Below are positions 1-64,000 of a stretch of 64,000 bases of DNA, one piece after another. The DNA is from Parabacteroides faecis. GTDB lineage: Bacteria; Bacteroidota; Bacteroidia; Bacteroidales; Tannerellaceae. A program made the position numbers and the translations under genes. Under the pieces are notes generated by a model. The model did not search any database. It saw only the letters and a list, made by a program, of their open reading frames with translations, and had not been told where the DNA came from. The stretch is taken from contig NZ_BMPB01000014.1 in assembly GCF_014647375.1 (NCBI RefSeq), forward strand, positions 1 to 64,000, read 5' to 3'. How positions within the stretch are numbered: the stretch's first letter is position 1; each line of letters begins with the position of its first letter.

Positions 1-65
1 GACTTGCATGTGTTAAGCCTGTCGCTAGCGTTCATCCTGAGCCAGGATCAAACTCTTCGTTGTTT
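1..65 (-). rRNA. 16S ribosomal RNA, 5' end only
   Basis: Read on the minus strand, these bases contain the universal 16S start AGAGTTTGATCCTGGCTCAG followed by GATGAACGCTAGCGACAGGC and TTAACACATGCAAGTC. This is the first conserved stretch of a bacterial 16S gene; the rest lies outside the window to the left. The GCTAGCGACAGGC variant is what I associate with Parabacteroides (Bacteroides usually has GCTAGCTACAGGC). The exact mature 5' end is uncertain by a few bases. Confidence 0.95.
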
Positions 66-161
66 AAATTGTTTTATGCTCTTGCTCAGAATCCGTTTTT
101 TATTTCAAGTTTTTGACGGTATTAATTTTTAATACTTGTACTACTTGTTGATATGTAAATC

Positions 162-172
162 TTTCAAAGAAC
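162..172 (-). promoter_or_regulatory. boxA-like site in the rRNA leader
   Basis: The minus strand reads GTTCTTTGAAA about 100 bases upstream of the 16S start and downstream of the proximal promoter. The position and sequence resemble the boxA antitermination element of rRNA leaders. The assignment rests on resemblance only. Confidence 0.5.
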
Positions 173-198
173 TATTGCCCATCTTTCGATTGCGGCTG

Positions 199-229
199 CA
201 AAGGTAAGGACTTTATTTTAACTGCCAAA
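199..229 (-). promoter_or_regulatory. rRNA operon promoter, proximal
   Basis: The minus strand has TTTG (226-229), a 19-base spacer and TACCTTTG (199-206), an excellent match to the Bacteroidota vegetative promoter TTTG-N19-21-TAnnTTTG. It points at the 16S gene, with a predicted transcription start near 192-195 and a leader of about 130 bases. Confidence 0.8.
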
Positions 230-369
230 TTTTTCAGAAGAAAAATTCAAAGTTTTTTTTGAGCCACTGCGACGGTTGGAATTTTGCTTAGAATCTCTAA
301 CCTCATCCCCTTTCCACAGGTTACCTCTTTCATCATTTCTGGTGTGCCGTTCTCTCTTGAATGCGGGTG

Positions 370-401
370 CAAAAGTAGTGCTTTACAACATACGCTCCAA
401 A
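370..401 (-). promoter_or_regulatory. rRNA operon promoter, distal
   Basis: A second promoter of the same form lies 170 bases further out on the minus strand: TTTG (398-401), a 20-base spacer and TACTTTTG (370-377). Tandem promoters are usual for rRNA operons. No open reading frame between the two promoters looks real. Confidence 0.75.
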
Positions 402-805
402 TATTTCATCCTTTATTTTTCATTTATTTTTCCACCGGAGAAACTGTTATATAATGTACGAACGAAAAAGCCTGAAAAAATATTCCTCGCTAACCGATAC
501 AATCCACATCTTTCGATTCTGACATACGTTTACTTTGGTCGTTTGTCAACTTATTTCAGGACAGGACAACCCATTCACTCATTCGTTCAATATATATCGA
601 ATGAATGAAACTCAATCATCAAACGAATGAAGCATATATGTGTTCTTTGCGTTTGATATATATCAAACGAATACTTTATACTGTAGCAAAGCTGAGTTCG
701 ATACAAGTCTTAATGATTTTGAATCAGAAGTTTTGACCTTTACTGAAAGTAGTTTACAGATAAACATATTGACATCAGCCATCTTTTACAGAAATATCAA
801 AATAA
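402..805. other. gene-free spacer with palindromes
   Basis: This stretch between the rRNA promoters and the oxidoreductase terminator holds no convincing gene; the short frames crossing it have no start context or protein character. It contains a perfect 18-bp palindrome at 651-668 (GTTTGATATATATCAAAC), an imperfect inverted repeat at 580-603 (CATTCG, 12 bases, CGAATG), and two copies of ATCAAACGAAT at 618-628 and 662-672. The function is unknown. Confidence 0.5.
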
Positions 806-841
806 AAACTCCAAATCCCTGTATTCAAGAATTTGGAGTTT
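806..841 (-). terminator. terminator of the Gfo/Idh/MocA gene
   Basis: An 11-bp perfect stem (AAACTCCAAAT / ATTTGGAGTTT) with a 14-base loop lies 26 bases past the oxidoreductase stop codon. On the minus strand it is followed by TTTTATTTT. It reads as an intrinsic terminator for the leftward gene. Confidence 0.75.
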
Positions 842-867
842 CATCATTAAAAATTCATTTGTTCCAT

Positions 868-2238
868 TTACATTACAGGAGCATCCGGAGCCTTACCCGG
901 CTTTGGAGCTTCCCCTTCTTTATAGAAAGGTAACGGCCCCATCTTATATTCTTCCGGCCCATAATAAAGTGTCGATGCCATAATCTCATCCCAGGAAATC
1001 GGTTTTCCGGTGTAAGCAGCCTCACGTCCGAGAATTGCGATCTGCGTTGAATAAGCCAACGCTTCCGCCTGATTTATCTTTTTATCCAAACGGATCGATT
1101 CAACCAGGTGAACATGTTCCTGGTCATACGGATTTTTCACAGGCTTATTTTTATAATCATATTCCCAAAGCGTATTTCCATTATAATCGACAAGCTTGAT
1201 CTCTCCTCTGTCGTTCAACAGAGCAACACCCTTGGTGCCATATACCTGCTCGGAAACATTTCCGTCGCAACCGTCGATCTGACGAGCAGTTGCTAACATG
1301 CGTTTGTTATTATTATAATAGTAGTCCACACTAAAGAAATCATAAATATCCCCTGTCAAACGTTGCGCACGGCCGCCGAAACCTACCGCACGAACAGGAC
1401 GATCTTCCATGAACCAGGTAACAACATCTATGTTATGGATAGCCTGATCCAGCAGATGGTCACCACTTAACCATTTAATGTTAAACCAGTTACGAATACA
1501 ATATTCCATGTCGCTCCATTCCGGACGTTTCCGTTTATTCCACCAGGCACCCTGATCCCAATGTGCTGAAGATGATACGACATCGCCTATCAATCCATTT
1601 TTCACTTGAACATAAGCCTCCCAATAGTCCTTACGATGCCGGCGCTGATTACCCGTAACAACAGTCAAACCTTTGGAAGTAGCCACCTTTGCTGCAGCAA
1701 TCACCGTACGTATACCTGTAGGATCGACAGCACAAGGTTTTTCCATAAAAATATGCTTGCCTGCTTCAACGGCGGCTTTAAACTGTTCCGGACGAAAATG
1801 CGTAGGAGTACACAGCAGAACGACATCTATATCATTCATTGCCAAGACTTTTTTATACGCATCAAATCCTAAGAAACAGTTGGCATCAGGAACCTCATTT
1901 TTAAACTGTTCTGATAGTACTTTCCGGCAGGTAGCCATTCTATCCGGGAACAGATCGGCCAGCGCTATAATAGATACATTCGGTCCGGATTTAAGAAACT
2001 GAGTAGCCGCTCCGGTACCACGGTCGCCACAACCAACCAACGCAGCTTTTAAAGGTTTTCCATCAGGAGCCACTTCTACGAAAGAGAACATTCCCAATTC
2101 TTCCGGAGAATAATTCTTCGCAGCCGCACCTGCACCTTGTTTTTCTTGCGTACATGAAGTCATTACAGCCGACGACATACCTAATGGTATTCCGGCACCC
2201 AGCAATGCTGTGTTTGTTAAGAAATCTCTTCTTTTCAT
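868..2238 (-). CDS. Gfo/Idh/MocA family oxidoreductase, exported
   Basis: A 456-residue NAD(P)-dependent oxidoreductase of the Gfo/Idh/MocA family. It begins with a twin-arginine type signal (KRRDFL at residues 2-7, hydrophobic run to about 27) with a Cys at 29 that could also be a lipidation site. The Rossmann nucleotide-binding loop GCGDRG is at 69-74 and the family motif EKP at 166-168. Such proteins oxidise or rearrange sugar substrates; Tat-exported members act in the periplasm. The start at 2238 is chosen because a consensus promoter lies at 2273-2304 and would place transcript initiation inside the longer upstream frame. It is divergent from the GH29 gene, which may share its substrate. 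The sugar substrate cannot be read from sequence. GH109 glycosidases belong to the same fold, but I did not see their signature. Confidence 0.88.
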   Translation of the reverse strand: MKRRDFLTNTALLGAGIPLGMSSAVMTSCTQEKQGAGAAAKNYSPEELGMFSFVEVAPDGKPLKAALVGCGDRGTGAATQFLKSGPNVSIIALADLFPDRMATCRKVLSEQFKNEVPDANCFLGFDAYKKVLAMNDIDVVLLCTPTHFRPEQFKAAVEAGKHIFMEKPCAVDPTGIRTVIAAAKVATSKGLTVVTGNQRRHRKDYWEAYVQVKNGLIGDVVSSSAHWDQGAWWNKRKRPEWSDMEYCIRNWFNIKWLSGDHLLDQAIHNIDVVTWFMEDRPVRAVGFGGRAQRLTGDIYDFFSVDYYYNNNKRMLATARQIDGCDGNVSEQVYGTKGVALLNDRGEIKLVDYNGNTLWEYDYKNKPVKNPYDQEHVHLVESIRLDKKINQAEALAYSTQIAILGREAAYTGKPISWDEIMASTLYYGPEEYKMGPLPFYKEGEAPKPGKAPDAPVM

Positions 2239-2272
2239 GGTATTTATTATAAAAATATAGTTATTAGACGCC

Positions 2273-2304
2273 CAAATATATGAATTCATTATCAACAAAG
2301 CAAA
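2273..2304 (-). promoter_or_regulatory. promoter of the Gfo/Idh/MocA gene
   Basis: The minus strand carries TTTG (2301-2304), a 20-base spacer and TATATTTG (2273-2280). It matches the Bacteroidota promoter and lies 35 bases upstream of the ATG at 2238. Confidence 0.65.
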
Positions 2305-2490
2305 CTTAAAACACATTTTATACATCACATTATTAAGTAGATAGATATATTTTACATGTATTTAATACAATAAGGTAAATAATATTGTACTAAATACGCC
2401 AAGTATCCTATCATACAGCTTTTGTCCTGTTATACAATAACTAAAAATATCAAAACAGACAGAAAAAACACCTGCGAAGCATATTTTTCG

Positions 2491-2498
2491 TACCTTTG
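2491..2498 (+). promoter_or_regulatory. promoter -7 element of the GH29 gene
   Basis: TACCTTTG, a perfect TAnnTTTG match, sits 27 bases before the fucosidase ATG. No clear -33 TTTG is present at the expected distance, so activation by a regulator is possible. Confidence 0.55.
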
Positions 2499-2525
2499 AA
2501 GCATAAACAATAACATAAACGAACG

Positions 2526-4580
2526 ATGAAAAGCACAAATTATCTTTTCCTCCTCGGACTAGGGCTTACAACTTTGATCTCCTGCAAAGAGGTAAACGCT
2601 CCCGATCCGGTTTATCCTATTCCCACGCCGGAACAGGTAGAATGGCACAAAATGGAAACTTATGCCTTTGTCCATTTTGGTTTGAACACATTTAACGATC
2701 TAGAATGGGGATATGGAAATACCCCTGCTTCGACCTTCAATCCTACTGATCTGGATTGCGAACAATGGGTCCGCACGATCCAGGCTGCGGGCTTAAAAGG
2801 AGTGATTCTCACAGCCAAACACCATGATGGTTTTTGTCTATGGCAGACTGCTACAACAGAATACAGTGTGAAAAACTCTCCCTGGGAAGGCGGAAAAGGA
2901 GATATGGTAAAGGAACTGTCCGATGCTTGTCATAAACACGGACTGAAATTCGGTATCTATCTTTCCCCCTGGGATCGTAACAGCGAAAACTATGGGCAAC
3001 CGGGGTATGTAGATAAGTTCCATTCCCAATTACATGAACTGGTATGTAACTATGGCCCGTTATTCGAATACTGGTTTGACGGCGCAAACGGTGGCAACGG
3101 CTGGTATGGCGGTGCAAATGAAACCCGTTCTATCGACCCGAATACTTATTATAAATACGAACAGGCTGTCGACACAATCAAAAAATATAATCCATCGGTC
3201 ATGATCTTCGGAGGAACCGAACCGACCATTCGCTGGATCGGAAACGAAGAAGGCTGGGCCGGTGATACACAATGGAGTATGTTTACGAAGAAAGACGGTA
3301 TACATTACCGTCAGAGCCAATGGGGACTGGAAGATGGCGACCAATGGCTAGGTGGCGAATGCGACGTATCTATCCGCCCGGGTTGGTTCTACCATGCACG
3401 CGAAGATCACCAGGTAAAATCATTGTCACATCTGGTCGATCTGTATTACCGCAGTGTCGGACATAATGCGAACTTCCTGTTGAATTTCCCTGTCGCACTG
3501 AATGGAAAGATCAGTCCGACAGATTCCATCCGCGCTGTCGAATGGTATCAGACTATACAAAACGATCTTAAAAACAACTTACTGGAGAATGCTTCCGTAA
3601 AAGCCAGCAATTCCCGGGGTGGCCAGTTCACAGCGAATAAAGTCAATGACGGGAATTGGGATTCTTACTGGGCTACAGAAGATGGCGTCACAAATGCAAC
3701 ACTAACCTTTACATTCGATAAACCAACGGATGTAAACCGTCTGATGATCCAGGAATATATACCTCTGGGACAGCGCGTAAAAGCATTTACCATCGAAACG
3801 GAAAAAGACGGACAATGGACACCGGTCGAAGCTGCCGACTCAACGACTACCGTCGGCTACAAACGTATTGTCCGCTTCCAGACTGTCAATACCGATAAAA
3901 TACGCATCAACTTCCTGGATGCACGTGGCCCGCTATGTATTAATAATGTAGAAGCTTTTCTTGCTCCGGCTCTGCTGACAGAACCAGCAATCAGTCGTGA
4001 CCTGAAAAATATCGTTACCATCCGGGTGGAAGATAAAAATTCAGAAATCCACTATACAACCGACGGTTCGGAACCGACAAAGGACTCTCCCCGTTATACC
4101 GAACCGTTCGCCTTTGCTCAAAAAGGTACGATCAAGGCTATTTCATACGACCGTACATTCGACAAGGCCAGTCCGGTATCTGTAAAAGAGCTGGATATTC
4201 CGGCTTCCGACTACACAGTTGTCTACCCGAAGGATGAAAAAACAATTGTCATGTTCGACGGTAACGGATATACCACTTTCTATCTGCCGAAAGGAAAGCA
4301 GGAAGTGGAAATACAACTGGCTAACGAAATGCCGATATCCGGATTCCGGTATGTTCCCAATCAGGGACGCGATGCAGGAGGACATATTTCTAATTATCAA
4401 CTATTTGTTAATAATAAGAAAGTGGCTGAAGGCGAATTCTCTAATATCAAACATAATCCGATAGAGCAGGAAATCCGTTTCCCGGCCGTAAAAGGAGATA
4501 AGATACGGTTCGTAGCAACACGGATTGTCGATAACCAGCCGCAAGCTGGGATTGGAGAGTTTTCAGTAATTACTGAATAA
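2526..4580 (+). CDS. GH29 alpha-L-fucosidase, lipoprotein
   Basis: A 684-residue exported glycosidase that should remove terminal alpha-L-fucose from glycans. The signal ends in a lipobox (LISC, Cys20), so it is probably surface or periplasmic membrane-anchored. The GH29 barrel spans roughly 30-350, with HFGLNTF (50-56), KHHDGF (98-103) and EYWFDG (181-186); Asp185 sits where GH29 has its nucleophile. An F5/8 type C-like (CBM32) domain follows at about 355-480, then a chitobiase-type C-terminal domain (IHYTTDGSEPT near 510) and a final beta-sandwich. It is divergent from the Gfo/Idh/MocA gene and stops at a strong terminator. A degraded copy of the tail of a related gene is found at 15027-15368. 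Some GH29-related enzymes also act on L-galactosides, relevant to the 36-46 kb operon. Confidence 0.93.
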   Translation: MKSTNYLFLLGLGLTTLISCKEVNAPDPVYPIPTPEQVEWHKMETYAFVHFGLNTFNDLEWGYGNTPASTFNPTDLDCEQWVRTIQAAGLKGVILTAKHHDGFCLWQTATTEYSVKNSPWEGGKGDMVKELSDACHKHGLKFGIYLSPWDRNSENYGQPGYVDKFHSQLHELVCNYGPLFEYWFDGANGGNGWYGGANETRSIDPNTYYKYEQAVDTIKKYNPSVMIFGGTEPTIRWIGNEEGWAGDTQWSMFTKKDGIHYRQSQWGLEDGDQWLGGECDVSIRPGWFYHAREDHQVKSLSHLVDLYYRSVGHNANFLLNFPVALNGKISPTDSIRAVEWYQTIQNDLKNNLLENASVKASNSRGGQFTANKVNDGNWDSYWATEDGVTNATLTFTFDKPTDVNRLMIQEYIPLGQRVKAFTIETEKDGQWTPVEAADSTTTVGYKRIVRFQTVNTDKIRINFLDARGPLCINNVEAFLAPALLTEPAISRDLKNIVTIRVEDKNSEIHYTTDGSEPTKDSPRYTEPFAFAQKGTIKAISYDRTFDKASPVSVKELDIPASDYTVVYPKDEKTIVMFDGNGYTTFYLPKGKQEVEIQLANEMPISGFRYVPNQGRDAGGHISNYQLFVNNKKVAEGEFSNIKHNPIEQEIRFPAVKGDKIRFVATRIVDNQPQAGIGEFSVITE

Positions 4581-4614
4581 AACCGGTATTACAAAATCAA
4601 TACGATTCAAATAA

Positions 4615-4651
4615 AAAAGAGTGTCGGACATATACGTTTCGACACTCTTTT
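4615..4651 (+). terminator. terminator after the GH29 gene
   Basis: A perfect 12-bp stem (AAAAGAGTGTCG / CGACACTCTTTT) with a 13-base loop, A-rich on one side and T-rich on the other, so it can work in both directions. It lies between the fucosidase and the candidate invertible segment and would insulate each from the other. Confidence 0.85.
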
Positions 4652-4715
4652 CTTATATATACCACAATGACATTTTATTCAGGACAGCTTTTCTTTGATA
4701 AACACAATCTTACTT

Positions 4716-4735
4716 AGTTCTTGGAGAACTATGTC
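4716..4735 (+). repeat. left inverted repeat of a candidate invertible segment
   Basis: The sequence AGTTCTTGGAGAACTATGTC matches the reverse complement of 5128-5147 at 19 of 20 positions. Its first 15 bases are themselves a dyad (AGTTC, five bases, GAACT), the usual architecture of a site-specific recombinase core. See the paired repeat at 5128-5147. Confidence 0.7.
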
Positions 4736-5127
4736 CATTTGGACTATCTTTATAGTTATAACAGAAACTGTTTTATAAAAATATCTTAGACTTAGGACGA
4801 TAAACTTATTGGTGCTTGTTGTCGTTTTTTTTTGAGTTATTAGAAAACGTCGGCAAGTTATATAAAAATATTACAACTACAACCTTTTTTTACATAAAAA
4901 ATCCAACAACACTAAATATTAAGCAGTGAGAGCCACCGAAAACGAACCAATGAAAGCTACTTCTTCACACCTTTTAAATGATAATTAACATCAAGCCCGC
5001 ATGTTATAACAAATTTCCCCTTTGCCCCACCTGCAAAGAGCATGATACTCAACAAACTAAATTTCAAAGCAAGGGCACAATTCCTGCTATTTAGAACAAG
5101 ATCATTAAACCTTCCTTATGACCAACA
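4736..5127. promoter_or_regulatory. candidate invertible promoter segment upstream of SusC
   Basis: A 392-bp AT-rich stretch without a credible gene, enclosed by 20-bp inverted repeats and ending 84 bases before the SusC ATG. Phase-variable promoters of this design, flipped by tyrosine recombinases, are known upstream of SusC-type genes in Bacteroides fragilis. I could not find a clean TAnnTTTG promoter in either orientation; TTAGTTTG on the minus strand (5052-5059) is the nearest, and inversion would turn it toward SusC. No recombinase gene lies in the window, but such enzymes often act from a distance. Confidence 0.55.
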
Positions 5128-5147
5128 GACATAGTTCTCCAAGGACT
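5128..5147 (-). repeat. right inverted repeat of a candidate invertible segment
   Basis: This is the inverted partner of 4716-4735 with one mismatch (AGTCCTTGG in place of AGTTCTTGG on the minus strand). It lies 64 bases upstream of the SusC start codon, a plausible leader distance for a promoter reading out of the segment. Confidence 0.7.
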
Positions 5148-5211
5148 CAGATATACCTTATTTAACCTTAGTGAAAATTGTAGTTATATTATATAATTTA
5201 ATGTGTGTGAA

Positions 5212-8200
5212 ATGAAAAAGTTAACTTTTACTTTACTGTGCCTTGTGATCTGCATGTGTACAGTAGTGGCTCAAAATGTGAAGGTGACAGGTACTGTTAC
5301 CGCCGCAGATGACGGTCTACCGATTATTGGAGCATCAGTTCTTGTTAAAGGGACAATGATTGGTACAGTAACGGATGCCGAAGGTCGTTTCTCTTTGGAT
5401 GTACCACCCGAGGGAAAAATTTTACAAATTTCGTATGTCGGTATGAACACGCAGGAAGTAGCTGTAAAGCCAGTTATTAAAGTGCTCCTGCAGTCAGACA
5501 CCCAGAATTTGGAGGAAGTTGTCGTTACGGCAATGGGTATTACCCGCTCCGAAAAGACCCTGGGATATTCAGCAACGACCGTTAAGGCTGATGAAATTAT
5601 CAGCTCACGTACGACCAATGTAGCCGATGCCCTTTCCGGTAAGGTAGCCGGATTATCGGTAAGCTCCACCTCTTCCGACCCAGGTTCGGTTAGTAACATT
5701 GTAATCCGTGGTTTCAGTTCTATCAACGGAAGTAATCAACCACTTTATGTAGTTGACGGTGTACCTTTACAGAATAATATGGTTTCCGGTGATGGCAAGA
5801 ACGTAGCAACCGGAGGTATTTCAAGTGTGGCTTCTGAAGATATCGCTTCGATGACTGTATTAAAAGGTGCTGCTGCAACCGCCCTGTATGGTAGCCGTGC
5901 CGCTAACGGTGTGATCGTGATTACCACGAAATCAGGAAAGAAAGGCGACGGACGGAATTTCTCGATCAGCTACAGCGGCAATGTACAGGCTCGTATGGTC
6001 TCTTTCCTGCCGGAAATGCAGAACTCGTTCGGACAGGGATGGAACGGTGCACAGACATATATTGAGAATGGTTCCTGGGGTCCTCGCTTGGACGGATCAA
6101 TGCAGGTGTATGGGCCTATCTGGAATAATCAGCAATTGATTCATGAATACAGTGCAAAAGAAAATAATGTAAAGGATTTCTTTGATCCGGGTTGGTCGCA
6201 GAACCATACAATTTCCTTGAGCGGTGTTTCTTCCGACACCAAGATGGATTATTATCTGTCTTATTCTTTTACGAAAGATGATGGTATCATGCCGAAAGAT
6301 TATGATACATACGAACGTAATACGGTAGCTTTCCGTGGCGGCTATGAAGCGACAGACTGGTTGAAAGTGTCTTCTTCCCTTAATTTTGCACGCAGCCAGA
6401 CAGATGCAGTCGGCAGTTTCCAAGGTACATCCGTAATCGACGGCGTGTTTGAGTTACCTCGCGACATCTCTATCGTGGACATGAAAGATACCAGTTCACC
6501 GTTCAATACGCCGGAAGCTTACTTTACTCCTTACGGCATCACCAACCCCTACTGGTCATTGGAAAACAATTACAACCATACGGCTTCGAAGCAAATTTAC
6601 GGTAAAGTGCAGGTGGATGTCACTCCGATCAAAGAGTTGAAACTGTCCTATCGTATGGGCTTCGACTATACGGACTATGACCGTAAGGTAGGTGCTCCGC
6701 AAATTAAGCTGGACGACGCGCTGATCGACGAAGACTATGGATATGCTCCTTCCAACATGAACCAAAGTGGACATGTATATACCCGCTATGGCCGTCATTA
6801 CGAATTGAATCACGATTTCCTGGCTAATTATTCTAAACGCTTCCTGGATAACAAGCTGGATGTGAGCGTAAATGCCGGTGTAAACATGAACGAACGCGGA
6901 TATACGCGCACGACCGGCCAGACCGATGACTTGTCGTTCTATTCCGGATTCTGGGATCTGAGTAACGGTTCTACGAAAACAACATTGTCGGAAAGTCAGA
7001 ATAAACGCCGTTTGGTTGGTCTCTTCGGAGATGTAACCCTTGGTTGGGACGATATGATTTACCTGAACCTGACCGCACGTAACGACTGGTCGTCTACATT
7101 GCCTATCGACAACAACAGTTTCTTCTATCCGGGTGCCACATTGAGTTGGATCTTTACCCGCCTAATCCCGGAAAATGAAATTCTTACTTTCGGAAAGGCT
7201 CGTTTGGCATATGGTAAGACCGGTAACGATGCAGATCCTTACCAGACAGGTCTGACTTATATACAAGGTACGGCAAATGGCTATTATGGCAGCGACATAT
7301 CCAAGTTCCCGATGAACGGAGTGAATGCCTTTATAGCTTCCAATACAAAAGGCAGCAACACATTGCGTCCGGAAATGACATCAGAATTTGAAGTCGGCAT
7401 GAACTTACAATTCTTCAACGGACGTTTCGGGATCGATGCAGCCTATTACAACCGTAAAACGAAAGACCAGATCTTTACTCTTCCGACCGATCCGTCAACA
7501 GGTTTCAGCTATATGGTAACCAACTTCGGTGAAGTCAGCAACAAAGGTATCGAATTAGTTATCAACACCACTCCGATACAGATTAAAGATTTTCGTTGGG
7601 ATTTGAGTTTCAACTTCTCAAAAAACAACAACAAGGTACTTTCATTACCTGAAAGCCTGGAAGGCGGAAAAGTTTCCATCTATAACTTCTCTGCCGGTAA
7701 CGATGCGATTTATATGTATGCCGAAGAAGGTAAGCCGATGGGGCAGTTCTATACTTACTTACCGAAGAAAACGGCAGATGGAAAGCCGATCGTAGACGCA
7801 AACGGTTATCCTGTTTTAGGCACATCTGTCGAAGATACCGGCAAAAACATGAATCACGACTGGACAGGCGGAATCAATACAGCTTTTACCTATAAAGATT
7901 TCACATTGAGCGCATCTTTGGATATTCGTAGCGGTGGTTATATGTTCTCACGTACGAAGAACCTGATGCAATTTACAGGTAACGGTGTAGTTACAACTTA
8001 CAACGACCGTCGTCCGTTCATTATCCCCAATTCAGTCGTTGATAATGGCGATGGCAATTATACCGAAAACACCACCCCGATTTATCTGGGCAACGGCAGC
8101 TATCAAACCTATTTCAATGATTACGGATATGGAGATGGCGGAGAAGCTTATCTGCTCGATCGTTCATTCGTTAAATTGCGTAACATCAGCCTGACCTGGA

Positions 8201-8424
8201 ATGTTCCGAGACAGTGGGTACGCAAGATGTCATTGAGCAATTTGGCCATTACGGCATTTTGTAATAATGTATTTACCTGGACCGCATCAGATAACCGCTA
8301 CGTAGATCCGGAATCAACAACCGTATCACAGTCTTCTTATGGTGACCTGGCAACACAATTCGGTGAACTGTATACCAACCCGTCTTGCCGTATATTCGGA
8401 TGCAACCTGAGTGTTAAATTCTAA
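5212..8424 (+). CDS. SusC/RagA family TonB-linked outer-membrane transporter
   Basis: A 1070-residue SusC-type transporter. The signal peptide (MKKLTFTLLCLVICMCTVVAQ) is followed by a carboxypeptidase-D-like domain (about 22-108), the plug (LEEVVVTAMG near 99, ALYGSRAANGVIVITTK near 225) and a beta-barrel ending in a terminal Phe. There is no N-terminal STN signalling domain, so it is unlikely to signal through a FecR/sigma pair. The ATG at 5212 is preferred over the GTG at 5203, since it starts directly with the signal peptide. It heads a four-gene operon (next gene 19 bases downstream) and is preceded by the candidate invertible segment. The partner set suggests peptide rather than glycan import; this is an inference from gene order. 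Confidence 0.93.
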   Translation: MKKLTFTLLCLVICMCTVVAQNVKVTGTVTAADDGLPIIGASVLVKGTMIGTVTDAEGRFSLDVPPEGKILQISYVGMNTQEVAVKPVIKVLLQSDTQNLEEVVVTAMGITRSEKTLGYSATTVKADEIISSRTTNVADALSGKVAGLSVSSTSSDPGSVSNIVIRGFSSINGSNQPLYVVDGVPLQNNMVSGDGKNVATGGISSVASEDIASMTVLKGAAATALYGSRAANGVIVITTKSGKKGDGRNFSISYSGNVQARMVSFLPEMQNSFGQGWNGAQTYIENGSWGPRLDGSMQVYGPIWNNQQLIHEYSAKENNVKDFFDPGWSQNHTISLSGVSSDTKMDYYLSYSFTKDDGIMPKDYDTYERNTVAFRGGYEATDWLKVSSSLNFARSQTDAVGSFQGTSVIDGVFELPRDISIVDMKDTSSPFNTPEAYFTPYGITNPYWSLENNYNHTASKQIYGKVQVDVTPIKELKLSYRMGFDYTDYDRKVGAPQIKLDDALIDEDYGYAPSNMNQSGHVYTRYGRHYELNHDFLANYSKRFLDNKLDVSVNAGVNMNERGYTRTTGQTDDLSFYSGFWDLSNGSTKTTLSESQNKRRLVGLFGDVTLGWDDMIYLNLTARNDWSSTLPIDNNSFFYPGATLSWIFTRLIPENEILTFGKARLAYGKTGNDADPYQTGLTYIQGTANGYYGSDISKFPMNGVNAFIASNTKGSNTLRPEMTSEFEVGMNLQFFNGRFGIDAAYYNRKTKDQIFTLPTDPSTGFSYMVTNFGEVSNKGIELVINTTPIQIKDFRWDLSFNFSKNNNKVLSLPESLEGGKVSIYNFSAGNDAIYMYAEEGKPMGQFYTYLPKKTADGKPIVDANGYPVLGTSVEDTGKNMNHDWTGGINTAFTYKDFTLSASLDIRSGGYMFSRTKNLMQFTGNGVVTTYNDRRPFIIPNSVVDNGDGNYTENTTPIYLGNGSYQTYFNDYGYGDGGEAYLLDRSFVKLRNISLTWNVPRQWVRKMSLSNLAITAFCNNVFTWTASDNRYVDPESTTVSQSSYGDLATQFGELYTNPSCRIFGCNLSVKF

Positions 8425-8443
8425 AACGAGGAGAAAATAAAAT

Positions 8444-9955
8444 ATGAAAAAGATATTATTGGCATCTGCACTGCTTTTGGGTGTAAGCTTCACTTCTTGC
8501 AACAGCTATTTGGATATCAACACAGATCCCAATTCGCCAGCCGAGGAGAACATTGAGACTTCCATGTTAATGCCTGCCATCGAAATGAACACGGCTTCAA
8601 GCTATGGTAATTTTTTGCGCATCGCCGGAGGTTTCCATGCCCAGCAGTACGCGCACTTATTCGGAACAAGCAACTATTTGGACTATTCAAAGTTCAATAT
8701 GTCGGCTACCCGCAGTAGCGGAACCTATACGCAATTCAATCAAAAAGCATTACAGAACCTGAAGACATTACTAACCAAGTCCGCAGAGCAGGAAGACTGG
8801 GGAACCTATCTGGCAGGAACGGTTTTGCGCGCGTTTGTTTACGAGGCTTTGGTTGATTGTTATGGCGAAGTGCCTTATACAGAAGCTCTGGATTTAGAAA
8901 ACTTTCCGACTCCTAAATATGATGAAGGACAGGTGGTTTATGAAGGAGTGATTGCAGAAATCAATGAGGCGCTGGAAAAGGTTTCGGCATCGAATATTGT
9001 ATGCACCAACTTCCTTTTCCCGTCTTCAACGGCCGACAAATGGATCAAGTTCGCCAATGCATTGAAGTTGAGGATGCTGATGCGTATATCCGGTGTGAAA
9101 GACGTACAATCAGAAGTGGCTGCTTTATTGGCAGAAAACAACTTCCCAACCACCGACGTTTCTTATAAAGGATGTTGGAAGAACGAACCAGGGCAGATGA
9201 ACCCGTTCTATTCGGAAGAATTTGCTACGACCTGGGGATCTACGCAAACCAATATCGCTGCCAACCTGGCGATCATCGGTACGATGCAAGTAAAGAACAG
9301 CGAAGGCGCTATCGAATATGAAGATCCTCGTTTGGCTGCTTTCTTTCAAAAAAACAAAAGCAATGAATATATCGGCGGTATTTCAGGAACCAACTATCCG
9401 AAGTCTACCAGTAAATTGCAGGATTGGTGCCGTCCGGTGGCCACATTCGATATGCCGGTTTACCTGATCACCGTATCAGAAGTTGAATTCTTCAAGGCTG
9501 AATATTATGCACGTTATGGATCTGCAGCCGATGCCGCCACTCATTATGCGGCCGCCATCGAGGCTTCTTTTGCTTCTGCTAACGTAAGTGGAGCTGCCGA
9601 CTATGTAGCCCGTTATCCGTTCGATGCTTCCAATTATAAAAAGAGTATCGGTATCGCAAAATGGGTCGCTCTTTCCGGTGTCAACCCGTTCGAAGCCTGG
9701 TGTGAGATGCGTCGTTTGGATTACCCCACATTCGGTACAGCCAAAGGTAGCGACTTTTATACCGAAGGCGATCAGGAATCATACAATACATCCAAATATG
9801 TTCCCGGTACGTTGTACACGCCGATTCAGGTATTTGGCGAAGTGGGTGCAAATAAATTGCTGGAACGTTATCCGTATGCAGAAAGTTCTTCTTCCCGTAA
9901 TGAGAACACACCGGCATTCCCGGGATATACGTCACCGGTGTTCTGGGGTAAATAA
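8444..9955 (+). CDS. SusD-like lipoprotein (SusD-like_2 type)
   Basis: A 503-residue surface lipoprotein that forms the lid and substrate-binding partner of the preceding SusC. The signal ends in a Bacteroidota lipobox (SFTSC, Cys19), followed by the NSYLDINTDPNSP start typical of the SusD-like_2 group, which differs from classical SusD/RagB starts. The helical TPR-like core continues to the C-terminus, without the classical LWPIP-type ending seen in the other SusD proteins here. It begins 19 bases after SusC and 21 bases before the next lipoprotein, so the genes are cotranscribed. The bound ligand cannot be read from the sequence; the accessory lipoproteins favour a peptide system. Confidence 0.9.
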   Translation: MKKILLASALLLGVSFTSCNSYLDINTDPNSPAEENIETSMLMPAIEMNTASSYGNFLRIAGGFHAQQYAHLFGTSNYLDYSKFNMSATRSSGTYTQFNQKALQNLKTLLTKSAEQEDWGTYLAGTVLRAFVYEALVDCYGEVPYTEALDLENFPTPKYDEGQVVYEGVIAEINEALEKVSASNIVCTNFLFPSSTADKWIKFANALKLRMLMRISGVKDVQSEVAALLAENNFPTTDVSYKGCWKNEPGQMNPFYSEEFATTWGSTQTNIAANLAIIGTMQVKNSEGAIEYEDPRLAAFFQKNKSNEYIGGISGTNYPKSTSKLQDWCRPVATFDMPVYLITVSEVEFFKAEYYARYGSAADAATHYAAAIEASFASANVSGAADYVARYPFDASNYKKSIGIAKWVALSGVNPFEAWCEMRRLDYPTFGTAKGSDFYTEGDQESYNTSKYVPGTLYTPIQVFGEVGANKLLERYPYAESSSSRNENTPAFPGYTSPVFWGK

Positions 9956-9976
9956 TTTAATTTAAAAGAGAGAATT

Positions 9977-10681
9977 ATGAAAAAAGTAATTTATAGTTTA
10001 TTGCTTTTTTGCGGTCTTTTCGGTTTATGGGGCTGCGAGAAAACGACAGAAGGTCTGACTAAAGTGACCTATTATGTGAACTTCGAACTGAATGGTGATG
10101 ATCCCATGCTGGTACCGGTGGGCAGTACATTCTCTGATCCCGGTGTTGTTGCCATGGAGGGAGAAGAAGACGTGACCGCTTCGGTAACTGTCAATAGTGA
10201 TGTGAAAGCTGATCAAATCGGTCTATATTCCGTATCTTATTCAGCGACGAATGCGGATGGATTCTCCAGTTCGGTTAAACGCACGGTGGTTGTTTATGAT
10301 CCGGAGGTCACAACAGATGCTTCCGGTGATTATACGGTAGACTCAAGCGTCAGTTATCGAAATATGAATGGTCAACAAGCTCCATTCAAAGGAGATTTCA
10401 GTGTATCTGTTACTTTGGTAGCACCAGGCATATTTGCCGTATCCGATTTTCTGGGAGGTTGGTATGACCAAGGAGCCGCTTACGGTGCAGCTTATGCCAT
10501 GAAAGGCTATTTCAAACTGAATGCAGACAATACGATCGAACCGCTCAGTAGTTTGCTTGCTGGTTGGGGCGACTCCATGGACAGCATGAAAGAGGGGAAA
10601 TATGACCCGGAAACAGGACAGATTTCCTGGTATATCGACTATGCAGGGACGATGACATTCTATGTAATAATGAACAAATAA
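9977..10681 (+). CDS. surface lipoprotein with DUF5012/BT_2262-like domains
   Basis: A 234-residue lipoprotein (lipobox GLWGC, Cys20). Residues about 35-110 look like an immunoglobulin-type cell-adhesion domain of the DUF5011/5012 kind (VPVGSTFSDPGVVA followed by YSVSYSATNADGFSSS). The C-terminal half, about 125-234, is a separate beta-rich domain. From memory this resembles BT2262 of B. thetaiotaomicron, an accessory lipoprotein of a SusCD complex that copurified with peptides; I could not check this. It is cotranscribed with its neighbours and presumably sits on the cell surface with the SusCD pair. Confidence 0.75.
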   Translation: MKKVIYSLLLFCGLFGLWGCEKTTEGLTKVTYYVNFELNGDDPMLVPVGSTFSDPGVVAMEGEEDVTASVTVNSDVKADQIGLYSVSYSATNADGFSSSVKRTVVVYDPEVTTDASGDYTVDSSVSYRNMNGQQAPFKGDFSVSVTLVAPGIFAVSDFLGGWYDQGAAYGAAYAMKGYFKLNADNTIEPLSSLLAGWGDSMDSMKEGKYDPETGQISWYIDYAGTMTFYVIMNK

Positions 10682-10694
10682 ACGGATAGAAATT

Positions 10695-11195
10695 ATGAAT
10701 AAACATATTATTTGGCTATTTACCCTGCTGGTATTCGTATTGGCAGGTTGCGAAAAAGACGAAATAGGCAACACAGCAACCGAAGCACTTGCCGGTGAAT
10801 GGAAAGTGACGGTAGATGCGGTAGATGAAGGAGGTAATGTCATTGCCGAAGATTTCAACGGAATTGGGCATATCCTGATGAATACCTATAACACGGCAGC
10901 AAATACACCCACCGAAATGTATGTAGACGATATAGGCCACTTTTGGGAATATAAAGTACGGGTTAAATCGGATGTCAATGCGTTGACATTTGCGACTAAT
11001 GGTGCTGCTCCCAATGAAGCCTACGAATGTGATGTGACGATTGACGGCGGTAAGATCTTATTAGGAGCTGCTACGACACCTCACGGAACACCGGCGGACA
11101 GTATTGTCTATTATATCTCATTCAGCGACGATGAACCCGGTATGAGGTATAAAGTTTCCGGATATCGCTATTCAGGACTTGCCGTTGACGATTAA
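10695..11195 (+). CDS. lipid-binding-like accessory lipoprotein (BT_2261-like)
   Basis: A 166-residue lipoprotein (lipobox FVLAGC, Cys19) with a single beta-barrel-like domain beginning LAGEWKVTVDAVDEGG. This start is typical of the family Pfam names lipid-binding putative hydrolase; no catalytic residues are apparent. It is the last gene of the SusC operon, 13 bases after the previous gene, and is followed by a terminator. Together the four genes match the order I recall for BT2264-BT2261. Its biochemical role is not known to me. Confidence 0.7.
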   Translation: MNKHIIWLFTLLVFVLAGCEKDEIGNTATEALAGEWKVTVDAVDEGGNVIAEDFNGIGHILMNTYNTAANTPTEMYVDDIGHFWEYKVRVKSDVNALTFATNGAAPNEAYECDVTIDGGKILLGAATTPHGTPADSIVYYISFSDDEPGMRYKVSGYRYSGLAVDD

Positions 11196-11254
11196 TATAT
11201 AAGAACTATTTATAAAACATAACACGTTAACCAAAAATCTTGCTAGACACACTC

Positions 11255-11286
11255 GACCGGAGTTAGTAGTGATACCAGCTCCGGTC
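11255..11286 (+). terminator. terminator of the SusC-SusD-lipoprotein operon
   Basis: GACCGGAG and CTCCGGTC form a perfect 8-bp GC-rich stem, extendable by two pairs, followed by TTTATTATA. It lies 60 bases after the last operon gene and before the convergent permease gene. Confidence 0.8.
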
Positions 11287-11355
11287 TTTATTATACATAA
11301 TATCAAATTAGTCTAATGTAATTATTTATACTTCGATACCAATTCAAAGGTGATT

Positions 11356-13713
11356 TTATTCAGACTTGATCACTTCCGACGGGTTCAACCGTGAAATCAA
11401 CCAAATACGATATGCGACAGTTATAAATACAATTGCTGCAGTAAGAAATAGAATGCCCAGCCACATAAAAGGATAATTCAACCACTGTGGAGAGATGATC
11501 ATCTCCGATTTTATCAGAGAATGCAAAAACAAATAGACGATCGCCAGCGAGGGAATAGCCGCAACCAGCAGTAAGCGAATATACAATTTTCCGAATAAAA
11601 GAGCGATCACCCGCGGACCGGCACCATTGATCTTCCGTATGGCTACTTCTTTTTGACGGCTACGCGTATCGAGTGTAATAGCTGAGTAGATTCCCAAAAC
11701 AGTTATGATCAAGCTAATCACAGACAACAATGTAAACAGATCACTCATCAACTCCGCTCCCCCATTATACCGGAAACGCTCTTCCTGTTTAGTAGTCAGC
11801 TCGAAAGGAATAGACTCCGGCAACCAATTACGAACGATATGGAGTACTTCTTTTCGAATATTTTGTTCCTGACCGGGCGTACATTTTATATAAACGACCC
11901 TGTAATCCGTTTTTTCCGGTATTGACAGGAGTGTAAAACGATGATATTGATGTGCCTTTGCTATTTGTTCCCTGTTGTACAACGGTTCAAAAGGTAATTG
12001 TTCATACACGCCGGTGATCTGAAACACCCGGTCGCCCAACAATACAGACGAAGGATTCTCCTCCCCTTCTTTCTCCAATTCCCAGATAAGCGAACGCGAT
12101 ACAACTATTTCAGTAGGAGCCTGCGGCATTCTTCCTTCTATCCTCAGGTTCATAAATTCCGGATAGTTGTCACTGACAAAATACTGTATTCCGTGTATAT
12201 TCTCCTCTTTCTTTGTTTTGTAATCGGGATACCGGCCAATATTATCCAACAAAATATCCTCTACACCGGCAAGTGTACGGATACGGGAAACAATTTCCTC
12301 TCCATGTCCCTGCAATTGAGGTTCCCAAAGCTCCATTTTCCAAATACGGGAACATTCCTCTTCGGTCAGCGTATTATTTCTCTTTTCATTTACAAGCCGA
12401 TATACATGTCCTAATCCAATTGCACCAGCCATAAAGAGAAAACAGATGAACAGTTGCACCCCTAACATAAAATTACGTACACCGTGCTTTTGGGATTTCC
12501 CTCCTTTCACCCCTTCAGACAGGGAAAGACGTTTGATACGGAAAATAGCCCAGGCCGCTATCAGCAAACAGATAACAAATAAGATACACAAGTATTCTAA
12601 TTCTTGCCGGATAAGAACAGAAAGATCAATAATCTCACTTTCGTTTAAAACCGCTTTATTAGCAATATATTGGTAATAAACAGGAATAAGCCATTCAACC
12701 ATGACAAAACTAACAAATGCCGACGCAATAAAAAGAATGGCAATCTCACTGAAAAGAAGATAAAACAATCCTACCGAATCAGAACCCAGACATTTTCGTA
12801 AACTCAGCTCCCGCGTTCGGTTGTAAAACGACTGGATACAGAATTTAAGAAAATTAATCATGGCTGCTATCAATACCAAAGCTCCAATCAATGGAATGAA
12901 AAGAATTGCCCCTAAATTATCTGGTTTATATAATTCTTCCTTAAAGGTCATAACACTCAAATAGTTCTCATTTTCATTACCAAATGCTGCTATTTGCTTT
13001 TTTAATCGTTGATTCACAACGGCACTCGGTACATCTTTATTAAGCAATGCAACCACATTCAAGTATTTCCGTTCCGGGTTAATCATAGCTGTTTCAGGAA
13101 AATAAAGATCGCTCTTTTCCCGTGCACCATCCGGCAGGTCACAAATTACGGCACTTATGGTGGAATACTGTATAGCAGAAGTATCGGTATCTGCCCGACT
13201 GAAATAAAGCGTTTTGCCAATAGGATCTTCCTTTCCGAACATCTTCCGGGCAGATGATTCACTAACCCAGACTTCCCCCGGTTTCAAAACAGGAGTTAAC
13301 CCTTCAAGGGTTTGCATACCGAAAATAAAAGGAAAATCTTTCGTGATATTCTGAAAACTACACTGGAAAGGCTCTTCTTGCTGAGCAGCTTTACAAATAG
13401 TAATATTAGCCCTTCCGTAACCGTATGAATAGGCTATTTTCTCCATTCCGGCTACCGGATTGCTCATCAATAGCTGTAATTCTTTCCCGGGAATATAGGG
13501 GTCGTCGTAGTTATTTTTTGCCGATTTCACATACATGTTCGCTATCCTGTCGCTATTGCTCCAACCGATAAACTGGTTATTGCTTCTCCTTATATAATAA
13601 GAAGTCATACTGAAACATAGTAGTCCGATCGCAATGCCAATGATGGAAAGCAAATATTGAACTTTGTTTTTAAGTATTTGCCGGATAGCAATCTTTAAAT
13701 AGTGCTTTATCAT
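11356..13713 (-). CDS. FtsX/MacB-type ABC transporter permease
   Basis: A 785-residue membrane protein with the duplicated MacB-periplasmic plus FtsX layout. A first transmembrane helix lies at about 18-40, a large extracytoplasmic domain follows, then three helices (about 270-385); the same pattern is repeated in the second half, with the last helices at about 665-770. The ending ISRLNPSEVIKSE is typical of Bacteroidota permeases in this family. Such proteins work with an ATPase to move substrates or drive periplasmic work, often linked to antimicrobial peptide or envelope stress responses. The ATG at 13713 gives the usual MIKHYLKIAIRQ start. No ATPase gene is adjacent. The neighbouring LytTR regulator, transcribed in the same direction upstream, may control it. 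Confidence 0.88.
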   Translation of the reverse strand: MIKHYLKIAIRQILKNKVQYLLSIIGIAIGLLCFSMTSYYIRRSNNQFIGWSNSDRIANMYVKSAKNNYDDPYIPGKELQLLMSNPVAGMEKIAYSYGYGRANITICKAAQQEEPFQCSFQNITKDFPFIFGMQTLEGLTPVLKPGEVWVSESSARKMFGKEDPIGKTLYFSRADTDTSAIQYSTISAVICDLPDGAREKSDLYFPETAMINPERKYLNVVALLNKDVPSAVVNQRLKKQIAAFGNENENYLSVMTFKEELYKPDNLGAILFIPLIGALVLIAAMINFLKFCIQSFYNRTRELSLRKCLGSDSVGLFYLLFSEIAILFIASAFVSFVMVEWLIPVYYQYIANKAVLNESEIIDLSVLIRQELEYLCILFVICLLIAAWAIFRIKRLSLSEGVKGGKSQKHGVRNFMLGVQLFICFLFMAGAIGLGHVYRLVNEKRNNTLTEEECSRIWKMELWEPQLQGHGEEIVSRIRTLAGVEDILLDNIGRYPDYKTKKEENIHGIQYFVSDNYPEFMNLRIEGRMPQAPTEIVVSRSLIWELEKEGEENPSSVLLGDRVFQITGVYEQLPFEPLYNREQIAKAHQYHRFTLLSIPEKTDYRVVYIKCTPGQEQNIRKEVLHIVRNWLPESIPFELTTKQEERFRYNGGAELMSDLFTLLSVISLIITVLGIYSAITLDTRSRQKEVAIRKINGAGPRVIALLFGKLYIRLLLVAAIPSLAIVYLFLHSLIKSEMIISPQWLNYPFMWLGILFLTAAIVFITVAYRIWLISRLNPSEVIKSE

Positions 13714-13854
13714 AATACAATATCTTTTGTTTTCATACAACAAAAGTTATGCCACCGACATAACAATCTGAATAACTGAATATTACAGATATCACTCTTC
13801 TATTAAAACTGTGTGGTTCCGCACGAACAACGTTCTTATTCGCACAAAATAGGA

Positions 13855-14703
13855 TCATGAGGAATAGGTCATAAACCAATGCGTAACTTTCTCGCTATAT
13901 GTCTTCGAGATCGGGATATCCGGGACCATTTCCACACCCAATTCAAGATAAACGCCGTCTTTTTCACGACGGATCACTTTTACCTGGTCGAAATTGACCA
14001 TGTAAGAACGATGACAACGCAAGACATTCGTTTCTGCCAGACTCTCTTCGATCGCCTTCAACGAATTGCGAAGCATGAACTTCGTCAACACACCTTTATT
14101 CAGATACCAGATACAGACATAATTATCTGCAGATTCTATATATAAAAGATTCGTCCGCTTCACTGATAAACGCAACTCATGTTTCTCATCATAAAAAGAG
14201 AAGACAGACAATTTGTTCGCAACTTCTGCCCTGTCCTCCTCCAACAACCTCAATTGCCGCTCTTTCTCCTGATAAGAAAAATAAAGATGCAAAGCCGAAT
14301 AAGGTAATAATAGAACCAGACTTGTATTGATCGCCGATTCTTTGAATACACTTAAATATTCACGTTCCGGATTTAACACCAATGTATAGATCGTATAAAA
14401 CAGAGACATAAAAAATATCTCCAGAATAATCCATAACGAATATCCTCCGACCGATATATCATGCTTCCTACCCCAATAATACATAACGATCCGGCTGATC
14501 ACCACTACCAATACGCCAGTAAGGATTATCAGGCTGGAGAACACAAAAAACTTAAATTCCGAAACCGGATACCAATTGGATGAGCTGAACGGCTTATAAA
14601 TATTGATAAACACCAAAGCGAAAAGTGCTGTCAGCAGAACCAGGCGAACGATGTTCGACTTCTCATAAATATAAGCGGGTATTTTATGACCGAGCATTCC
14701 CAT
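13855..14703 (-). CDS. membrane-anchored LytTR transcriptional regulator
   Basis: A 282-residue protein with four predicted transmembrane helices (about 20-38, 48-70, 85-105 and 120-140), a short coiled segment (about 143-165) and a C-terminal LytTR DNA-binding domain (about 180-275, with NLLYIESADNYVCIWY and LRCHRSYMVNFDQV). Instead of a receiver domain the input is the membrane part, so it probably senses a membrane or envelope signal directly. It lies 141 bases upstream of the permease in the same direction and may control it. The 5' part of the gene (14632-14703) lies inside a 395-bp direct repeat, and a shrunken relative of this gene is found at 27692-27874. Confidence 0.88.
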   Translation of the reverse strand: MGMLGHKIPAYIYEKSNIVRLVLLTALFALVFINIYKPFSSSNWYPVSEFKFFVFSSLIILTGVLVVVISRIVMYYWGRKHDISVGGYSLWIILEIFFMSLFYTIYTLVLNPEREYLSVFKESAINTSLVLLLPYSALHLYFSYQEKERQLRLLEEDRAEVANKLSVFSFYDEKHELRLSVKRTNLLYIESADNYVCIWYLNKGVLTKFMLRNSLKAIEESLAETNVLRCHRSYMVNFDQVKVIRREKDGVYLELGVEMVPDIPISKTYSEKVTHWFMTYSS

Positions 14704-14726
14704 ATCTTTTGCCTCTTATTTGGTAA

Positions 14727-14734
14727 CAAATGTA
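14727..14734 (-). promoter_or_regulatory. promoter -7 element of the LytTR gene
   Basis: The minus strand reads TACATTTG, matching TAnnTTTG, 24 bases before the LytTR start codon. An identical copy exists in the right direct repeat (27898-27905), where it now serves only a remnant. Confidence 0.5.
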
Positions 14735-14875
14735 ATAGTAAATCCCGAAACATTCACCCCGCATATAAAAATTTCACCCCACTATTCGGGTTTATGCCCC
14801 TCCCGCAGTTCACCGGAACCATTTATTTGCAAGGATTGTTTTAATAGTGTTTGTTTGCATCAAAAATCGATTGTT

Positions 14876-15026
14876 ATGGATATCTCACTTCGCACACAAC
14901 AGCTGAACAGCCTTTTCTCGTATGATAAAAAGGCACACCTGGAAGAGAGCCGCCTGGAAATAACTCCCTTTCGTTTTACGCAGACAATAGGTGCCAGCGA
15001 AATTAACGAATTCCAGAAAGAGCTCG
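14876..15026 (+). pseudogene. truncated DUF6051 gene (N-terminal 50 codons)
   Basis: The ATG and the next 50 codons are nearly identical to the start of the intact DUF6051 gene at 28047 (one visible amino-acid change, Arg to His). The gene then breaks at 15026 and joins a fragment of a GH29 gene in another frame; the read-through product would stop at 15106. It is a gene stump created by the rearrangement. Its upstream region is intact, so it may still be transcribed. Confidence 0.88.
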
Positions 15027-15368
15027 GAACCGACAAAAGATTCCCCCCGTTATACCGAACCTTTTGCATTTGCTCAAAAAGGAACAATCAAGGCTACCTC
15101 GTATGACCGAACTTTCGACAAGAGCAGTCCGGTTCCCGTAAAAGAGTTGGATATTCCGGCATCCAACTACACTGTCATTTATCCAAAAGACGAAAAAACA
15201 ATAGCGATGTTCGACGGCAACGGATATACGACATTCTATTTACCGAAAGGAAAACAGGAAATCCGTTTCCCGGCTGTAAAAAGAAACAAGATACGGTTTG
15301 TAGCAACTCGCATCATCGATAATCAACCTCTGGCAGGGATCGGCGAGTTTTCTGTAATTACAGAATAA
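15027..15368 (+). pseudogene. remnant of a second GH29 fucosidase (C-terminal tail)
   Basis: The translated sequence (SEPTKDSPRYTEPFAFAQKG to the ending AGIGEFSVITE) corresponds to the last part of the fucosidase at 2526-4580. By my count the compared part is about 83% identical in DNA, with most changes silent, so it diverged while still under selection. Compared with the intact gene it lacks 168 bp, the segment between two copies of AGCAGGAA (4297-4304 and 4465-4472), an in-frame deletion of 56 codons. It has no start, signal or catalytic domain and is out of frame with the DUF6051 stump before it. Confidence 0.88.
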
Positions 15369-15376
15369 ATTGTACA

Positions 15377-15415
15377 GGCACATAATCCTTTGATCCAATT
15401 CAAAGATTATGTGCC
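15377..15415. terminator. hairpin terminator between the GH29 remnant and the GH88 gene
   Basis: An 11-bp perfect stem (GGCACATAATC / GATTATGTGCC) continues, past one bulged base, with CTTTG/CAAAG. It lies 28 bases beyond the stop of the leftward GH88 gene. T-tracts on either side are weak, so I call it a probable bidirectional terminator. Confidence 0.65.
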
Positions 15416-15442
15416 ATACAATACAAAGAGAGTCTTGTGCTG

Positions 15443-16654
15443 TTACGAATTATACTTATTTTCTATATCCCTTTTCCGTTTTAATGCCTCCAAGAAATAA
15501 TAATCAGCATAGTTGAGTGGAACATCTATTTCACCATTATGAGGTATACTTCCCACACAATGCATTAATAGAAAATTCCCATTCTTTCCCAATTCCGCAC
15601 GATATGCCGGAGAAGCCAAGCTCTCCATAATACGGTCAGCATATGCCTTATATATCTGCGGTTCAGAGACTCCCATCGTCGTTATCTCATATAAGGCAGA
15701 AGCGATACAAGCCGCAGCCGAAGCATCCCGATAGTCATTTGGTATGTTAGGAGCATCCATATCCCAGTAAAAAATAAAATCATCAGGAGTATTTTTATGA
15801 GTAAACATAAAATGGATTGATTTTAACGCCTGGTCTATATATTTTCGGTCTCCCGTTTCACGATAACAAAGCGTTAACCCATAGATACCCCAGGCTTGCC
15901 CACGGCTCCATGCCGATTCATGTGCATATCCCTGTGCAGTATGACGGAAACGAACGGAACCATTCTCCATACTGTAATCTACCACATGATAACAGCTGCC
16001 ATCCGGACGATACTGTTCCTTCATGGTACGATCCACATGGGAAACAGCAATCTTATAGAATGTCGAATCGCCGGACAATTTTGTTGCAGCAAATAATAAC
16101 TCCAGGTTCATCATATTATCAATAATGACAGGACATTCCCAACCGCGTTCGGAAATCCATCCCCTGTCAACATTCCAGGACTGAATGATACCCGCCACAG
16201 GCCGGAAACGGGTCGATAAAGACCGGGCTGCCTCAACAATCACATTTTTATACTCCTCATTTCCTGTTAAACGTAATCCATTGCCGAAACTGCAATAGAT
16301 CATAAAACCGACGTCATGATTCCATGTAATGTTTTTGGCATCCTTAACCTCCTCTGTATACTTTCGGGCTATAGGTAACAACGTCTTATCTCCCGTCAAT
16401 TCATACAAATACCATATAGAACCTGGAAAAAAACCGCTTCGCCAGTCGGTCAGATTACAGTAATAAACGGAGCCGTCTGAATTCAATGTAGTCGGATTCA
16501 TAAACTTACCGCTTTCTTCAATAAGTTTTATCTCATTACCTATCTGTTTATGGGCAAACTCAACATTTTCTTCAATAAACTCCTTCTTCACTTCACTACA
16601 TGAAATCAACGCAGCACAGAAAGCTATACCCATTAAATACTTCATTTTTACCAT
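15443..16654 (-). CDS. GH88 unsaturated glucuronyl hydrolase
   Basis: A 403-residue exported lipoprotein (lipobox LISC, Cys19) of family GH88. These enzymes hydrate the 4,5-unsaturated uronic acid left at the non-reducing end by polysaccharide lyases and so release it. The expected acidic pair is visible: Asp114 in NHDVGF and Asp179 in VIIDNMMNLELL, with nearly the spacing of characterised GH88 enzymes. HESAWSRGQAWGIYGL (about 236-251) is a further family signature. It is the last gene of the leftward operon SusC-SusD-lyase-GH88 and complements the upstream lyase. The start could equally be the ATG at 16645, three codons later. Confidence 0.92.
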   Translation of the reverse strand: MVKMKYLMGIAFCAALISCSEVKKEFIEENVEFAHKQIGNEIKLIEESGKFMNPTTLNSDGSVYYCNLTDWRSGFFPGSIWYLYELTGDKTLLPIARKYTEEVKDAKNITWNHDVGFMIYCSFGNGLRLTGNEEYKNVIVEAARSLSTRFRPVAGIIQSWNVDRGWISERGWECPVIIDNMMNLELLFAATKLSGDSTFYKIAVSHVDRTMKEQYRPDGSCYHVVDYSMENGSVRFRHTAQGYAHESAWSRGQAWGIYGLTLCYRETGDRKYIDQALKSIHFMFTHKNTPDDFIFYWDMDAPNIPNDYRDASAAACIASALYEITTMGVSEPQIYKAYADRIMESLASPAYRAELGKNGNFLLMHCVGSIPHNGEIDVPLNYADYYFLEALKRKRDIENKYNS

Positions 16655-16687
16655 ATTTATATATTTATTTTTGATGTAATTACATGT

Positions 16688-18517
16688 CTAATCTCCTGAT
16701 AATAAAACTTTGATTACCTGTATGGTGCTATTTGAGACCGAAGCTGATAAAACCGTATAACCTTCTATAAGTTTTTCATTTTCCGTCTCTCTTTTTGCCC
16801 TTTTTGTTGTAAACGAAGCATTAACCGGCGATTCAATCTTCAAAGAGAATGATTTACCATCTTTTCGTAAAATTGCCGTATTTCCATTACACTCAACATC
16901 GGCAGAAGTAATCACAGACCATTGTACCGATTGCTCCGTATTTTTTAACCCTACGCTGTCCGTAATCATTATCCGGGTATCATCCAATAAACAGAAAGTT
17001 CGGTAAACAAAGCGGCTCTGTTCCTGATAAGCCGTACTCATATCCATTGTTACAAAAGGGCGAACAGCTTTATCGTCACAATCTTTGATCTCTCCCATCC
17101 CAGCTGAATTTTGTAATTGATTATCGATCGACAGAGTATTATGACTAAAATTGGAATTCCTGAAATAAGTCCACCTCCGGCCGTCCGGCTTATAATCCCA
17201 GAATCCGGGCAAACTGTAATTATCCGTCCCCAGATCATCAGTCCACCTTATCCCGTTTGTTTCTACAATGAAAGTTCCGATATCCAACTGTTGATGTGCC
17301 ATATCCGGATCGCCGGTCTTAGCGATCAGATAAATACTGTTGGATACATTCCTGTCTCCATTAAATACAACAATATCATTTATTCCTCTGTAGACGTTTA
17401 ACTTCGGCAAGGTTTCTGAAGCAGAAAAAGCTGTATCATACCAGGGAATAGACAAAAAATAAAATCTGAAATAATTCCCGCTTTGTACTGTTTCCGAAAG
17501 GACCTTCCTATAAAACGATGCAGCTTCCGGCTGATTGAATGCTTTACTGAAATAAAAATAAATAGGTTCTGCTGTCGGCGCCGTACTTCCGGAATTAGCA
17601 AAATTAAATATCTTGCCTGAAGGACTTGTGCTATGCATATAATACAAAACACTTTTATCCACACCCTGCATTTCAGAAAGCCCGAAATCCTGTCCGAGAT
17701 TATCATTCAAAGCTTTTAATAAGAGCGAAAGATACATATTGGTATATCCCCAATAGGCAGGTCCTTCATAACAAACTCCATCCGGTGCCAGATGTTTTAG
17801 ACAATTAGGTACATACTTTACAGCTTCACCGATAATATGTTGAGTAAGTTCAGGATAATATTCCTCAATGGCTAAAGCTCCTAATACCATCCCTGTATTA
17901 CAAACCACATTCCAGTTCGTCTCACGTTTGGCCCAAGAATCACTGTTACCGTTTTTATACTCTTCGACAACAAGATCCAATGCTTTCGTTTTAATAGAAC
18001 TGACAATCAATCGTTTTGTCACAGGAGACAGCACATCATATAACCAGTCATATCCAATAGCAACCGCAGTCGTCATTTCTGCAACATCTAGATAATGGGC
18101 TGGATCCCAATCCTGATAATTACAAACATGCACCAATTCCTTTTCTGCCTTCTCAGCAAACCGTTTATCTCCACTGAGCCGGTAAGCCAGGGACAGGTTA
18201 ACCATTCGGTATACCTGTTCACGACTGACCGACAATATATCTTTCGTCTGTTTAACCTTCATGCGCGGATCCTCCTGTAATGGAACAACCAATAATCGTT
18301 CCGCTTCCTTCATCAAACCGGCACGTAAGCTATCCAATAAAGGTTCTCTACCCACTAAAGCCTGAACTCTTTGTTCTTCCTGTTTACTAAACAGTAACCT
18401 GGGATGCTGCTGCAACATCCTTTCCCGGAAAAGGACCGATGTTTCTTTACAATTGACTACCAAAGAAAACAAGAAGAATAAGCTCACTAAACCAATAAAT
18501 CTCATAAATTGATACAT
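16688..18517 (-). CDS. heparinase II/III-like polysaccharide lyase
   Basis: A 609-residue exported protein. The signal region (FIGLVSLFFLFSLVVNC) may end in a lipobox, or may be cut later. The N-terminal helical toroid domain (about 35-350) begins HPRLLFSKQEEQ and carries ETNWNVVCNTG and YEGPAYWGYTNMYL, the usual heparinase II/III active-site regions. The C-terminal beta-sheet domain (about 375-600) contains AHQQLDIGTFIVETNGIRW and FSHNTLSID. These lyases cleave uronic-acid polysaccharides by beta-elimination, generating the unsaturated ends removed by the adjacent GH88. The exact family (PL12, PL21, PL33 or another) and the substrate are unresolved. It is cotranscribed with SusD upstream and GH88 downstream. 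Confidence 0.85.
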   Translation of the reverse strand: MYQFMRFIGLVSLFFLFSLVVNCKETSVLFRERMLQQHPRLLFSKQEEQRVQALVGREPLLDSLRAGLMKEAERLLVVPLQEDPRMKVKQTKDILSVSREQVYRMVNLSLAYRLSGDKRFAEKAEKELVHVCNYQDWDPAHYLDVAEMTTAVAIGYDWLYDVLSPVTKRLIVSSIKTKALDLVVEEYKNGNSDSWAKRETNWNVVCNTGMVLGALAIEEYYPELTQHIIGEAVKYVPNCLKHLAPDGVCYEGPAYWGYTNMYLSLLLKALNDNLGQDFGLSEMQGVDKSVLYYMHSTSPSGKIFNFANSGSTAPTAEPIYFYFSKAFNQPEAASFYRKVLSETVQSGNYFRFYFLSIPWYDTAFSASETLPKLNVYRGINDIVVFNGDRNVSNSIYLIAKTGDPDMAHQQLDIGTFIVETNGIRWTDDLGTDNYSLPGFWDYKPDGRRWTYFRNSNFSHNTLSIDNQLQNSAGMGEIKDCDDKAVRPFVTMDMSTAYQEQSRFVYRTFCLLDDTRIMITDSVGLKNTEQSVQWSVITSADVECNGNTAILRKDGKSFSLKIESPVNASFTTKRAKRETENEKLIEGYTVLSASVSNSTIQVIKVLLSGD

Positions 18518-18539
18518 TAAAATTACATTTTGAATGGAT

Positions 18540-20273
18540 TTACCATCCCGGATTCTGCTTCAACGCTTCGTTGCGCTCTATCTCCACACCAGGTATAGGC
18601 CAAAGCATATCCCGTTCGGAAAATTTATGAGTATAGATAAACTCACCATAAATATTGATTGCATCTACCTCACTCATAGCCTTGCTTGCTATTTCCCATC
18701 CCCAACGGCGCAAATCACTGAAACGTAATCCTTCTCCCGCAAACTCAACAGCACGTTCTTTTCGTATACGTTCAGCCATCTGCTCTTTGGATGTAACAAG
18801 CATCCAGGCAGGACCAGAGTTTAATCCGGGCATATCCACTCTGGCTCTTACCTTATTGAATTCGGTAACCGCTTTATCCAATTGGTTATTTTCATTATAG
18901 GCTTCCGCCAACATCAGCAATACATCCGCATAACGAATCAGAGGAAACTCAAAAGGAGTGTGTAAACGGTCACTAATAGCTCCCCCAAGATCATATTCAG
19001 CTACAAATTTGCGATACAAATAAGATATCCAACCTTTATTATTTCGTATGGTTCCCTGATTTTCATTTCCTTGCACATTATGGTCCATCGCAAACAACAT
19101 ATCCCGTGGAGTCGTCTTTCCGATACAACCTTTATAAATAGAATAAGGGACAATCAAAGTAGCCATCATACGAGGATCCCTGCTTTTATATACATTCAAT
19201 ATTTGCGCTGTATCTACATCTCTCAATCCAATAACAGCCCCTGACGCATCCATATCTACACTAAACAATTCTTTACGCTGATCCGGAGTAGCTTCATTGT
19301 ATCCGGGAAAAACATCATTCCAACTGAAAGGACGGCCATCTTTGAGTTCATACATATCTGCCAATTGGGTGGAAGGAACAGTATTGTTCCAACAACTACC
19401 AAACGCACTGCGTGTCCCCATCAATGCTTGCATAGCCATACCATACTCTGTTCCGACACCACTTTTATTCTGTACAGAAAAGATCATCTCAGAACTCTTA
19501 TCTCCATTATAAAGTTTAAATATATGAGCATAATCAGTGTCTAGGTCATATCCATAATTGTTAGACTTGTTATTGACAATCTCTTCAAAATCCGCAATAG
19601 CATTCTGCCATTCTTTATTATAAAGATAAACTTTTCCACGCAAAGCATAGGCTGCCCCTTTCGTCGCACGACCATAATCAGAATCATTATGCCTGACCGG
19701 AAGATAAGCGACAGCCTCATTCAAGTCACTGATGATATGTACACGGATCTCTTCCGCGGAGCTTCTGGGTTTCTTCAAGCCAACGTATTCCACATTCAGA
19801 TTCGTCGTTTCATCATAGTAAGGAACACCGCCGTATAAGTCCAACAGAGTAAAATAAAACATTCCCCGCAGGAATCTGGCTTCAGCCATATACTCCTTTT
19901 TTTGTTCCTCGGTAAGAACATCCATAGTCGGTATGACCCGAAGGTAGCTGTTAGCTCTCTGAATCCCATCATACATCGTTTGCCATTTGGATTGAATTTC
20001 TGCTGAACGATCAGAATAAGTACCCAGATACATCATATAATAGTCATATCCATAAGCAATATCAGCCAGGTGATCGAATAAAAACTGGTAACCGTAGGCG
20101 TGATTATCCCGCAACATGCCATAAATTCCCATCAATCCTTGTTTCGCATGTTCTTCCGTTTGGTAGAAAAGGTTCTCACTTACTTTATCACCGGGATAAG
20201 TATTAAGATCATAACATCCGTTGAATGTGGCAGATGTCAATAAAATAGAAATATATATCAGTATTTTTTTCAT
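18540..20273 (-). CDS. SusD/RagB family glycan-binding lipoprotein
   Basis: A 577-residue classical SusD-type lipoprotein (lipobox TFNGC, Cys20, then YDLNTYPGDKVSENLF). The TPR-like core shows the usual AEARFLRGMFYFTLLDLYGG (about 131-150) and the C-terminal RAVEFAGEGLRFSDLRRWG and LWPIPGVEIERNEALKQNPGW motifs. It caps the SusC transporter encoded immediately upstream (12-base gap) and binds the polysaccharide at the surface. The operon places it in a system for a uronic-acid polysaccharide. Confidence 0.95.
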   Translation of the reverse strand: MKKILIYISILLTSATFNGCYDLNTYPGDKVSENLFYQTEEHAKQGLMGIYGMLRDNHAYGYQFLFDHLADIAYGYDYYMMYLGTYSDRSAEIQSKWQTMYDGIQRANSYLRVIPTMDVLTEEQKKEYMAEARFLRGMFYFTLLDLYGGVPYYDETTNLNVEYVGLKKPRSSAEEIRVHIISDLNEAVAYLPVRHNDSDYGRATKGAAYALRGKVYLYNKEWQNAIADFEEIVNNKSNNYGYDLDTDYAHIFKLYNGDKSSEMIFSVQNKSGVGTEYGMAMQALMGTRSAFGSCWNNTVPSTQLADMYELKDGRPFSWNDVFPGYNEATPDQRKELFSVDMDASGAVIGLRDVDTAQILNVYKSRDPRMMATLIVPYSIYKGCIGKTTPRDMLFAMDHNVQGNENQGTIRNNKGWISYLYRKFVAEYDLGGAISDRLHTPFEFPLIRYADVLLMLAEAYNENNQLDKAVTEFNKVRARVDMPGLNSGPAWMLVTSKEQMAERIRKERAVEFAGEGLRFSDLRRWGWEIASKAMSEVDAINIYGEFIYTHKFSERDMLWPIPGVEIERNEALKQNPGW

Positions 20274-20285
20274 GGTTCAAAATAT

Positions 20286-23200
20286 TTAAAAGGTAAGATT
20301 CAGTCCAAATGTTGTTAATCTCATTGTTGGATACTTAGTACCTGATATTTCCGGGTCAAGCCCTTTATATCCCGTAAATGTCAATGCGTTATCTATACTG
20401 ACATAGAAACGAAGGTTATCCAGCAACAATTTCTGGGAAAGCTGCTTCGGGATAGTATATCCTAATTGTATATTCTTTACCCTTACATAGGATCTGTCCT
20501 GGACCCAAAAGTCGCTGGCTACACTGTTACGTCCATCACTGTAATCCAACAAACGCGGATAAGTAGCATCTGTTCGCCCCGAATACCAGCGTCCGTCAGC
20601 AATTGTCTTATTAATCTGATTACCCCGGCGAACTAAAGGCCAAAAGCTAGCTCCATCCTGACCGCTCCAGTACTCTTTCAGTCCAGTTGCCCCCTGAAGA
20701 ATACATGAGAAGTCCAATCCTTTCCAACTTGCTCCGAAATTGAAGCCAAAAGTGACAGTTGGATTGGTTCCATTACCAACCATGATACGGTCTTTATCCG
20801 TAATACACCCGTCACCATCAATATCTTTATAAAGGAAATCACCCATTTCCGGTTTTTTATACTGGGAAAAAGCATCCGGATTTTTCTCTTCCATGGTCCG
20901 GACCAATGCCAGATCCTCTTCTGTCTGAATAATACGATCTACGGAAAGGACATACTGAATATTGATTGGTTGTCCTTCCAATATCATATTAGTCCCACTA
21001 ATAGATGGTTCATCACCTTTAAATTTAGTTACTTCGTTTTTTACGTATGATACATTCCCTCCCACGAAGTAATCTACTTGCCCGATACGGTCAGTCCACG
21101 TCAGATTTAATTCAAGACCTCTGTTACGAACCTGAGCCGCATTTGATTTAGGGACAGTTGCATTCCCATGCACTAACGGAGCAGGTAAATCAATCAGGAT
21201 TCCCTTAGTATTTTTTACAAAGAAATCAACATTTCCACTCAATTTTGAAACACCAAAATCAATTCCCACATTTGTTAAATAGGTCGTCTCCCATGTCAAA
21301 CCGGCATTAGACAAGGCCCTTTGCGCCATCCCAATCTGTACGGAATTATTCAATGTATAATTTGAGGCAGAATAAAACATCTGATAATCATAATCACCTA
21401 CCGAATTGTTTCCCAATGAGCCATAAGAAGCACGTATTTTAAACTGGTTGACTAGATCTATATCTTTCATAAATCCTTCTTCACTCATACGCCAACCGGC
21501 AGAAAATGAAGGGAAGAAACCTCTTCTGTTTTTTCCTGCAGCAAACCGGGAAGAATTATCCATACGAAGATTGGCTTCAAACAAATATTTCTCATCCCAG
21601 TTCAGGTTTACTCTTCCAAAGAAAGAATGCATAGCCCAGTTAGAATAGTTTCCTGTCGCTGTAGCATTGGCCGTTGCGGCATTCAATTCCGTCATTTCCG
21701 GAGCGATTAAATCTTCCTTACTGGCCTGGAACCAATTATAACGATACGCTTCCTGGCTACCTCCGACTGTCGCCTGAATATTTAATCGGTCTATATCTGT
21801 TTCATAACGAATAATTCCATCCATATGATTCCGTACCCATTTTTCGTCGTGATTGGTCACTTTTGTCTTTCCTGTTCCGGCAGTCTGGACAGTATTACTA
21901 TACAAATTCCATATATCATGAAACACGGGCTGTTCATAACGGTATCTATTTTGAAAATCATATGTATAAGATCCTTCTATGGTCAATCCTTTAAAAGGTC
22001 TGATCTGTGCATAAAAACGCGATACCATTTTATTTGTTGTCCGATTTCCCTTTGTACTGTTTAACTTACGCAATATATTATTGGTACCAGACTGGGCATC
22101 ATCTTCCGGATTATTGACACCACCATACCGCCCGTCTGGTGCCTGGAAACACATCCCAGGAGTCGTTGCCTGCAAATGTGTATAAAATAAACTGCCTGTA
22201 CCTTCTGTCTGGATCAATCCCAGATCTTCTTTTCCACGATAACCATAGGCATTAACTCCAATCGTAAACCATTCTTTGACTTCCGCATCCAGGTTCACAC
22301 GGGCACTATAACGGTCATAACCGGAATTTTCCATAATTCCCGGATTCTTCAGATAATTTCCGGATATGAAATAATGAATTTTATCAGAACCTCCGGTAAT
22401 GGATATGGTATGATTTTGCAACCATCCTGTTTTGAATGCAGCATCTTGCCAATCCGAATTCGGATATTTTACAAGATCACTATTCCCGGCAGCACGCCAC
22501 TCGTCTATTTTTTCCTGACTAAACGGTGCCGGCAGATTACTGTTTCTTTCTCCTTCATTAAACAGTTCCATATAATCTGCATAGTTGGTGACAAGGTCCA
22601 TACGATGAGCAACCTGTTGCATAGTTACATAACCGTTATAAGAAATTCTGGAACCGCCTGTTTTACCTTTACGGGTTGTGATCAGGATAACACCATTAGC
22701 AGCACGTGAACCATAAATTGCAGACGAAGCAGCATCTTTCAGCACAGAAATACTTTCCACATCCTGCGGATTAATATCGTTCATACTCCCCGGAACCCCA
22801 TCAATAACAACTAATGGATCAGAATTATTCAAAGTACCTTGTCCGCGTACCCGTATAGTTGCTCCATCATTGCCAGGCCGCCCTCCACTACCTTGTGTCA
22901 CAGATACACCGGCAGCCATACCCGAAAGTCCTGCTGACAATGAAGTAATAGGACGGCTATCTACCATCTTACTCATATCAACAGATGATACAGCTCCTGT
23001 CAAATTCACTTTTTTCTGTGTTCCATATCCCACAACCACAACTTCATCCAAGGCTTGTGAATCTTCTTTTAATTGGATCATAAAAGAGTTTTTTCCATTT
23101 ACCGGTATACTTTGTTCAATATAACCGATATAAGAAACCGTCAATACAGCACTAGGAGACACCTGTAAAGAAAAACGTCCTTCCATATCAGTGACCGTTC

Positions 23201-23429
23201 CGTTAGTAGTTCCTTTTTCTACTACATTCGCTCCGATTACCGGTCCCTGTGCATCTTTTACTGTTCCCGTAACAGTCACTTTCGCTTGTTGGGATAATAG
23301 CAACTTTTCCGTTATACCTTCCCCGGCACTAACCGGATTGGCTTGGACTATTCCCACGGACAAGAATAGTGTGGCCATTCCTGCAAACATTGTTTTCCTA
23401 AAAAAAGGAATGTTCAAATCATTCGTCAT
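20286..23429 (-). CDS. SusC/RagA family TonB-linked outer-membrane transporter
   Basis: A 1047-residue SusC transporter, first gene of the leftward lyase operon. After an N-terminal extension and signal (hydrophobic MFAGMATLFLSVGIVQA at 14-30) come the carboxypeptidase-D-like domain (about 47-125), the plug with LDEVVVVGYGTQKKVNLTGA (about 126-145) and AIYGSRAANGVILITTRKG, and a beta-barrel ending FGLNLTF. No STN domain is present, in agreement with control by the adjacent hybrid two-component gene rather than by sigma/FecR. The start could be the internal Met at residue 14. Confidence 0.94.
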   Translation of the reverse strand: MTNDLNIPFFRKTMFAGMATLFLSVGIVQANPVSAGEGITEKLLLSQQAKVTVTGTVKDAQGPVIGANVVEKGTTNGTVTDMEGRFSLQVSPSAVLTVSYIGYIEQSIPVNGKNSFMIQLKEDSQALDEVVVVGYGTQKKVNLTGAVSSVDMSKMVDSRPITSLSAGLSGMAAGVSVTQGSGGRPGNDGATIRVRGQGTLNNSDPLVVIDGVPGSMNDINPQDVESISVLKDAASSAIYGSRAANGVILITTRKGKTGGSRISYNGYVTMQQVAHRMDLVTNYADYMELFNEGERNSNLPAPFSQEKIDEWRAAGNSDLVKYPNSDWQDAAFKTGWLQNHTISITGGSDKIHYFISGNYLKNPGIMENSGYDRYSARVNLDAEVKEWFTIGVNAYGYRGKEDLGLIQTEGTGSLFYTHLQATTPGMCFQAPDGRYGGVNNPEDDAQSGTNNILRKLNSTKGNRTTNKMVSRFYAQIRPFKGLTIEGSYTYDFQNRYRYEQPVFHDIWNLYSNTVQTAGTGKTKVTNHDEKWVRNHMDGIIRYETDIDRLNIQATVGGSQEAYRYNWFQASKEDLIAPEMTELNAATANATATGNYSNWAMHSFFGRVNLNWDEKYLFEANLRMDNSSRFAAGKNRRGFFPSFSAGWRMSEEGFMKDIDLVNQFKIRASYGSLGNNSVGDYDYQMFYSASNYTLNNSVQIGMAQRALSNAGLTWETTYLTNVGIDFGVSKLSGNVDFFVKNTKGILIDLPAPLVHGNATVPKSNAAQVRNRGLELNLTWTDRIGQVDYFVGGNVSYVKNEVTKFKGDEPSISGTNMILEGQPINIQYVLSVDRIIQTEEDLALVRTMEEKNPDAFSQYKKPEMGDFLYKDIDGDGCITDKDRIMVGNGTNPTVTFGFNFGASWKGLDFSCILQGATGLKEYWSGQDGASFWPLVRRGNQINKTIADGRWYSGRTDATYPRLLDYSDGRNSVASDFWVQDRSYVRVKNIQLGYTIPKQLSQKLLLDNLRFYVSIDNALTFTGYKGLDPEISGTKYPTMRLTTFGLNLTF

Positions 23430-23472
23430 AAATAGGTAGATTTAGATTAATAAATTCAGATAAACTCTGAGG

Positions 23473-23480
23473 CAAAAATA
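23473..23480 (-). promoter_or_regulatory. promoter -7 element of the lyase/GH88 operon
   Basis: The minus strand reads TATTTTTG, matching TAnnTTTG, 43 bases before the SusC start. No good -33 box is at the right distance, which fits a promoter needing activation by the neighbouring regulator. Confidence 0.4.
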
Positions 23481-23580
23481 GCCGGGTACACAAAAAAAGA
23501 CCTATACATAGCGTCCGTTTTTTATATACACACAGTCCAAATAGAAGATTTAACTATTTGATTATAAATGATTAGCTATT

Positions 23581-26500
23581 TCACTTCTCTTTTTTCCGAA
23601 ATTGAGCCGGCGAAACCCCGAATTTTGTCTTAAAACAACGACTGAAATATATGGTAGAAACAAATCCCAGTTGATCCGATATTTCACTCACCAACATATC
23701 CGGCCGTTCCTGTAGCAGAACCGATGCACGTTTGATACGCTGATTTTGTATAAATTCACTCGGCGTCATACCTGTAAGATTTTTCATTTTTGCAAAAAAA
23801 GAACTACGTCCCATATTCAATTCACGGGCAAGTATATTCACATCGAAATCCTGGTCACCCATATGTTCATCTATAATTTCTACAATACGATTCAGTAATT
23901 TCTGGTCCAAGGAAGTAGAGGCCAGCAACTGTACATCAAAATCACCTTGCTGAGTCAATCTGGATTTCAGCAATAAACGATTACGAATTAAATTATTACA
24001 ACGCATCAGTAAAACTCTTGCATGGAAAGGCTTACTCACATAATCATCAGCTCCCTGCTGGAATCCTTCAATATTATACTCAACAGAATCAAGGGCTGTC
24101 AACAAAACGACAGGAATATGGCAAAGATCAATATTATTCTTAATTTTCATACACATTTCCATGCCACTCATCAGAGGCATCATAACATCACTGACCACCA
24201 AATCCGGTTTTTCCTCAATAGTCTTTCGTAATCCTTCTTCTCCATTTCCAGCTAATATCACCTGATAAAAAGGACTAAACAAGGTATTTAATATTTGTAT
24301 CAACTCCTCATTATCTTCCACTATCAGTATCTTATAAGAACCGACCTTCAGATCCGGAAAAGTAGTGTTCATCTCTTTGTATTCTTCCGGTAAAACGGAA
24401 TCCGGCAACGATCCCCGTTTGATCATAGGCTCTTCCGGAACTTCCAGAAGAATGGTATTTCCATCATTCTCAAAATGGGCTTTACCTTTTAATAAGGTAA
24501 TCGTAAAAATTGTACCATATCCTAACTGGCTTTGTACCGTAATCTCTCCATGATGAAGGTTGACAATGTTCTTACTCAATGCCAGCCCTAATCCAGTTCC
24601 CGGATTGGCCTTAGACAGTTGTTTCCCGTTTTCCGCCTGATAAAAACGGTCAAAAATACGTGACACATCACCAGACGATAGTCCGATACCCGTATCGATC
24701 ACTTTTATATGAACATTATTCTCATCCGGAGAAATATACAAATCTACCACACCTCCCGGTTTAGTATATTTGAAAGCATTGGACAAAAGATTATAAAAGA
24801 CCTTTTGCAGTTGATTGGAATCAAACCACAGCAGAACATCATTTTCTTCATGAAGAAGATTAAAGGAAATCGTTCGTTGAGCAGCCAATTCACAATACGA
24901 AAGATAAATATCCTTCAAAAAAGGAACCAGATTTTGTTCACAGACACGCAACGAAACATAATTCTGCTCGAGTTTCCTGAATTCCAACAATTCGGAAATC
25001 ATATTCCTCATGCGAGTAGCATTTTTACTAATCTTAACAATCCTATTATATAAAGTTGGAGGAAGTGATGAACTCTGGAGCAACATATCCACCTGACTGA
25101 AAATAAGCGTCAGCGGAGTCCGGAACTCATGGCTGATGTTAGTAAAAAAACGTAGTTTGGCCTGATTAAGTTCTTCATTCCGCTCTTTCTCTTCTCTTTC
25201 TTTCTCAAGAGAAAGGGCCAATCTTCTTCTGGCATTTATCGTGCGAATTGTCAGATAAACAATTATAATGGTAGTCAGGGTATACAGAATCCATGCCCAG
25301 ACCGTATTATACCAAGGTTGTGCAATCAGGATGTTCAGAGAAATTTCACGTCGGTTCATCAAGTGCTGCGGTAAAATCTTTTCACGAACCAACAGTTTAT
25401 ATTCCCCGGGATCCAGATTCGTATAATAAATACTGGAGGAAAAAGAGGATACCCAATCTTCATCAAAACCGACCAGTTTATATTGATATTCATTATTCTT
25501 CTGAATATCAATATAATTAGTAGTTGCAAAATTTATGATCAGATTGTTTTGTTTATTATTCAGGTGAATCGACTTATTAAAAGGAAAAGACTCTTTCAAG
25601 ATCCCGCCCGAAACAACCCCCGGATATATTCTTTTATTATGGATATACAGCTCCGAGAAATATAAAGAATAATTCTTTTCCTTTTGATCCAGATCTTCCC
25701 GGAAGAAAGAGGCAAGCCCGTCATTTCCTCCGACAAACAGTTCATTATTTCTGCAAACCAAAATACCACATCCATCCGCAATTGAAGTGATAGGCAAATT
25801 TGTTCCCAATGTCACAAACCGGGTATTTTCATTGGAAGGATTCAAAAAAGTAATACCCTTATCGCTGGTAACCAGTAATTCTCCCGAATTTGTTTCCGCA
25901 ACATTATAACAGTAATTACTTAACAAATGCCCGCTTCCCTGTGAGTAATGGATAAAGGAATCGGATTGTTTATCATACCGGTATAAACCTCCTCCCAAAA
26001 CAACAAAATAAATATCGCCACTATTGGTCGTAATAATCCGTTTAGGTTCAAATTGAATACCGTATTGAGGCAGAAAATATTTTTTCTGATTTTCCGGATC
26101 AGCCAGTCTAATCCTGATAAGGGAAGTTCCGATCATAATCCATATATTCTCTTCCTTATCAATCGTAAAATTCTGTGCATTTCTACATAACCATTTAAAC
26201 TCACCCGTACCAAGATCCATAACAAAAGTCCCGTTCATTGCACTCACATATAACTTATCATTATGAATCATCGTGTGAAAAATAATACCATCCGGTTTCA
26301 CATCTTCTTTCTCATAATCATCCAAATAATTATGAAAAATACCGGTTTTTATATCAAACCGAGTCAGTCCTCCATAGTGCGTACCAATATATAACTGATC
26401 CCGTTTTTCGTCATACGCAATACATTTCAGATTATTCTGTAAGACAGAATTAGAAGGTCCCGCAGTAAAATATTTGAATGTACGCGTTTTACGGTCCATA

Positions 26501-27582
26501 AAATTCAACCCGCCTCCTTCGGTACATATCCAGATATTACCATTCTTATCCTCAGCCAAATGGCCGACAAAAGAATAATTCAAACACTCTTTCCGAAAAG
26601 GATTATCCGTATAATGAGCAAAAATTTCCTTCTCCGGATTAAAATAGTTCACACCTCCATAATAGGTTCCTACCCATATTGTTGCCTGCATATCTATATA
26701 AACAGAAAATACGGAAGAATGAGACAGACTACCCGGTAGATGGTCCTGTCGGTACACAGTAAATTTATCTGTATACGGATTATATTTATGTAATCCTAAA
26801 AAGGTTCCGAACCAGATATTCCCAAATCTATCTTCTGCAAAACTCCGTATCTGATTGCTTTCTATATGGTAAGGTTCCGCATTAGAATCCGAATACCAGA
26901 CGACCTTCTCATCCGGCATTATCCTATACAGTCCTCCGGTACGGCAACCAGCCCATATTTCACCTGAAGTACTTTCAAATAAACGGTAAAATTCCGGTCC
27001 GTCAACCAGACAACGTGCTTTTTCTCCTTTTTCAATCACATATAATCCTTCATACGTTCCAACCCAAATTTTATTTCCAGAGACCAGCAAACTGGAAATA
27101 TCCGGTATATCTTCCTCTGTATAAAGCAATAAACTATCCCCTTTTTCATCATAACGGCAAATCATGCCATCATACCCCGTCCATATATCACCATTTGAGG
27201 ATATGACCGTTTTTGCCTTATATTTCCCAATCACATGGAACTTTTCTTCCCGGATATCATACCTCACCAAAGAATCACATGTTCTGAAAAAAATATCTCC
27301 CTGCCGGTTACCGACCAGATGGTCACATTCATGCCCTAACAAAACATTTATAGAACTCTCCTGGTCCGGATTCTCCCATCCCTTGTATACCCGCATTCGT
27401 TCTCCGTCATACACACTAAGCCCTTCACGCGTACCGAACCACATCCGTCCCAGCTGGTCCTGATAAATAGACATAACAGAGACCTGCGATAATCCGTCAC
27501 TCATACCAAGATGCTTAAAATAAACCGGATAAATAACTTGGTGAATGAACAAAAAACACAACAATATCAGTAGTTTTTTCAT
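23581..27582 (-). CDS. hybrid two-component system sensor/regulator (HTCS)
   Basis: A 1333-residue one-protein signalling system. The signal peptide (MKKLLILLCFLFIHQVIYP) leads to a periplasmic sensor of two-component beta-propeller repeats (about 25-680, many W-x-G-T units) and a Y_Y_Y domain (about 690-755). One transmembrane helix lies near 765-785. The histidine kinase follows (H-box FFTNISHEFRTPLTL near 815; ATP site DTGIGL near 964; GTGLGLALS), then a receiver (LIVEDNEEL; Asp in VSDVMMP near 1132) and an AraC-type HTH (about 1235-1333). It should bind a breakdown product of the target polysaccharide and switch on the adjacent SusC operon. The ATG at 27582 is chosen as the first codon of a good signal peptide; 27633 is the in-frame alternative. 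Confidence 0.95.
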   Translation of the reverse strand: MKKLLILLCFLFIHQVIYPVYFKHLGMSDGLSQVSVMSIYQDQLGRMWFGTREGLSVYDGERMRVYKGWENPDQESSINVLLGHECDHLVGNRQGDIFFRTCDSLVRYDIREEKFHVIGKYKAKTVISSNGDIWTGYDGMICRYDEKGDSLLLYTEEDIPDISSLLVSGNKIWVGTYEGLYVIEKGEKARCLVDGPEFYRLFESTSGEIWAGCRTGGLYRIMPDEKVVWYSDSNAEPYHIESNQIRSFAEDRFGNIWFGTFLGLHKYNPYTDKFTVYRQDHLPGSLSHSSVFSVYIDMQATIWVGTYYGGVNYFNPEKEIFAHYTDNPFRKECLNYSFVGHLAEDKNGNIWICTEGGGLNFMDRKTRTFKYFTAGPSNSVLQNNLKCIAYDEKRDQLYIGTHYGGLTRFDIKTGIFHNYLDDYEKEDVKPDGIIFHTMIHNDKLYVSAMNGTFVMDLGTGEFKWLCRNAQNFTIDKEENIWIMIGTSLIRIRLADPENQKKYFLPQYGIQFEPKRIITTNSGDIYFVVLGGGLYRYDKQSDSFIHYSQGSGHLLSNYCYNVAETNSGELLVTSDKGITFLNPSNENTRFVTLGTNLPITSIADGCGILVCRNNELFVGGNDGLASFFREDLDQKEKNYSLYFSELYIHNKRIYPGVVSGGILKESFPFNKSIHLNNKQNNLIINFATTNYIDIQKNNEYQYKLVGFDEDWVSSFSSSIYYTNLDPGEYKLLVREKILPQHLMNRREISLNILIAQPWYNTVWAWILYTLTTIIIVYLTIRTINARRRLALSLEKEREEKERNEELNQAKLRFFTNISHEFRTPLTLIFSQVDMLLQSSSLPPTLYNRIVKISKNATRMRNMISELLEFRKLEQNYVSLRVCEQNLVPFLKDIYLSYCELAAQRTISFNLLHEENDVLLWFDSNQLQKVFYNLLSNAFKYTKPGGVVDLYISPDENNVHIKVIDTGIGLSSGDVSRIFDRFYQAENGKQLSKANPGTGLGLALSKNIVNLHHGEITVQSQLGYGTIFTITLLKGKAHFENDGNTILLEVPEEPMIKRGSLPDSVLPEEYKEMNTTFPDLKVGSYKILIVEDNEELIQILNTLFSPFYQVILAGNGEEGLRKTIEEKPDLVVSDVMMPLMSGMEMCMKIKNNIDLCHIPVVLLTALDSVEYNIEGFQQGADDYVSKPFHARVLLMRCNNLIRNRLLLKSRLTQQGDFDVQLLASTSLDQKLLNRIVEIIDEHMGDQDFDVNILARELNMGRSSFFAKMKNLTGMTPSEFIQNQRIKRASVLLQERPDMLVSEISDQLGFVSTIYFSRCFKTKFGVSPAQFRKKEK

Positions 27583-27652
27583 CTTATTTACGAAACTAAA
27601 TAAAAGAGTCTTCTTGTATCCCCGCTTATTCACAATTACATTATGAATTATA

Positions 27653-27660
27653 CAAAGATA
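27653..27660 (-). promoter_or_regulatory. promoter -7 element of the HTCS gene
   Basis: The minus strand reads TATCTTTG, matching TAnnTTTG, about 70 bases before the HTCS start at 27582. A possible TTG lies 18 bases further upstream (27679-27681). The 464-base gap between the HTCS and DUF6051 genes otherwise holds only the LytTR remnant and the right direct repeat. Confidence 0.45.
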
Positions 27661-27691
27661 GAGATATTTTATTCACTGCAATATCAATTGT

Positions 27692-27874
27692 TCAGTCTTT
27701 CGATAGTTTGTTTGCCGCCTCTGCCCGATCCTCTGCCAGCAATCTCAACAGCCGTTCTTTCTTCTGATAGGAAAAATAGAAACGTAAAACCGAATAAGGT
27801 AACAGCAGAACCAGGCGAACGATGTTCGACTTCCCATAAATATAAGCGGGTATTTTATGACCGAGCATTCCCAT
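27692..27874 (-). pseudogene. shrunken remnant of a LytTR regulator gene
   Basis: A 60-codon frame whose first 24 residues (MGMLGHKIPAYIY...) match the LytTR regulator at 14703 and whose next 35 match residues about 133-167 of it, after which it stops. Relative to the intact gene it lacks 324 bp (108 codons, in frame), exactly the interval between two copies of AGAACCAG (14312-14319 and 14636-14643). It has lost helices 1-3 and the DNA-binding domain. The part near the start is about 99% identical to the intact gene, while the part beyond the junction is only about 82% identical, so the two parts have different histories. Confidence 0.87.
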
Positions 27875-28197
27875 ATCTTTTGCCTCTTATTTGGTAACAA
27901 ATGTAATAGTAAATCCCGAAACATTCACCCCGCATATAAAAATTTCACCCCACTATTCGGGTTTATGCCCCTGCCGCAGTTCGCCGGAACCATTTATTTG
28001 CAAGGATTGTTTTAATAGTGTTTGTTTGCATCAAAAATCGATTGTTATGGATATCTCACTTCGCACACAACAGCTGAACAGCCTTTTCTCGTATGATAAA
28101 AAGGCACGCCTGGAAGAGAGCCGCCTGGAAATAACTCCCTTTCGTTTTACGCAGACAATAGGTGCCAGCGAAATTAACGAATTCCAGAAAGAGCTCG
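27803..28197 (+). repeat. 395-bp direct repeat, right copy
   Basis: Partner of 14632-15026, with four substitutions and no gaps by my reading. It carries the LytTR start region, the divergent spacer and the first 50 codons of the intact DUF6051 gene. Together the two copies enclose 12,776 bp containing the lyase/GH88 locus. Confidence 0.92.
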
Positions 28198-29192
28198 CCA
28201 CGACAGAATTCTGTTCCGTCACCGACGACCATATCCAGGAAAATAAAATATTCAATTATACCGTATTCGCTCCTTCCGGAAAAGAGAAGCGCGACAAAGC
28301 CATTATCCTCCTACACGGACTGAACGAACGAACCTGGGAAAAATACCTGACCTGGGCCGAATATCTGACCGAGTCGACCGGAAAGCCGGTCATACTTTTC
28401 CCGATCGCTTTCCACATGAACCGGACACCGGGCAGCTGGTGCAATCCGCGAACCGTGTTACCCTGGGTCGGTAAACGGAAACAGGAAATAGACAACCTGG
28501 TCAATTCCACTTTCGCCAATATTACGTTGAGTAGCAGACTGTCGATAAATCCGCTGCGTTTCTATGCTTCAGGGCGCGAATCGGTGTATAACCTCTGGCA
28601 ACTGGTCTATGAGATCAAGAGCGGAAGACATCCTCTATTCAAAGAAGACACCTCCATCAATCTGTTTGCCTATTCCATCGGCGCATTGCTGTCGCAGGTA
28701 TTATTACTGAGTAATCCGGAGAAAATGTTCAACGATACCCGCCTGTTCATGTTCTGCGGAGGTTCCATTTTCAGCGAGATGGATGGTAACGCACGCGATA
28801 TTATGGACAAGGATGCATTCGACAGCCTGCAACGCTTTTATCGTCACGACTTTCTGGAAAACCGTTCTTTACCGACTTCGTTCAGGAATGATTTTCTCGA
28901 ACAGGCATTCAAGGCTATGATACGTCCGGATGTTCTGCAGGAATACCGCGAATCCTTTTTCCAGAAAGCGTGTAACCGGATCAAAGCGATCTCATTGAAG
29001 AAAGATGTCGTCATGCCTACAAACGGAGTGATCAAGGCATTGGGTAAAGCATCCGACAAAATACTGGAAGAACTGGATTTTCCTTTCTCTTATTCGCATC
29101 AGATACCGTTCCCTTTCCGGGCAAAGATCGACCAGACACTCGTAAACCGGGAGTTCAACAATATATTCAGTAAGGCGGCAGCATTCTTATAA
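28047..29192 (+). CDS. DUF6051 family protein, alpha/beta-hydrolase-like
   Basis: A 381-residue protein without signal peptide, which I recognise as DUF6051. It looks like a serine hydrolase: AIILLHGLNERTW (about 91-103) resembles the oxyanion strand-loop, and FAYSIGALLSQVL (about 210-222) resembles a nucleophile elbow with Ser213. A C-terminal His is plausible but not pinned down. The substrate is unknown. The ATG at 28047 is chosen because the homologous stump at 14876 starts identically and upstream residues have no protein character. It is divergent from the LytTR remnant; in the presumed ancestral arrangement it was divergent from the intact LytTR gene. It ends at a strong terminator. 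Confidence 0.85.
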   Translation: MDISLRTQQLNSLFSYDKKARLEESRLEITPFRFTQTIGASEINEFQKELATTEFCSVTDDHIQENKIFNYTVFAPSGKEKRDKAIILLHGLNERTWEKYLTWAEYLTESTGKPVILFPIAFHMNRTPGSWCNPRTVLPWVGKRKQEIDNLVNSTFANITLSSRLSINPLRFYASGRESVYNLWQLVYEIKSGRHPLFKEDTSINLFAYSIGALLSQVLLLSNPEKMFNDTRLFMFCGGSIFSEMDGNARDIMDKDAFDSLQRFYRHDFLENRSLPTSFRNDFLEQAFKAMIRPDVLQEYRESFFQKACNRIKAISLKKDVVMPTNGVIKALGKASDKILEELDFPFSYSHQIPFPFRAKIDQTLVNREFNNIFSKAAAFL

Positions 29193-29205
29193 GCTAAAAA
29201 CAAAA

Positions 29206-29238
29206 AGCGAACGCAGACTTGTATCATCTACGTTCGCT
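29206..29238. terminator. bidirectional terminator between DUF6051 and the MFS gene
   Basis: AGCGAACG and CGTTCGCT form a perfect 8-bp stem, extended past one mismatch by AGA/TCT, flanked by an A-run on the left and TATTATTTTT on the right. It lies between convergent genes and suits both. Confidence 0.85.
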
Positions 29239-29267
29239 ATTATTTTTAATACTTATTTTATCTTTAA

Positions 29268-30710
29268 TTACTCCAACGTAATCACCTTATATTTCGGAAC
29301 CAACGCCTTCATAGCCACCCATCCGATCAGATAAGCAACAGAACATACGCAGAAGATAATAAAATATCCGGCCGGTTTTCCTTCAAATCCCATAAACGTC
29401 ATGTGAGTTTCATCAGCATAGACAAACAGGTTACCTGCCACTTTCTGCAGGATCATCGAACCTACACCGCCTGCCATACCACCGATACCGGTAATACTGG
29501 CAATAGCAGATTTCGGGAACATATCGCCTACCGTAGAGAAAATATTGGCAGACCAGGACTGGTGAGCCGCACCGCCGATACCGATCAAAATTACCGGAAA
29601 CCAGGGAGAAATAGTACCTAACGGCTGCGCCAATAATACGACCAACGGGAAGAAAGCGAAGATCAGCATCGCTTTCATACGGGCAGCATACGGATTCATA
29701 CCTGTACGGTTGATAAATATAGTCGGAAGTTTACCCCCGTAAATAGAGAGCATCGTAATCGCATATAACGTAAAGATCAATGCCATTCCCAACGGATCGG
29801 AAGTCTTGATCCCGAACTGTGTATTCAGATAAGAAGGAGTCCAGAACAGGAAGAACCACCATACACCATCCGTCATGAATTTACCGACAATGAACGACCA
29901 GGTCTGCTTATAACTGAAACATTGCCAGAAACCGATCTTTTTCTCCTCTTCTTCTGTTTTTGCAATTCCGCCGTCTTCATCCTTATCCTGTTCGATATAA
30001 GCCAATTCGGCTGCATTCACATGTTTACTCTTTTCGGGAGTGGTGTACATGAACACCCACATTCCCATCCAGATAAAACCAAGCGCACCGATCACGATAA
30101 AAGCCATTTCCCATCCCAGCCATTTAGCCAACGGCGGAATACTGAGCGGAGCGATCAAGGCACCGATAGAAGCACCGGCGTTGAATATAGAGGTCGCGTA
30201 AGCACGGTCTTTCTTCGGGAAATATTCGGCTGTTACCTTAATTGCTGCCGGGAAGTTTCCGGCTTCACCCAAGGCCAGCACACAGCGGGCAACCAGGAAG
30301 CAATACATACTGACAGTCGCCAGTACAACAACTACATCACCCGTTGCGCCGATCAGCTCGGCCGCACTGTTCATTCCTACATAATGTTCCGTTACAACAC
30401 CACATAACGCGTGCATGCAGGCACCCACCGACCAAACACCGATCGACCAGAGGTATCCTTTTTTTGTACCCATCCAGTCTATAAAGCGACCGGCAAAGAG
30501 CATACAAATAGCGTATACAATAGAAAATACAGATGTGATCGTACCGTAGTGAGATTCGTTCCAATGAAATTCGGGTTTGATAAATTCATCCCAGGTTAGT
30601 GATAAGACCTGACGGTCGAGATAATTTACTGTTGTCGCAAAGAACAACATCGCACAGATCGTCCATCTGTACCGGGTCATTTTCTGACCAACATTGCCTA
30701 ATGTGCTCAT
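29268..30710 (-). CDS. MFS transporter, hexuronate (ExuT-like) type
   Basis: A 480-residue, 12-helix major facilitator of the anion:cation symporter group. The start (RYRWTICAMLFFATTVNYLDRQVLSLTW, about 13-40) and the loop FAGRFIDWMGTKKGY (about 71-85) are typical of hexuronate and galactarate carriers. A charged central loop lies at about 235-262. It should import glucuronate, galacturonate or related acids with protons across the inner membrane. The context supports this: tagaturonate reductase and altronate dehydratase are encoded nearby, and the lyase/GH88 locus releases unsaturated uronates. It is divergent from the second HTCS gene. Confidence 0.87.
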   Translation of the reverse strand: MSTLGNVGQKMTRYRWTICAMLFFATTVNYLDRQVLSLTWDEFIKPEFHWNESHYGTITSVFSIVYAICMLFAGRFIDWMGTKKGYLWSIGVWSVGACMHALCGVVTEHYVGMNSAAELIGATGDVVVVLATVSMYCFLVARCVLALGEAGNFPAAIKVTAEYFPKKDRAYATSIFNAGASIGALIAPLSIPPLAKWLGWEMAFIVIGALGFIWMGMWVFMYTTPEKSKHVNAAELAYIEQDKDEDGGIAKTEEEEKKIGFWQCFSYKQTWSFIVGKFMTDGVWWFFLFWTPSYLNTQFGIKTSDPLGMALIFTLYAITMLSIYGGKLPTIFINRTGMNPYAARMKAMLIFAFFPLVVLLAQPLGTISPWFPVILIGIGGAAHQSWSANIFSTVGDMFPKSAIASITGIGGMAGGVGSMILQKVAGNLFVYADETHMTFMGFEGKPAGYFIIFCVCSVAYLIGWVAMKALVPKYKVITLE

Positions 30711-30737
30711 TTCTTACTGGTTTTTCATGATTTGCGG

Positions 30738-30767
30738 CAAATATATATCATTTTTTTTAATTACAAA
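30738..30767 (-). promoter_or_regulatory. promoter of the MFS gene
   Basis: The minus strand has TTTG (30764-30767), an 18-base spacer and TATATTTG (30738-30745), 27 bases before the transporter start codon. Confidence 0.55.
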
Positions 30768-30859
30768 GCATATTGTGTGTGCGAATACACGATTATTTAC
30801 ATTTAATTGGAAACATACAGTAATACGAGAATATAATCAGGAAATGATTTCATAGAGAG

Positions 30860-30890
30860 TTGGGTGCTATGTTTTTTTTCATCATCTTTG
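30860..30890 (+). promoter_or_regulatory. promoter of the second HTCS gene
   Basis: TTG (30860-30862), a 20-base spacer and CATCTTTG (30883-30890), close to TAnnTTTG. Transcription would start around 30896, downstream of the first ATG at 30892, which argues that translation starts at 30928. Confidence 0.5.
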
Positions 30891-30927
30891 TATGAAGAAA
30901 ACACACAACACATTACAGGCTGTCTTT

Positions 30928-33900
30928 ATGAGAAAATCTATTCTATACCTTCTGCTAATGATTTTCTGTCTGTCCGGGCTATATGCCGCAAACAGAAAGC
31001 CATTCAATTATTACTTTTCACATATTTCAAGTGAAGACGGTTTATCAGAAAGTCAGGTAAAAGTAATATTGCAAGACAGTTACGGCTTTATGTGGTTCGG
31101 AACGAAGAACGGACTGAACCGCTATGACGGAACCTCTATACGTACGATCAATTGCGACGATTATATTGCAGGGACAAGCAATCACAATATATCCGCCCTT
31201 TTCGAAGATGAAAATAAGAAGTTATGGGTGGGCACCGACCGGGGTGTATATATCTATGATCCGGTCCATGACATATTCTCTTTCATTGACATGGAAGCAG
31301 AGAATGGAGAGAAAATGTTCAACTGGGTAGCTAAAATCACTTCCGACCACGAAGGGAATATCTGGATACTGATCCCTGACCAGGGTGCATTCCGTTATAA
31401 AGACGAGAAATTATATTATTATGCCATCACCAATAAAGACAATATCAAACGGGAAAGCCCCGGAGCCATTTGTGTAAGAGAAAACGGAGAAGTGTGGATC
31501 GGGACAACAGGAGTCGGCATCTTCCGTTACGACCCGAAAACGGATTCATTCACCCAATACCATACCGACAAAGAGGGTAATACCCTGATGGGAGAACATA
31601 TCTTCGCCATGTGCGAATATGGTGACTGGATCGCCCTGGCAGTCCATGACGGCGAACTGAAAAAGTACAATCCGGCTACCAACGTCCTGCAAACAGTGAA
31701 AGCACCGGGCGTGCATCATACGATATTACGTGATGTAGTTTGTTTTGATAAGAAAAGACTTTGGGTCTGCTCACACGCCGGCCTGTTCATTGTCGATGAA
31801 GAGAACAAAGAGGTGATTCATCTGAAAGAAGACCTGATGCATTCCTACAGCCTCTCTGATAATATCATTTTCTGCATTCATAAAGACAGGGAAGGCGGGA
31901 TTTGGCTCGGTACTAAGTTCGGGGGTGTCAACTACCTGCCGAATCATAAACTGTTGTTTGAGAAATATGTACCTTCCAGTTCGGAAAAATCGCTCAATAC
32001 GCGGCGTATCCGTGAGATTGCGGAAGCTCCCGACGGTAATATATGGATCGGAACGGAAGATAACGGCATCAATATTCTGAATCCGGCAACCGGCGAAGTA
32101 ACGCAGATCGACTATCCGGCTTCCGACAGGAAGAACCATCTCATGACTCAATCCCTGAGCATCCACGACGGGAAAGTATACTGCGGCTTATTCAAATACG
32201 GGCTGGACATTATTAACATATCCGACCATTCGATCAAACACTACACCCACCAGCAATTAAATCTCGATGAAGAAAGCGTCTATTCCCAGCTGATCGACAG
32301 CAAGGGGCGCCTTTGGGTCGGGAATGCATGGGGACTATCCAGAGCAGAGGCCGGTTCTTCGGTTTTTACCCGGATACCGGAAATAGGGCTCGACTGGATC
32401 GTATGTATGAAGGAAGATAAGAAAGGACGGATATGGCTTGCTTCCATGGGAAGCGGCGTATGGAAATACACACCGGAAGACAACTCGTTCAAGAAATACT
32501 TTAACGACTCGAAAGATGCAAACAGCCTGAGTTCAAATTCCGTCAGTTCCGTTATGGAGGACAGCAAAGGGCAGATATGGTTCTCTACCGACCGGGGTGG
32601 CATCTGCCGGTATAATGAAGCCGACGATAATTTCACCACCTTCTCCAAAGAACAGGGATTACCCGATGATGTAGCTTATAAGATACTGGAAGATAAAAAT
32701 CACAATTTCTGGTTCGGTACCAACCAAGGGCTTGTGAAATTTAAACCGGAGACCGGTGATATCCGTGTATTTACCGTACAGGACGGACTGATCGGCAACC
32801 AGTTCAACTACAATTCGGGGGTGAAGGCTAGCAACGGGAAATTCTACTTCGGGACGATCGACGGGCTGATCGCCTTCAATCCGGACGATGACCAGCAGAG
32901 CGATTTCATATCGCCGGTTTATATTACTAAATTCAGCATATATAATAAGGAAGTAACAGTGCATACCCCTCGCTCGCCGTTGAGTAAAAGTATCCTGCAT
33001 ACGAACCGGATCGTATTGCCCTACGACCAGTCGAACATCAGTTTCGACGTGGCTATACCATCCTATTCGTCGGCACGCAGCGAGGAATGCTTCTATAAGA
33101 TGGAACCGCTGGACCATAATTGGGTAAAGTCGAACAGCAATCAGAATATATCCTATGCCAAACTTCCTCCGGGCAATTATATCTTCCATGTCAAGGCGAC
33201 GCAGGATGAAGGGGCTGACAGTCAATCGGCCACATCGCTCCGCATCACCATCCTACCCCCCTGGTGGTTATCTACCTGGGCCTATTTTGTCTATACGATA
33301 CTGGTACTATACCTGGTATACGGATGGTTCCGTTGGTACAAACGGCGTAAGGAACGGCAGATGGAAGAAAAGCAGAAACTTTTCGAAATAGCCAAAGAAA
33401 AGGAACTCTACGAAGCCAAAGTGGAGTTTTTTACCGAGATCGCCCATGAGGTACGTACCCCTTTGACACTGATCAACGGTCCGCTGGAGACAATCCTCGA
33501 TATGAATATCCAGGACAGCAAGATCACACGTAACCTAACCGTAATTGCCCAGAACACCAAACGCCTGCTCGAACTGACCGGGCAGTTGCTGGACTTCCGG
33601 AAAGTCGGCGCCAATAAGTTCAAAATGGATTTTGCCTGGGTGAACGTCACGACGTTGCTGAAAGATACGATCTTACGCTTCGAACCGACCATCCTACAAC
33701 AGGATAAGGAATTATCCGTCGATATTCCCGAAGAAGAAATCACGGCAGCCATCGACCAGGAAGCCGTCACCAAGATATTGAGTAACCTGCTGAACAATGC
33801 CCTGAAATATTCAGCCCATACGATCCGGATCGAACTGCGGCAGGAAGAAACGACCTTCAGTATCCGTGTCACCAGCGACGGGAACCGGATACCGGCCGAA

Positions 33901-34938
33901 CTCAGCCAGCAGATATTCGAACCTTTCTATCAGATCAATAAGAAAGAGGGAGCATCGACCGGTGCCGGTATCGGTCTGCCGTTAGCCCGCTCGCTCGCAA
34001 TGCTCCACTCCGGAAAGCTCTGGCTCGACACCGAAGTTAACGGTAATTCATTTGTACTGACACTACCTCTTGTCCAGGAAAAAGTCCGGCAACAGGAAAG
34101 CGCCGTTATTCAGGAAGAATTTATTTTCCCTGAAGAAGGTACCACTGTCAACGCCGAAGGCCGGAACTATACGCTCCTGCTCGTAGAAGACAACGAAACC
34201 ATGCGTTCGTTCCTTTCCGAAAAGTTACAGGAACTGTTCATCACGGAAACTGCTCCAGACGGAAAGGCGGCACTTGAAATCTTGCGCGAACATCATATAG
34301 ATATTGTCGTCAGCGACATTATGATGCCCGTCATGAACGGTCTCGAACTGTGCAAAGAGATGAAAGCGGACATTGAACTCAGCCATATCCCGGTCATATT
34401 CCTGACAGCCAAGAATGACCTCGACAGCAAGATCACCGGCCTGCGCCTGGGTGCGGAAGCCTATGTAGAGAAACCATTCTCATTCAATTACCTGGCGACA
34501 CAGATATTCTCCCTCCTGAACAACCGTCAAAAAGAACGCGAGGCTTTCTCCAAACGTCCGTTCTTCCCGGTCAATAATATGCAGATGAACAAGGCCGATA
34601 AAGAATTTATGGATCGGATCATCGCTATTATTCACAAAAATATCACGGATGAGAACTTCGGCGTAGAGAAACTGGCAGAAATATTATTCCTGAGCCGTTC
34701 CAGCCTGTTGCGTAAGATAAAGGTTCTGTCCGGACTGTCACCCAACGACTTTATCCGCCTCATCCGCCTGAAGAAAGCGGCAGAACTGATACTCGACGGC
34801 AAGCACCGGATCGGGGAAATTTGTTATCTGGTCGGCATCAACTCTCCTTCCTATTTCAGTAAGATATTCCTGAAGCAGTTCGGGATGACACCGAAAGACT
34901 TTGAGAAGCAGAACCAAGGTGCTTCAAACGAGGGATGA
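30928..34938 (+). CDS. hybrid two-component system sensor/regulator (HTCS), no adjacent SusCD
   Basis: A 1336-residue HTCS: signal peptide (MRKSILYLLLMIFCLSGLYA), beta-propeller sensor repeats (about 25-680), Y_Y_Y domain (about 695-775), one transmembrane helix (about 785-803), histidine kinase (H-box FFTEIAHEVRTPLTL near 833), receiver (LLLVEDNET; Asp in VVSDIMMP near 1130) and AraC-type HTH (about 1237-1325). The ATP-lid G1 motif reads TSDGNRIP where the first HTCS has the canonical DTGIG, so its kinase or phosphatase balance may differ. It lies between the hexuronate carrier (divergent) and the LacI gene (convergent, overlapping by 15 bases). With no SusCD next to it, the targets may be the carrier or the L-galactose operon; this is inference. 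Confidence 0.93.
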   Translation: MRKSILYLLLMIFCLSGLYAANRKPFNYYFSHISSEDGLSESQVKVILQDSYGFMWFGTKNGLNRYDGTSIRTINCDDYIAGTSNHNISALFEDENKKLWVGTDRGVYIYDPVHDIFSFIDMEAENGEKMFNWVAKITSDHEGNIWILIPDQGAFRYKDEKLYYYAITNKDNIKRESPGAICVRENGEVWIGTTGVGIFRYDPKTDSFTQYHTDKEGNTLMGEHIFAMCEYGDWIALAVHDGELKKYNPATNVLQTVKAPGVHHTILRDVVCFDKKRLWVCSHAGLFIVDEENKEVIHLKEDLMHSYSLSDNIIFCIHKDREGGIWLGTKFGGVNYLPNHKLLFEKYVPSSSEKSLNTRRIREIAEAPDGNIWIGTEDNGINILNPATGEVTQIDYPASDRKNHLMTQSLSIHDGKVYCGLFKYGLDIINISDHSIKHYTHQQLNLDEESVYSQLIDSKGRLWVGNAWGLSRAEAGSSVFTRIPEIGLDWIVCMKEDKKGRIWLASMGSGVWKYTPEDNSFKKYFNDSKDANSLSSNSVSSVMEDSKGQIWFSTDRGGICRYNEADDNFTTFSKEQGLPDDVAYKILEDKNHNFWFGTNQGLVKFKPETGDIRVFTVQDGLIGNQFNYNSGVKASNGKFYFGTIDGLIAFNPDDDQQSDFISPVYITKFSIYNKEVTVHTPRSPLSKSILHTNRIVLPYDQSNISFDVAIPSYSSARSEECFYKMEPLDHNWVKSNSNQNISYAKLPPGNYIFHVKATQDEGADSQSATSLRITILPPWWLSTWAYFVYTILVLYLVYGWFRWYKRRKERQMEEKQKLFEIAKEKELYEAKVEFFTEIAHEVRTPLTLINGPLETILDMNIQDSKITRNLTVIAQNTKRLLELTGQLLDFRKVGANKFKMDFAWVNVTTLLKDTILRFEPTILQQDKELSVDIPEEEITAAIDQEAVTKILSNLLNNALKYSAHTIRIELRQEETTFSIRVTSDGNRIPAELSQQIFEPFYQINKKEGASTGAGIGLPLARSLAMLHSGKLWLDTEVNGNSFVLTLPLVQEKVRQQESAVIQEEFIFPEEGTTVNAEGRNYTLLLVEDNETMRSFLSEKLQELFITETAPDGKAALEILREHHIDIVVSDIMMPVMNGLELCKEMKADIELSHIPVIFLTAKNDLDSKITGLRLGAEAYVEKPFSFNYLATQIFSLLNNRQKEREAFSKRPFFPVNNMQMNKADKEFMDRIIAIIHKNITDENFGVEKLAEILFLSRSSLLRKIKVLSGLSPNDFIRLIRLKKAAELILDGKHRIGEICYLVGINSPSYFSKIFLKQFGMTPKDFEKQNQGASNEG

Positions 34939-35973
34939 GGGAATACCGACTGTGTTCATATTCTTCCGGGAAGTTTCCCGTACTGATAAATGGGTAGGAA
35001 CGACAATCTGCCGGGGCTTCTCCCGTTTTTTGATCTGTTTGAGAAGCAGGTTACAGCATTCCTCCCCCATCTTATAGGTCTGATGGGTAACGGCTGTCAG
35101 GGCCGGTTCCACATAGTTGGAGTGAAGCTCGTCGGTGTATCCGATCAGGGCAATATCGGCAGGGATACAGAGCTGGTGTTTTTTGATCTCTTTCATGGCA
35201 GCAAAAGCCAGTGTGTCATTCATTGCCAGAATAGCATCCGGCGGTTGCGGTAACGAGAGTAACCGGTTACATCCTTCCCGTCCTTCCTCATAAGTCATCT
35301 TTTTACAAACAATCAGGTCATCCTCCACCGGTAAGCCATATTCTTTCAAAGCTTCTACATACCCGTCACGGCGTTGTTGGACGATCGCCAAATGATCGGA
35401 ACCACCCAGGAAAGCCACCCGTTTCGAACCCGACTCCAACAGGTGACAGGTAGCCACCCGCGCCGACTCCTTATTATCGGCAACAACCGAAGGGATCGTA
35501 TTCGTCAGGCAGACACGGTCGAAAAAGACCAGCGGGATATCCATATCCTCCAAAGAAAGGAAATGAGCGTAATCGGTCGTTTCCTGAGATAGACAGGCCA
35601 ATATCCCCTCCACCCGCATATTCACCAGGTCCTCCACACAATGCACTTCCTGTTCGTATTGTTCATAGGAGGAAGTAATAATGACGGAATACTCGTTCTT
35701 ACGCGCCACGTCATTGATGCCGCTGATGATCGATGAATAGAAATGAGTGACAATATCAGGCACGATAATGCCGATAATACGCGGTGTATTTTTCAGCAGG
35801 CTAAGGGCAAACGGGTTCGGACGATAATTCCATTCTTCGGCAAGCGCCTTCACACGTTCCCTCATCTCAGGACCGATCTCGTAACTGTCGTTCAACGCAC
35901 GGGATACGGTAGAAACGGAAACACCCAGTTCTTTCGCCAGGTCTTTCAATGATATGTGTCTTTTCTTAGGCAT
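34924..35973 (-). CDS. LacI family transcriptional regulator
   Basis: A 349-residue repressor-type regulator. The N-terminal HTH (ISLKDLAKELGVSVSTVSRALND, about 7-29) is followed by the hinge and a periplasmic-binding-protein-like effector domain (about 60-335; IIGIIVPDI, DAILAMNDTLAFAAM). The ATG at 35973 is preferred over the longer frame because a promoter at 35995-36023 would place transcription start inside the extension. Its 3' end overlaps the HTCS 3' end by 15 bases. It is divergent from the L-galactose operon (342 bases apart), and the shared spacer holds a phased repeat array and a palindrome, so local control of that operon is likely. The effector is unknown; a sugar of the pathway is the natural guess. 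Confidence 0.93.
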   Translation of the reverse strand: MPKKRHISLKDLAKELGVSVSTVSRALNDSYEIGPEMRERVKALAEEWNYRPNPFALSLLKNTPRIIGIIVPDIVTHFYSSIISGINDVARKNEYSVIITSSYEQYEQEVHCVEDLVNMRVEGILACLSQETTDYAHFLSLEDMDIPLVFFDRVCLTNTIPSVVADNKESARVATCHLLESGSKRVAFLGGSDHLAIVQQRRDGYVEALKEYGLPVEDDLIVCKKMTYEEGREGCNRLLSLPQPPDAILAMNDTLAFAAMKEIKKHQLCIPADIALIGYTDELHSNYVEPALTAVTHQTYKMGEECCNLLLKQIKKREKPRQIVVPTHLSVRETSRKNMNTVGIPSSLV

Positions 35974-35994
35974 CACAAATCCGATTAGGTCCGA

Positions 35995-36023
35995 CAAATA
36001 TATATTTTTTCCGGCAGATACAA
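35995..36023 (-). promoter_or_regulatory. promoter of the LacI family gene
   Basis: The minus strand has TTG (36021-36023), an 18-base spacer and TATATTTG (35995-36002), 22 bases before the ATG at 35973. Confidence 0.55.
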
Positions 36024-36090
36024 GCGATTACCTCCGAGATAGATGCTATCGTATACCGACATCGAGCCGTTTATACCCGATTCTTTATTC

Positions 36091-36176
36091 GTATCACAGC
36101 TGTGATACAAAAGAAATCCATCTGTGAAACAAACGGAATCCAATAGTGAAACAAAAGAAACGCAACTGTGATATGC
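36091..36176 (+). promoter_or_regulatory. 22-bp phased operator-like array in the LacI/L-galactose spacer
   Basis: A perfect 18-bp palindrome (GTATCACAGCTGTGATAC, 36091-36108) is followed by repeats of its right half. GTGATACA at 36102, GTGAAACA at 36124, GTGAAACA at 36146 and GTGATATG at 36168 start exactly 22 bases apart. Each is followed by an A-rich stretch in the first three units. Spacing near two helical turns puts all sites on one DNA face, as expected for a regulator binding cooperatively. Confidence 0.65.
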
Positions 36177-36217
36177 AATACTCATAGCGGGATAATAACG
36201 ATCCGACAGGACCTGCC

Positions 36218-36233
36218 ACGCAAACCTTTGCGT
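36218..36233. promoter_or_regulatory. palindrome between array and operon promoter
   Basis: ACGCAAA, two bases, TTTGCGT: a 7-bp inverted repeat with a central CC, followed by ATTTTTA. It could be a repressor operator (the LacI gene is next door) or a short hairpin. Confidence 0.45.
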
Positions 36234-36277
36234 AGATTTTTATGTACAAAACGGTTATAATCAATACATAAAAGCTA

Positions 36278-36285
36278 TACTTTTG
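36278..36285 (+). promoter_or_regulatory. promoter -7 element of the L-galactose operon
   Basis: TACTTTTG matches TAnnTTTG and lies 29 bases before the first ATG of the operon. No clear -33 TTTG is present, which fits a regulated promoter. Confidence 0.5.
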
Positions 36286-36314
36286 GACTATTGCAAACTC
36301 AATCTATTTAAACC

Positions 36315-37247
36315 ATGAAGTACTCATATTGCGGAAAAACCGGGATGAAAGTTCCCGTACTAAGTTTTGGAGCATCCTCCCTTGGAAGCGTATTTCACGA
36401 AACCCGTGAAGCGGAAAGTATCAAAGCTGTATTCACTGCCATTGAAAACGGGATGAACTTTATCGACGTTTCTCCTTATTATGGGCATTACAAGGCGGAG
36501 ACAGTATTAGGAAAAGCGTTGAAAGATATTCCGCACGACCATTTCCTGCTGTCGACTAAAGTAGGGCGTTACGGTAAAGACGGTGTGAACACCTGGGATT
36601 ATTCTGCCCGGCGGGCCACCGAAAGCATTTACGAAAGTATGGAACGCCTGCACTTGGACTACATAGACCTGATTAACGTTCACGACATCGAATTTGCCGA
36701 CCTCAACCAGGTGGTAAACGAAACATTACCCGCATTGGTGGAGCTACGTGAAAAAGGGATAGTGAAACACGTCGGTATCACCGACCTGCAACTGGAAAAC
36801 CTGCAATGGGTAGTCGACCGTGTGCCGGAAGGAACGGTAGAGACTATACTCAATTTCTGCCACTATTGCCTGAACGACGATAAGTTGGCCGACTATTTCG
36901 ATTATTTCGAATCGAAACAGATCGGCATCATCAATGCCTCCCCCCTTTCCATGGGATTATTGTCACAACGGGGTGTTCCCGACTGGCATCCGGCACCGGC
37001 GGCATTGGTTAAAGCCTGCCAAAAAGCGGTGCAGCACTGCGCTTCAAAAGGTTATCCGATTGAAAAGCTGGCCATGCAATACTCCGTAAGCAATCCGAGA
37101 ATCGCAACAACCCTGTTCAGTTCGGCAAACCCGGATAACGTCCGGAAAAACATCCAATATATAGAAGAACCGATCGACTGGGAGCTGGTTCACGAAGTAC
37201 AGGAGATTATCGGCGACCAGAAACGTATAAGCTGGAGTAACTCATGA
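36315..37247 (+). CDS. aldo/keto reductase, probable L-galactose dehydrogenase
   Basis: A 310-residue NAD(P)-dependent aldo/keto reductase. The catalytic tetrad is visible: Asp51, Tyr56 (DVSPYYG), Lys82 (STKVGRYG) and His123 (NVHDIEF). Several stretches are strikingly like plant L-galactose dehydrogenase as I remember it: GASSLGSVF, HDIEFADLNQVVNET, DRVPEGTVETIL and SPLSMGLLSQRGVPDWHPAP. It would oxidise L-galactose at C1 to L-galactono-lactone; L-fucose (6-deoxy-L-galactose) is a possible second substrate. It is the first gene of the operon and overlaps the lactonase gene by four bases, which couples the dehydrogenase to the enzyme that opens its product. The substrate assignment is inference from similarity and context. 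Confidence 0.85.
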   Translation: MKYSYCGKTGMKVPVLSFGASSLGSVFHETREAESIKAVFTAIENGMNFIDVSPYYGHYKAETVLGKALKDIPHDHFLLSTKVGRYGKDGVNTWDYSARRATESIYESMERLHLDYIDLINVHDIEFADLNQVVNETLPALVELREKGIVKHVGITDLQLENLQWVVDRVPEGTVETILNFCHYCLNDDKLADYFDYFESKQIGIINASPLSMGLLSQRGVPDWHPAPAALVKACQKAVQHCASKGYPIEKLAMQYSVSNPRIATTLFSSANPDNVRKNIQYIEEPIDWELVHEVQEIIGDQKRISWSNS

Positions 37248-38167
37248 ACAGAAAGATTATAGATGCCCATTCGCATCTTTGGCTTCAACAGGACACTGTA
37301 GTCGATGGAATGCCGGTACGGACACTTGCCAACGGACGTTCACTCTTCATGGGCGAAATACGGCAGATGATCCCTCCCTTTATCATCGACGGCAGGAATA
37401 CGGCGGAAATATTTCTGTCGAACATGGACTATGCACAGGTTTCGGCTGCCGTTATTACACAAGAGTTTATCGACGGCATGCAAAATGATTATTTACTGGA
37501 GGTTGCCAATCGGTATCCCGACCGGTTCTTTGTTTGCGGCCTCTGCGAATTTCGTCGCCCCGGCTATGCTGCACAGGCACGTGAACTGGCAGCACGCGGG
37601 TTCAGGGCAATCAAGATTCCGGCACAGCGCCTCCTGCTTAAAGAAGGACGAATCTACCTGAATAGTGACGAAATGATGGAAATGTTTCGTTTTATGGAAA
37701 ACAACGATATGATCCTCTCCATCGACCTGGCTGATGGTGACAGCCAGACCGGTGAACTGGAAGAGGTGATACAGGAATGCCCCGGATTAAAAATTGCGAT
37801 CGGACATTTCGGTATGGTTACCCGGCCGAACTGGTTGGCGCAGATCAGCCTGGCCCGCTACCCGAACGTCCGTATCGAATCCGGCGGTATTACCTGGTTG
37901 TTCAACGACGAATTTTATCCTTTCCCCGGCGCCGTTAAAGCGATACGCGAAGCTGCTGATCGGATAGGTATGGATAAACTGATGTGGGGATCCGACTATC
38001 CCCGCACGATCACGGCTATTACTTACAGGATGTCGTACGATTTTATCCTGAAAACCAATGAACTGTCTGAATCGGAGAAAGACCGCTTCCTGGGAGAAAA
38101 TGCCGCCTCTTTCTACGGATTCAGAGAACTTATCGAATTACCTTATATCAAAAATATGTCCGAATGA
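37244..38167 (+). CDS. amidohydrolase family sugar lactonase
   Basis: A 307-residue amidohydrolase_2 (COG3618-type) TIM-barrel protein. The metal-binding start DAHSHLW (7-13, His9 and His11) and the late Asp in MWGSDYPR (about 247-254) are present, with IGHFGM near 186. Members of this group open sugar-acid lactones, for example L-fucono- or L-rhamnono-lactone. Here it would hydrolyse L-galactono-lactone from the preceding dehydrogenase to L-galactonate. The ATGA overlap with the upstream gene suggests translational coupling. Confidence 0.85.
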   Translation: MNRKIIDAHSHLWLQQDTVVDGMPVRTLANGRSLFMGEIRQMIPPFIIDGRNTAEIFLSNMDYAQVSAAVITQEFIDGMQNDYLLEVANRYPDRFFVCGLCEFRRPGYAAQARELAARGFRAIKIPAQRLLLKEGRIYLNSDEMMEMFRFMENNDMILSIDLADGDSQTGELEEVIQECPGLKIAIGHFGMVTRPNWLAQISLARYPNVRIESGGITWLFNDEFYPFPGAVKAIREAADRIGMDKLMWGSDYPRTITAITYRMSYDFILKTNELSESEKDRFLGENAASFYGFRELIELPYIKNMSE

Positions 38168-38189
38168 ACACACCCTAATACGATATATT

Positions 38190-39440
38190 ATGAAACAAAG
38201 AAATTACGCATTGCCTCTGGCTCTGATATTCAGCCTTTTCTTCTTGTGGGCGATCAGCAGCAACCTGCTGCCGACCATGATCCGGCAGCTGATGAAAACC
38301 TGCGAACTGAACCCGTTCGAGGCGTCATTTACCGAAACGGCTTACTGGCTGGCTTACTTCATCTTCCCGATCCCGATCGCCATGTTCATGAAACGTTACA
38401 GCTACAAGGCAGGAATCGTTTTCGGACTGCTTCTGGCTGCTTTCGGAGGATTACTGTTCTTCCCGGCCGCCATATTAAAGGAATACTGGGCCTATCTAAG
38501 TATCTTCTTCATCATCGCAACAGGTATGTGTTTTCTGGAAACGGCAGCCAACCCATATGTAACGGTACTGGGAAATCCGGAAACGGCCCCCAGACGGTTA
38601 AACCTGGCACAGTCGTTCAATGGATTAGGAGCCTTTATCTCTGCCATGTTCCTCAGCAAACTGGTTTTAAGCGGAAATCATTACACCCGCGAAACCCTCC
38701 CTATCGATTATCCCGGCGGTTGGAATGCTTACATTCAATTTGAGACGGACTCGATGAAACAGCCTTACCTTATATTAGCACTTTTATTACTGATCATTGC
38801 AGTTGTTTTCATTGTCTCGAAACTCCCCCGTATACAGGATGAGGAGCATCAAGGGGAGAAAGAGGGAAAACTAATCGACTTCGGCGTACTGAAACGCTCG
38901 CATCTGCGCTGGGGAGTAATCGCACAATTCTTTTATAACGGAGGACAGACAGCGATCAACAGTCTTTTTCTGGTTTACTGCTGTAGTTATGCGGGATTAT
39001 CGGAGTCGGTTGCTACTACTTTTTTCGGCCTGTATATGCTGGCTTTCCTGCTGGGACGGTGGATCGGCACCCTGTTGATGGTCCGCTTCCGGCCACAGGA
39101 TATGTTACTGGTTTATGCACTACTCAATGTCATACTTTGCGGAGTGATCGCTTTATGTGGCGGCATGGTCGGATTATACGCGATGCTGGCCGTATCGTTT
39201 TTTATGTCGATCATGTATCCGACACAGTTCTCACTGGCTTTGAAAGGGCTGGGCGATAATACCAAGAGCGGTTCGGCTTTCCTGGTGATGGCAATTGTCG
39301 GAAATGCCTGTCTGCCGCAGTTGACAGCTTATGTGATGCATCATTTCGAAGCAGTCTATTATATCGCTTATCTGATTCCGCTGGTTTGCTTTCTTTTCTG
39401 TGCCTACTACGGATGGAAAGGCTATAAAGTTGTCGATTAA
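38190..39440 (+). CDS. MFS sugar:proton symporter, FucP-like
   Basis: A 416-residue, 12-helix carrier of the FucP group (FSLFFLWAISSNLLPTMIRQ at about 14-33; FLETAANPYVTVLGNPE near 120; LAQSFNGLGA near 142). FucP carriers import L-fucose and, in E. coli, also L-galactose, fitting the operon. The ATG at 38190 removes an implausible 44-residue upstream extension that overlaps the lactonase gene in another frame. It lies 22 bases after the lactonase gene and 25 before the alcohol dehydrogenase gene. Confidence 0.9.
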   Translation: MKQRNYALPLALIFSLFFLWAISSNLLPTMIRQLMKTCELNPFEASFTETAYWLAYFIFPIPIAMFMKRYSYKAGIVFGLLLAAFGGLLFFPAAILKEYWAYLSIFFIIATGMCFLETAANPYVTVLGNPETAPRRLNLAQSFNGLGAFISAMFLSKLVLSGNHYTRETLPIDYPGGWNAYIQFETDSMKQPYLILALLLLIIAVVFIVSKLPRIQDEEHQGEKEGKLIDFGVLKRSHLRWGVIAQFFYNGGQTAINSLFLVYCCSYAGLSESVATTFFGLYMLAFLLGRWIGTLLMVRFRPQDMLLVYALLNVILCGVIALCGGMVGLYAMLAVSFFMSIMYPTQFSLALKGLGDNTKSGSAFLVMAIVGNACLPQLTAYVMHHFEAVYYIAYLIPLVCFLFCAYYGWKGYKVVD

Positions 39441-39465
39441 TTTATAATATATATATATAATGTAT

Positions 39466-40482
39466 ATGAAAGCAATACAAATTCCCGCTCCCGCAGCATT
39501 ACAGGTAGTCGACATACCGAAGCCGGAGGCAAAGAGCGGTGAAGTCCTCCTGAAAATTAAATTTGTTGGTTTTTGCGGCTCCGACCTGAACACCTTCCTG
39601 GGACGTAACCCGATGGTAAAGCTTCCGGTCATTCCCGGTCACGAGGTCGGAGCAGTGATCGAAAGTGTAGGTCCCGGGGTTCCTGGCGGATTCGAACCGG
39701 GCATGAGCGTGACAGTCAATCCTTACACGAATTGCGGAAAATGTGCTGCCTGCCGCAACGGACGGGTAAATGCCTGCGAGCACAACGAGACTTTCGGCGT
39801 ACAACGTAATGGGGCCATGGGAGAATATCTTGCACTACCCTGGCAGAAGGTCATTCCGGCTCCCGGTATTTCACCCCGCGACTGTGCCCTGATCGAACCG
39901 ATGAGCGTAGGATTTCATGCAGTCTCACGCGGACAGGTCACCGACATCGATACCGTGCTGGTCATCGGCTGTGGCATGATCGGTTGCGGGGCAATCGTGC
40001 GTGCTGCTTTAAGGGGAGCGACAGTGATTGCCATGGACCTGGACGATGAGAAGCTGGAACTAGCCAAACGTATCGGTGCCCGTTACACCATCAATTCACA
40101 GACAGAAAATATACATGAACGTTTGCTGGAAATAACAGAGGGGCTGGGACCAGATGTAGTCATCGAAGCTGTAGGCAGTCCTGCTACTTATATAATGGCT
40201 GTAAATGAAGTCGCTTTTACCGGACGAGTAGTATGTATCGGCTATGCTAAAAGCGAAGTAACCTTTCAGACTAAATATTTTGTACAGAAAGAATTGGATA
40301 TCCGGGGTTCACGCAACGCACTACCGGAAGATTTCAGGGCTGTAGTCCGCTATCTTCAGCAAGACAGTTGTCCACGGGAGGATTTGATATCTCAAATAGT
40401 AACACCGGAAGAGGCCTTTGCCGCCATGCAGAAATGGAGTGCCGACCCGGGTAAAATATTTCGTATTCTTGTAAAGTTCTGA
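39466..40482 (+). CDS. zinc-dependent alcohol dehydrogenase, probable L-galactonate 5-dehydrogenase
   Basis: A 338-residue medium-chain dehydrogenase. The catalytic zinc site is GFCGSD (Cys37) with GHE (His59, Glu60); the structural zinc site is Cys90, Cys93, Cys96 and Cys104; the NAD loop is IGCGMIGCG (about 167-175). The segment RGSRNALPEDF near the C-terminus closely matches GSRNATPEDF of E. coli L-galactonate dehydrogenase YjjN (LgoD) as I remember it. In this operon it would convert L-galactonate to D-tagaturonate, the substrate of the downstream UxaB. Another polyol or sugar-acid substrate is possible. The second ATG (39466) is used because it gives the conserved MKAIQI start; 39460 is two codons longer. 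Confidence 0.83.
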   Translation: MKAIQIPAPAALQVVDIPKPEAKSGEVLLKIKFVGFCGSDLNTFLGRNPMVKLPVIPGHEVGAVIESVGPGVPGGFEPGMSVTVNPYTNCGKCAACRNGRVNACEHNETFGVQRNGAMGEYLALPWQKVIPAPGISPRDCALIEPMSVGFHAVSRGQVTDIDTVLVIGCGMIGCGAIVRAALRGATVIAMDLDDEKLELAKRIGARYTINSQTENIHERLLEITEGLGPDVVIEAVGSPATYIMAVNEVAFTGRVVCIGYAKSEVTFQTKYFVQKELDIRGSRNALPEDFRAVVRYLQQDSCPREDLISQIVTPEEAFAAMQKWSADPGKIFRILVKF

Positions 40483-40499
40483 CATATTAAAAAAATAAT

Positions 40500-40507
40500 T
40501 ACCTTCG
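40500..40507 (+). promoter_or_regulatory. possible internal promoter before the esterase gene
   Basis: TACCTTCG, one base from TAnnTTTG, lies in the 125-base gap between the dehydrogenase and esterase genes, the widest gap of the operon. The esterase, uxaB and uxaA could therefore have a second promoter. The evidence is weak. Confidence 0.3.
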
Positions 40508-40607
40508 CGGAATTACAATTTGATATGAAAAAAACTTTGTTGTAAAAGTTATGTAAAGGCTTTTACCATATTTGACAGATATAAATCAAGAATCGAGATA
40601 AGTTACA

Positions 40608-43127
40608 ATGAAAAAGCTAATCAATCTAATCGTATTATTTCTGATCGTCAGCCTGAACGGCTGGGCGCAGGAAGCCGCTGAAGTAATTCGGGTGGCATGT
40701 GTAGGAAACAGTATTACATTCGGAGCCGGGATAGCCAACCGCGACCGCGACAGTTATCCGTCAGTACTCGGACAAATGCTCGGGAAAGACTATGAGGTAC
40801 GCAACTTCGGTTTCAGTGCCCGTACCATGCTAATGAAAGGAGATTATCCTTACATGAAGGAACAAATGTTCAAAGACGCCCTCAGTTATAATCCCGACAT
40901 CGTTGTGATCAAACTGGGAACAAACGACTCCAAATCATTCAACTGGAAATACAAGGCCGGACTTCCCGGAGATATCCAGACAATGATCAATGCGTTTAAG
41001 GCAATCCCTTCAAAACCGAAAATCTATCTCTGTTACCCTCCCAAAGCCTATGTCAGCAATGCGAGTATCAATGACAGTATCATTGCTGCCGGTGTTATTC
41101 CTGTGATCGAACAGGTGGCGAAAAGAAATAAACTACCGATCATTGATTTGCATACGGCATTAAATGGCATGCAGGAACATTTTCCGGATAATGTCCATCC
41201 CGATCCAACCGGTGCACATAAAATTGCCGCAACCGTTTACAAAGCGATCACGGGTAAAGATACATCTCATCAGATGCAGGCTTTCCCCGGGCTCAAGAGC
41301 GAATGGAACGGATGCGACCGCTATGATTTCCGGTTTAAAGGACGTGATGCGATCGTAGTAGTGCCTAAACAGGCTGCCAAAGGTAACCCGTGGATATGGC
41401 GTCCGGCTTTCTTCAACGCATTTCCCAGTGTAGACAAAGCTTTGCTGGAAAAAGGATTTCATGTGGCCTATTATGATGTGACACATTGTTACGGAAACCC
41501 GCGTGCAGTGGCACTCGGTACAGAGTTTTATCAATATATGAAAGAATATTACGGACTTTCTCCGAAGGTAACTCTGGAAGGATTCAGCCGTGGCGGTTTA
41601 TATGCATTGAACTGGGCAAGTAAAAATACGGATAAAATCGCCTGCATTTATATAGATGCTCCGGTTTGTAACGTTTTCAGTTGGCCGGGAAGGAAAAATG
41701 CAGAGTTATGGAATGACCTGCTGAAAGAATGGAACCTGACAGACGAAGAAATGAATTCGTTCAAAGGCAACCCGGTCGATAACCTGGAACCGTTGGCAAA
41801 AGCCGGTATTCCAATCATCAGCGTTTGTGGAGATGCCGACAAAGTCGTTCCGTTCAAAGAGAATATGGACATAGTACGTTCTCGTTACCTGGCACTGGGC
41901 GGTCCGGTAGAAGTGATCATCAAACCGGGAGTAGACCATCACCCACATAGCCTGGAAAATCCGGAACCGGTCGTGGACTTCATTCTCCGCCATCAGCCGG
42001 AATATGAGAAATATCTGCATTACAACGTGCGCGGCAGCCTGCAGAACTCGTTTGTCAAGTTTGAGAAAGAACGTAAAGCACGTGTTGCATTCCTGGGCGG
42101 TTCCATCACAGAGATGAACGGCTGGAAGAATATGATCGAAAAACAACTGCAACAACGTTTCCCTTATACGACCTTCGAGTTTGTGGAGGCCGGAATCGGT
42201 TCTACCGGAACCACACCGGGATCTTTCCGCCTGCAAAACGATATTCTGTCAAAAGGAAAGATCGATCTGCTGTTCGTTGAAGCGGCCGTGAATGACCATA
42301 CAAACCATTTCACCCCGTTAGAACAGGTACGCGGAATGGAAGGCGAAGTGCGCCATGCTTTACTAAGCAATCCGGAAATGGATATCGTTATGTTGCATTT
42401 CATCTATGACCCGTTTATCCCGATGGTTGCAAAAAAACAGCAACCGGACGTAATATTGAATCACGAACGGGTGGCAAACCACTATCTGATCCCGTCTGTC
42501 AACCTTGTTCAGGAAATAGGCGAACGGATGCAGGACGGCGAATTTACCTGGGAACAGTTCGGCGGAACCCACCCGCTGCCGTTCGGACATAAATTCTATG
42601 CAGCGGCAATCAACCACCTGTTCGATACGATGTGGAAAGGGATCACTCCTGACATGCCGGTCGTAGCCCATGAAATACCGGAACAACCGCTCGACGCATA
42701 CAGTTATTACGGTGGCGACTTCATCGACCTGAAAGAGGCCAAACTGAATAAAGGCTGGAAATACGTTCCTTCCTGGCGTGCGGATAATACGTATGAAAAG
42801 AGAAGAGGTTTCGTAGATATCCCCATGCTGGAGGCAACCCGTCCGGGTGATAAGCTGACGCTCGACTTCACCGGAAAAGCGATCGGTATCTTCTGTACCC
42901 CCGGTCCGACAGCAGGTATCCTTGAATACAGCATCGACGGTGCCCCATTCAAAAAACTCGATACATTTACCGAATGGAGTAAATATCTTTATATCCCCTG
43001 GGTATATATGCTGGAAACAGAATTAGACGATACAGCTCATAAACTGGTACTTCGTATCTCTAAAGAAAAGAATCCCGATTCTTTAGGAACGGAATGCCAG
43101 ATACGGAATTTCGTCGTAAACAGATAA
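40608..43127 (+). CDS. three-domain exported esterase: SGNH, alpha/beta-hydrolase, SGNH
   Basis: An 839-residue exported protein (signal MKKLINLIVLFLIVSLNGWA) with three hydrolase domains in one chain. The first SGNH domain (about 26-215) has GNSITFG (Ser36), GTND (104-107) and DNVHP (Asp194, His197). The alpha/beta-hydrolase (about 240-465) has GFSRGG (Ser327), an acidic CGDAD near 409 and HHPH near 444-447. The second SGNH domain (about 490-675) has GGSITE (Ser499), VNDHTNH (561-567) and GGTHP (His655). A beta-sandwich tail (about 695-839) follows. All three sites look complete. Likely role: removing acetyl or other ester groups from a glycan whose sugar feeds this operon. It lies eight bases before uxaB. 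Confidence 0.87.
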   Translation: MKKLINLIVLFLIVSLNGWAQEAAEVIRVACVGNSITFGAGIANRDRDSYPSVLGQMLGKDYEVRNFGFSARTMLMKGDYPYMKEQMFKDALSYNPDIVVIKLGTNDSKSFNWKYKAGLPGDIQTMINAFKAIPSKPKIYLCYPPKAYVSNASINDSIIAAGVIPVIEQVAKRNKLPIIDLHTALNGMQEHFPDNVHPDPTGAHKIAATVYKAITGKDTSHQMQAFPGLKSEWNGCDRYDFRFKGRDAIVVVPKQAAKGNPWIWRPAFFNAFPSVDKALLEKGFHVAYYDVTHCYGNPRAVALGTEFYQYMKEYYGLSPKVTLEGFSRGGLYALNWASKNTDKIACIYIDAPVCNVFSWPGRKNAELWNDLLKEWNLTDEEMNSFKGNPVDNLEPLAKAGIPIISVCGDADKVVPFKENMDIVRSRYLALGGPVEVIIKPGVDHHPHSLENPEPVVDFILRHQPEYEKYLHYNVRGSLQNSFVKFEKERKARVAFLGGSITEMNGWKNMIEKQLQQRFPYTTFEFVEAGIGSTGTTPGSFRLQNDILSKGKIDLLFVEAAVNDHTNHFTPLEQVRGMEGEVRHALLSNPEMDIVMLHFIYDPFIPMVAKKQQPDVILNHERVANHYLIPSVNLVQEIGERMQDGEFTWEQFGGTHPLPFGHKFYAAAINHLFDTMWKGITPDMPVVAHEIPEQPLDAYSYYGGDFIDLKEAKLNKGWKYVPSWRADNTYEKRRGFVDIPMLEATRPGDKLTLDFTGKAIGIFCTPGPTAGILEYSIDGAPFKKLDTFTEWSKYLYIPWVYMLETELDDTAHKLVLRISKEKNPDSLGTECQIRNFVVNR

Positions 43128-43134
43128 AAACAAA

Positions 43135-44574
43135 ATGAAAGAATTAAACAGGCAGAACGTTCCGGTCACTACCCGGCCGGAACGTATCATACAGTTTGGA
43201 GAGGGTAATTTTCTCCGGGCATTCGTTGACTGGATCATCCGGAACATGAATACCCAAACGGATTTCAACAGTAGCGTTGTTGTTGTCCAGCCCATTGAAA
43301 AGGGAATGGTCGACATGCTGAACAAACAGGATAACCTGTATCATGTCAACCTGCAGGGATTGGACAAAGGAGAAACGATCAATAGCCTTGAACTGATCGA
43401 CGTGATCAGTCGTTCACTGAACCCTTACACCGATTTCGAAACATTCATTCAACTGGCTGAACAACCGGAGATGCGTTTCGTGATCTCCAACACAACGGAA
43501 GCAGGTATCGCTTTCGACCCATCCTGCAAACCGGATGATGCTCCTGCCTCTTCTTATCCCGGTAAACTGACACAATTGCTTTACCACCGTTTTAAAACAT
43601 TCAACGGAGATAAGAACAAAGGGTTGATCATCTTTCCCTGCGAACTGATCTTCCTGAACGGACACAAATTAAAAGAGACAATCTACCAATACATCGACCT
43701 CTGGCAATTGGGTGAAGACTTCAGAAATTGGTTTGAAGAAGCCTGTGGCGTTTATGCCACTTTAGTCGACCGTATCGTCCCCGGTTTCCCGCGAAAAGAG
43801 ATCGATGCTATCAAAGAGAAATTACAGTATAACGACAATCTGGTAGTACAAGCCGAAATATTCCACCTTTGGGTGATTGAAGCCCCACAGGAAATAGCCC
43901 AGGAATTTCCTGCAGACAAGGCCGGATTGAATGTGCTGTTCGTGCCTTCCGAAGCCCCTTATCACGAAAGAAAAGTGACCTTGCTGAACGGACCGCACAC
44001 CGTTCTCTCGCCTGTCGCTTTCCTTTCCGGAATTGACATCGTACGGGATGCTTGTCAGGATGATGTGATCGGAAAATATATACGGAAAGTGATGTTTGAG
44101 GAACTGATGGAAACACTGAACCTGTCTAAAACAGAATTGGAACAGTTTGCGAACGATGTACTGGACCGCTTCAATAACCCGTTTGTCAACCACCAGGTCA
44201 CTTCCATCATGCTGAACTCTTTTCCGAAATACCAGACACGCGACCTGCCCGGACTGAAAGAATATCTGAAACGCAAAGGTGTTTTGCCCGAAGGGCTTGT
44301 ACTGGGACTGGCGGCGATCCTCACCTATTACAAAGGCGGTAAACGTACAGATGGAACTGAGATTGTCCCCAACGATGATCCGAAAACGATAAGTCTGATA
44401 AAGGAACTTTGGGCAACTAACTCTACACGGACTGTGGCTGAAAACATTTTGGCAACAAAAGAAATCTGGGGCGAAGACCTCAACCGGATTCCCGGACTGA
44501 CAGAACGGGTTATTCATTACCTGAATGCGATTCAGGCAAAAGGTATGAGAGAAGTAGTAAAAGATATTCTCTGA
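43135..44574 (+). CDS. uxaB: tagaturonate reductase
   Basis: A 479-residue member of the mannitol dehydrogenase/UxaB family. The N-terminal Rossmann start RIIQFGEGNFLRAFVDWII (about 18-36) and the substrate-site helix around NGPHTVLSPVAFLSG (about 285-299) are characteristic of UxaB. It reduces D-tagaturonate to D-altronate with NADH. The product is used by the next gene, whose ATG overlaps the last base of this stop codon. In this operon tagaturonate could come both from galacturonate and from L-galactonate. I see no isomerase gene (uxaC) in the window. Confidence 0.94.
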   Translation: MKELNRQNVPVTTRPERIIQFGEGNFLRAFVDWIIRNMNTQTDFNSSVVVVQPIEKGMVDMLNKQDNLYHVNLQGLDKGETINSLELIDVISRSLNPYTDFETFIQLAEQPEMRFVISNTTEAGIAFDPSCKPDDAPASSYPGKLTQLLYHRFKTFNGDKNKGLIIFPCELIFLNGHKLKETIYQYIDLWQLGEDFRNWFEEACGVYATLVDRIVPGFPRKEIDAIKEKLQYNDNLVVQAEIFHLWVIEAPQEIAQEFPADKAGLNVLFVPSEAPYHERKVTLLNGPHTVLSPVAFLSGIDIVRDACQDDVIGKYIRKVMFEELMETLNLSKTELEQFANDVLDRFNNPFVNHQVTSIMLNSFPKYQTRDLPGLKEYLKRKGVLPEGLVLGLAAILTYYKGGKRTDGTEIVPNDDPKTISLIKELWATNSTRTVAENILATKEIWGEDLNRIPGLTERVIHYLNAIQAKGMREVVKDIL

Positions 44575-46061
44575 TGAAAAAGTATATCCAAATAAATCCG
44601 GCCGATAATGTCGTCGTAGCCATAGAACCACTATCGACCGGAGATCAGATAGCAGTGGGCGATCGCCCAGTCATTATCCGGGAAGATATCCCGGCAGGAC
44701 ACAAAGTGGCTTTGAAAGATTTTGTAACCGGCGATCATATTATTAAATATGGTTTCCCTATCGGACACGCCCGATCTGATATCCCTACCGGAACCTGGAT
44801 AAACGAGAAGAATATAAAAACAAATCTGGACGGGTTACAGGATTATACCTGGCAACCGCAGGATACAACATTGCATATTCCCGACAAAGGCTTAACTTTT
44901 AACGGCTACCTGCGTAAAAACGGCGAAGCTGGCATACGCAATGAGATATGGATCATCCCGACAGTCGGTTGCGTAAACGGCATTGTTAACCAGCTGGCAG
45001 AAGCTCTCCGACGAGAAACGGAAGGAAAAAACGTAGACGCGATCGTAGCTTTCCCGCATAATTACGGATGTTCCCAGCTAGGCGATGACCATGAGAATAC
45101 CCGCAAAATCCTCCGGAACATGGTAAAACATCCGAACGCCGGTGCTGTATTGGTCATCGGTCTGGGCTGTGAAAACAACCAACCGGATGCTTTTCGTGAG
45201 TTTCTGGGAGAATATGATACCGAACGCATTCGTTTCATGGTTTGCCAGAAGGTAAAGGATGAACACGAAGAAGGAATGAATATCCTGCGGGAATTATACA
45301 CAATCGCCTCAGCCGATAAACGGACAGCCATTCCCATGAGCGAACTGCGCGTCGGACTAAAATGCGGTGGTTCGGACGGCTTCTCCGGCATTACGGCCAA
45401 TCCGTTGCTGGGCGTATTCTCCGACTTCCTGGTTGCACAGGGAGGAACAACCGTTTTAACGGAAGTCCCGGAGATGTTCGGTGCGGAAACATTGTTGATG
45501 AACCGTTGCGCTACAGAAGAGTTATTCAATAAGACCGTCCGTCTGATTAACGATTTCAAAGCCTATTTTCTGGAGAACAAGCAGCCGGTCTACGAGAATC
45601 CCTCACCGGGAAATAAAGCCGGAGGGATCTCCACACTGGAAGAAAAGTCATTAGGATGCACGCAAAAGTCCGGCAAATCCGGAGTAAAAGATGTCCTCAT
45701 GTACGGAGACCGGCTAACCACCCGCGGACTGAACCTGTTAAGCGCCCCGGGCAACGACCTGGTAGCCAGCACTGCATTGGCAGCTTCCGGTTGCCACATG
45801 GTGCTCTTCACCACCGGACGGGGAACGCCTTTCGGAACCTTTATCCCTACTGTCAAGATATCGACAAACACCACTCTATCGGAAAACAAACCCGGCTGGA
45901 TTGACTTTAATGCCGGAACGTTAGTGGAAGGCGAATCAATGGAAACCCTCAGCGGACAGTTTATCCGATTCATACTGGAAGTTGCCGGAGGACGTTCCAT
46001 AAACAACGAAAGGAAAGGATACCGGGAAATTGCCATCTTCAAATCCGGAGTCACTCTCTAA
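44574..46061 (+). CDS. uxaA: altronate dehydratase
   Basis: A 495-residue full-length altronate dehydratase, with the N-terminal SAF domain (about 1-95, including GDRPVIIREDIPAGHKVAL) fused to the catalytic domain. Family motifs are GYLRKNGEAGIRNEIW, PHNYGCSQLGDDHENTR, LGCENNQPDAF and LKCGGSDGFSGITANP. It converts D-altronate to 2-keto-3-deoxy-D-gluconate, the exit point of the pathway encoded upstream. It is the last gene of the operon and is followed 20 bases later by a 22-bp phased array. Confidence 0.96.
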   Translation: MKKYIQINPADNVVVAIEPLSTGDQIAVGDRPVIIREDIPAGHKVALKDFVTGDHIIKYGFPIGHARSDIPTGTWINEKNIKTNLDGLQDYTWQPQDTTLHIPDKGLTFNGYLRKNGEAGIRNEIWIIPTVGCVNGIVNQLAEALRRETEGKNVDAIVAFPHNYGCSQLGDDHENTRKILRNMVKHPNAGAVLVIGLGCENNQPDAFREFLGEYDTERIRFMVCQKVKDEHEEGMNILRELYTIASADKRTAIPMSELRVGLKCGGSDGFSGITANPLLGVFSDFLVAQGGTTVLTEVPEMFGAETLLMNRCATEELFNKTVRLINDFKAYFLENKQPVYENPSPGNKAGGISTLEEKSLGCTQKSGKSGVKDVLMYGDRLTTRGLNLLSAPGNDLVASTALAASGCHMVLFTTGRGTPFGTFIPTVKISTNTTLSENKPGWIDFNAGTLVEGESMETLSGQFIRFILEVAGGRSINNERKGYREIAIFKSGVTL

Positions 46062-46080
46062 GCGGCTAGTTACAAAGAAG

Positions 46081-46144
46081 TGTTTCTCCCTAATGAAACA
46101 GTTGTTTCTTACTGCAGAAACAGTTGTTTCATTAAGGTGAAACA
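46081..46144. repeat. 22-bp phased inverted-repeat array after uxaA
   Basis: TGTTTC occurs at 46081, 46103 and 46125, and GAAACA at 46095, 46117 and 46139, each series spaced exactly 22 bases. The pattern is TGTTTC, 8 bases, GAAACA, 2 bases, repeated three times, making the whole array an imperfect dyad. The GTGAAACA half-site at its right end also occurs in the array at 36091-36176 with the same 22-bp spacing. It lies between uxaA and dinB. It may be a multi-site operator or an extragenic repeat able to fold in RNA. Confidence 0.7.
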
Positions 46145-46250
46145 CTTTTGATATAGCAGGATCGAGTTTTAGAGAATCACAATCACGATTTAAACTTTCA
46201 AGATTGGTTGATTCATAAAAAATGGTCTGAAGGATTTAGACTACTATTTA

Positions 46251-47435
46251 GTGTTGCAAAAGATATGTAGAGATAAATCTATACGGTATCTCCTCCCTTT
46301 TACGTATCTTTGTTTAGGAAAAGGAGGTTATACGGAACGTAAAATCATACATATAGATATGGATGCATTCTATGCATCGGTTGAACAACGGGACAATCCG
46401 GAACTGCGTGGAAAAGCGTTGGCTGTCGGCTATTCGGAAGAACGAGGTGTGGTCGCCGCTGCCAGTTACGAAGCGCGTAAATACGGTGTCCGTTCCGCCA
46501 TGTCTTCACAAAAAGCCAAACGGTTATGTCCGAACCTTATCTTTGTTCCGGGCAGAATGAGTGTGTACAAAGAAGTGTCGCATCAAATCCATGAGATCTT
46601 CCATGAATATACGGATATCATCGAACCCCTCTCGCTGGATGAAGCATTTCTCGATGTCACTGAAAACAAAAAGCAAATACCTTTGGCCGTCGATATAGCC
46701 AAAGAGATCAAACAACGGATACGACAGGAATTGAACCTGGTTGCTTCAGCAGGCGTATCTTACAATAAATTCCTGGCAAAAATAGCATCCGACTACCGGA
46801 AGCCGGACGGCCTTTGTACGATCCATCCGGCACAGGCCCTCGACTTTATCGCCCGGCTACCGATCGAATCATTCTGGGGAGTCGGTCCGGTCACTGCCAA
46901 AAAGATGCATACGCTAGGTATTCATAACGGAGAAAAACTTCGGGAATGTTCACAGGAAATGCTTACCCGTCAGTTTGGGAAAGCAGGTATCCTGTATTAT
47001 GAATGTTCCCGTGGAATAGACCTGCGCCCGGTAGAAGCCATACGTATCCGTAAATCCGTAGGATGCGAACATACGCTGGAAAAAGATATTTCCCGCCAGT
47101 CGTCCGTCATTATCGAACTTTACCATGTAGCGACCGAACTGATCGGCCGCCTGCAACGAACAGGTTTCAAAGGGAACACACTGACATTAAAGATTAAATT
47201 CCACGATTTCACCTTAAAAACAAAAAGTATTACCCAATCTCGCGAACTGACTACTTTAAACGAGATCCTCCCTCTTGCCAAGCAACTGCTGAAAGAAGTC
47301 GATTACGAAACAAACCCGATCCGGCTACTCGGCCTTTCGGTTTCAAACCCGCAGGAAGAACGGGAAGAAACCGTTAAAAAAGAACAGTGGGAACAATTAA
47401 GTTTAGAGTTTAGTGATTGGAAAGTTTCGTATTAA
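46251..47435 (+). CDS. dinB: DNA polymerase IV (Y-family)
   Basis: A Y-family translesion polymerase. The catalytic start IIHIDMDAFYASVEQRDNP contains the first metal-binding Asp, and SLDEAFLDV holds the second acidic pair. The fingers (YEARKYGVRSAM), the helix-hairpin-helix region (ESFWGVGPVTAKKM) and the little-finger domain follow. It copies past damaged bases with low fidelity. The start is unsettled: the only canonical start in this frame upstream of the conserved region is the GTG at 46251 (or TTG at 46254). A promoter-like TATCTTTG at 46305 lies downstream of these, and the position where homologs have ATG-ACG-GAA reads TAT-ACG-GAA (46329-46337). The C-terminus lacks an obvious clamp-binding motif beyond QLSLEF. 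Confidence 0.9.
   Translation: MLQKICRDKSIRYLLPFTYLCLGKGGYTERKIIHIDMDAFYASVEQRDNPELRGKALAVGYSEERGVVAAASYEARKYGVRSAMSSQKAKRLCPNLIFVPGRMSVYKEVSHQIHEIFHEYTDIIEPLSLDEAFLDVTENKKQIPLAVDIAKEIKQRIRQELNLVASAGVSYNKFLAKIASDYRKPDGLCTIHPAQALDFIARLPIESFWGVGPVTAKKMHTLGIHNGEKLRECSQEMLTRQFGKAGILYYECSRGIDLRPVEAIRIRKSVGCEHTLEKDISRQSSVIIELYHVATELIGRLQRTGFKGNTLTLKIKFHDFTLKTKSITQSRELTTLNEILPLAKQLLKEVDYETNPIRLLGLSVSNPQEEREETVKKEQWEQLSLEFSDWKVSY
46305..46312 (+). promoter_or_regulatory. promoter-like -7 element inside the 5' end of the dinB frame
   Basis: TATCTTTG matches TAnnTTTG and is followed by AAGGAGG at 46321-46327, 32 bases before the first internal ATG. If used, translation would have to start without a canonical in-frame codon ahead of the catalytic Asp. 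No -33 box is clear. Confidence 0.4.
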
Positions 47436-47446
47436 AGTTATATTTG
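47417..47446 (+). promoter_or_regulatory. promoter of the first ECF sigma gene
   Basis: TTG (47417-47419), a 19-base spacer and TATATTTG (47439-47446), 27 bases before the sigma factor ATG and partly inside the 3' end of dinB. It suggests that the sigma factor gene is itself read from a vegetative promoter. Confidence 0.6.
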
Positions 47447-47473
47447 CATAAAATCTAAAAGAGATACTATTAT

Positions 47474-48067
47474 ATGCACAAGCGGTTCCTCTCCATATCC
47501 GGGCAAACCGATGACGAGTTACTTATTCTTTTGCAAAAAGGAAATGAGAGGGCCTTTACTACGATCTATGAACGGTATCATAAATTGCTTTATGTCGTTG
47601 CTTTCAAATATTTAAAGGATAACGATACCGCCAAAGATGCCGTCCAGCAAATATTCCTGAAACTCTGGGAGTCGCGTACACTCCTCAACATTCAGATCAA
47701 CCTAAGAAATTACCTGTACACCATGTTGAAAAACTATCTGTTGAACGAGATCAGGAATAACTATAGTGCGTTAGAAAAAAATTATGAACTGGCACAAGAG
47801 ACAATCGAGTATGAAAACGAAATACTGGAGAGACTGGAAGAAAAAGAAATGAACGAACAGTTATACCGGGCTATCGGCGACCTGCCGGAACAGAAGAGAG
47901 CCGTCTGTCTGTACAAACTGAAAAAAGGATTATCCAATCAGGAGATTGCTGAAAAAATGCAGATATCGATACCGACAGTCAAAACCCATTATTCTCAGGC
48001 CATCAAACTGCTCAGGGAACATTTCGAGAAGTTGTTAATCCTATTACTCTCCTCCTTTTTCTCCTGA
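47474..48067 (+). CDS. ECF-type RNA polymerase sigma factor (SusCD-linked)
   Basis: A 197-residue sigma-70 family ECF factor. Region 2 (about 27-95) has FTTIYERYHKLLYVVAFKYLKD and DAVQQIFLKLWESR; region 4 (about 130-185) has LPEQKRAVCLYKLKKGLSNQ and EIAEKMQISIPTVKTHYSQA. It directs polymerase to the SusC operon downstream when released by the FecR protein. The next gene begins 74 bases later. This is the arrangement used by Bacteroides for many host-glycan systems. Confidence 0.93.
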   Translation: MHKRFLSISGQTDDELLILLQKGNERAFTTIYERYHKLLYVVAFKYLKDNDTAKDAVQQIFLKLWESRTLLNIQINLRNYLYTMLKNYLLNEIRNNYSALEKNYELAQETIEYENEILERLEEKEMNEQLYRAIGDLPEQKRAVCLYKLKKGLSNQEIAEKMQISIPTVKTHYSQAIKLLREHFEKLLILLLSSFFS

Positions 48068-48141
48068 AAAAGAAAAAAGAATAATAGAGACTCATACCAA
48101 CAGTCCAGTTATGTGTCAATTAAGAAAACAGGAATAAGAAA

Positions 48142-49131
48142 ATGAAAACACCAGATAAACATATCATCGACAGAACACTCGACAATACCGCCACTCCGGA
48201 AGAAGCACGCCAGGTTATCCGCTGGTTCTCCACTCCCGAAGGCTCCCGATATTTGTCGTCACTAATGGATGAAGATATGGAAAAGATACAGCCCGGCAAC
48301 GAAGAACTGTATGCAGAACGGTCCATTCCTACAGACGAAATGTACCGGTTCATCATGAAGAAAATCCACCTGCAACAAAGAAAACGGATCATTTTCCGTG
48401 CAGCCGCCATTCTCATTCCATTACTGTTGTTCCTCGGGCAATTCTGGTACATAGATAAACGTATCGATCTTTTCACCGATTCTGGTTACGAAGAAATATA
48501 TGTACCTAAAGGTGAACGCATGCAACTGATCTTCCAGGATGGTTCGCGAGCCACCCTCAATGCCGAAACACGTATTAAATATCCCCGGAAATTCGGCTTT
48601 TCCGAACGTAAAGTGGAGTTGGAAGGGGAAGCATTCTTCGAGGTCTCCCCGAACAAGGACCGCCCGTTCATTGTCGATATGAAAGATGTCAATGTTAAAG
48701 TACTGGGTACCACATTCGATGTAAAGGCATACGCGACTGATCCGGATATCTTTGTTACTCTGGAAACAGGGAAAGTGGTACTGGCTAACAATTCCAGTTC
48801 ATTAGCTCATATGAAACCGGGAGAGAAAGCAACGTACAACCGGAAAAGCGGCGTTTGTAAAATATCCCGCCCGGAAAACATAGAGCACACTTCTGCCTGG
48901 AAGAATAATCAGATTATATTCAATAATACTCCCTTATCTGAAGTAATAGCAACCTTGTCACGCTGGTATAATGTGGAATTCACAATTGCCGACTCATCGG
49001 TGCTCTATTACAACTATACATTAACCTCGACAGACCAGGATATCAAACAAATCCTTAAAGATCTCGAGAAAATAACTCCGGTACAATTCATTGAAGAAGA
49101 AGGTATTATAAGAATAGAACGAAAAAAATAA
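48142..49131 (+). CDS. FecR-type anti-sigma factor
   Basis: A 329-residue inner-membrane anti-sigma factor. The cytoplasmic N-terminus (about 1-78) should bind the sigma factor, one transmembrane helix lies at about 82-98 (AAAILIPLLLFLGQFWY), and the periplasmic FecR domain (about 112-205, VPKGERMQLIFQDGSRATLNAET) and C-terminal DUF4974-type domain (about 250-325) follow. It receives a signal from the STN domain of the SusC protein encoded next and releases the sigma factor. It lies between sigma and SusC genes in the usual order. Confidence 0.92.
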   Translation: MKTPDKHIIDRTLDNTATPEEARQVIRWFSTPEGSRYLSSLMDEDMEKIQPGNEELYAERSIPTDEMYRFIMKKIHLQQRKRIIFRAAAILIPLLLFLGQFWYIDKRIDLFTDSGYEEIYVPKGERMQLIFQDGSRATLNAETRIKYPRKFGFSERKVELEGEAFFEVSPNKDRPFIVDMKDVNVKVLGTTFDVKAYATDPDIFVTLETGKVVLANNSSSLAHMKPGEKATYNRKSGVCKISRPENIEHTSAWKNNQIIFNNTPLSEVIATLSRWYNVEFTIADSSVLYYNYTLTSTDQDIKQILKDLEKITPVQFIEEEGIIRIERKK

Positions 49132-49261
49132 AACTTTTTACATTTTTCACTCATACTTTTTCTGCCACCGTGTGTCTACTATATAAAGAGAGATCATCAA
49201 CTTGTTTAACCTTTAAAAATAGAGAGCATACATGAACGACACAACATAACAAACTTAAAAA

Positions 49262-49293
49262 ATAACCGGAAATGTCCCCACATTCCCGGTTAT
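49262..49293 (+). other. strong leader hairpin before SusC
   Basis: ATAACCGGAAATGT and ACATTCCCGGTTAT form a 14-bp stem with one mismatch and a four-base CCCC loop. It lies 53 bases before the SusC start in the 214-base gap after the FecR gene. No T-run follows, so it is more likely an RNA processing or stability element than a terminator. Confidence 0.55.
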
Positions 49294-49345
49294 CCGCGTA
49301 CCGAAATTCAAATTAATTTCTAATACATAAATTCATTTCAAAAGT

Positions 49346-52300
49346 ATGAAAAAAAATTGTTCGTGCCTCATCCCCAGGCACCTTTTAATATTAATTGAGA
49401 AAATCCCGAATGCAATGAAACTGACATTCTTATTTCTGGTCATCTCCTTGTTAACTTTTACAGCAGAAGCTTCTGCTCAGCGGGTTTCTATGTCACTCAA
49501 CAACGTCAAGGTTGAGAAAGTGTTATCTGTCATCACCAAACAGACAGGCTTGAGCATAGCATACAGTAAGCAGATCGTCAATCTGGACAGAAAGGTAAGT
49601 ATTCAGGTTGAAGATGCAGATGTAGCCCAGGTCTTGGAAAAGTTGATAGCCGATACTAATCTGAGTTACGAGATCAAGAACAATAAGATCTATTTATTTG
49701 AGAAACAATCTACTATCGTGATACCGGTTATTACACAGCAAAAGAAACAGATATCCGGAACAGTCATCGATCAAAATGGCGAACCGATAATTGGTGCTAA
49801 TGTAGTAGAGAAGGGAACTACTAACGGAACGGTTACAGATCTAGACGGCCACTTTTCTCTACAAACTTCATCCAATGCAATCCTATCAGTTACTTATATC
49901 GGATACACCGAGAAAAATATCGCAGTTAAAGGAGAAAATAAGCTGAAAATCACTTTAAAGGAAGATATAGAAACACTCGACGAAATAGTCGTTGTAGGTT
50001 ATGGTTCAGTAAAAAAAGGGAATCTGACAACTGCCGTCAGCTCCGTGAAAGCCGAAATGTTGGAAAACAGACCTCTTCAGACAGTAACTGATGCATTGCA
50101 AGGAACAGTTGCCGGCTTGAATATAGTCCAGTCCAGTAAACCTGGAACAGCTTCTACTATTCAATTGCGTGGAGCCACTTCATTAAACGATGCAGGTTCT
50201 CCTCTGTTATTGGTCGATGGTGTTCCCGGAGAATTCAACTATCTGAACGTCGACGATATTGAAAGTGTAACCGTGTTAAAAGATGCAGCTTCTGCCGCTA
50301 TATATGGTTCACGTGCTGCACATGGGGTTATACTCATAACGACCAAACGCGGAAAAAGTGCCAAACCAACATTCAAATACAATGGATATATCGGTGTAAA
50401 CACGCCTACCAATATGCCTAAAAGCGTTAGTTCGGCCGAATATGCACGCATAAGAAACGAATCGCAACGAAATCTGGGTAAAGCAGATATTTTTACCGAA
50501 GAAGATATCCGGAAATTCTCAAGCGGCGAAGATCTGAACCGTTATCCAAATACAGACTGGCTCGACCTAATGTTTAAAAACAGCATTACTACACGCCATT
50601 CCATCGCAGCAACCGGAGGAAATGAAAGTGTAAAATACTACTTAAGCGGAGGCTTCGACCATCAGACCGGAGTTATACCGGAGGTAAACCAAAATGTATT
50701 CAATGTTCGTTCTAATGTGGATGTCGCAATCAATAAACGTTTCAATCTCTCTTTCGATATGCGTTACATCCTACGTGAAAAAGGCGAAACCATGGGGACC
50801 TCCGACGGGACAGGTCTCGATGGAATCATAATCGATACCTATAAGATGAACCCGACCTATCTTGCCTATTATACCGATGGAAGCTATGCCTATAATTCCA
50901 ATGGTATCGTAAATCCGTTAGCCTATTTATATGAATCCGGTAACTGGCAGAATGATACACACGATGCATCCGGTATTTTCAAAATAAGCTATGAGTTCCT
51001 GGATGGTTTAAAATTAACGGGACTGGCCAATGTCAATTATATCTTTAACAACGATTCAAAAATGAAACGACAGTTCCATATCACTGACTATAACTCTAAA
51101 GACGATGTCCTCCTGGAACAAAATTCACTCGATGAAAGCCGCAACTATAAAGCCTATTATAACCTTCAGGCATTATTAACCTATCAAAAACAAATAGGCA
51201 AACATTCTTTGGATATTTTAGCCGGTTATCAGCAAGAGAGTGAAAAATCAAACTGGATCAGTGCTTATAGAGATGGTTTTCCTACCGATCTGGTACATGT
51301 TTTAACCGGAGGCTCCATGGATAACTGGAGTAATGACGGCAATGCAGACCATTGGGCTATAGCTTCTTTTCTCGGACGTATCAATTATGATTATGCAGGA
51401 AAATATCTGTTGACATTCAATATTCGTTCAGATGCCTCATCCAGATTCGCAAAAGGACACAGATGGGCTACATTCCCGTCAGTCGCAGCTGCCTGGCGTA
51501 TAACCGGTGAAGAATTTATGAATAACATTTCTTTCATGGATGATTGGAAAATACGTGCGACATGGGGTAAAACTGGCTCCTCATCCGGATTAGGCCTCTA
51601 TCCCAGTTATACGACAATCGGTATCGGTAATACAGTTTTAAATAACACATGGATCCAAACAGGTTATTTACAGAATTTGGGAAATACGGAATTAGGATGG
51701 GAAACTACGACCATGCTGGATTTCGGTACAGATATCCAATTATTGAAAAACAGATTAGGACTTACCTTCGATTATTATATAAAAAATACCAGTAATATTC
51801 TAATCGGATTGCCTGTTCCTATGGAATATGGTTTCGACAAACCGAATGTAAATATAGGTAAAGTTCAGAATCGCGGTTGGGAACTGGAGTTACATTGGAA
51901 TGACAAGATCGGAAATGTAAATTACGGCATTCAGGCTAATTTGTCTAATAACAAAAATGAAGTAAAAGATTTAGCGGGAACCGGCCCCTGGAAAGAGGGT
52001 TACACAGACGTAGGATTACCGATGAATTCCATTTATGGTTATGAAGCATTAGGTTTTTTCCAGTCGGAAGAGGAAATTGCTGAATCTCCGTTTCAAAATA
52101 TAAAAAATAAACCCGGAGATATAAAATACAAAGATCAAAACGGAGATAAGAAGATCGATGGCGACGACAGAGTCATTTTAGGAGACCGCGCACCACATTA
52201 TTTATTTGGTTTACGGTTAAATGCAGAATGGAAAGGTTTTGACATCAGTGTCTTTTTCCAGGGCATTGGTAAAAAAGACTATATCATGGGAGGCCCAGGT

Positions 52301-52669
52301 GTACAACCATTAAGCGACTCAGGGAAAGGGCCGGTCTTTGAGCATCAACTGGATTATTGGACAGAAAATAATCGCAATGCCGCATATCCGCGAATACTGG
52401 ACAATGTCCAAGGATCTTTCAATTATGCCACTTCTGATTTCTGGAAGATCAATGCTGGATATCTACGCATGAAAAACTTACAATTCGGATATAATTTTTC
52501 AAATAATCTGATAAAGAGCACAGGTTTTTCTAATTTACGTGTATTCTTCTCGGCATCCAACCTATTCACAATAGACAATTTCGTTCCCGGATATGATCCG
52601 GAGTCCGGAAGTGCTTACAGTTATCCGTTATCCAGGACATATTCTTTTGGTTTGAACGTTCAATTTTAA
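49346..52669 (+). CDS. SusC family transporter with STN signalling domain
   Basis: A 1107-residue TonB-linked transporter. The long signal region (hydrophobic LTFLFLVISLLTFTAEASA at about 26-44) is followed by an STN domain (about 50-105, VSMSLNNVKVEKVLSVITKQTG) that contacts FecR, then the carboxypeptidase-D-like domain (about 125-200), plug (LDEIVVVGYGSVKKGNLTTA; AIYGSRAAHGVILITTKRG) and barrel ending FGLNVQF. The STN domain and the sigma/FecR genes upstream indicate transenvelope signalling. The partner SusD starts 15 bases downstream. Confidence 0.94.
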   Translation: MKKNCSCLIPRHLLILIEKIPNAMKLTFLFLVISLLTFTAEASAQRVSMSLNNVKVEKVLSVITKQTGLSIAYSKQIVNLDRKVSIQVEDADVAQVLEKLIADTNLSYEIKNNKIYLFEKQSTIVIPVITQQKKQISGTVIDQNGEPIIGANVVEKGTTNGTVTDLDGHFSLQTSSNAILSVTYIGYTEKNIAVKGENKLKITLKEDIETLDEIVVVGYGSVKKGNLTTAVSSVKAEMLENRPLQTVTDALQGTVAGLNIVQSSKPGTASTIQLRGATSLNDAGSPLLLVDGVPGEFNYLNVDDIESVTVLKDAASAAIYGSRAAHGVILITTKRGKSAKPTFKYNGYIGVNTPTNMPKSVSSAEYARIRNESQRNLGKADIFTEEDIRKFSSGEDLNRYPNTDWLDLMFKNSITTRHSIAATGGNESVKYYLSGGFDHQTGVIPEVNQNVFNVRSNVDVAINKRFNLSFDMRYILREKGETMGTSDGTGLDGIIIDTYKMNPTYLAYYTDGSYAYNSNGIVNPLAYLYESGNWQNDTHDASGIFKISYEFLDGLKLTGLANVNYIFNNDSKMKRQFHITDYNSKDDVLLEQNSLDESRNYKAYYNLQALLTYQKQIGKHSLDILAGYQQESEKSNWISAYRDGFPTDLVHVLTGGSMDNWSNDGNADHWAIASFLGRINYDYAGKYLLTFNIRSDASSRFAKGHRWATFPSVAAAWRITGEEFMNNISFMDDWKIRATWGKTGSSSGLGLYPSYTTIGIGNTVLNNTWIQTGYLQNLGNTELGWETTTMLDFGTDIQLLKNRLGLTFDYYIKNTSNILIGLPVPMEYGFDKPNVNIGKVQNRGWELELHWNDKIGNVNYGIQANLSNNKNEVKDLAGTGPWKEGYTDVGLPMNSIYGYEALGFFQSEEEIAESPFQNIKNKPGDIKYKDQNGDKKIDGDDRVILGDRAPHYLFGLRLNAEWKGFDISVFFQGIGKKDYIMGGPGVQPLSDSGKGPVFEHQLDYWTENNRNAAYPRILDNVQGSFNYATSDFWKINAGYLRMKNLQFGYNFSNNLIKSTGFSNLRVFFSASNLFTIDNFVPGYDPESGSAYSYPLSRTYSFGLNVQF

Positions 52670-52684
52670 TGAAAGGAAAATACG

Positions 52685-54316
52685 ATGAAAAAGATAAATT
52701 TATTTATATGTTTATTCGTAGCCATGCTATTCAACAGCTGCGACAGTTTTCTAACAACACCACCACTCGACCAGATACCAGAGTCTGAATGGTGGAAAAA
52801 TGCAGAACAATCACGCCTGATGGTGAACGAATGTTATGTAAAAATTTACAATAGTGGAATGGACCAGATCGTAGCATTCCGTGATGGGTTTACAGATAAT
52901 GCTATGTGGCGGGACAACTTTGCGATGGCTGATGGTTCATGGACCGCATATACAGGAAAAGTAAAAGAGGAGTGGCGATATAAAGAGATAGCCAATTTAA
53001 ATTATGTTCTCGAAGGACTGGAAAAATCCAAAGAGTATCTGACAGAAGATGAATATGCACATCTAACGGCAGAGGTCCGTTTCATCCGGGCTTTTATCTA
53101 TTACGACATGCTTTTCTACTTCGGAGATATTCCTCTGATAAAGAAAGTGCTGACCATTGAAGAATCAAGAGAGACCAGCAGACAGCCACGGGAAGAAGTT
53201 CTGAATTTCATCTTATCGGAACTAAACGAAGTGCTGGTCGATATTAAAAAAGAGCCTTCCGAAGAGAGTGGACGAGTCAATGAGGATGTTGTCAATGCAT
53301 ATCTGGCACGTATTTACTTACACGAAAAACAATATGACAAAGTTTTAGAGCATACTGCCGCTGTAATGAACACCGGTAAATACGAACTCTATCGTGCCTA
53401 TGAAAATGACCCAGTCAAAAACAGTTACGAGGAATTATTCCGTCCGGCTGCCGATGGGAACAACAATGAAGTTATTTTTGAGAAACAATATTCTTACCCA
53501 TTGAAAACAACGACACTGAATCGTGATCTATCTCCACAATCGAGTGTCTACAGAGGATGGTTGCGTTTATTACCTGTACAAAGCCTGGTAGACGAATACG
53601 AATGTGCCGGAGGACATCCTTATCAACAATGTGAAAAGTTAGACTGCGAATATTGTAAATTACGCAATAATATCTCTGATAATGGCGGATACGGAGAATA
53701 TGAATACCGTGACCCCCGTTTGAAATCGACCATTATCACACCAGGATGGGAATGGAAAGTAAATGGAGTTATAAAATCCGTTTATGGTATAGAGGATCCC
53801 AACAGTCGTGACTATTTGGCCAAAGAGCCTCATAGTACGGGATTCCTAGTAACCAAATGGGTTGATCTCGAAGGAGAAGAAGTTGATGCAACACGTAGTC
53901 ATAAGAATATGACTATTATCCGTTATGCAGATATTCTGCTTATGCGGGCAGAAGCTTTGATTGAGAAAAACGAAAATACGGATGAAGCAGTCCGACTGAT
54001 CAATGAAATTCGTAGCAGAGCAGGCATGCCTGGTATCGAAATAGCTTCACAAAGTGTACTAAGAGAAAAACTCCGTCATGAACGACGCGTCGAATTTGCT
54101 TTCGAAGGATTACGTTATTATGACATCATCCGTTGGAGGATCTGTGATAAAGTGAGAAATGGAAATGTGTATGGATTTGCCAAAATGACTGATTCCGGTA
54201 AAAGGGAGAATATCTTCCTTGAAAAAAGAGTCTGGAAAGATCATATGTATTTATGGCCTATTCCCCAGGATGCAATAGATTTAAACAATAATCTGGAACA
54301 AAATCCCCAATGGTAA
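52685..54316 (+). CDS. SusD/RagB family lipoprotein with a cysteine cluster
   Basis: A 543-residue SusD lipoprotein (lipobox LFNSC, Cys19, then DSFLTTPPLDQIPES). Core motifs are present: TAEVRFIRAFIYYDMLFYFGD (about 128-148), RYADILLMRAEALIEKNE near 415, RRVEFAFEGLRYYDIIRW near 460 and LWPIPQDAIDLNNNLEQNPQW at the end. Unusually, four cysteines cluster at 307, 316, 321 and 324, in a loop that SusD proteins often use near the ligand site. Cysteines are rare in exported SusD proteins. It binds the glycan for the SusC encoded just upstream. A terminator follows before the GH3 gene. Confidence 0.93.
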   Translation: MKKINLFICLFVAMLFNSCDSFLTTPPLDQIPESEWWKNAEQSRLMVNECYVKIYNSGMDQIVAFRDGFTDNAMWRDNFAMADGSWTAYTGKVKEEWRYKEIANLNYVLEGLEKSKEYLTEDEYAHLTAEVRFIRAFIYYDMLFYFGDIPLIKKVLTIEESRETSRQPREEVLNFILSELNEVLVDIKKEPSEESGRVNEDVVNAYLARIYLHEKQYDKVLEHTAAVMNTGKYELYRAYENDPVKNSYEELFRPAADGNNNEVIFEKQYSYPLKTTTLNRDLSPQSSVYRGWLRLLPVQSLVDEYECAGGHPYQQCEKLDCEYCKLRNNISDNGGYGEYEYRDPRLKSTIITPGWEWKVNGVIKSVYGIEDPNSRDYLAKEPHSTGFLVTKWVDLEGEEVDATRSHKNMTIIRYADILLMRAEALIEKNENTDEAVRLINEIRSRAGMPGIEIASQSVLREKLRHERRVEFAFEGLRYYDIIRWRICDKVRNGNVYGFAKMTDSGKRENIFLEKRVWKDHMYLWPIPQDAIDLNNNLEQNPQW

Positions 54317-54339
54317 ATAGTTGCAATAAATGAATTAAC

Positions 54340-54390
54340 GAGGCTGTTCATAAGAAATAAAACTTATAAAAGAACAGCCTCTGTTTTTTA
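54340..54390 (+). terminator. intrinsic terminator between SusD and GH3 genes
   Basis: GAGGCTGTTC and GAACAGCCTC form a perfect 10-bp stem, with ATAAG/CTTAT pairing inside, followed by TGTTTTTTAA. It would lower transcription of the GH3 gene from the SusC promoter. Confidence 0.85.
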
Positions 54391-54405
54391 ATTACAAGAA
54401 TAAAT

Positions 54406-56718
54406 ATGGGAAGAATAAAATATATTTTAGCCTGCGCTGTCACATCTCTGTTTGTCAATAGCTGTACATCGAATAACGAAATAGACACCTCTGTTTATAT
54501 GGATCCGTCACGCTCAACCGACGAACGTGTCGAGGCATTATTAAAACAAATGACACTAGCTGAAAAAATAGGTCAGATGGATATGGTTTCCGAATGGGAC
54601 ATGGAGGCTGTCATCAAAAATAAATACTATGATTTCGGCGCATGGATCGCCGGGAAGGAACCGGAGGTAGTCAATAAGCTCCAAGCTCTATCCGAAAAAA
54701 CAAGATTAAAAATACCTTACCTGGTAGGTATGGATGCAGCTCATGGATATGGAACATTATCGGGGAGAACTATATTTCCGACATCGATCAGTATGGCTGC
54801 TACATTCAACCGCGACCTGGTTAGAAAAGCAGCCCAAGCAGCTGCCGGAGAAATTCGTTCGGCAGGCACGCACTGGACTTTTGCCCCTTGCGTTGATATT
54901 GTTTACGATGCTCGCTGGGGCAGAACTGGAGAAACGTACGGAGAAGATCCTTACCTTTCCGGAGAACTGGTAAAGCAAGCCATATGGGGATTACAAAAAA
55001 ATGAAGATCCTCAAAAGCGAGTGGCTGCATCAATGAAGCATCTGGTAGCCGGAGGAGCCTCTGTCGGAGGTATCAACCATGCTCCTGCAGATATTTCAGA
55101 ACGATCGTTACGTTCTTACTTTTTACCACCGTTCAAAGCTGGAATTGAAGCCGGCTGTATGACGATTATGCCTGGACATAATGACATAGGAGGCATACCT
55201 TCACATGCATCCAAATGGTTATTGACAGATGTCGTGAAAAATGAATTTGGATTCGACGGATTTTATATCAGTGACATGATGGATATGGATAATTTGAAGA
55301 CGCTACATAAAGTAGCTGAAAATCAAAAAGATGCTTTATCTCAATCTATCAATGCAGGAATGGATATGCATATGTATTCACCTGATACGATGCAGTTTGT
55401 GGTACCATTGACACAACTGATCAAAGAAGGGAAAGTACCCACAGAAAGAGTTGATGATGCAGTAAGAAGAATTTTAAAAGTCAAATTTGAACTTGGATTA
55501 TTCGAAAACAGATATGTCGATCCGGATAAAGATATTTATGCCACAACAGAAAACCGGTCTTTATCTTTAGAAGCAGCACGTGAATGCATTATCTTATTAA
55601 AAAACGAAAAGAATCTACTACCTATAGACAAACAAAAATACAAAAGGATCCTAGTCACCGGTCCTAATGCAGACAACCAATCTATTTTAGGAGACTGGAC
55701 CTTTTTCCAACCTGACAGCAATATAACTACCATATTGAAAGGTATTCGTGATATTGCACCGGAAGTCGACGTCGTTTACAGTAACAGCGGTAGGATCAAA
55801 GCCAAAGTTTCCAGGGAAAAAACAAATACTACAGATCCGGCATTACAAAAACAACTGCTAATAGAAGGTGGAGGTATATCCGATTATTCTATATCCGATG
55901 CTGTAACAAAAGCGAGATATTGCGACCTCATCGTGGTTGTGATCGGCGGTTATGGTATTCGATCAGACTGGGGATTACGCACTTACGGAGAATCAGCCGA
56001 TCGCCCGTCAATCGATTTTTACGGCCGACAACTAGAGTTGGTCCGTGCTCTCCAAAAAACCCAAAAACCAGTGATCGCCGTAATTGTTAACGGAAAACCG
56101 TTGAACAATGAATGGGTCACTGAAAATATCCCGGCTATCGTCGATATATGGGAACCTGGCATGTATGGCGGAAAGGCATTCGCCGAAATTTTATTCGGAG
56201 AAGTCAATCCCTCTGGCAAATTACCCATCACAATACCTAAAAATGTTGGACAAATCCCTATGTACTATTACCAGTCGCCTTCACGTTACTGGACAGGCTA
56301 CGGATTAGGCAGTTCTCGCTCGGATGATTATCCGGCATTCTGTTTCGGACATGGATTAAGTTATACGACCTTCGAATACAACAATTTGAAACTCGATACT
56401 ATTTTTTCAAAGAACGAGGATATTCAACTATCCTTCAACGTAAAAAATACAGGAAAGCTAGCAGGTAAAGAAATACCTCTTCTATTTATACACGATTGTG
56501 TTTCAAGCGTAGTAACACCTGTAGCCTTACTAAAAGAATTCACCAAAATAGAATTAAAAGCCGGAGAAGAAAAAACAATTAGTTTTACTATCCCTTATTC
56601 TAACCTCGGCTTATGGAATAAAGAGATGAAATATGTCGTAGAACCCGGGAAATTCACATTAAAAATAGGACGGTCATTTAACGATATACGACTTCAGCAA
56701 GATATATACATCCAATAA
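54406..56718 (+). CDS. GH3 beta-glucosidase-type glycoside hydrolase, lipoprotein
   Basis: A 770-residue family GH3 enzyme (lipobox VNSC, Cys20). The first domain (about 35-370) has GMDAAHGYGTL, PCVDIVYDARWGRTGETYGE, KHLV and FDGFYISDMMDMD; the Asp in YISD (about 293) is the expected nucleophile. The alpha/beta sandwich (about 390-610) and a fibronectin-like C-terminal domain (about 665-765) follow. It would trim terminal beta-linked glucose or xylose from glycans taken up by the SusCD pair upstream, probably in the periplasm. The segment after the nucleophile (SDMMDMDNL) differs from the common SDWGA/SDHGA form, so specificity is open. Confidence 0.92.
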   Translation: MGRIKYILACAVTSLFVNSCTSNNEIDTSVYMDPSRSTDERVEALLKQMTLAEKIGQMDMVSEWDMEAVIKNKYYDFGAWIAGKEPEVVNKLQALSEKTRLKIPYLVGMDAAHGYGTLSGRTIFPTSISMAATFNRDLVRKAAQAAAGEIRSAGTHWTFAPCVDIVYDARWGRTGETYGEDPYLSGELVKQAIWGLQKNEDPQKRVAASMKHLVAGGASVGGINHAPADISERSLRSYFLPPFKAGIEAGCMTIMPGHNDIGGIPSHASKWLLTDVVKNEFGFDGFYISDMMDMDNLKTLHKVAENQKDALSQSINAGMDMHMYSPDTMQFVVPLTQLIKEGKVPTERVDDAVRRILKVKFELGLFENRYVDPDKDIYATTENRSLSLEAARECIILLKNEKNLLPIDKQKYKRILVTGPNADNQSILGDWTFFQPDSNITTILKGIRDIAPEVDVVYSNSGRIKAKVSREKTNTTDPALQKQLLIEGGGISDYSISDAVTKARYCDLIVVVIGGYGIRSDWGLRTYGESADRPSIDFYGRQLELVRALQKTQKPVIAVIVNGKPLNNEWVTENIPAIVDIWEPGMYGGKAFAEILFGEVNPSGKLPITIPKNVGQIPMYYYQSPSRYWTGYGLGSSRSDDYPAFCFGHGLSYTTFEYNNLKLDTIFSKNEDIQLSFNVKNTGKLAGKEIPLLFIHDCVSSVVTPVALLKEFTKIELKAGEEKTISFTIPYSNLGLWNKEMKYVVEPGKFTLKIGRSFNDIRLQQDIYIQ

Positions 56719-56762
56719 CTTTCTTATGTTCTTATAATTCTCAATAATACTATAATTCTATT

Positions 56763-56806
56763 AATACCTTTCTCTTTTAGACATATGTCCAAAGGAGAAA
56801 GGTATT
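56763..56806. terminator. hairpin between the GH3 and second sigma genes
   Basis: AATACCTTTCTC and GAGAAAGGTATT form a perfect 12-bp stem, and the large loop contains GGACATATGTCC, itself a palindrome. No long T-run follows on the plus strand; termination is likely but not certain. Confidence 0.6.
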
Positions 56807-56889
56807 GATTATCGTGCCCTGAAGCAAGTTGATAAATTATCAAAATAAACTTATGCCCAAAAGGGGAACTGTTTTTCAAAGTTATCGTG

Positions 56890-56897
56890 TATATTTG
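56890..56897 (+). promoter_or_regulatory. promoter -7 element of the second ECF sigma gene
   Basis: TATATTTG matches TAnnTTTG and lies 41 bases before the ATG. The -33 region is poor. Confidence 0.5.
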
Positions 56898-56938
56898 CGA
56901 CAACGCATCTTTCAGAAACAGGGAGAACGAAGATCTAT

Positions 56939-57532
56939 ATGGAAAAAGAGAAAGAACTACATTTGATTCATTCCCTGAAATCAGGAGATAATCAAGCATA
57001 TAAATACATATATGACCACCATTATGTATTGTTATGCAAGATTGCCTATGAGTTCCTGAAAGATGATTTTCTGGCTGAAAGTATTGTCGATGATATTATT
57101 TTTCATCTTTGGGAGAAAAGAGATACCATCGAGATTACCACTTCCCTGCGCAGCTATCTGGTCCAGGCTGTCCGCAATCGCTGTATAAACTATCTGAATT
57201 TGGAAAGAGAAAAAAGAGAAGTCCGTTTCTCTGTTATCGATCAACAGGGTGAGTGGATAAACTCCGTCTTTCCATCCGACGATTACCCGCTGGCACGATT
57301 GCTGGAAAACGAACTCGAACAAGAGATCAGGAATGCTATCGACAGACTTCCTGAAGAATGTAAAGTCGTATTCAAGAAAAGCAGGTTCGAAGAAAAACGG
57401 TATGAACAAATAGCCGAAGAACTGGGCATCTCTGTTAATACGGTAAAATACCATATCAAAAACGCAATATCCCGCTTAAATGCAGATTTAAGTAAGTATT
57501 TGCTTCTCCTCATATGCTGTTTTTGGAATTAA
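56939..57532 (+). CDS. ECF-type RNA polymerase sigma factor (SusCD-linked)
   Basis: A 197-residue ECF sigma factor. Region 2 (about 18-90) has YKYIYDHHYVLLCKIAYEFLKD and SIVDDIIFHLWEKRD; region 4 (about 130-185) has LPEECKVVFKKSRFEEKRYEQ and IAEELGISVNTVKYHIKNA. It is the same length as the sigma factor at 47474 but clearly distinct in sequence, so the two should read different promoters. It is followed by a FecR gene 70 bases later. Confidence 0.93.
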   Translation: MEKEKELHLIHSLKSGDNQAYKYIYDHHYVLLCKIAYEFLKDDFLAESIVDDIIFHLWEKRDTIEITTSLRSYLVQAVRNRCINYLNLEREKREVRFSVIDQQGEWINSVFPSDDYPLARLLENELEQEIRNAIDRLPEECKVVFKKSRFEEKRYEQIAEELGISVNTVKYHIKNAISRLNADLSKYLLLLICCFWN

Positions 57533-57602
57533 ATTAAAAAATTTGTCCGAACACACTACCCTCTCTCCTTTTCTAACTGTCATATATACAAGAAGACGAT
57601 AA

Positions 57603-58622
57603 ATGAGACCTACAAACATACATACCAGGATAGAAGAACTGATCACAAATTACCTTTCAGGAAGTTTGGGAACAGAAGAATTAGCCGAGCTTGAGAATTG
57701 GCTCAAAGCCTCTCCGGAAAATCAAAAATATTTCCGACAGATGCAGGAAGTCTGGTTCTCGGCGATCGGAGCCGGCGAAGAGATACAATACGATAAAGAA
57801 AAGGCTTTTCGACGATTCCTTGCTAAAACCCAGGTGGCATCGGAGAAAAAAGTTGCCAAAAGGTATTCTCTTCATAGATATATGTATGGAGCAGCGGCAA
57901 TTGCTCTTTTATGTATCATTTCCTTTGCCTCTTATTGGAGTGGCTCCGAACAAGTAAAGAAACAATTTGCCGAAATGGTAGTAGAAGCTCCTTTAGGCTC
58001 AAAAACTAAATTATACCTCCCGGACGGAACATTGGTGTGGCTGAATGCAGGTTCGAAAATCTCTTATTCACAAGGTTTCGGAGTTGCAGAAAGAAAGCTG
58101 CAACTAACAGGTGAAGGTTATTTTGAAGTCACTAAAAATGAACAATTACCTTTTGAAATCAGAACAAAAGAATTAGAACTGCGGGTGATGGGTACTAAAT
58201 TCAATTTCAGAAACTACCCTGAAGATGAAGAAGTTTCAGTCAGTTTGCTGGAAGGAAAAGTCCGCCTGATAAATTACCTGAAAAACAATGACCTGTGTTA
58301 TCTGGAACCCGATCAGAAGGCGATACTGAATAAAAAAGACGGCCAATTAAAGATCTCTCCGGCAGAAGCCCGGTATACCGCAGAATGGACAAACGGTTAT
58401 CTTTTCTTCGATGAAGAATTATTGCCAGATATCATCAAGGAACTGGAAAGAAGCTATAACGTAAAGATCTATATAAAAGACGAGTCTTTAAAAACATTCC
58501 GTTTTTACGGAAACTTTATACGAAAAGAACAAACGATTCAGGAAATATTGGATATGTTGGCTTCGACCGGCAAACTCGAATATAAAATAAACGGAAAAGA
58601 AGTACAGCTGTACGCAAAATAA
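57603..58622 (+). CDS. FecR-type anti-sigma factor
   Basis: A 339-residue inner-membrane anti-sigma factor with a cytoplasmic N-terminus (about 1-92), one transmembrane helix (about 95-112, YGAAAIALLCIISFASYW), a periplasmic FecR domain (about 125-220, APLGSKTKLYLPDGTLVWLNAGS) and a C-terminal DUF4974-type domain (about 265-335). It should hold the preceding sigma factor until the STN domain of the following SusC protein signals substrate. Confidence 0.92.
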   Translation: MRPTNIHTRIEELITNYLSGSLGTEELAELENWLKASPENQKYFRQMQEVWFSAIGAGEEIQYDKEKAFRRFLAKTQVASEKKVAKRYSLHRYMYGAAAIALLCIISFASYWSGSEQVKKQFAEMVVEAPLGSKTKLYLPDGTLVWLNAGSKISYSQGFGVAERKLQLTGEGYFEVTKNEQLPFEIRTKELELRVMGTKFNFRNYPEDEEVSVSLLEGKVRLINYLKNNDLCYLEPDQKAILNKKDGQLKISPAEARYTAEWTNGYLFFDEELLPDIIKELERSYNVKIYIKDESLKTFRFYGNFIRKEQTIQEILDMLASTGKLEYKINGKEVQLYAK

Positions 58623-58859
58623 AAGCTTTTATCAATAACTGTATTATTAACTTTAAAATTGAATTTACATGAAAAGAAAAGACCCTGATTAATGGAGGAA
58701 CAGAGTCTGAAATAAAAAAGAACCGGAAGATCTGCACAATCTCCCGATTCAAATTTCCGGACTTCATCTCTGCGAATTTCCGAAAGTATTGACAAATATA
58801 GTAAAACTTTACTTCCGGTATTAAGATTTCTTGTTTAAAACAATTAATTCTAATTACTT
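58623..58859 (+). other. spacer before the fourth SusC gene
   Basis: A 237-base leader region between the FecR and SusC genes. I see no gene; the longest frame after an ATG (58669) has seven codons. It should contain the promoter used by the partner sigma factor, but I cannot identify its sequence. Confidence 0.4.
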
Positions 58860-61800
58860 ATGAAAATCAAAAAGAAGGCCATATATATGGTCCTGGCAGT
58901 GTTTTGCCTTAATTTAACAGCGTTTGCACAAAACATCAACCTCAAATTAAATAACGTGACAGTGAAAAAAGCCATGGAAACATTGAAGGAAGAAAATGGG
59001 TATTCCTTTGTTTTTGCTTCCGGCGATGTAGATACGAAAAAGGTCATTCAGGTAGATGTACATGATGGGACAATAGATCAGGTAGTAAAACAAATACTGC
59101 ATGACCAAAAAGTTTCATACGAGATCAAGAATAAGAACATCATCGTTCAGAAAGACGTACTTTCAAATCAACCGAAAGCCGATAAAAAGAAAATCACAGG
59201 AACCGTCACCGATCCCGACGGTTTACCTATCATCGGTGCCAACATCGTAGAAAAAGGGACGACCAACGGCATCATTACCGATATGGATGGTCGTTTTCAA
59301 CTGGAAACAGCCGGTAACGCAATTCTACAGGTCTCTTATATAGGATATGTAGCTCAAAACATACCTGTAGGAAAACAGTCCGATCTGACAGTTATACTCA
59401 AAGAAGATTATCAAAATATAGAAGAGGTAGTCGTCGTCGGTTACGGTTCTGTTAAAAAATCAGACTTAACCGGTTCTATCTCGTCTATTTCTGCAAAAGA
59501 CTTCAATAAAGGAATCTCACGCAGTCCGGATCAGTTGCTGGCTGGAAAAGTTCCTGGATTAATGGTAAACCGCAGCAGCGGCGACCCGAACAGTAGTGTG
59601 ACAATGCAATTACGCGGTCCCTCGTCCTTAACGGCATCCACAACTCCTTTTTATGTAATCGATGGAATACCCGGAGCGTCTATTAACTTAATATCTCCGG
59701 ATGATATCGAGTCGATGAACGTTTTGAAAGATGCTTCCGCTACTGCCATTTACGGCTCCCGCGCGGCGAATGGAGTAATCATGGTTACCACGAGGAAAGG
59801 ACGTACAGGAAAACCTCTGGTAACCTACAGCGGATATGCAGCATTGGAAAGTGTATCCGGCCGGGTGAACGTACTGAATGCCGATGAGCACCGTACATTC
59901 TTAGCAGAACATGGCATGTCGCTTGCCGCCAGCGATGAAGGGAATGGCGCCGGTACCGATTGGCAAAAAGAATTATTACGGAATGTCGGTTTCTCACACA
60001 ATCATAATCTGAGCCTGGTCGGAGGTAGCGAGAATACCAAATACAACGCATCCGTCAACTATCTGTCTAACCAGGGTATTGTGAAACATAGTGATTACGA
60101 CCGTCTGGTTGCCCGTATCGGTGTAGATCAGGAAGCGTTGAACAACCGCCTTCATATAGGCCTGTCCGTATCCGGCAGTTTCGTCGGATCAGACCATGTG
60201 GACTATAGTATATTCAATTACGCAGCCCGCTGGTTACCCGAATCACCGGTCATGTCCGACGATCCTGCCAACCAACAATACGGAGGATACTTTCAGGTAC
60301 CGGGACGTATGACCTATTATAACCCCGTCGCCATCCTGGAACAACGGAGCGACCATCGTTCCCGTAACATCCTGCAAGGAATAGGTAAGATCGGATTAGA
60401 TATCATCGATGGTTTAAGGTTCGACATGTTGGCATCCATACAGAATGAAACATACGATCAGGCCTATTATCAAAAAACAACGGATATCTCCGTACTGGGT
60501 AAAGGAAATGCCATCCGTGAATTCCTGAAAAACACAGATAAGCTGATAGAGACAACCCTCAATTATTCCAAAACATTTGCCCAAAAACATGACATGAAAT
60601 TAATGGCAGGTTATTCATACCAGAAAATCATCAACAACGATGGTATACGGGGAACCAATAACTACTTTACTTCGGATGCTACCGGAGCTGATAACCTATC
60701 GGTAGGTAACGGAGATAAAGCCATTCATTTCCAGAACTACCCGAATAAAACTCAATCGGTACTGGTGTCATTCTTCGGTAGAGTAAATTATGGATTTGAT
60801 AACCGGTATTTATTAACGGCAACTTTACGTCGCGACGGTTCTTCCAAGTTCGGAGCCAATAACAAGTGGGCAATGTTCCCCTCTGTTTCCGTAGCATGGA
60901 AGATCACGGGAGAAAAGTTTATGGAAAACCAATCCTTCTTCCAGGATTTAAAACTGAGAATCGGCTATGGTAAATCGGGTAATCAGAATATCGATCCTTA
61001 CACATCACTTACACTTTACGGCCCGCAATCCAGCCAGTTCATCTACAATGACGAATGGATCAATAGTTATGGGGTAACCCAGAATCCGAATCCGGACCTG
61101 AAATGGGAAAGTACCTCCATGACAAACGTGGGGATCGATTATTCTATTTTCGGCGGCAGAGTTTCCGGTAGTCTGGAAGTATATAATAAAGAGACCAAGG
61201 ACATGTTGTATAAATATAACGTTCCGTCTCCTCCTTACCAATACAACCAGTTGCTTGCCAACGGCGCAAGCATGACCAATAAAGGTATTGAATTCATGGC
61301 AAATGTAGTTGCCGTAGATACCCGGGATTTCAGTTGGATCAGTAACTTCAATATTTCTTCAAACAAAAATAAGATCGGATCGCTGGATAGCAATATCGAA
61401 AACTTATCCATCGCCGAACGATATGAAGGAACCATGACACTGGAAGGATGGACAGCCCAAACAGTCTCCCTGGTCAAACCGGGATTGCCTATCGGTACAT
61501 TCTATACATTTAAATATGTCGGTTATGACGAAGAACAGCAGAAAACTTTGTACGAAAATGCCGCAGGCGAAATCGTGACAGTCGATAAACTGAAATCGCC
61601 GGATGATTATAAAGAAGTAGGAAAAGCTCTGCCTAAAGTTATTTTCGGTTGGAACAATACTTTTCGTTATAAACGTTGGGACCTGAATTTCTTCTTGCGG
61701 GGAATGGCCGGCAATAAAATCTTTAACGCCAGTCGTGCCGACCTTTCCAGACTGAACCAGGCAGCGACTTGTAACATCTCGCACGAAGCCGTAAAAGACG

Positions 61801-62078
61801 GTATCATGGAAGCTCCGCAACCCTCCAGTCGCTGGTTGGAAAACGGTTCTTTCCTGAAACTGGACAACCTGACACTAGGCTATCAGTTCAATATGGAGAA
61901 CATAAAAGAGATCGGTCAGCTACGTCTTTACGTAACGGGGCAGAACCTGTTTACCATTACCAAGTACACAGGTGTAGATCCGGAAGTGAGTCTGAGTGGT
62001 TTGGCTCCGGGTATCGATAATCGTAACTACTATCCGAAGACACGTTCTTTCCTGTTAGGTGTAAATATTAGTTTTTAA
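58860..62078 (+). CDS. SusC family transporter with STN signalling domain
   Basis: A 1072-residue TonB-linked transporter. The signal (MVLAVFCLNLTAFAQ at about 10-24) is followed by an STN domain (about 27-80, LKLNNVTVKKAMETLKEENG), the carboxypeptidase-D-like domain (about 110-185), the plug (IEEVVVVGYGSVKKSDLTGS; AIYGSRAANGVIMVTTRKG) and a barrel ending LLGVNISF. It belongs with the sigma and FecR genes upstream and the SusD gene downstream. Confidence 0.94.
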   Translation: MKIKKKAIYMVLAVFCLNLTAFAQNINLKLNNVTVKKAMETLKEENGYSFVFASGDVDTKKVIQVDVHDGTIDQVVKQILHDQKVSYEIKNKNIIVQKDVLSNQPKADKKKITGTVTDPDGLPIIGANIVEKGTTNGIITDMDGRFQLETAGNAILQVSYIGYVAQNIPVGKQSDLTVILKEDYQNIEEVVVVGYGSVKKSDLTGSISSISAKDFNKGISRSPDQLLAGKVPGLMVNRSSGDPNSSVTMQLRGPSSLTASTTPFYVIDGIPGASINLISPDDIESMNVLKDASATAIYGSRAANGVIMVTTRKGRTGKPLVTYSGYAALESVSGRVNVLNADEHRTFLAEHGMSLAASDEGNGAGTDWQKELLRNVGFSHNHNLSLVGGSENTKYNASVNYLSNQGIVKHSDYDRLVARIGVDQEALNNRLHIGLSVSGSFVGSDHVDYSIFNYAARWLPESPVMSDDPANQQYGGYFQVPGRMTYYNPVAILEQRSDHRSRNILQGIGKIGLDIIDGLRFDMLASIQNETYDQAYYQKTTDISVLGKGNAIREFLKNTDKLIETTLNYSKTFAQKHDMKLMAGYSYQKIINNDGIRGTNNYFTSDATGADNLSVGNGDKAIHFQNYPNKTQSVLVSFFGRVNYGFDNRYLLTATLRRDGSSKFGANNKWAMFPSVSVAWKITGEKFMENQSFFQDLKLRIGYGKSGNQNIDPYTSLTLYGPQSSQFIYNDEWINSYGVTQNPNPDLKWESTSMTNVGIDYSIFGGRVSGSLEVYNKETKDMLYKYNVPSPPYQYNQLLANGASMTNKGIEFMANVVAVDTRDFSWISNFNISSNKNKIGSLDSNIENLSIAERYEGTMTLEGWTAQTVSLVKPGLPIGTFYTFKYVGYDEEQQKTLYENAAGEIVTVDKLKSPDDYKEVGKALPKVIFGWNNTFRYKRWDLNFFLRGMAGNKIFNASRADLSRLNQAATCNISHEAVKDGIMEAPQPSSRWLENGSFLKLDNLTLGYQFNMENIKEIGQLRLYVTGQNLFTITKYTGVDPEVSLSGLAPGIDNRNYYPKTRSFLLGVNISF

Positions 62079-62092
62079 AATTGTCTAATCAC

Positions 62093-63637
62093 ATGAAATC
62101 ATTCGTTATGAAACTAAATTGCATATACATTGCCGGAGCACTGGCATTTACATTGAATTTTACAGGATGTACCAATCTGGACGAAAAGGTCTATTCATCT
62201 TATACAGATGAGAATTTCCCTTCTTCACCCGAACAGTATGCATCTATGACCGGCCCTATTTATGTGGCTGCACAGAAACTTTTCGATAACAATCTATACG
62301 AATTGCAGGAGATGGGGACAGATGAGATCATCGTTCCCACCCGAGGTGGCGACTGGTATGACGGAGGACGTTATGTCGATATGCACTATCACATCTGGAC
62401 TCCTTCACATATCCTGATAAAAAATGCCTGGGACTCTGGTTTTAGCGGGATAGGAACCTGCAACCAGGTATTGAGCCAGTTTGAAGCGTTACCTGACAAT
62501 GACGGGAAAATACAGACGATCTCAGAGATCAAAGTCATGAGAGCCTGGTTCTACTTTTATATGATGGATACTTTCGGTGGAGTCCCCATTGTGACAAAGT
62601 TCGATCAAAGCGTTGCCGCACCGTCTGCCAATACGCGTCAGGAAGTATTCGATTTTATCGCTAAAGACCTGGAAGAAAATGCCGAATACCTGAGTAGTGA
62701 AGCGAACAACCAGACTTACGGCCGTCCCACACAAGGTATGGCCTACACCCTGGCAGCCAAACTATACCTGAATGCAGAGACATATACCGGTAAGCCGCAA
62801 TGGGAGAAAGCTGAATATTATTGTGACAAAGTCATTGCTTTAAATCAATATCAGCTCGGAGACTATTTCGATATGTTTAAACCGGATAATGGTGCAAAAG
62901 ATAAAGAGCCCATCTTCTCCGTTCCTTTTGATGCGAACAAAGCCAAAGGAAACCGTTGGTTCCTTCGCACATTGCATTTCAGTCATCAGAAAACATTTTC
63001 TTTGTCCCAGGCTCCTTACAACGGTTGGTGCGTAGCTCCGGATTTCTTTGACTTCTATAGGGATGACGATATCCGGAAAAAGATATTCCTGTATGGTCAG
63101 CAATATGACGCTTCGGGAAATCCGATGATCTATAACGGAGTAAACGTTGTATTGGATCCTTATGGGTTCAATGCATTCGATGTTGGAGGAGCTGACGACA
63201 AAGGTCGTCTGGTCGGAGCACGTTGTATCAAATACTATCCGGATAAAGATGCCATCGGCGGTTGGGCAAACAATGACTTTGTTGTTTTCAGATACGCCGA
63301 TGTATTGATGATGAAAGCGGAGGCTTTACTCCGTCAGGGAAAAGAGCTTTCTACCGCGGTTGAACTAATGAACCAGATCAGAAGCCGGGCCTTCCCGAAC
63401 AATCCGGAAATGTTGTTCACTACAGCAACATTAAACCTGGAATCCCTGTATGAAGAACGTGGGCGTGAATTGATCTGGGAAATGCACCGCCGTGTCGATA
63501 TGATCCGTTTTGGAAAATTTGAAGACCCTATGCTCTTTAAGCCATCCACAAAAGGAGAAGAATACAGACGGATATTCCCTATCCCAACTTCCGTATTGGC
63601 ATCCAATCCGAATCTGGACCAGAATACCGGATACTAA
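62093..63637 (+). CDS. SusD/RagB family glycan-binding lipoprotein
   Basis: A 514-residue SusD lipoprotein (lipobox NFTGC, then TNLDEKVYSSYTDENF). Core motifs include SEIKVMRAWFYFYMMDTFGG (about 144-163), RYADVLMMKAEALLRQGKE near 402, LYEERGRELIWEMHRRVDMIRFG near 455 and RIFPIPTSVLASNPNLDQNTGY at the end. The ATG at 62093 is used rather than the upstream TTG; 62108 is a further possibility. It pairs with the SusC encoded immediately upstream. Confidence 0.93.
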   Translation: MKSFVMKLNCIYIAGALAFTLNFTGCTNLDEKVYSSYTDENFPSSPEQYASMTGPIYVAAQKLFDNNLYELQEMGTDEIIVPTRGGDWYDGGRYVDMHYHIWTPSHILIKNAWDSGFSGIGTCNQVLSQFEALPDNDGKIQTISEIKVMRAWFYFYMMDTFGGVPIVTKFDQSVAAPSANTRQEVFDFIAKDLEENAEYLSSEANNQTYGRPTQGMAYTLAAKLYLNAETYTGKPQWEKAEYYCDKVIALNQYQLGDYFDMFKPDNGAKDKEPIFSVPFDANKAKGNRWFLRTLHFSHQKTFSLSQAPYNGWCVAPDFFDFYRDDDIRKKIFLYGQQYDASGNPMIYNGVNVVLDPYGFNAFDVGGADDKGRLVGARCIKYYPDKDAIGGWANNDFVVFRYADVLMMKAEALLRQGKELSTAVELMNQIRSRAFPNNPEMLFTTATLNLESLYEERGRELIWEMHRRVDMIRFGKFEDPMLFKPSTKGEEYRRIFPIPTSVLASNPNLDQNTGY

Positions 63638-63658
63638 ATACTGCTAGTAAATAAGATC

Positions 63659-63693
63659 GTATGGGAGGATAGTTTTTTCTTATTCTCCCATAC
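63659..63693 (+). terminator. hairpin between SusD and the following gene
   Basis: GTATGGGAG and CTCCCATAC form a perfect 9-bp stem with a 17-base loop containing TTTTTTCTTATT. There is no T-run after the stem. It may be a weak terminator or an RNA stabiliser that sets the level of the downstream gene. Confidence 0.5.
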
Positions 63694-63708
63694 ATAAACA
63701 AGATAATC

Positions 63709-64000
63709 ATGAATAAAGCTCTATTCTTAGCAATCTGTTTCTTGCATATTACTATTTCTCACAGCGAGAATATCGACAAGGGATTCAGTGTAACGGATGA
63801 TTCATTGCAGATATCCGTTTCATCTCTTCGGGACAAAATTATCCATGTACAAGTTGTACCTTTAGGTTCGCAACCAGGTAAATCGTTGATCATACCAGAA
63901 ACATCAGATCCCGTTCCTGACTGTCAGATACAAAAGGGAGATAATTATATTTCACTGAGAACGGCGTCCGTTACAGCCACTTATTCCTATACGGATAAAA
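63709..64000 (+). CDS. exported protein, possible GH31-like N-terminus (partial)
   Basis: A frame open to the window edge (97 codons). It starts with a signal peptide (MNKALFLAICFLHITISHS) and continues SVTDDSLQISVSSLRDKIIHVQVVPLG and NYISLRTASVTATYSYT. This beta-rich pattern resembles the N-terminal domain of GH31 alpha-glucosidase/xylosidase enzymes, but the catalytic part is outside the window. Its position after SusD suggests a glycoside hydrolase of the same locus. Confidence 0.6.
   Translation, partial: MNKALFLAICFLHITISHSENIDKGFSVTDDSLQISVSSLRDKIIHVQVVPLGSQPGKSLIIPETSDPVPDCQIQKGDNYISLRTASVTATYSYTDK

Follow-up and report, generated by a model that had tools for sequence, protein, structure and literature searches.

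In the 64,000-nucleotide stretch of Parabacteroides faecis DNA that we analysed (the window), a polysaccharide locus (PUL B) lies between two 395-bp direct repeats, accompanied at its inner ends by the relics of a second GH29 alpha-L-fucosidase gene (GH29') and of a second LytTR regulator gene (LytTR''). The reading that we favour, with somewhat better than even confidence, is that the insert is another version of this same chromosomal interval that diverged long ago (GH29'-PUL B-LytTR'') and would have been stacked beside the resident version by illegitimate or microhomology-assisted recombination. Read head to tail, the resulting layout is GH29-PUL A-LytTR-(DUF6051 start), then (GH29' end)-PUL B-(LytTR'' piece)-DUF6051 (Table 1).

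Table 1. Features of the GH29-to-MFS interval, with positions in the window.
Feature	Position	Strand	Evidence and remarks
GH29 alpha-L-fucosidase, resident, intact; left landmark of the variable interval	2526..4580	+	Pfam Alpha_L_fucos; adjoins LytTR in G038, G013, G002
PUL A, resident insertion between GH29 and LytTR (SusC, SusD-like, Ig, lipid-binding and FtsX genes)	4581..13854	.	Pfam; missing in G038, G013
LytTR regulator, resident, intact	13855..14703	-	Pfam LytTR
Left repeat copy (LytTR 5' end, intergenic region, DUF6051 5' end)	14632..15026		395 bp
DUF6051 truncated start, ~50 codons, cut at the left joint	14876..15026	+	
GH29' relic, C-terminal part of a second GH29 gene	15027..15368	+	Homology begins at 15024, 3-bp overlap TCG with the repeat
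GH88 unsaturated glucuronyl hydrolase	15443..16654	-	Pfam PF07470; PDB 3wiw, E=5.5e-93
PL35-like polysaccharide lyase	16688..18517	-	PDB 9o3q 'PL35 chondroitinase', E=2.4e-178
SusD	18540..20273	-	Pfam PF07980
SusC	20286..23429	-	Pfam plug, barrel and carboxypeptidase-regulatory-like domains
HTCS hybrid two-component sensor	23581..27633	-	Pfam
LytTR'' relic, codons 132-166 of a second LytTR	27707..27802	-	Joined to repeat codon 24 at microhomology AGAACCAG
Right repeat copy	27803..28197		395 bp, direct
DUF6051, intact, ATG 28047, stop 29192	28047..29192	+	Pfam PF19519; alignment
MFS transporter, resident; right landmark	29268..30710	-	DNA match in 24/39 genus genomes, own included

The repeat itself is as the earlier note had described it: alignment and a search of the own genome returned two direct copies at a constant offset of 13171 with 4 mismatches over 395 bp (~99% identity; positions 14663, 14802, 14812 and 14937 in left-copy numbering), and no further copy was found in the 6.66-Mb assembly. 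The edges are sharp, identity dropping to chance level within ~10 bases beyond both copies, and each copy comprises the first 24 LytTR codons, the intergenic region and about the first 50 codons of DUF6051, a gene that alignment with relatives shows to be conserved. The gene structure assigned to the copies also held, in that the left one joins the intact LytTR to a broken DUF6051 start of ~50 codons and the right one joins a LytTR broken after 24 codons to the intact DUF6051. At 3 of the 4 mismatch sites, the base of each copy also occurs in some relative (at 14937, that of the right copy in 4 of 5 relatives and that of the left copy in G004), and at site 14802 neither base is common to any compared relative; these bases give no direction and are compatible with copies that stem from two strains. 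That the repeats instead mark an assembly error or a strain mixture, with the true chromosome maybe empty and the insert elsewhere or circular, is very improbable. The length of the repeat is similar to that spanned by short-read libraries, the assembly consists of 33 contigs and the empty and inserted paths have the same repeat; against this, the copies are distinct at four sites and both lie inside one 247-kb contig, real molecules are required to explain the unique inner joints (15026/15027 and 27802/27803), and genome completeness stands at 99.99 with contamination at 0.74.

The earlier note had proposed comparing the LytTR-DUF6051 interval in other genomes, and had held that a crossover between the copies would rebuild an intact LytTR-DUF6051 pair. 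When the flanks were joined in silico as such a crossover would leave them (2167 bp), the product aligned as one block with each of the four clade relatives compared (G038, G013, G009 and G022; 80.7-82.4% identity, at most 3 gaps): the empty LytTR-DUF6051 site is thus the ancestral form, and its collinearity in 4/4 relatives bears out both the rebuilt pair and the inserted nature of the polysaccharide locus. The LytTR orthologues of these four genomes share 90-94% of their amino acids with the resident regulator. A further boundary is visible in G038 and G013, where the homology blocks stop at 4580 and restart at 13855, with a gap of only ~70 bp between GH29 and LytTR. Among the stretches read, GH29 adjoins LytTR in G038, G013 and G002.

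What the earlier note had seen between the repeats was a polysaccharide locus only: the locus stood, but the inner ends of the insert had been missed; these consist of the GH29 C-terminal relic (15024-15368) and the diverged LytTR relic (27707-27802). Both relics keep the order and orientation of the ancestral GH29(+)-LytTR(-)-DUF6051(+) series seen in G038, G013 and G002. GH29' matches the resident GH29 at 83.5% of nucleotides over two common blocks of 237 and 115 bp and has an internal deletion of 168 bp (56 codons), and LytTR'' matches the resident LytTR at 78.7%. A plain recent tandem duplication would have left copies that are near-identical along their whole shared length, in place of this contrast between a repeat at 99% and relics at 83.5% and 78.7%. 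Over the 114 codons shared by GH29' and the resident gene we counted ~47 synonymous and 11 non-synonymous changes (dN/dS ~0.04), and between the resident gene and its counterparts in G009, G022, G038 and G013 45.5-55.5 synonymous and 7-14.5 non-synonymous changes: since the synonymous count is like that between species and dN/dS is ~0.04, the divergence of GH29' is about as old as the clade species and accumulated mostly in a working gene that was later damaged. For LytTR'', where the sample is small, 14 of the differences over 105 sites fall in synonymous codons and 11 in non-synonymous ones, with no clear constraint. With only 4 mismatches between the repeat copies over 395 positions, the duplication that gave rise to them is far younger than the GH29'/GH29 split, unless gene conversion has kept them alike.

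This last proviso is the core of the main competing explanation, which holds that GH29-LytTR-DUF6051 was long ago duplicated in tandem and in place within the own lineage, that the second GH29 and LytTR decayed after the entry of PUL B, and that gene conversion kept 395 bp alike. GH29' is closest to the resident gene, at 83.5% (its two blocks match the four relatives from the clade at 78.4-82.8%), and LytTR'' is likewise closest to its resident counterpart; IQ-TREE placed GH29' in a polytomy that also includes the resident gene, G022, G001 and the G009/G038/G013 group, the nearest row being the resident, and the topology test does not reject sisterhood of GH29' and the resident GH29 (p-AU 0.27). 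An interpretation of GH29' as clearly non-sister to the resident gene was dropped, as it rested on one weak FastTree branch separating the two (support 0.744) and p-AU for sisterhood is 0.27. With both relics closest to the resident genes and sisterhood not rejected, an old duplication in the own lineage is possible; the two GH29-...-LytTR-...-DUF6051 series do stand head to tail, and a conversion tract would naturally stop where homology stops. We nevertheless consider it unlikely: conversion must have spared LytTR'' (79%) and GH29' (83.5%) and yet have held the repeat at 99%, two GH29 genes must have kept working next to each other over roughly the time since the clade species separated, and each of the four clade relatives contains a single match to the repeat.

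As to the cargo, PUL B comprises five genes in total, namely a SusC/SusD pair, CAZymes and a regulator. Its lyase is similar in sequence to the PL35 entries 9o3q, 8khv and 8khw (E 2.4e-178 to 1.4e-81), and the available text of PMC12269599 identifies 8KHV and 8KHW as PL35 enzymes and describes PL35 and then GH88 acting in sequence on chondroitin in PUL25 of Bacteroides caccae. Other PL35 enzymes are described, in the text available, as active on several glycosaminoglycans, and the substrate of PUL B, judged by sequence similarity, is probably chondroitin or a related glycosaminoglycan. The locus looks intact, as its genes align to relatives over nearly their whole length. A search with the lyase at E 1e-100 found 11 of 124 family genomes, 5 of them in the genus (own included); in the four other genus members with PUL B, the lyase shares 81-82% and the other genes 72.5-86.8% of amino acids with those of the window, at ~75-77% nucleotide identity. 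No relatives of GH29, LytTR or DUF6051 flank PUL B in the stretches read on either side in those four, and a source genome arranged GH29'-PUL B-LytTR'' was not found among the genomes compared. The G+C content of PUL B is 39.6%, as against 46-47% in GH29, DUF6051 and the MFS gene; as the resident LytTR and FtsX genes are also at 40%, composition is no proof of foreign origin.

The joints were analysed with the resident genes as stand-ins for the second version. At the left joint (15026/15027), which leads from GH29' to DUF6051, the microhomology measures 3 bp (TCG); at the right joint (27802/27803), it measures at least 8 bp (AGAACCAG) and connects approximately codon 131 of the second LytTR to codon 24 of the resident, these being non-allelic positions. 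Random joins in the window (n=200,000) show at least 3 bp of microhomology in 5.7% of cases and at least 8 bp in 0.016%. The right joint is hence unlikely to be a blunt accident, and the microhomology of the left joint is uninformative.

The order of events that we propose begins with the GH29-to-MFS interval as a variable site at which polysaccharide loci would come and go, the lineage starting from GH29-PUL A-LytTR-DUF6051. A segment of another version, made up of the 3' part of GH29', the PL35/GH88/SusCD/HTCS genes and the LytTR'' relic, would then have been added beside LytTR-DUF6051 without replacing the resident, the left joint being formed illegitimately from GH29' to DUF6051 and the right joint inside LytTR at the microhomology. 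Through a 395-bp step backwards on the host template, the divergent promoter segment would come to lie on both sides; LytTR would retain its start via the left copy and DUF6051 via the right copy, with neither resident gene lost. Two variants may be envisaged: microhomology template switching at both joints, or, akin to homology-facilitated illegitimate recombination, a homologous anchor in the repeat and DUF6051 combined with one illegitimate joint and followed by an internal deletion of LytTR''. An anchor within the repeat or DUF6051 is possible, and the internal LytTR'' deletion could be a later event. Of the alternatives that had been offered in the earlier note, template switching and a duplication with subsequent replacement of its interior, both come closer than its main reading, given that the ends of the insert are remnants of this very interval, arranged in its order and orientation. 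Integration of the Campbell type can also be considered, in which a circle with the repeat, the GH29' relic, PUL B and the LytTR'' relic, perhaps looped out of another strain, entered through one crossover in the 395 bp. Such a crossover yields exactly these direct repeats, and 395 bp at 99% is adequate homology for it; the odd joints, however, must already exist on the circle, which only moves their origin elsewhere, and this explanation appears improbable. As to carriage on a plasmid, no near match to the insert was found among 72,556 plasmid records, and the 24-mer of the left joint was absent from the viral contigs searched.

Conserved neighbours with differing loci between them, as at PUL exchange sites, were found in the relatives. 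In G009, G004, G005, G024 and G018, GH29 is separated from LytTR or DUF6051 by other genes: these are sensor kinases in the first four, accompanied by SusC/SusD in G009, G004 and G005, and one gene of 560 amino acids in G018. GH29 lies beside the MFS gene in G001 and on another contig in G022, no LytTR was found at E 1e-20 in G005, G018 and G012, and no DUF6051 within the 19.9 kb read in G003. From comparison of these sequences, the interval is a recurrent insertion site, and its stacked, repeat-flanked form was seen only in the window among the stretches compared: self-comparison of ten relative stretches (G009, G004, L016-L018, L020-L022, L087 and L089) gave no repeat resembling the 395-bp one, but mostly pairs of 65-77% identity over 90-440 bp, in addition to a single 47-bp pair (87%) and an inverted pair of 29 bp.

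Several smaller observations were made in the same neighbourhood. In G004 (L019, 8291-8959), LytTR is truncated after approximately codon 187 and adjoins an HTCS gene, an arrangement similar to that of the cut LytTR'' next to PUL B in the window. In G012 (L020, ~9240-9730), DUF6051 is immediately preceded by GH29 relics (codons 586-620 and 1-88); with these relics and no LytTR found, the interval of this genome is eroded too. A short SusD-like remnant between DUF6051 and the MFS gene in G013 (L018, 7701-9179) suggests that a PUL has decayed on the far side of the LytTR-DUF6051 pair. In the window, an HTCS gene (30892-34938) occupies the region between the MFS and LacI genes (30808-34963), which adjoin in G038 and G013, and seems to be a third insertion near this interval. 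Further downstream (46251-47435) there is a DNA polymerase IV gene (NCBIfam match).

The built-in loss route proposed in the earlier note was not supported. If the two copies recombined by a RecA-type process, 13,171 bp would be lost and the ancestral pair restored; this holds for any direct repeat, and no evidence of regulated or dedicated loss was found. In the stacked insertion, the repeat represents the shared region of divergent promoters, and none like it occurs in the ten relative stretches self-compared. The statement that neither an integrase nor a transposase is involved agrees with the Pfam scan, which found none of those families among 20 window proteins. The idea of an element dedicated to excision, with the repeats serving as attachment-like sites, was rejected as extremely unlikely, even if recombination would precisely rebuild the ancestral pair: what would be expected of an integrative element such as an ICE or genomic island was not found, there being no recombinase family among the 20 proteins, no tRNA gene in the window, a homologous repeat of 395 bp in place of a short att core, no repeat-flanked insertion in the ten self-compared stretches and insert ends that are gene relics. 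A search of the literature for PULs with direct repeats and excision found no report. Recombination between GH29 and GH29' would offer a second route and remove PUL A with the resident LytTR, a weaker one because 237 and 115 bp at 83.5% are poor homology. A far-reaching idea, to which we attach only a very slight probability, is that the stacked form is a reversible hybrid: crossover in the repeat would return the PUL A version, crossover between GH29 and GH29' the PUL B version, and the 13,171-bp circle would re-enter other strains via the promoter repeat. If this were true, a PUL would move between cells by host recombination alone, with no mobile element genes.

The processes underlying the proposed stacking are known, and the preserved intermediate is the unusual part. 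Integrase-free entry of PULs into Bacteroidota chromosomes is difficult to trace, as a clean allelic replacement does not scar the sequence; in the window, the joints survive in the relics of neighbour genes and in the duplication of a promoter segment, which makes it a readable intermediate with what would be two versions of an exchange site in one chromosome. It suggests that a divergent gene pair can take up an insertion without harm when both gene starts are duplicated, and it predicts segregants with one locus or the other. Among known systems, microhomology-mediated template switching, as generally understood, has in common with the window the short microhomologies at both joints and the local duplication of host sequence, and differs in that one template would here have to be foreign or extra-copy DNA. 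In the one-sided anchor picture, a RecA-anchored stretch and an illegitimate joint of a few bp together join foreign DNA to the chromosome. Homology-facilitated illegitimate recombination of this kind is described for laboratory transformation, with short integrated segments of 3-10 bp in the available part of PMC6382021. A joint of a few bp is seen in both cases and an anchored stretch may be, whereas ~12.8 kb were added here and host sequence was duplicated. PUL25 of Bacteroides caccae likewise combines a PL35 lyase and GH88 in one locus, but additionally has a GH109, a dehydratase first annotated as GH154 and peptidases according to the available text of PMC12269599, while PUL B has its five genes only. 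A further parallel is offered by chromosomal sites of PUL exchange in Bacteroidota; the accessible part of PMC13188876 describes both the exchange of PULs from species to species and sites in B. thetaiotaomicron with extra loci in some strains. There as here, loci lie between conserved neighbours in some genomes only, whereas the window stacks two versions in tandem together with the relics of their shared neighbours.
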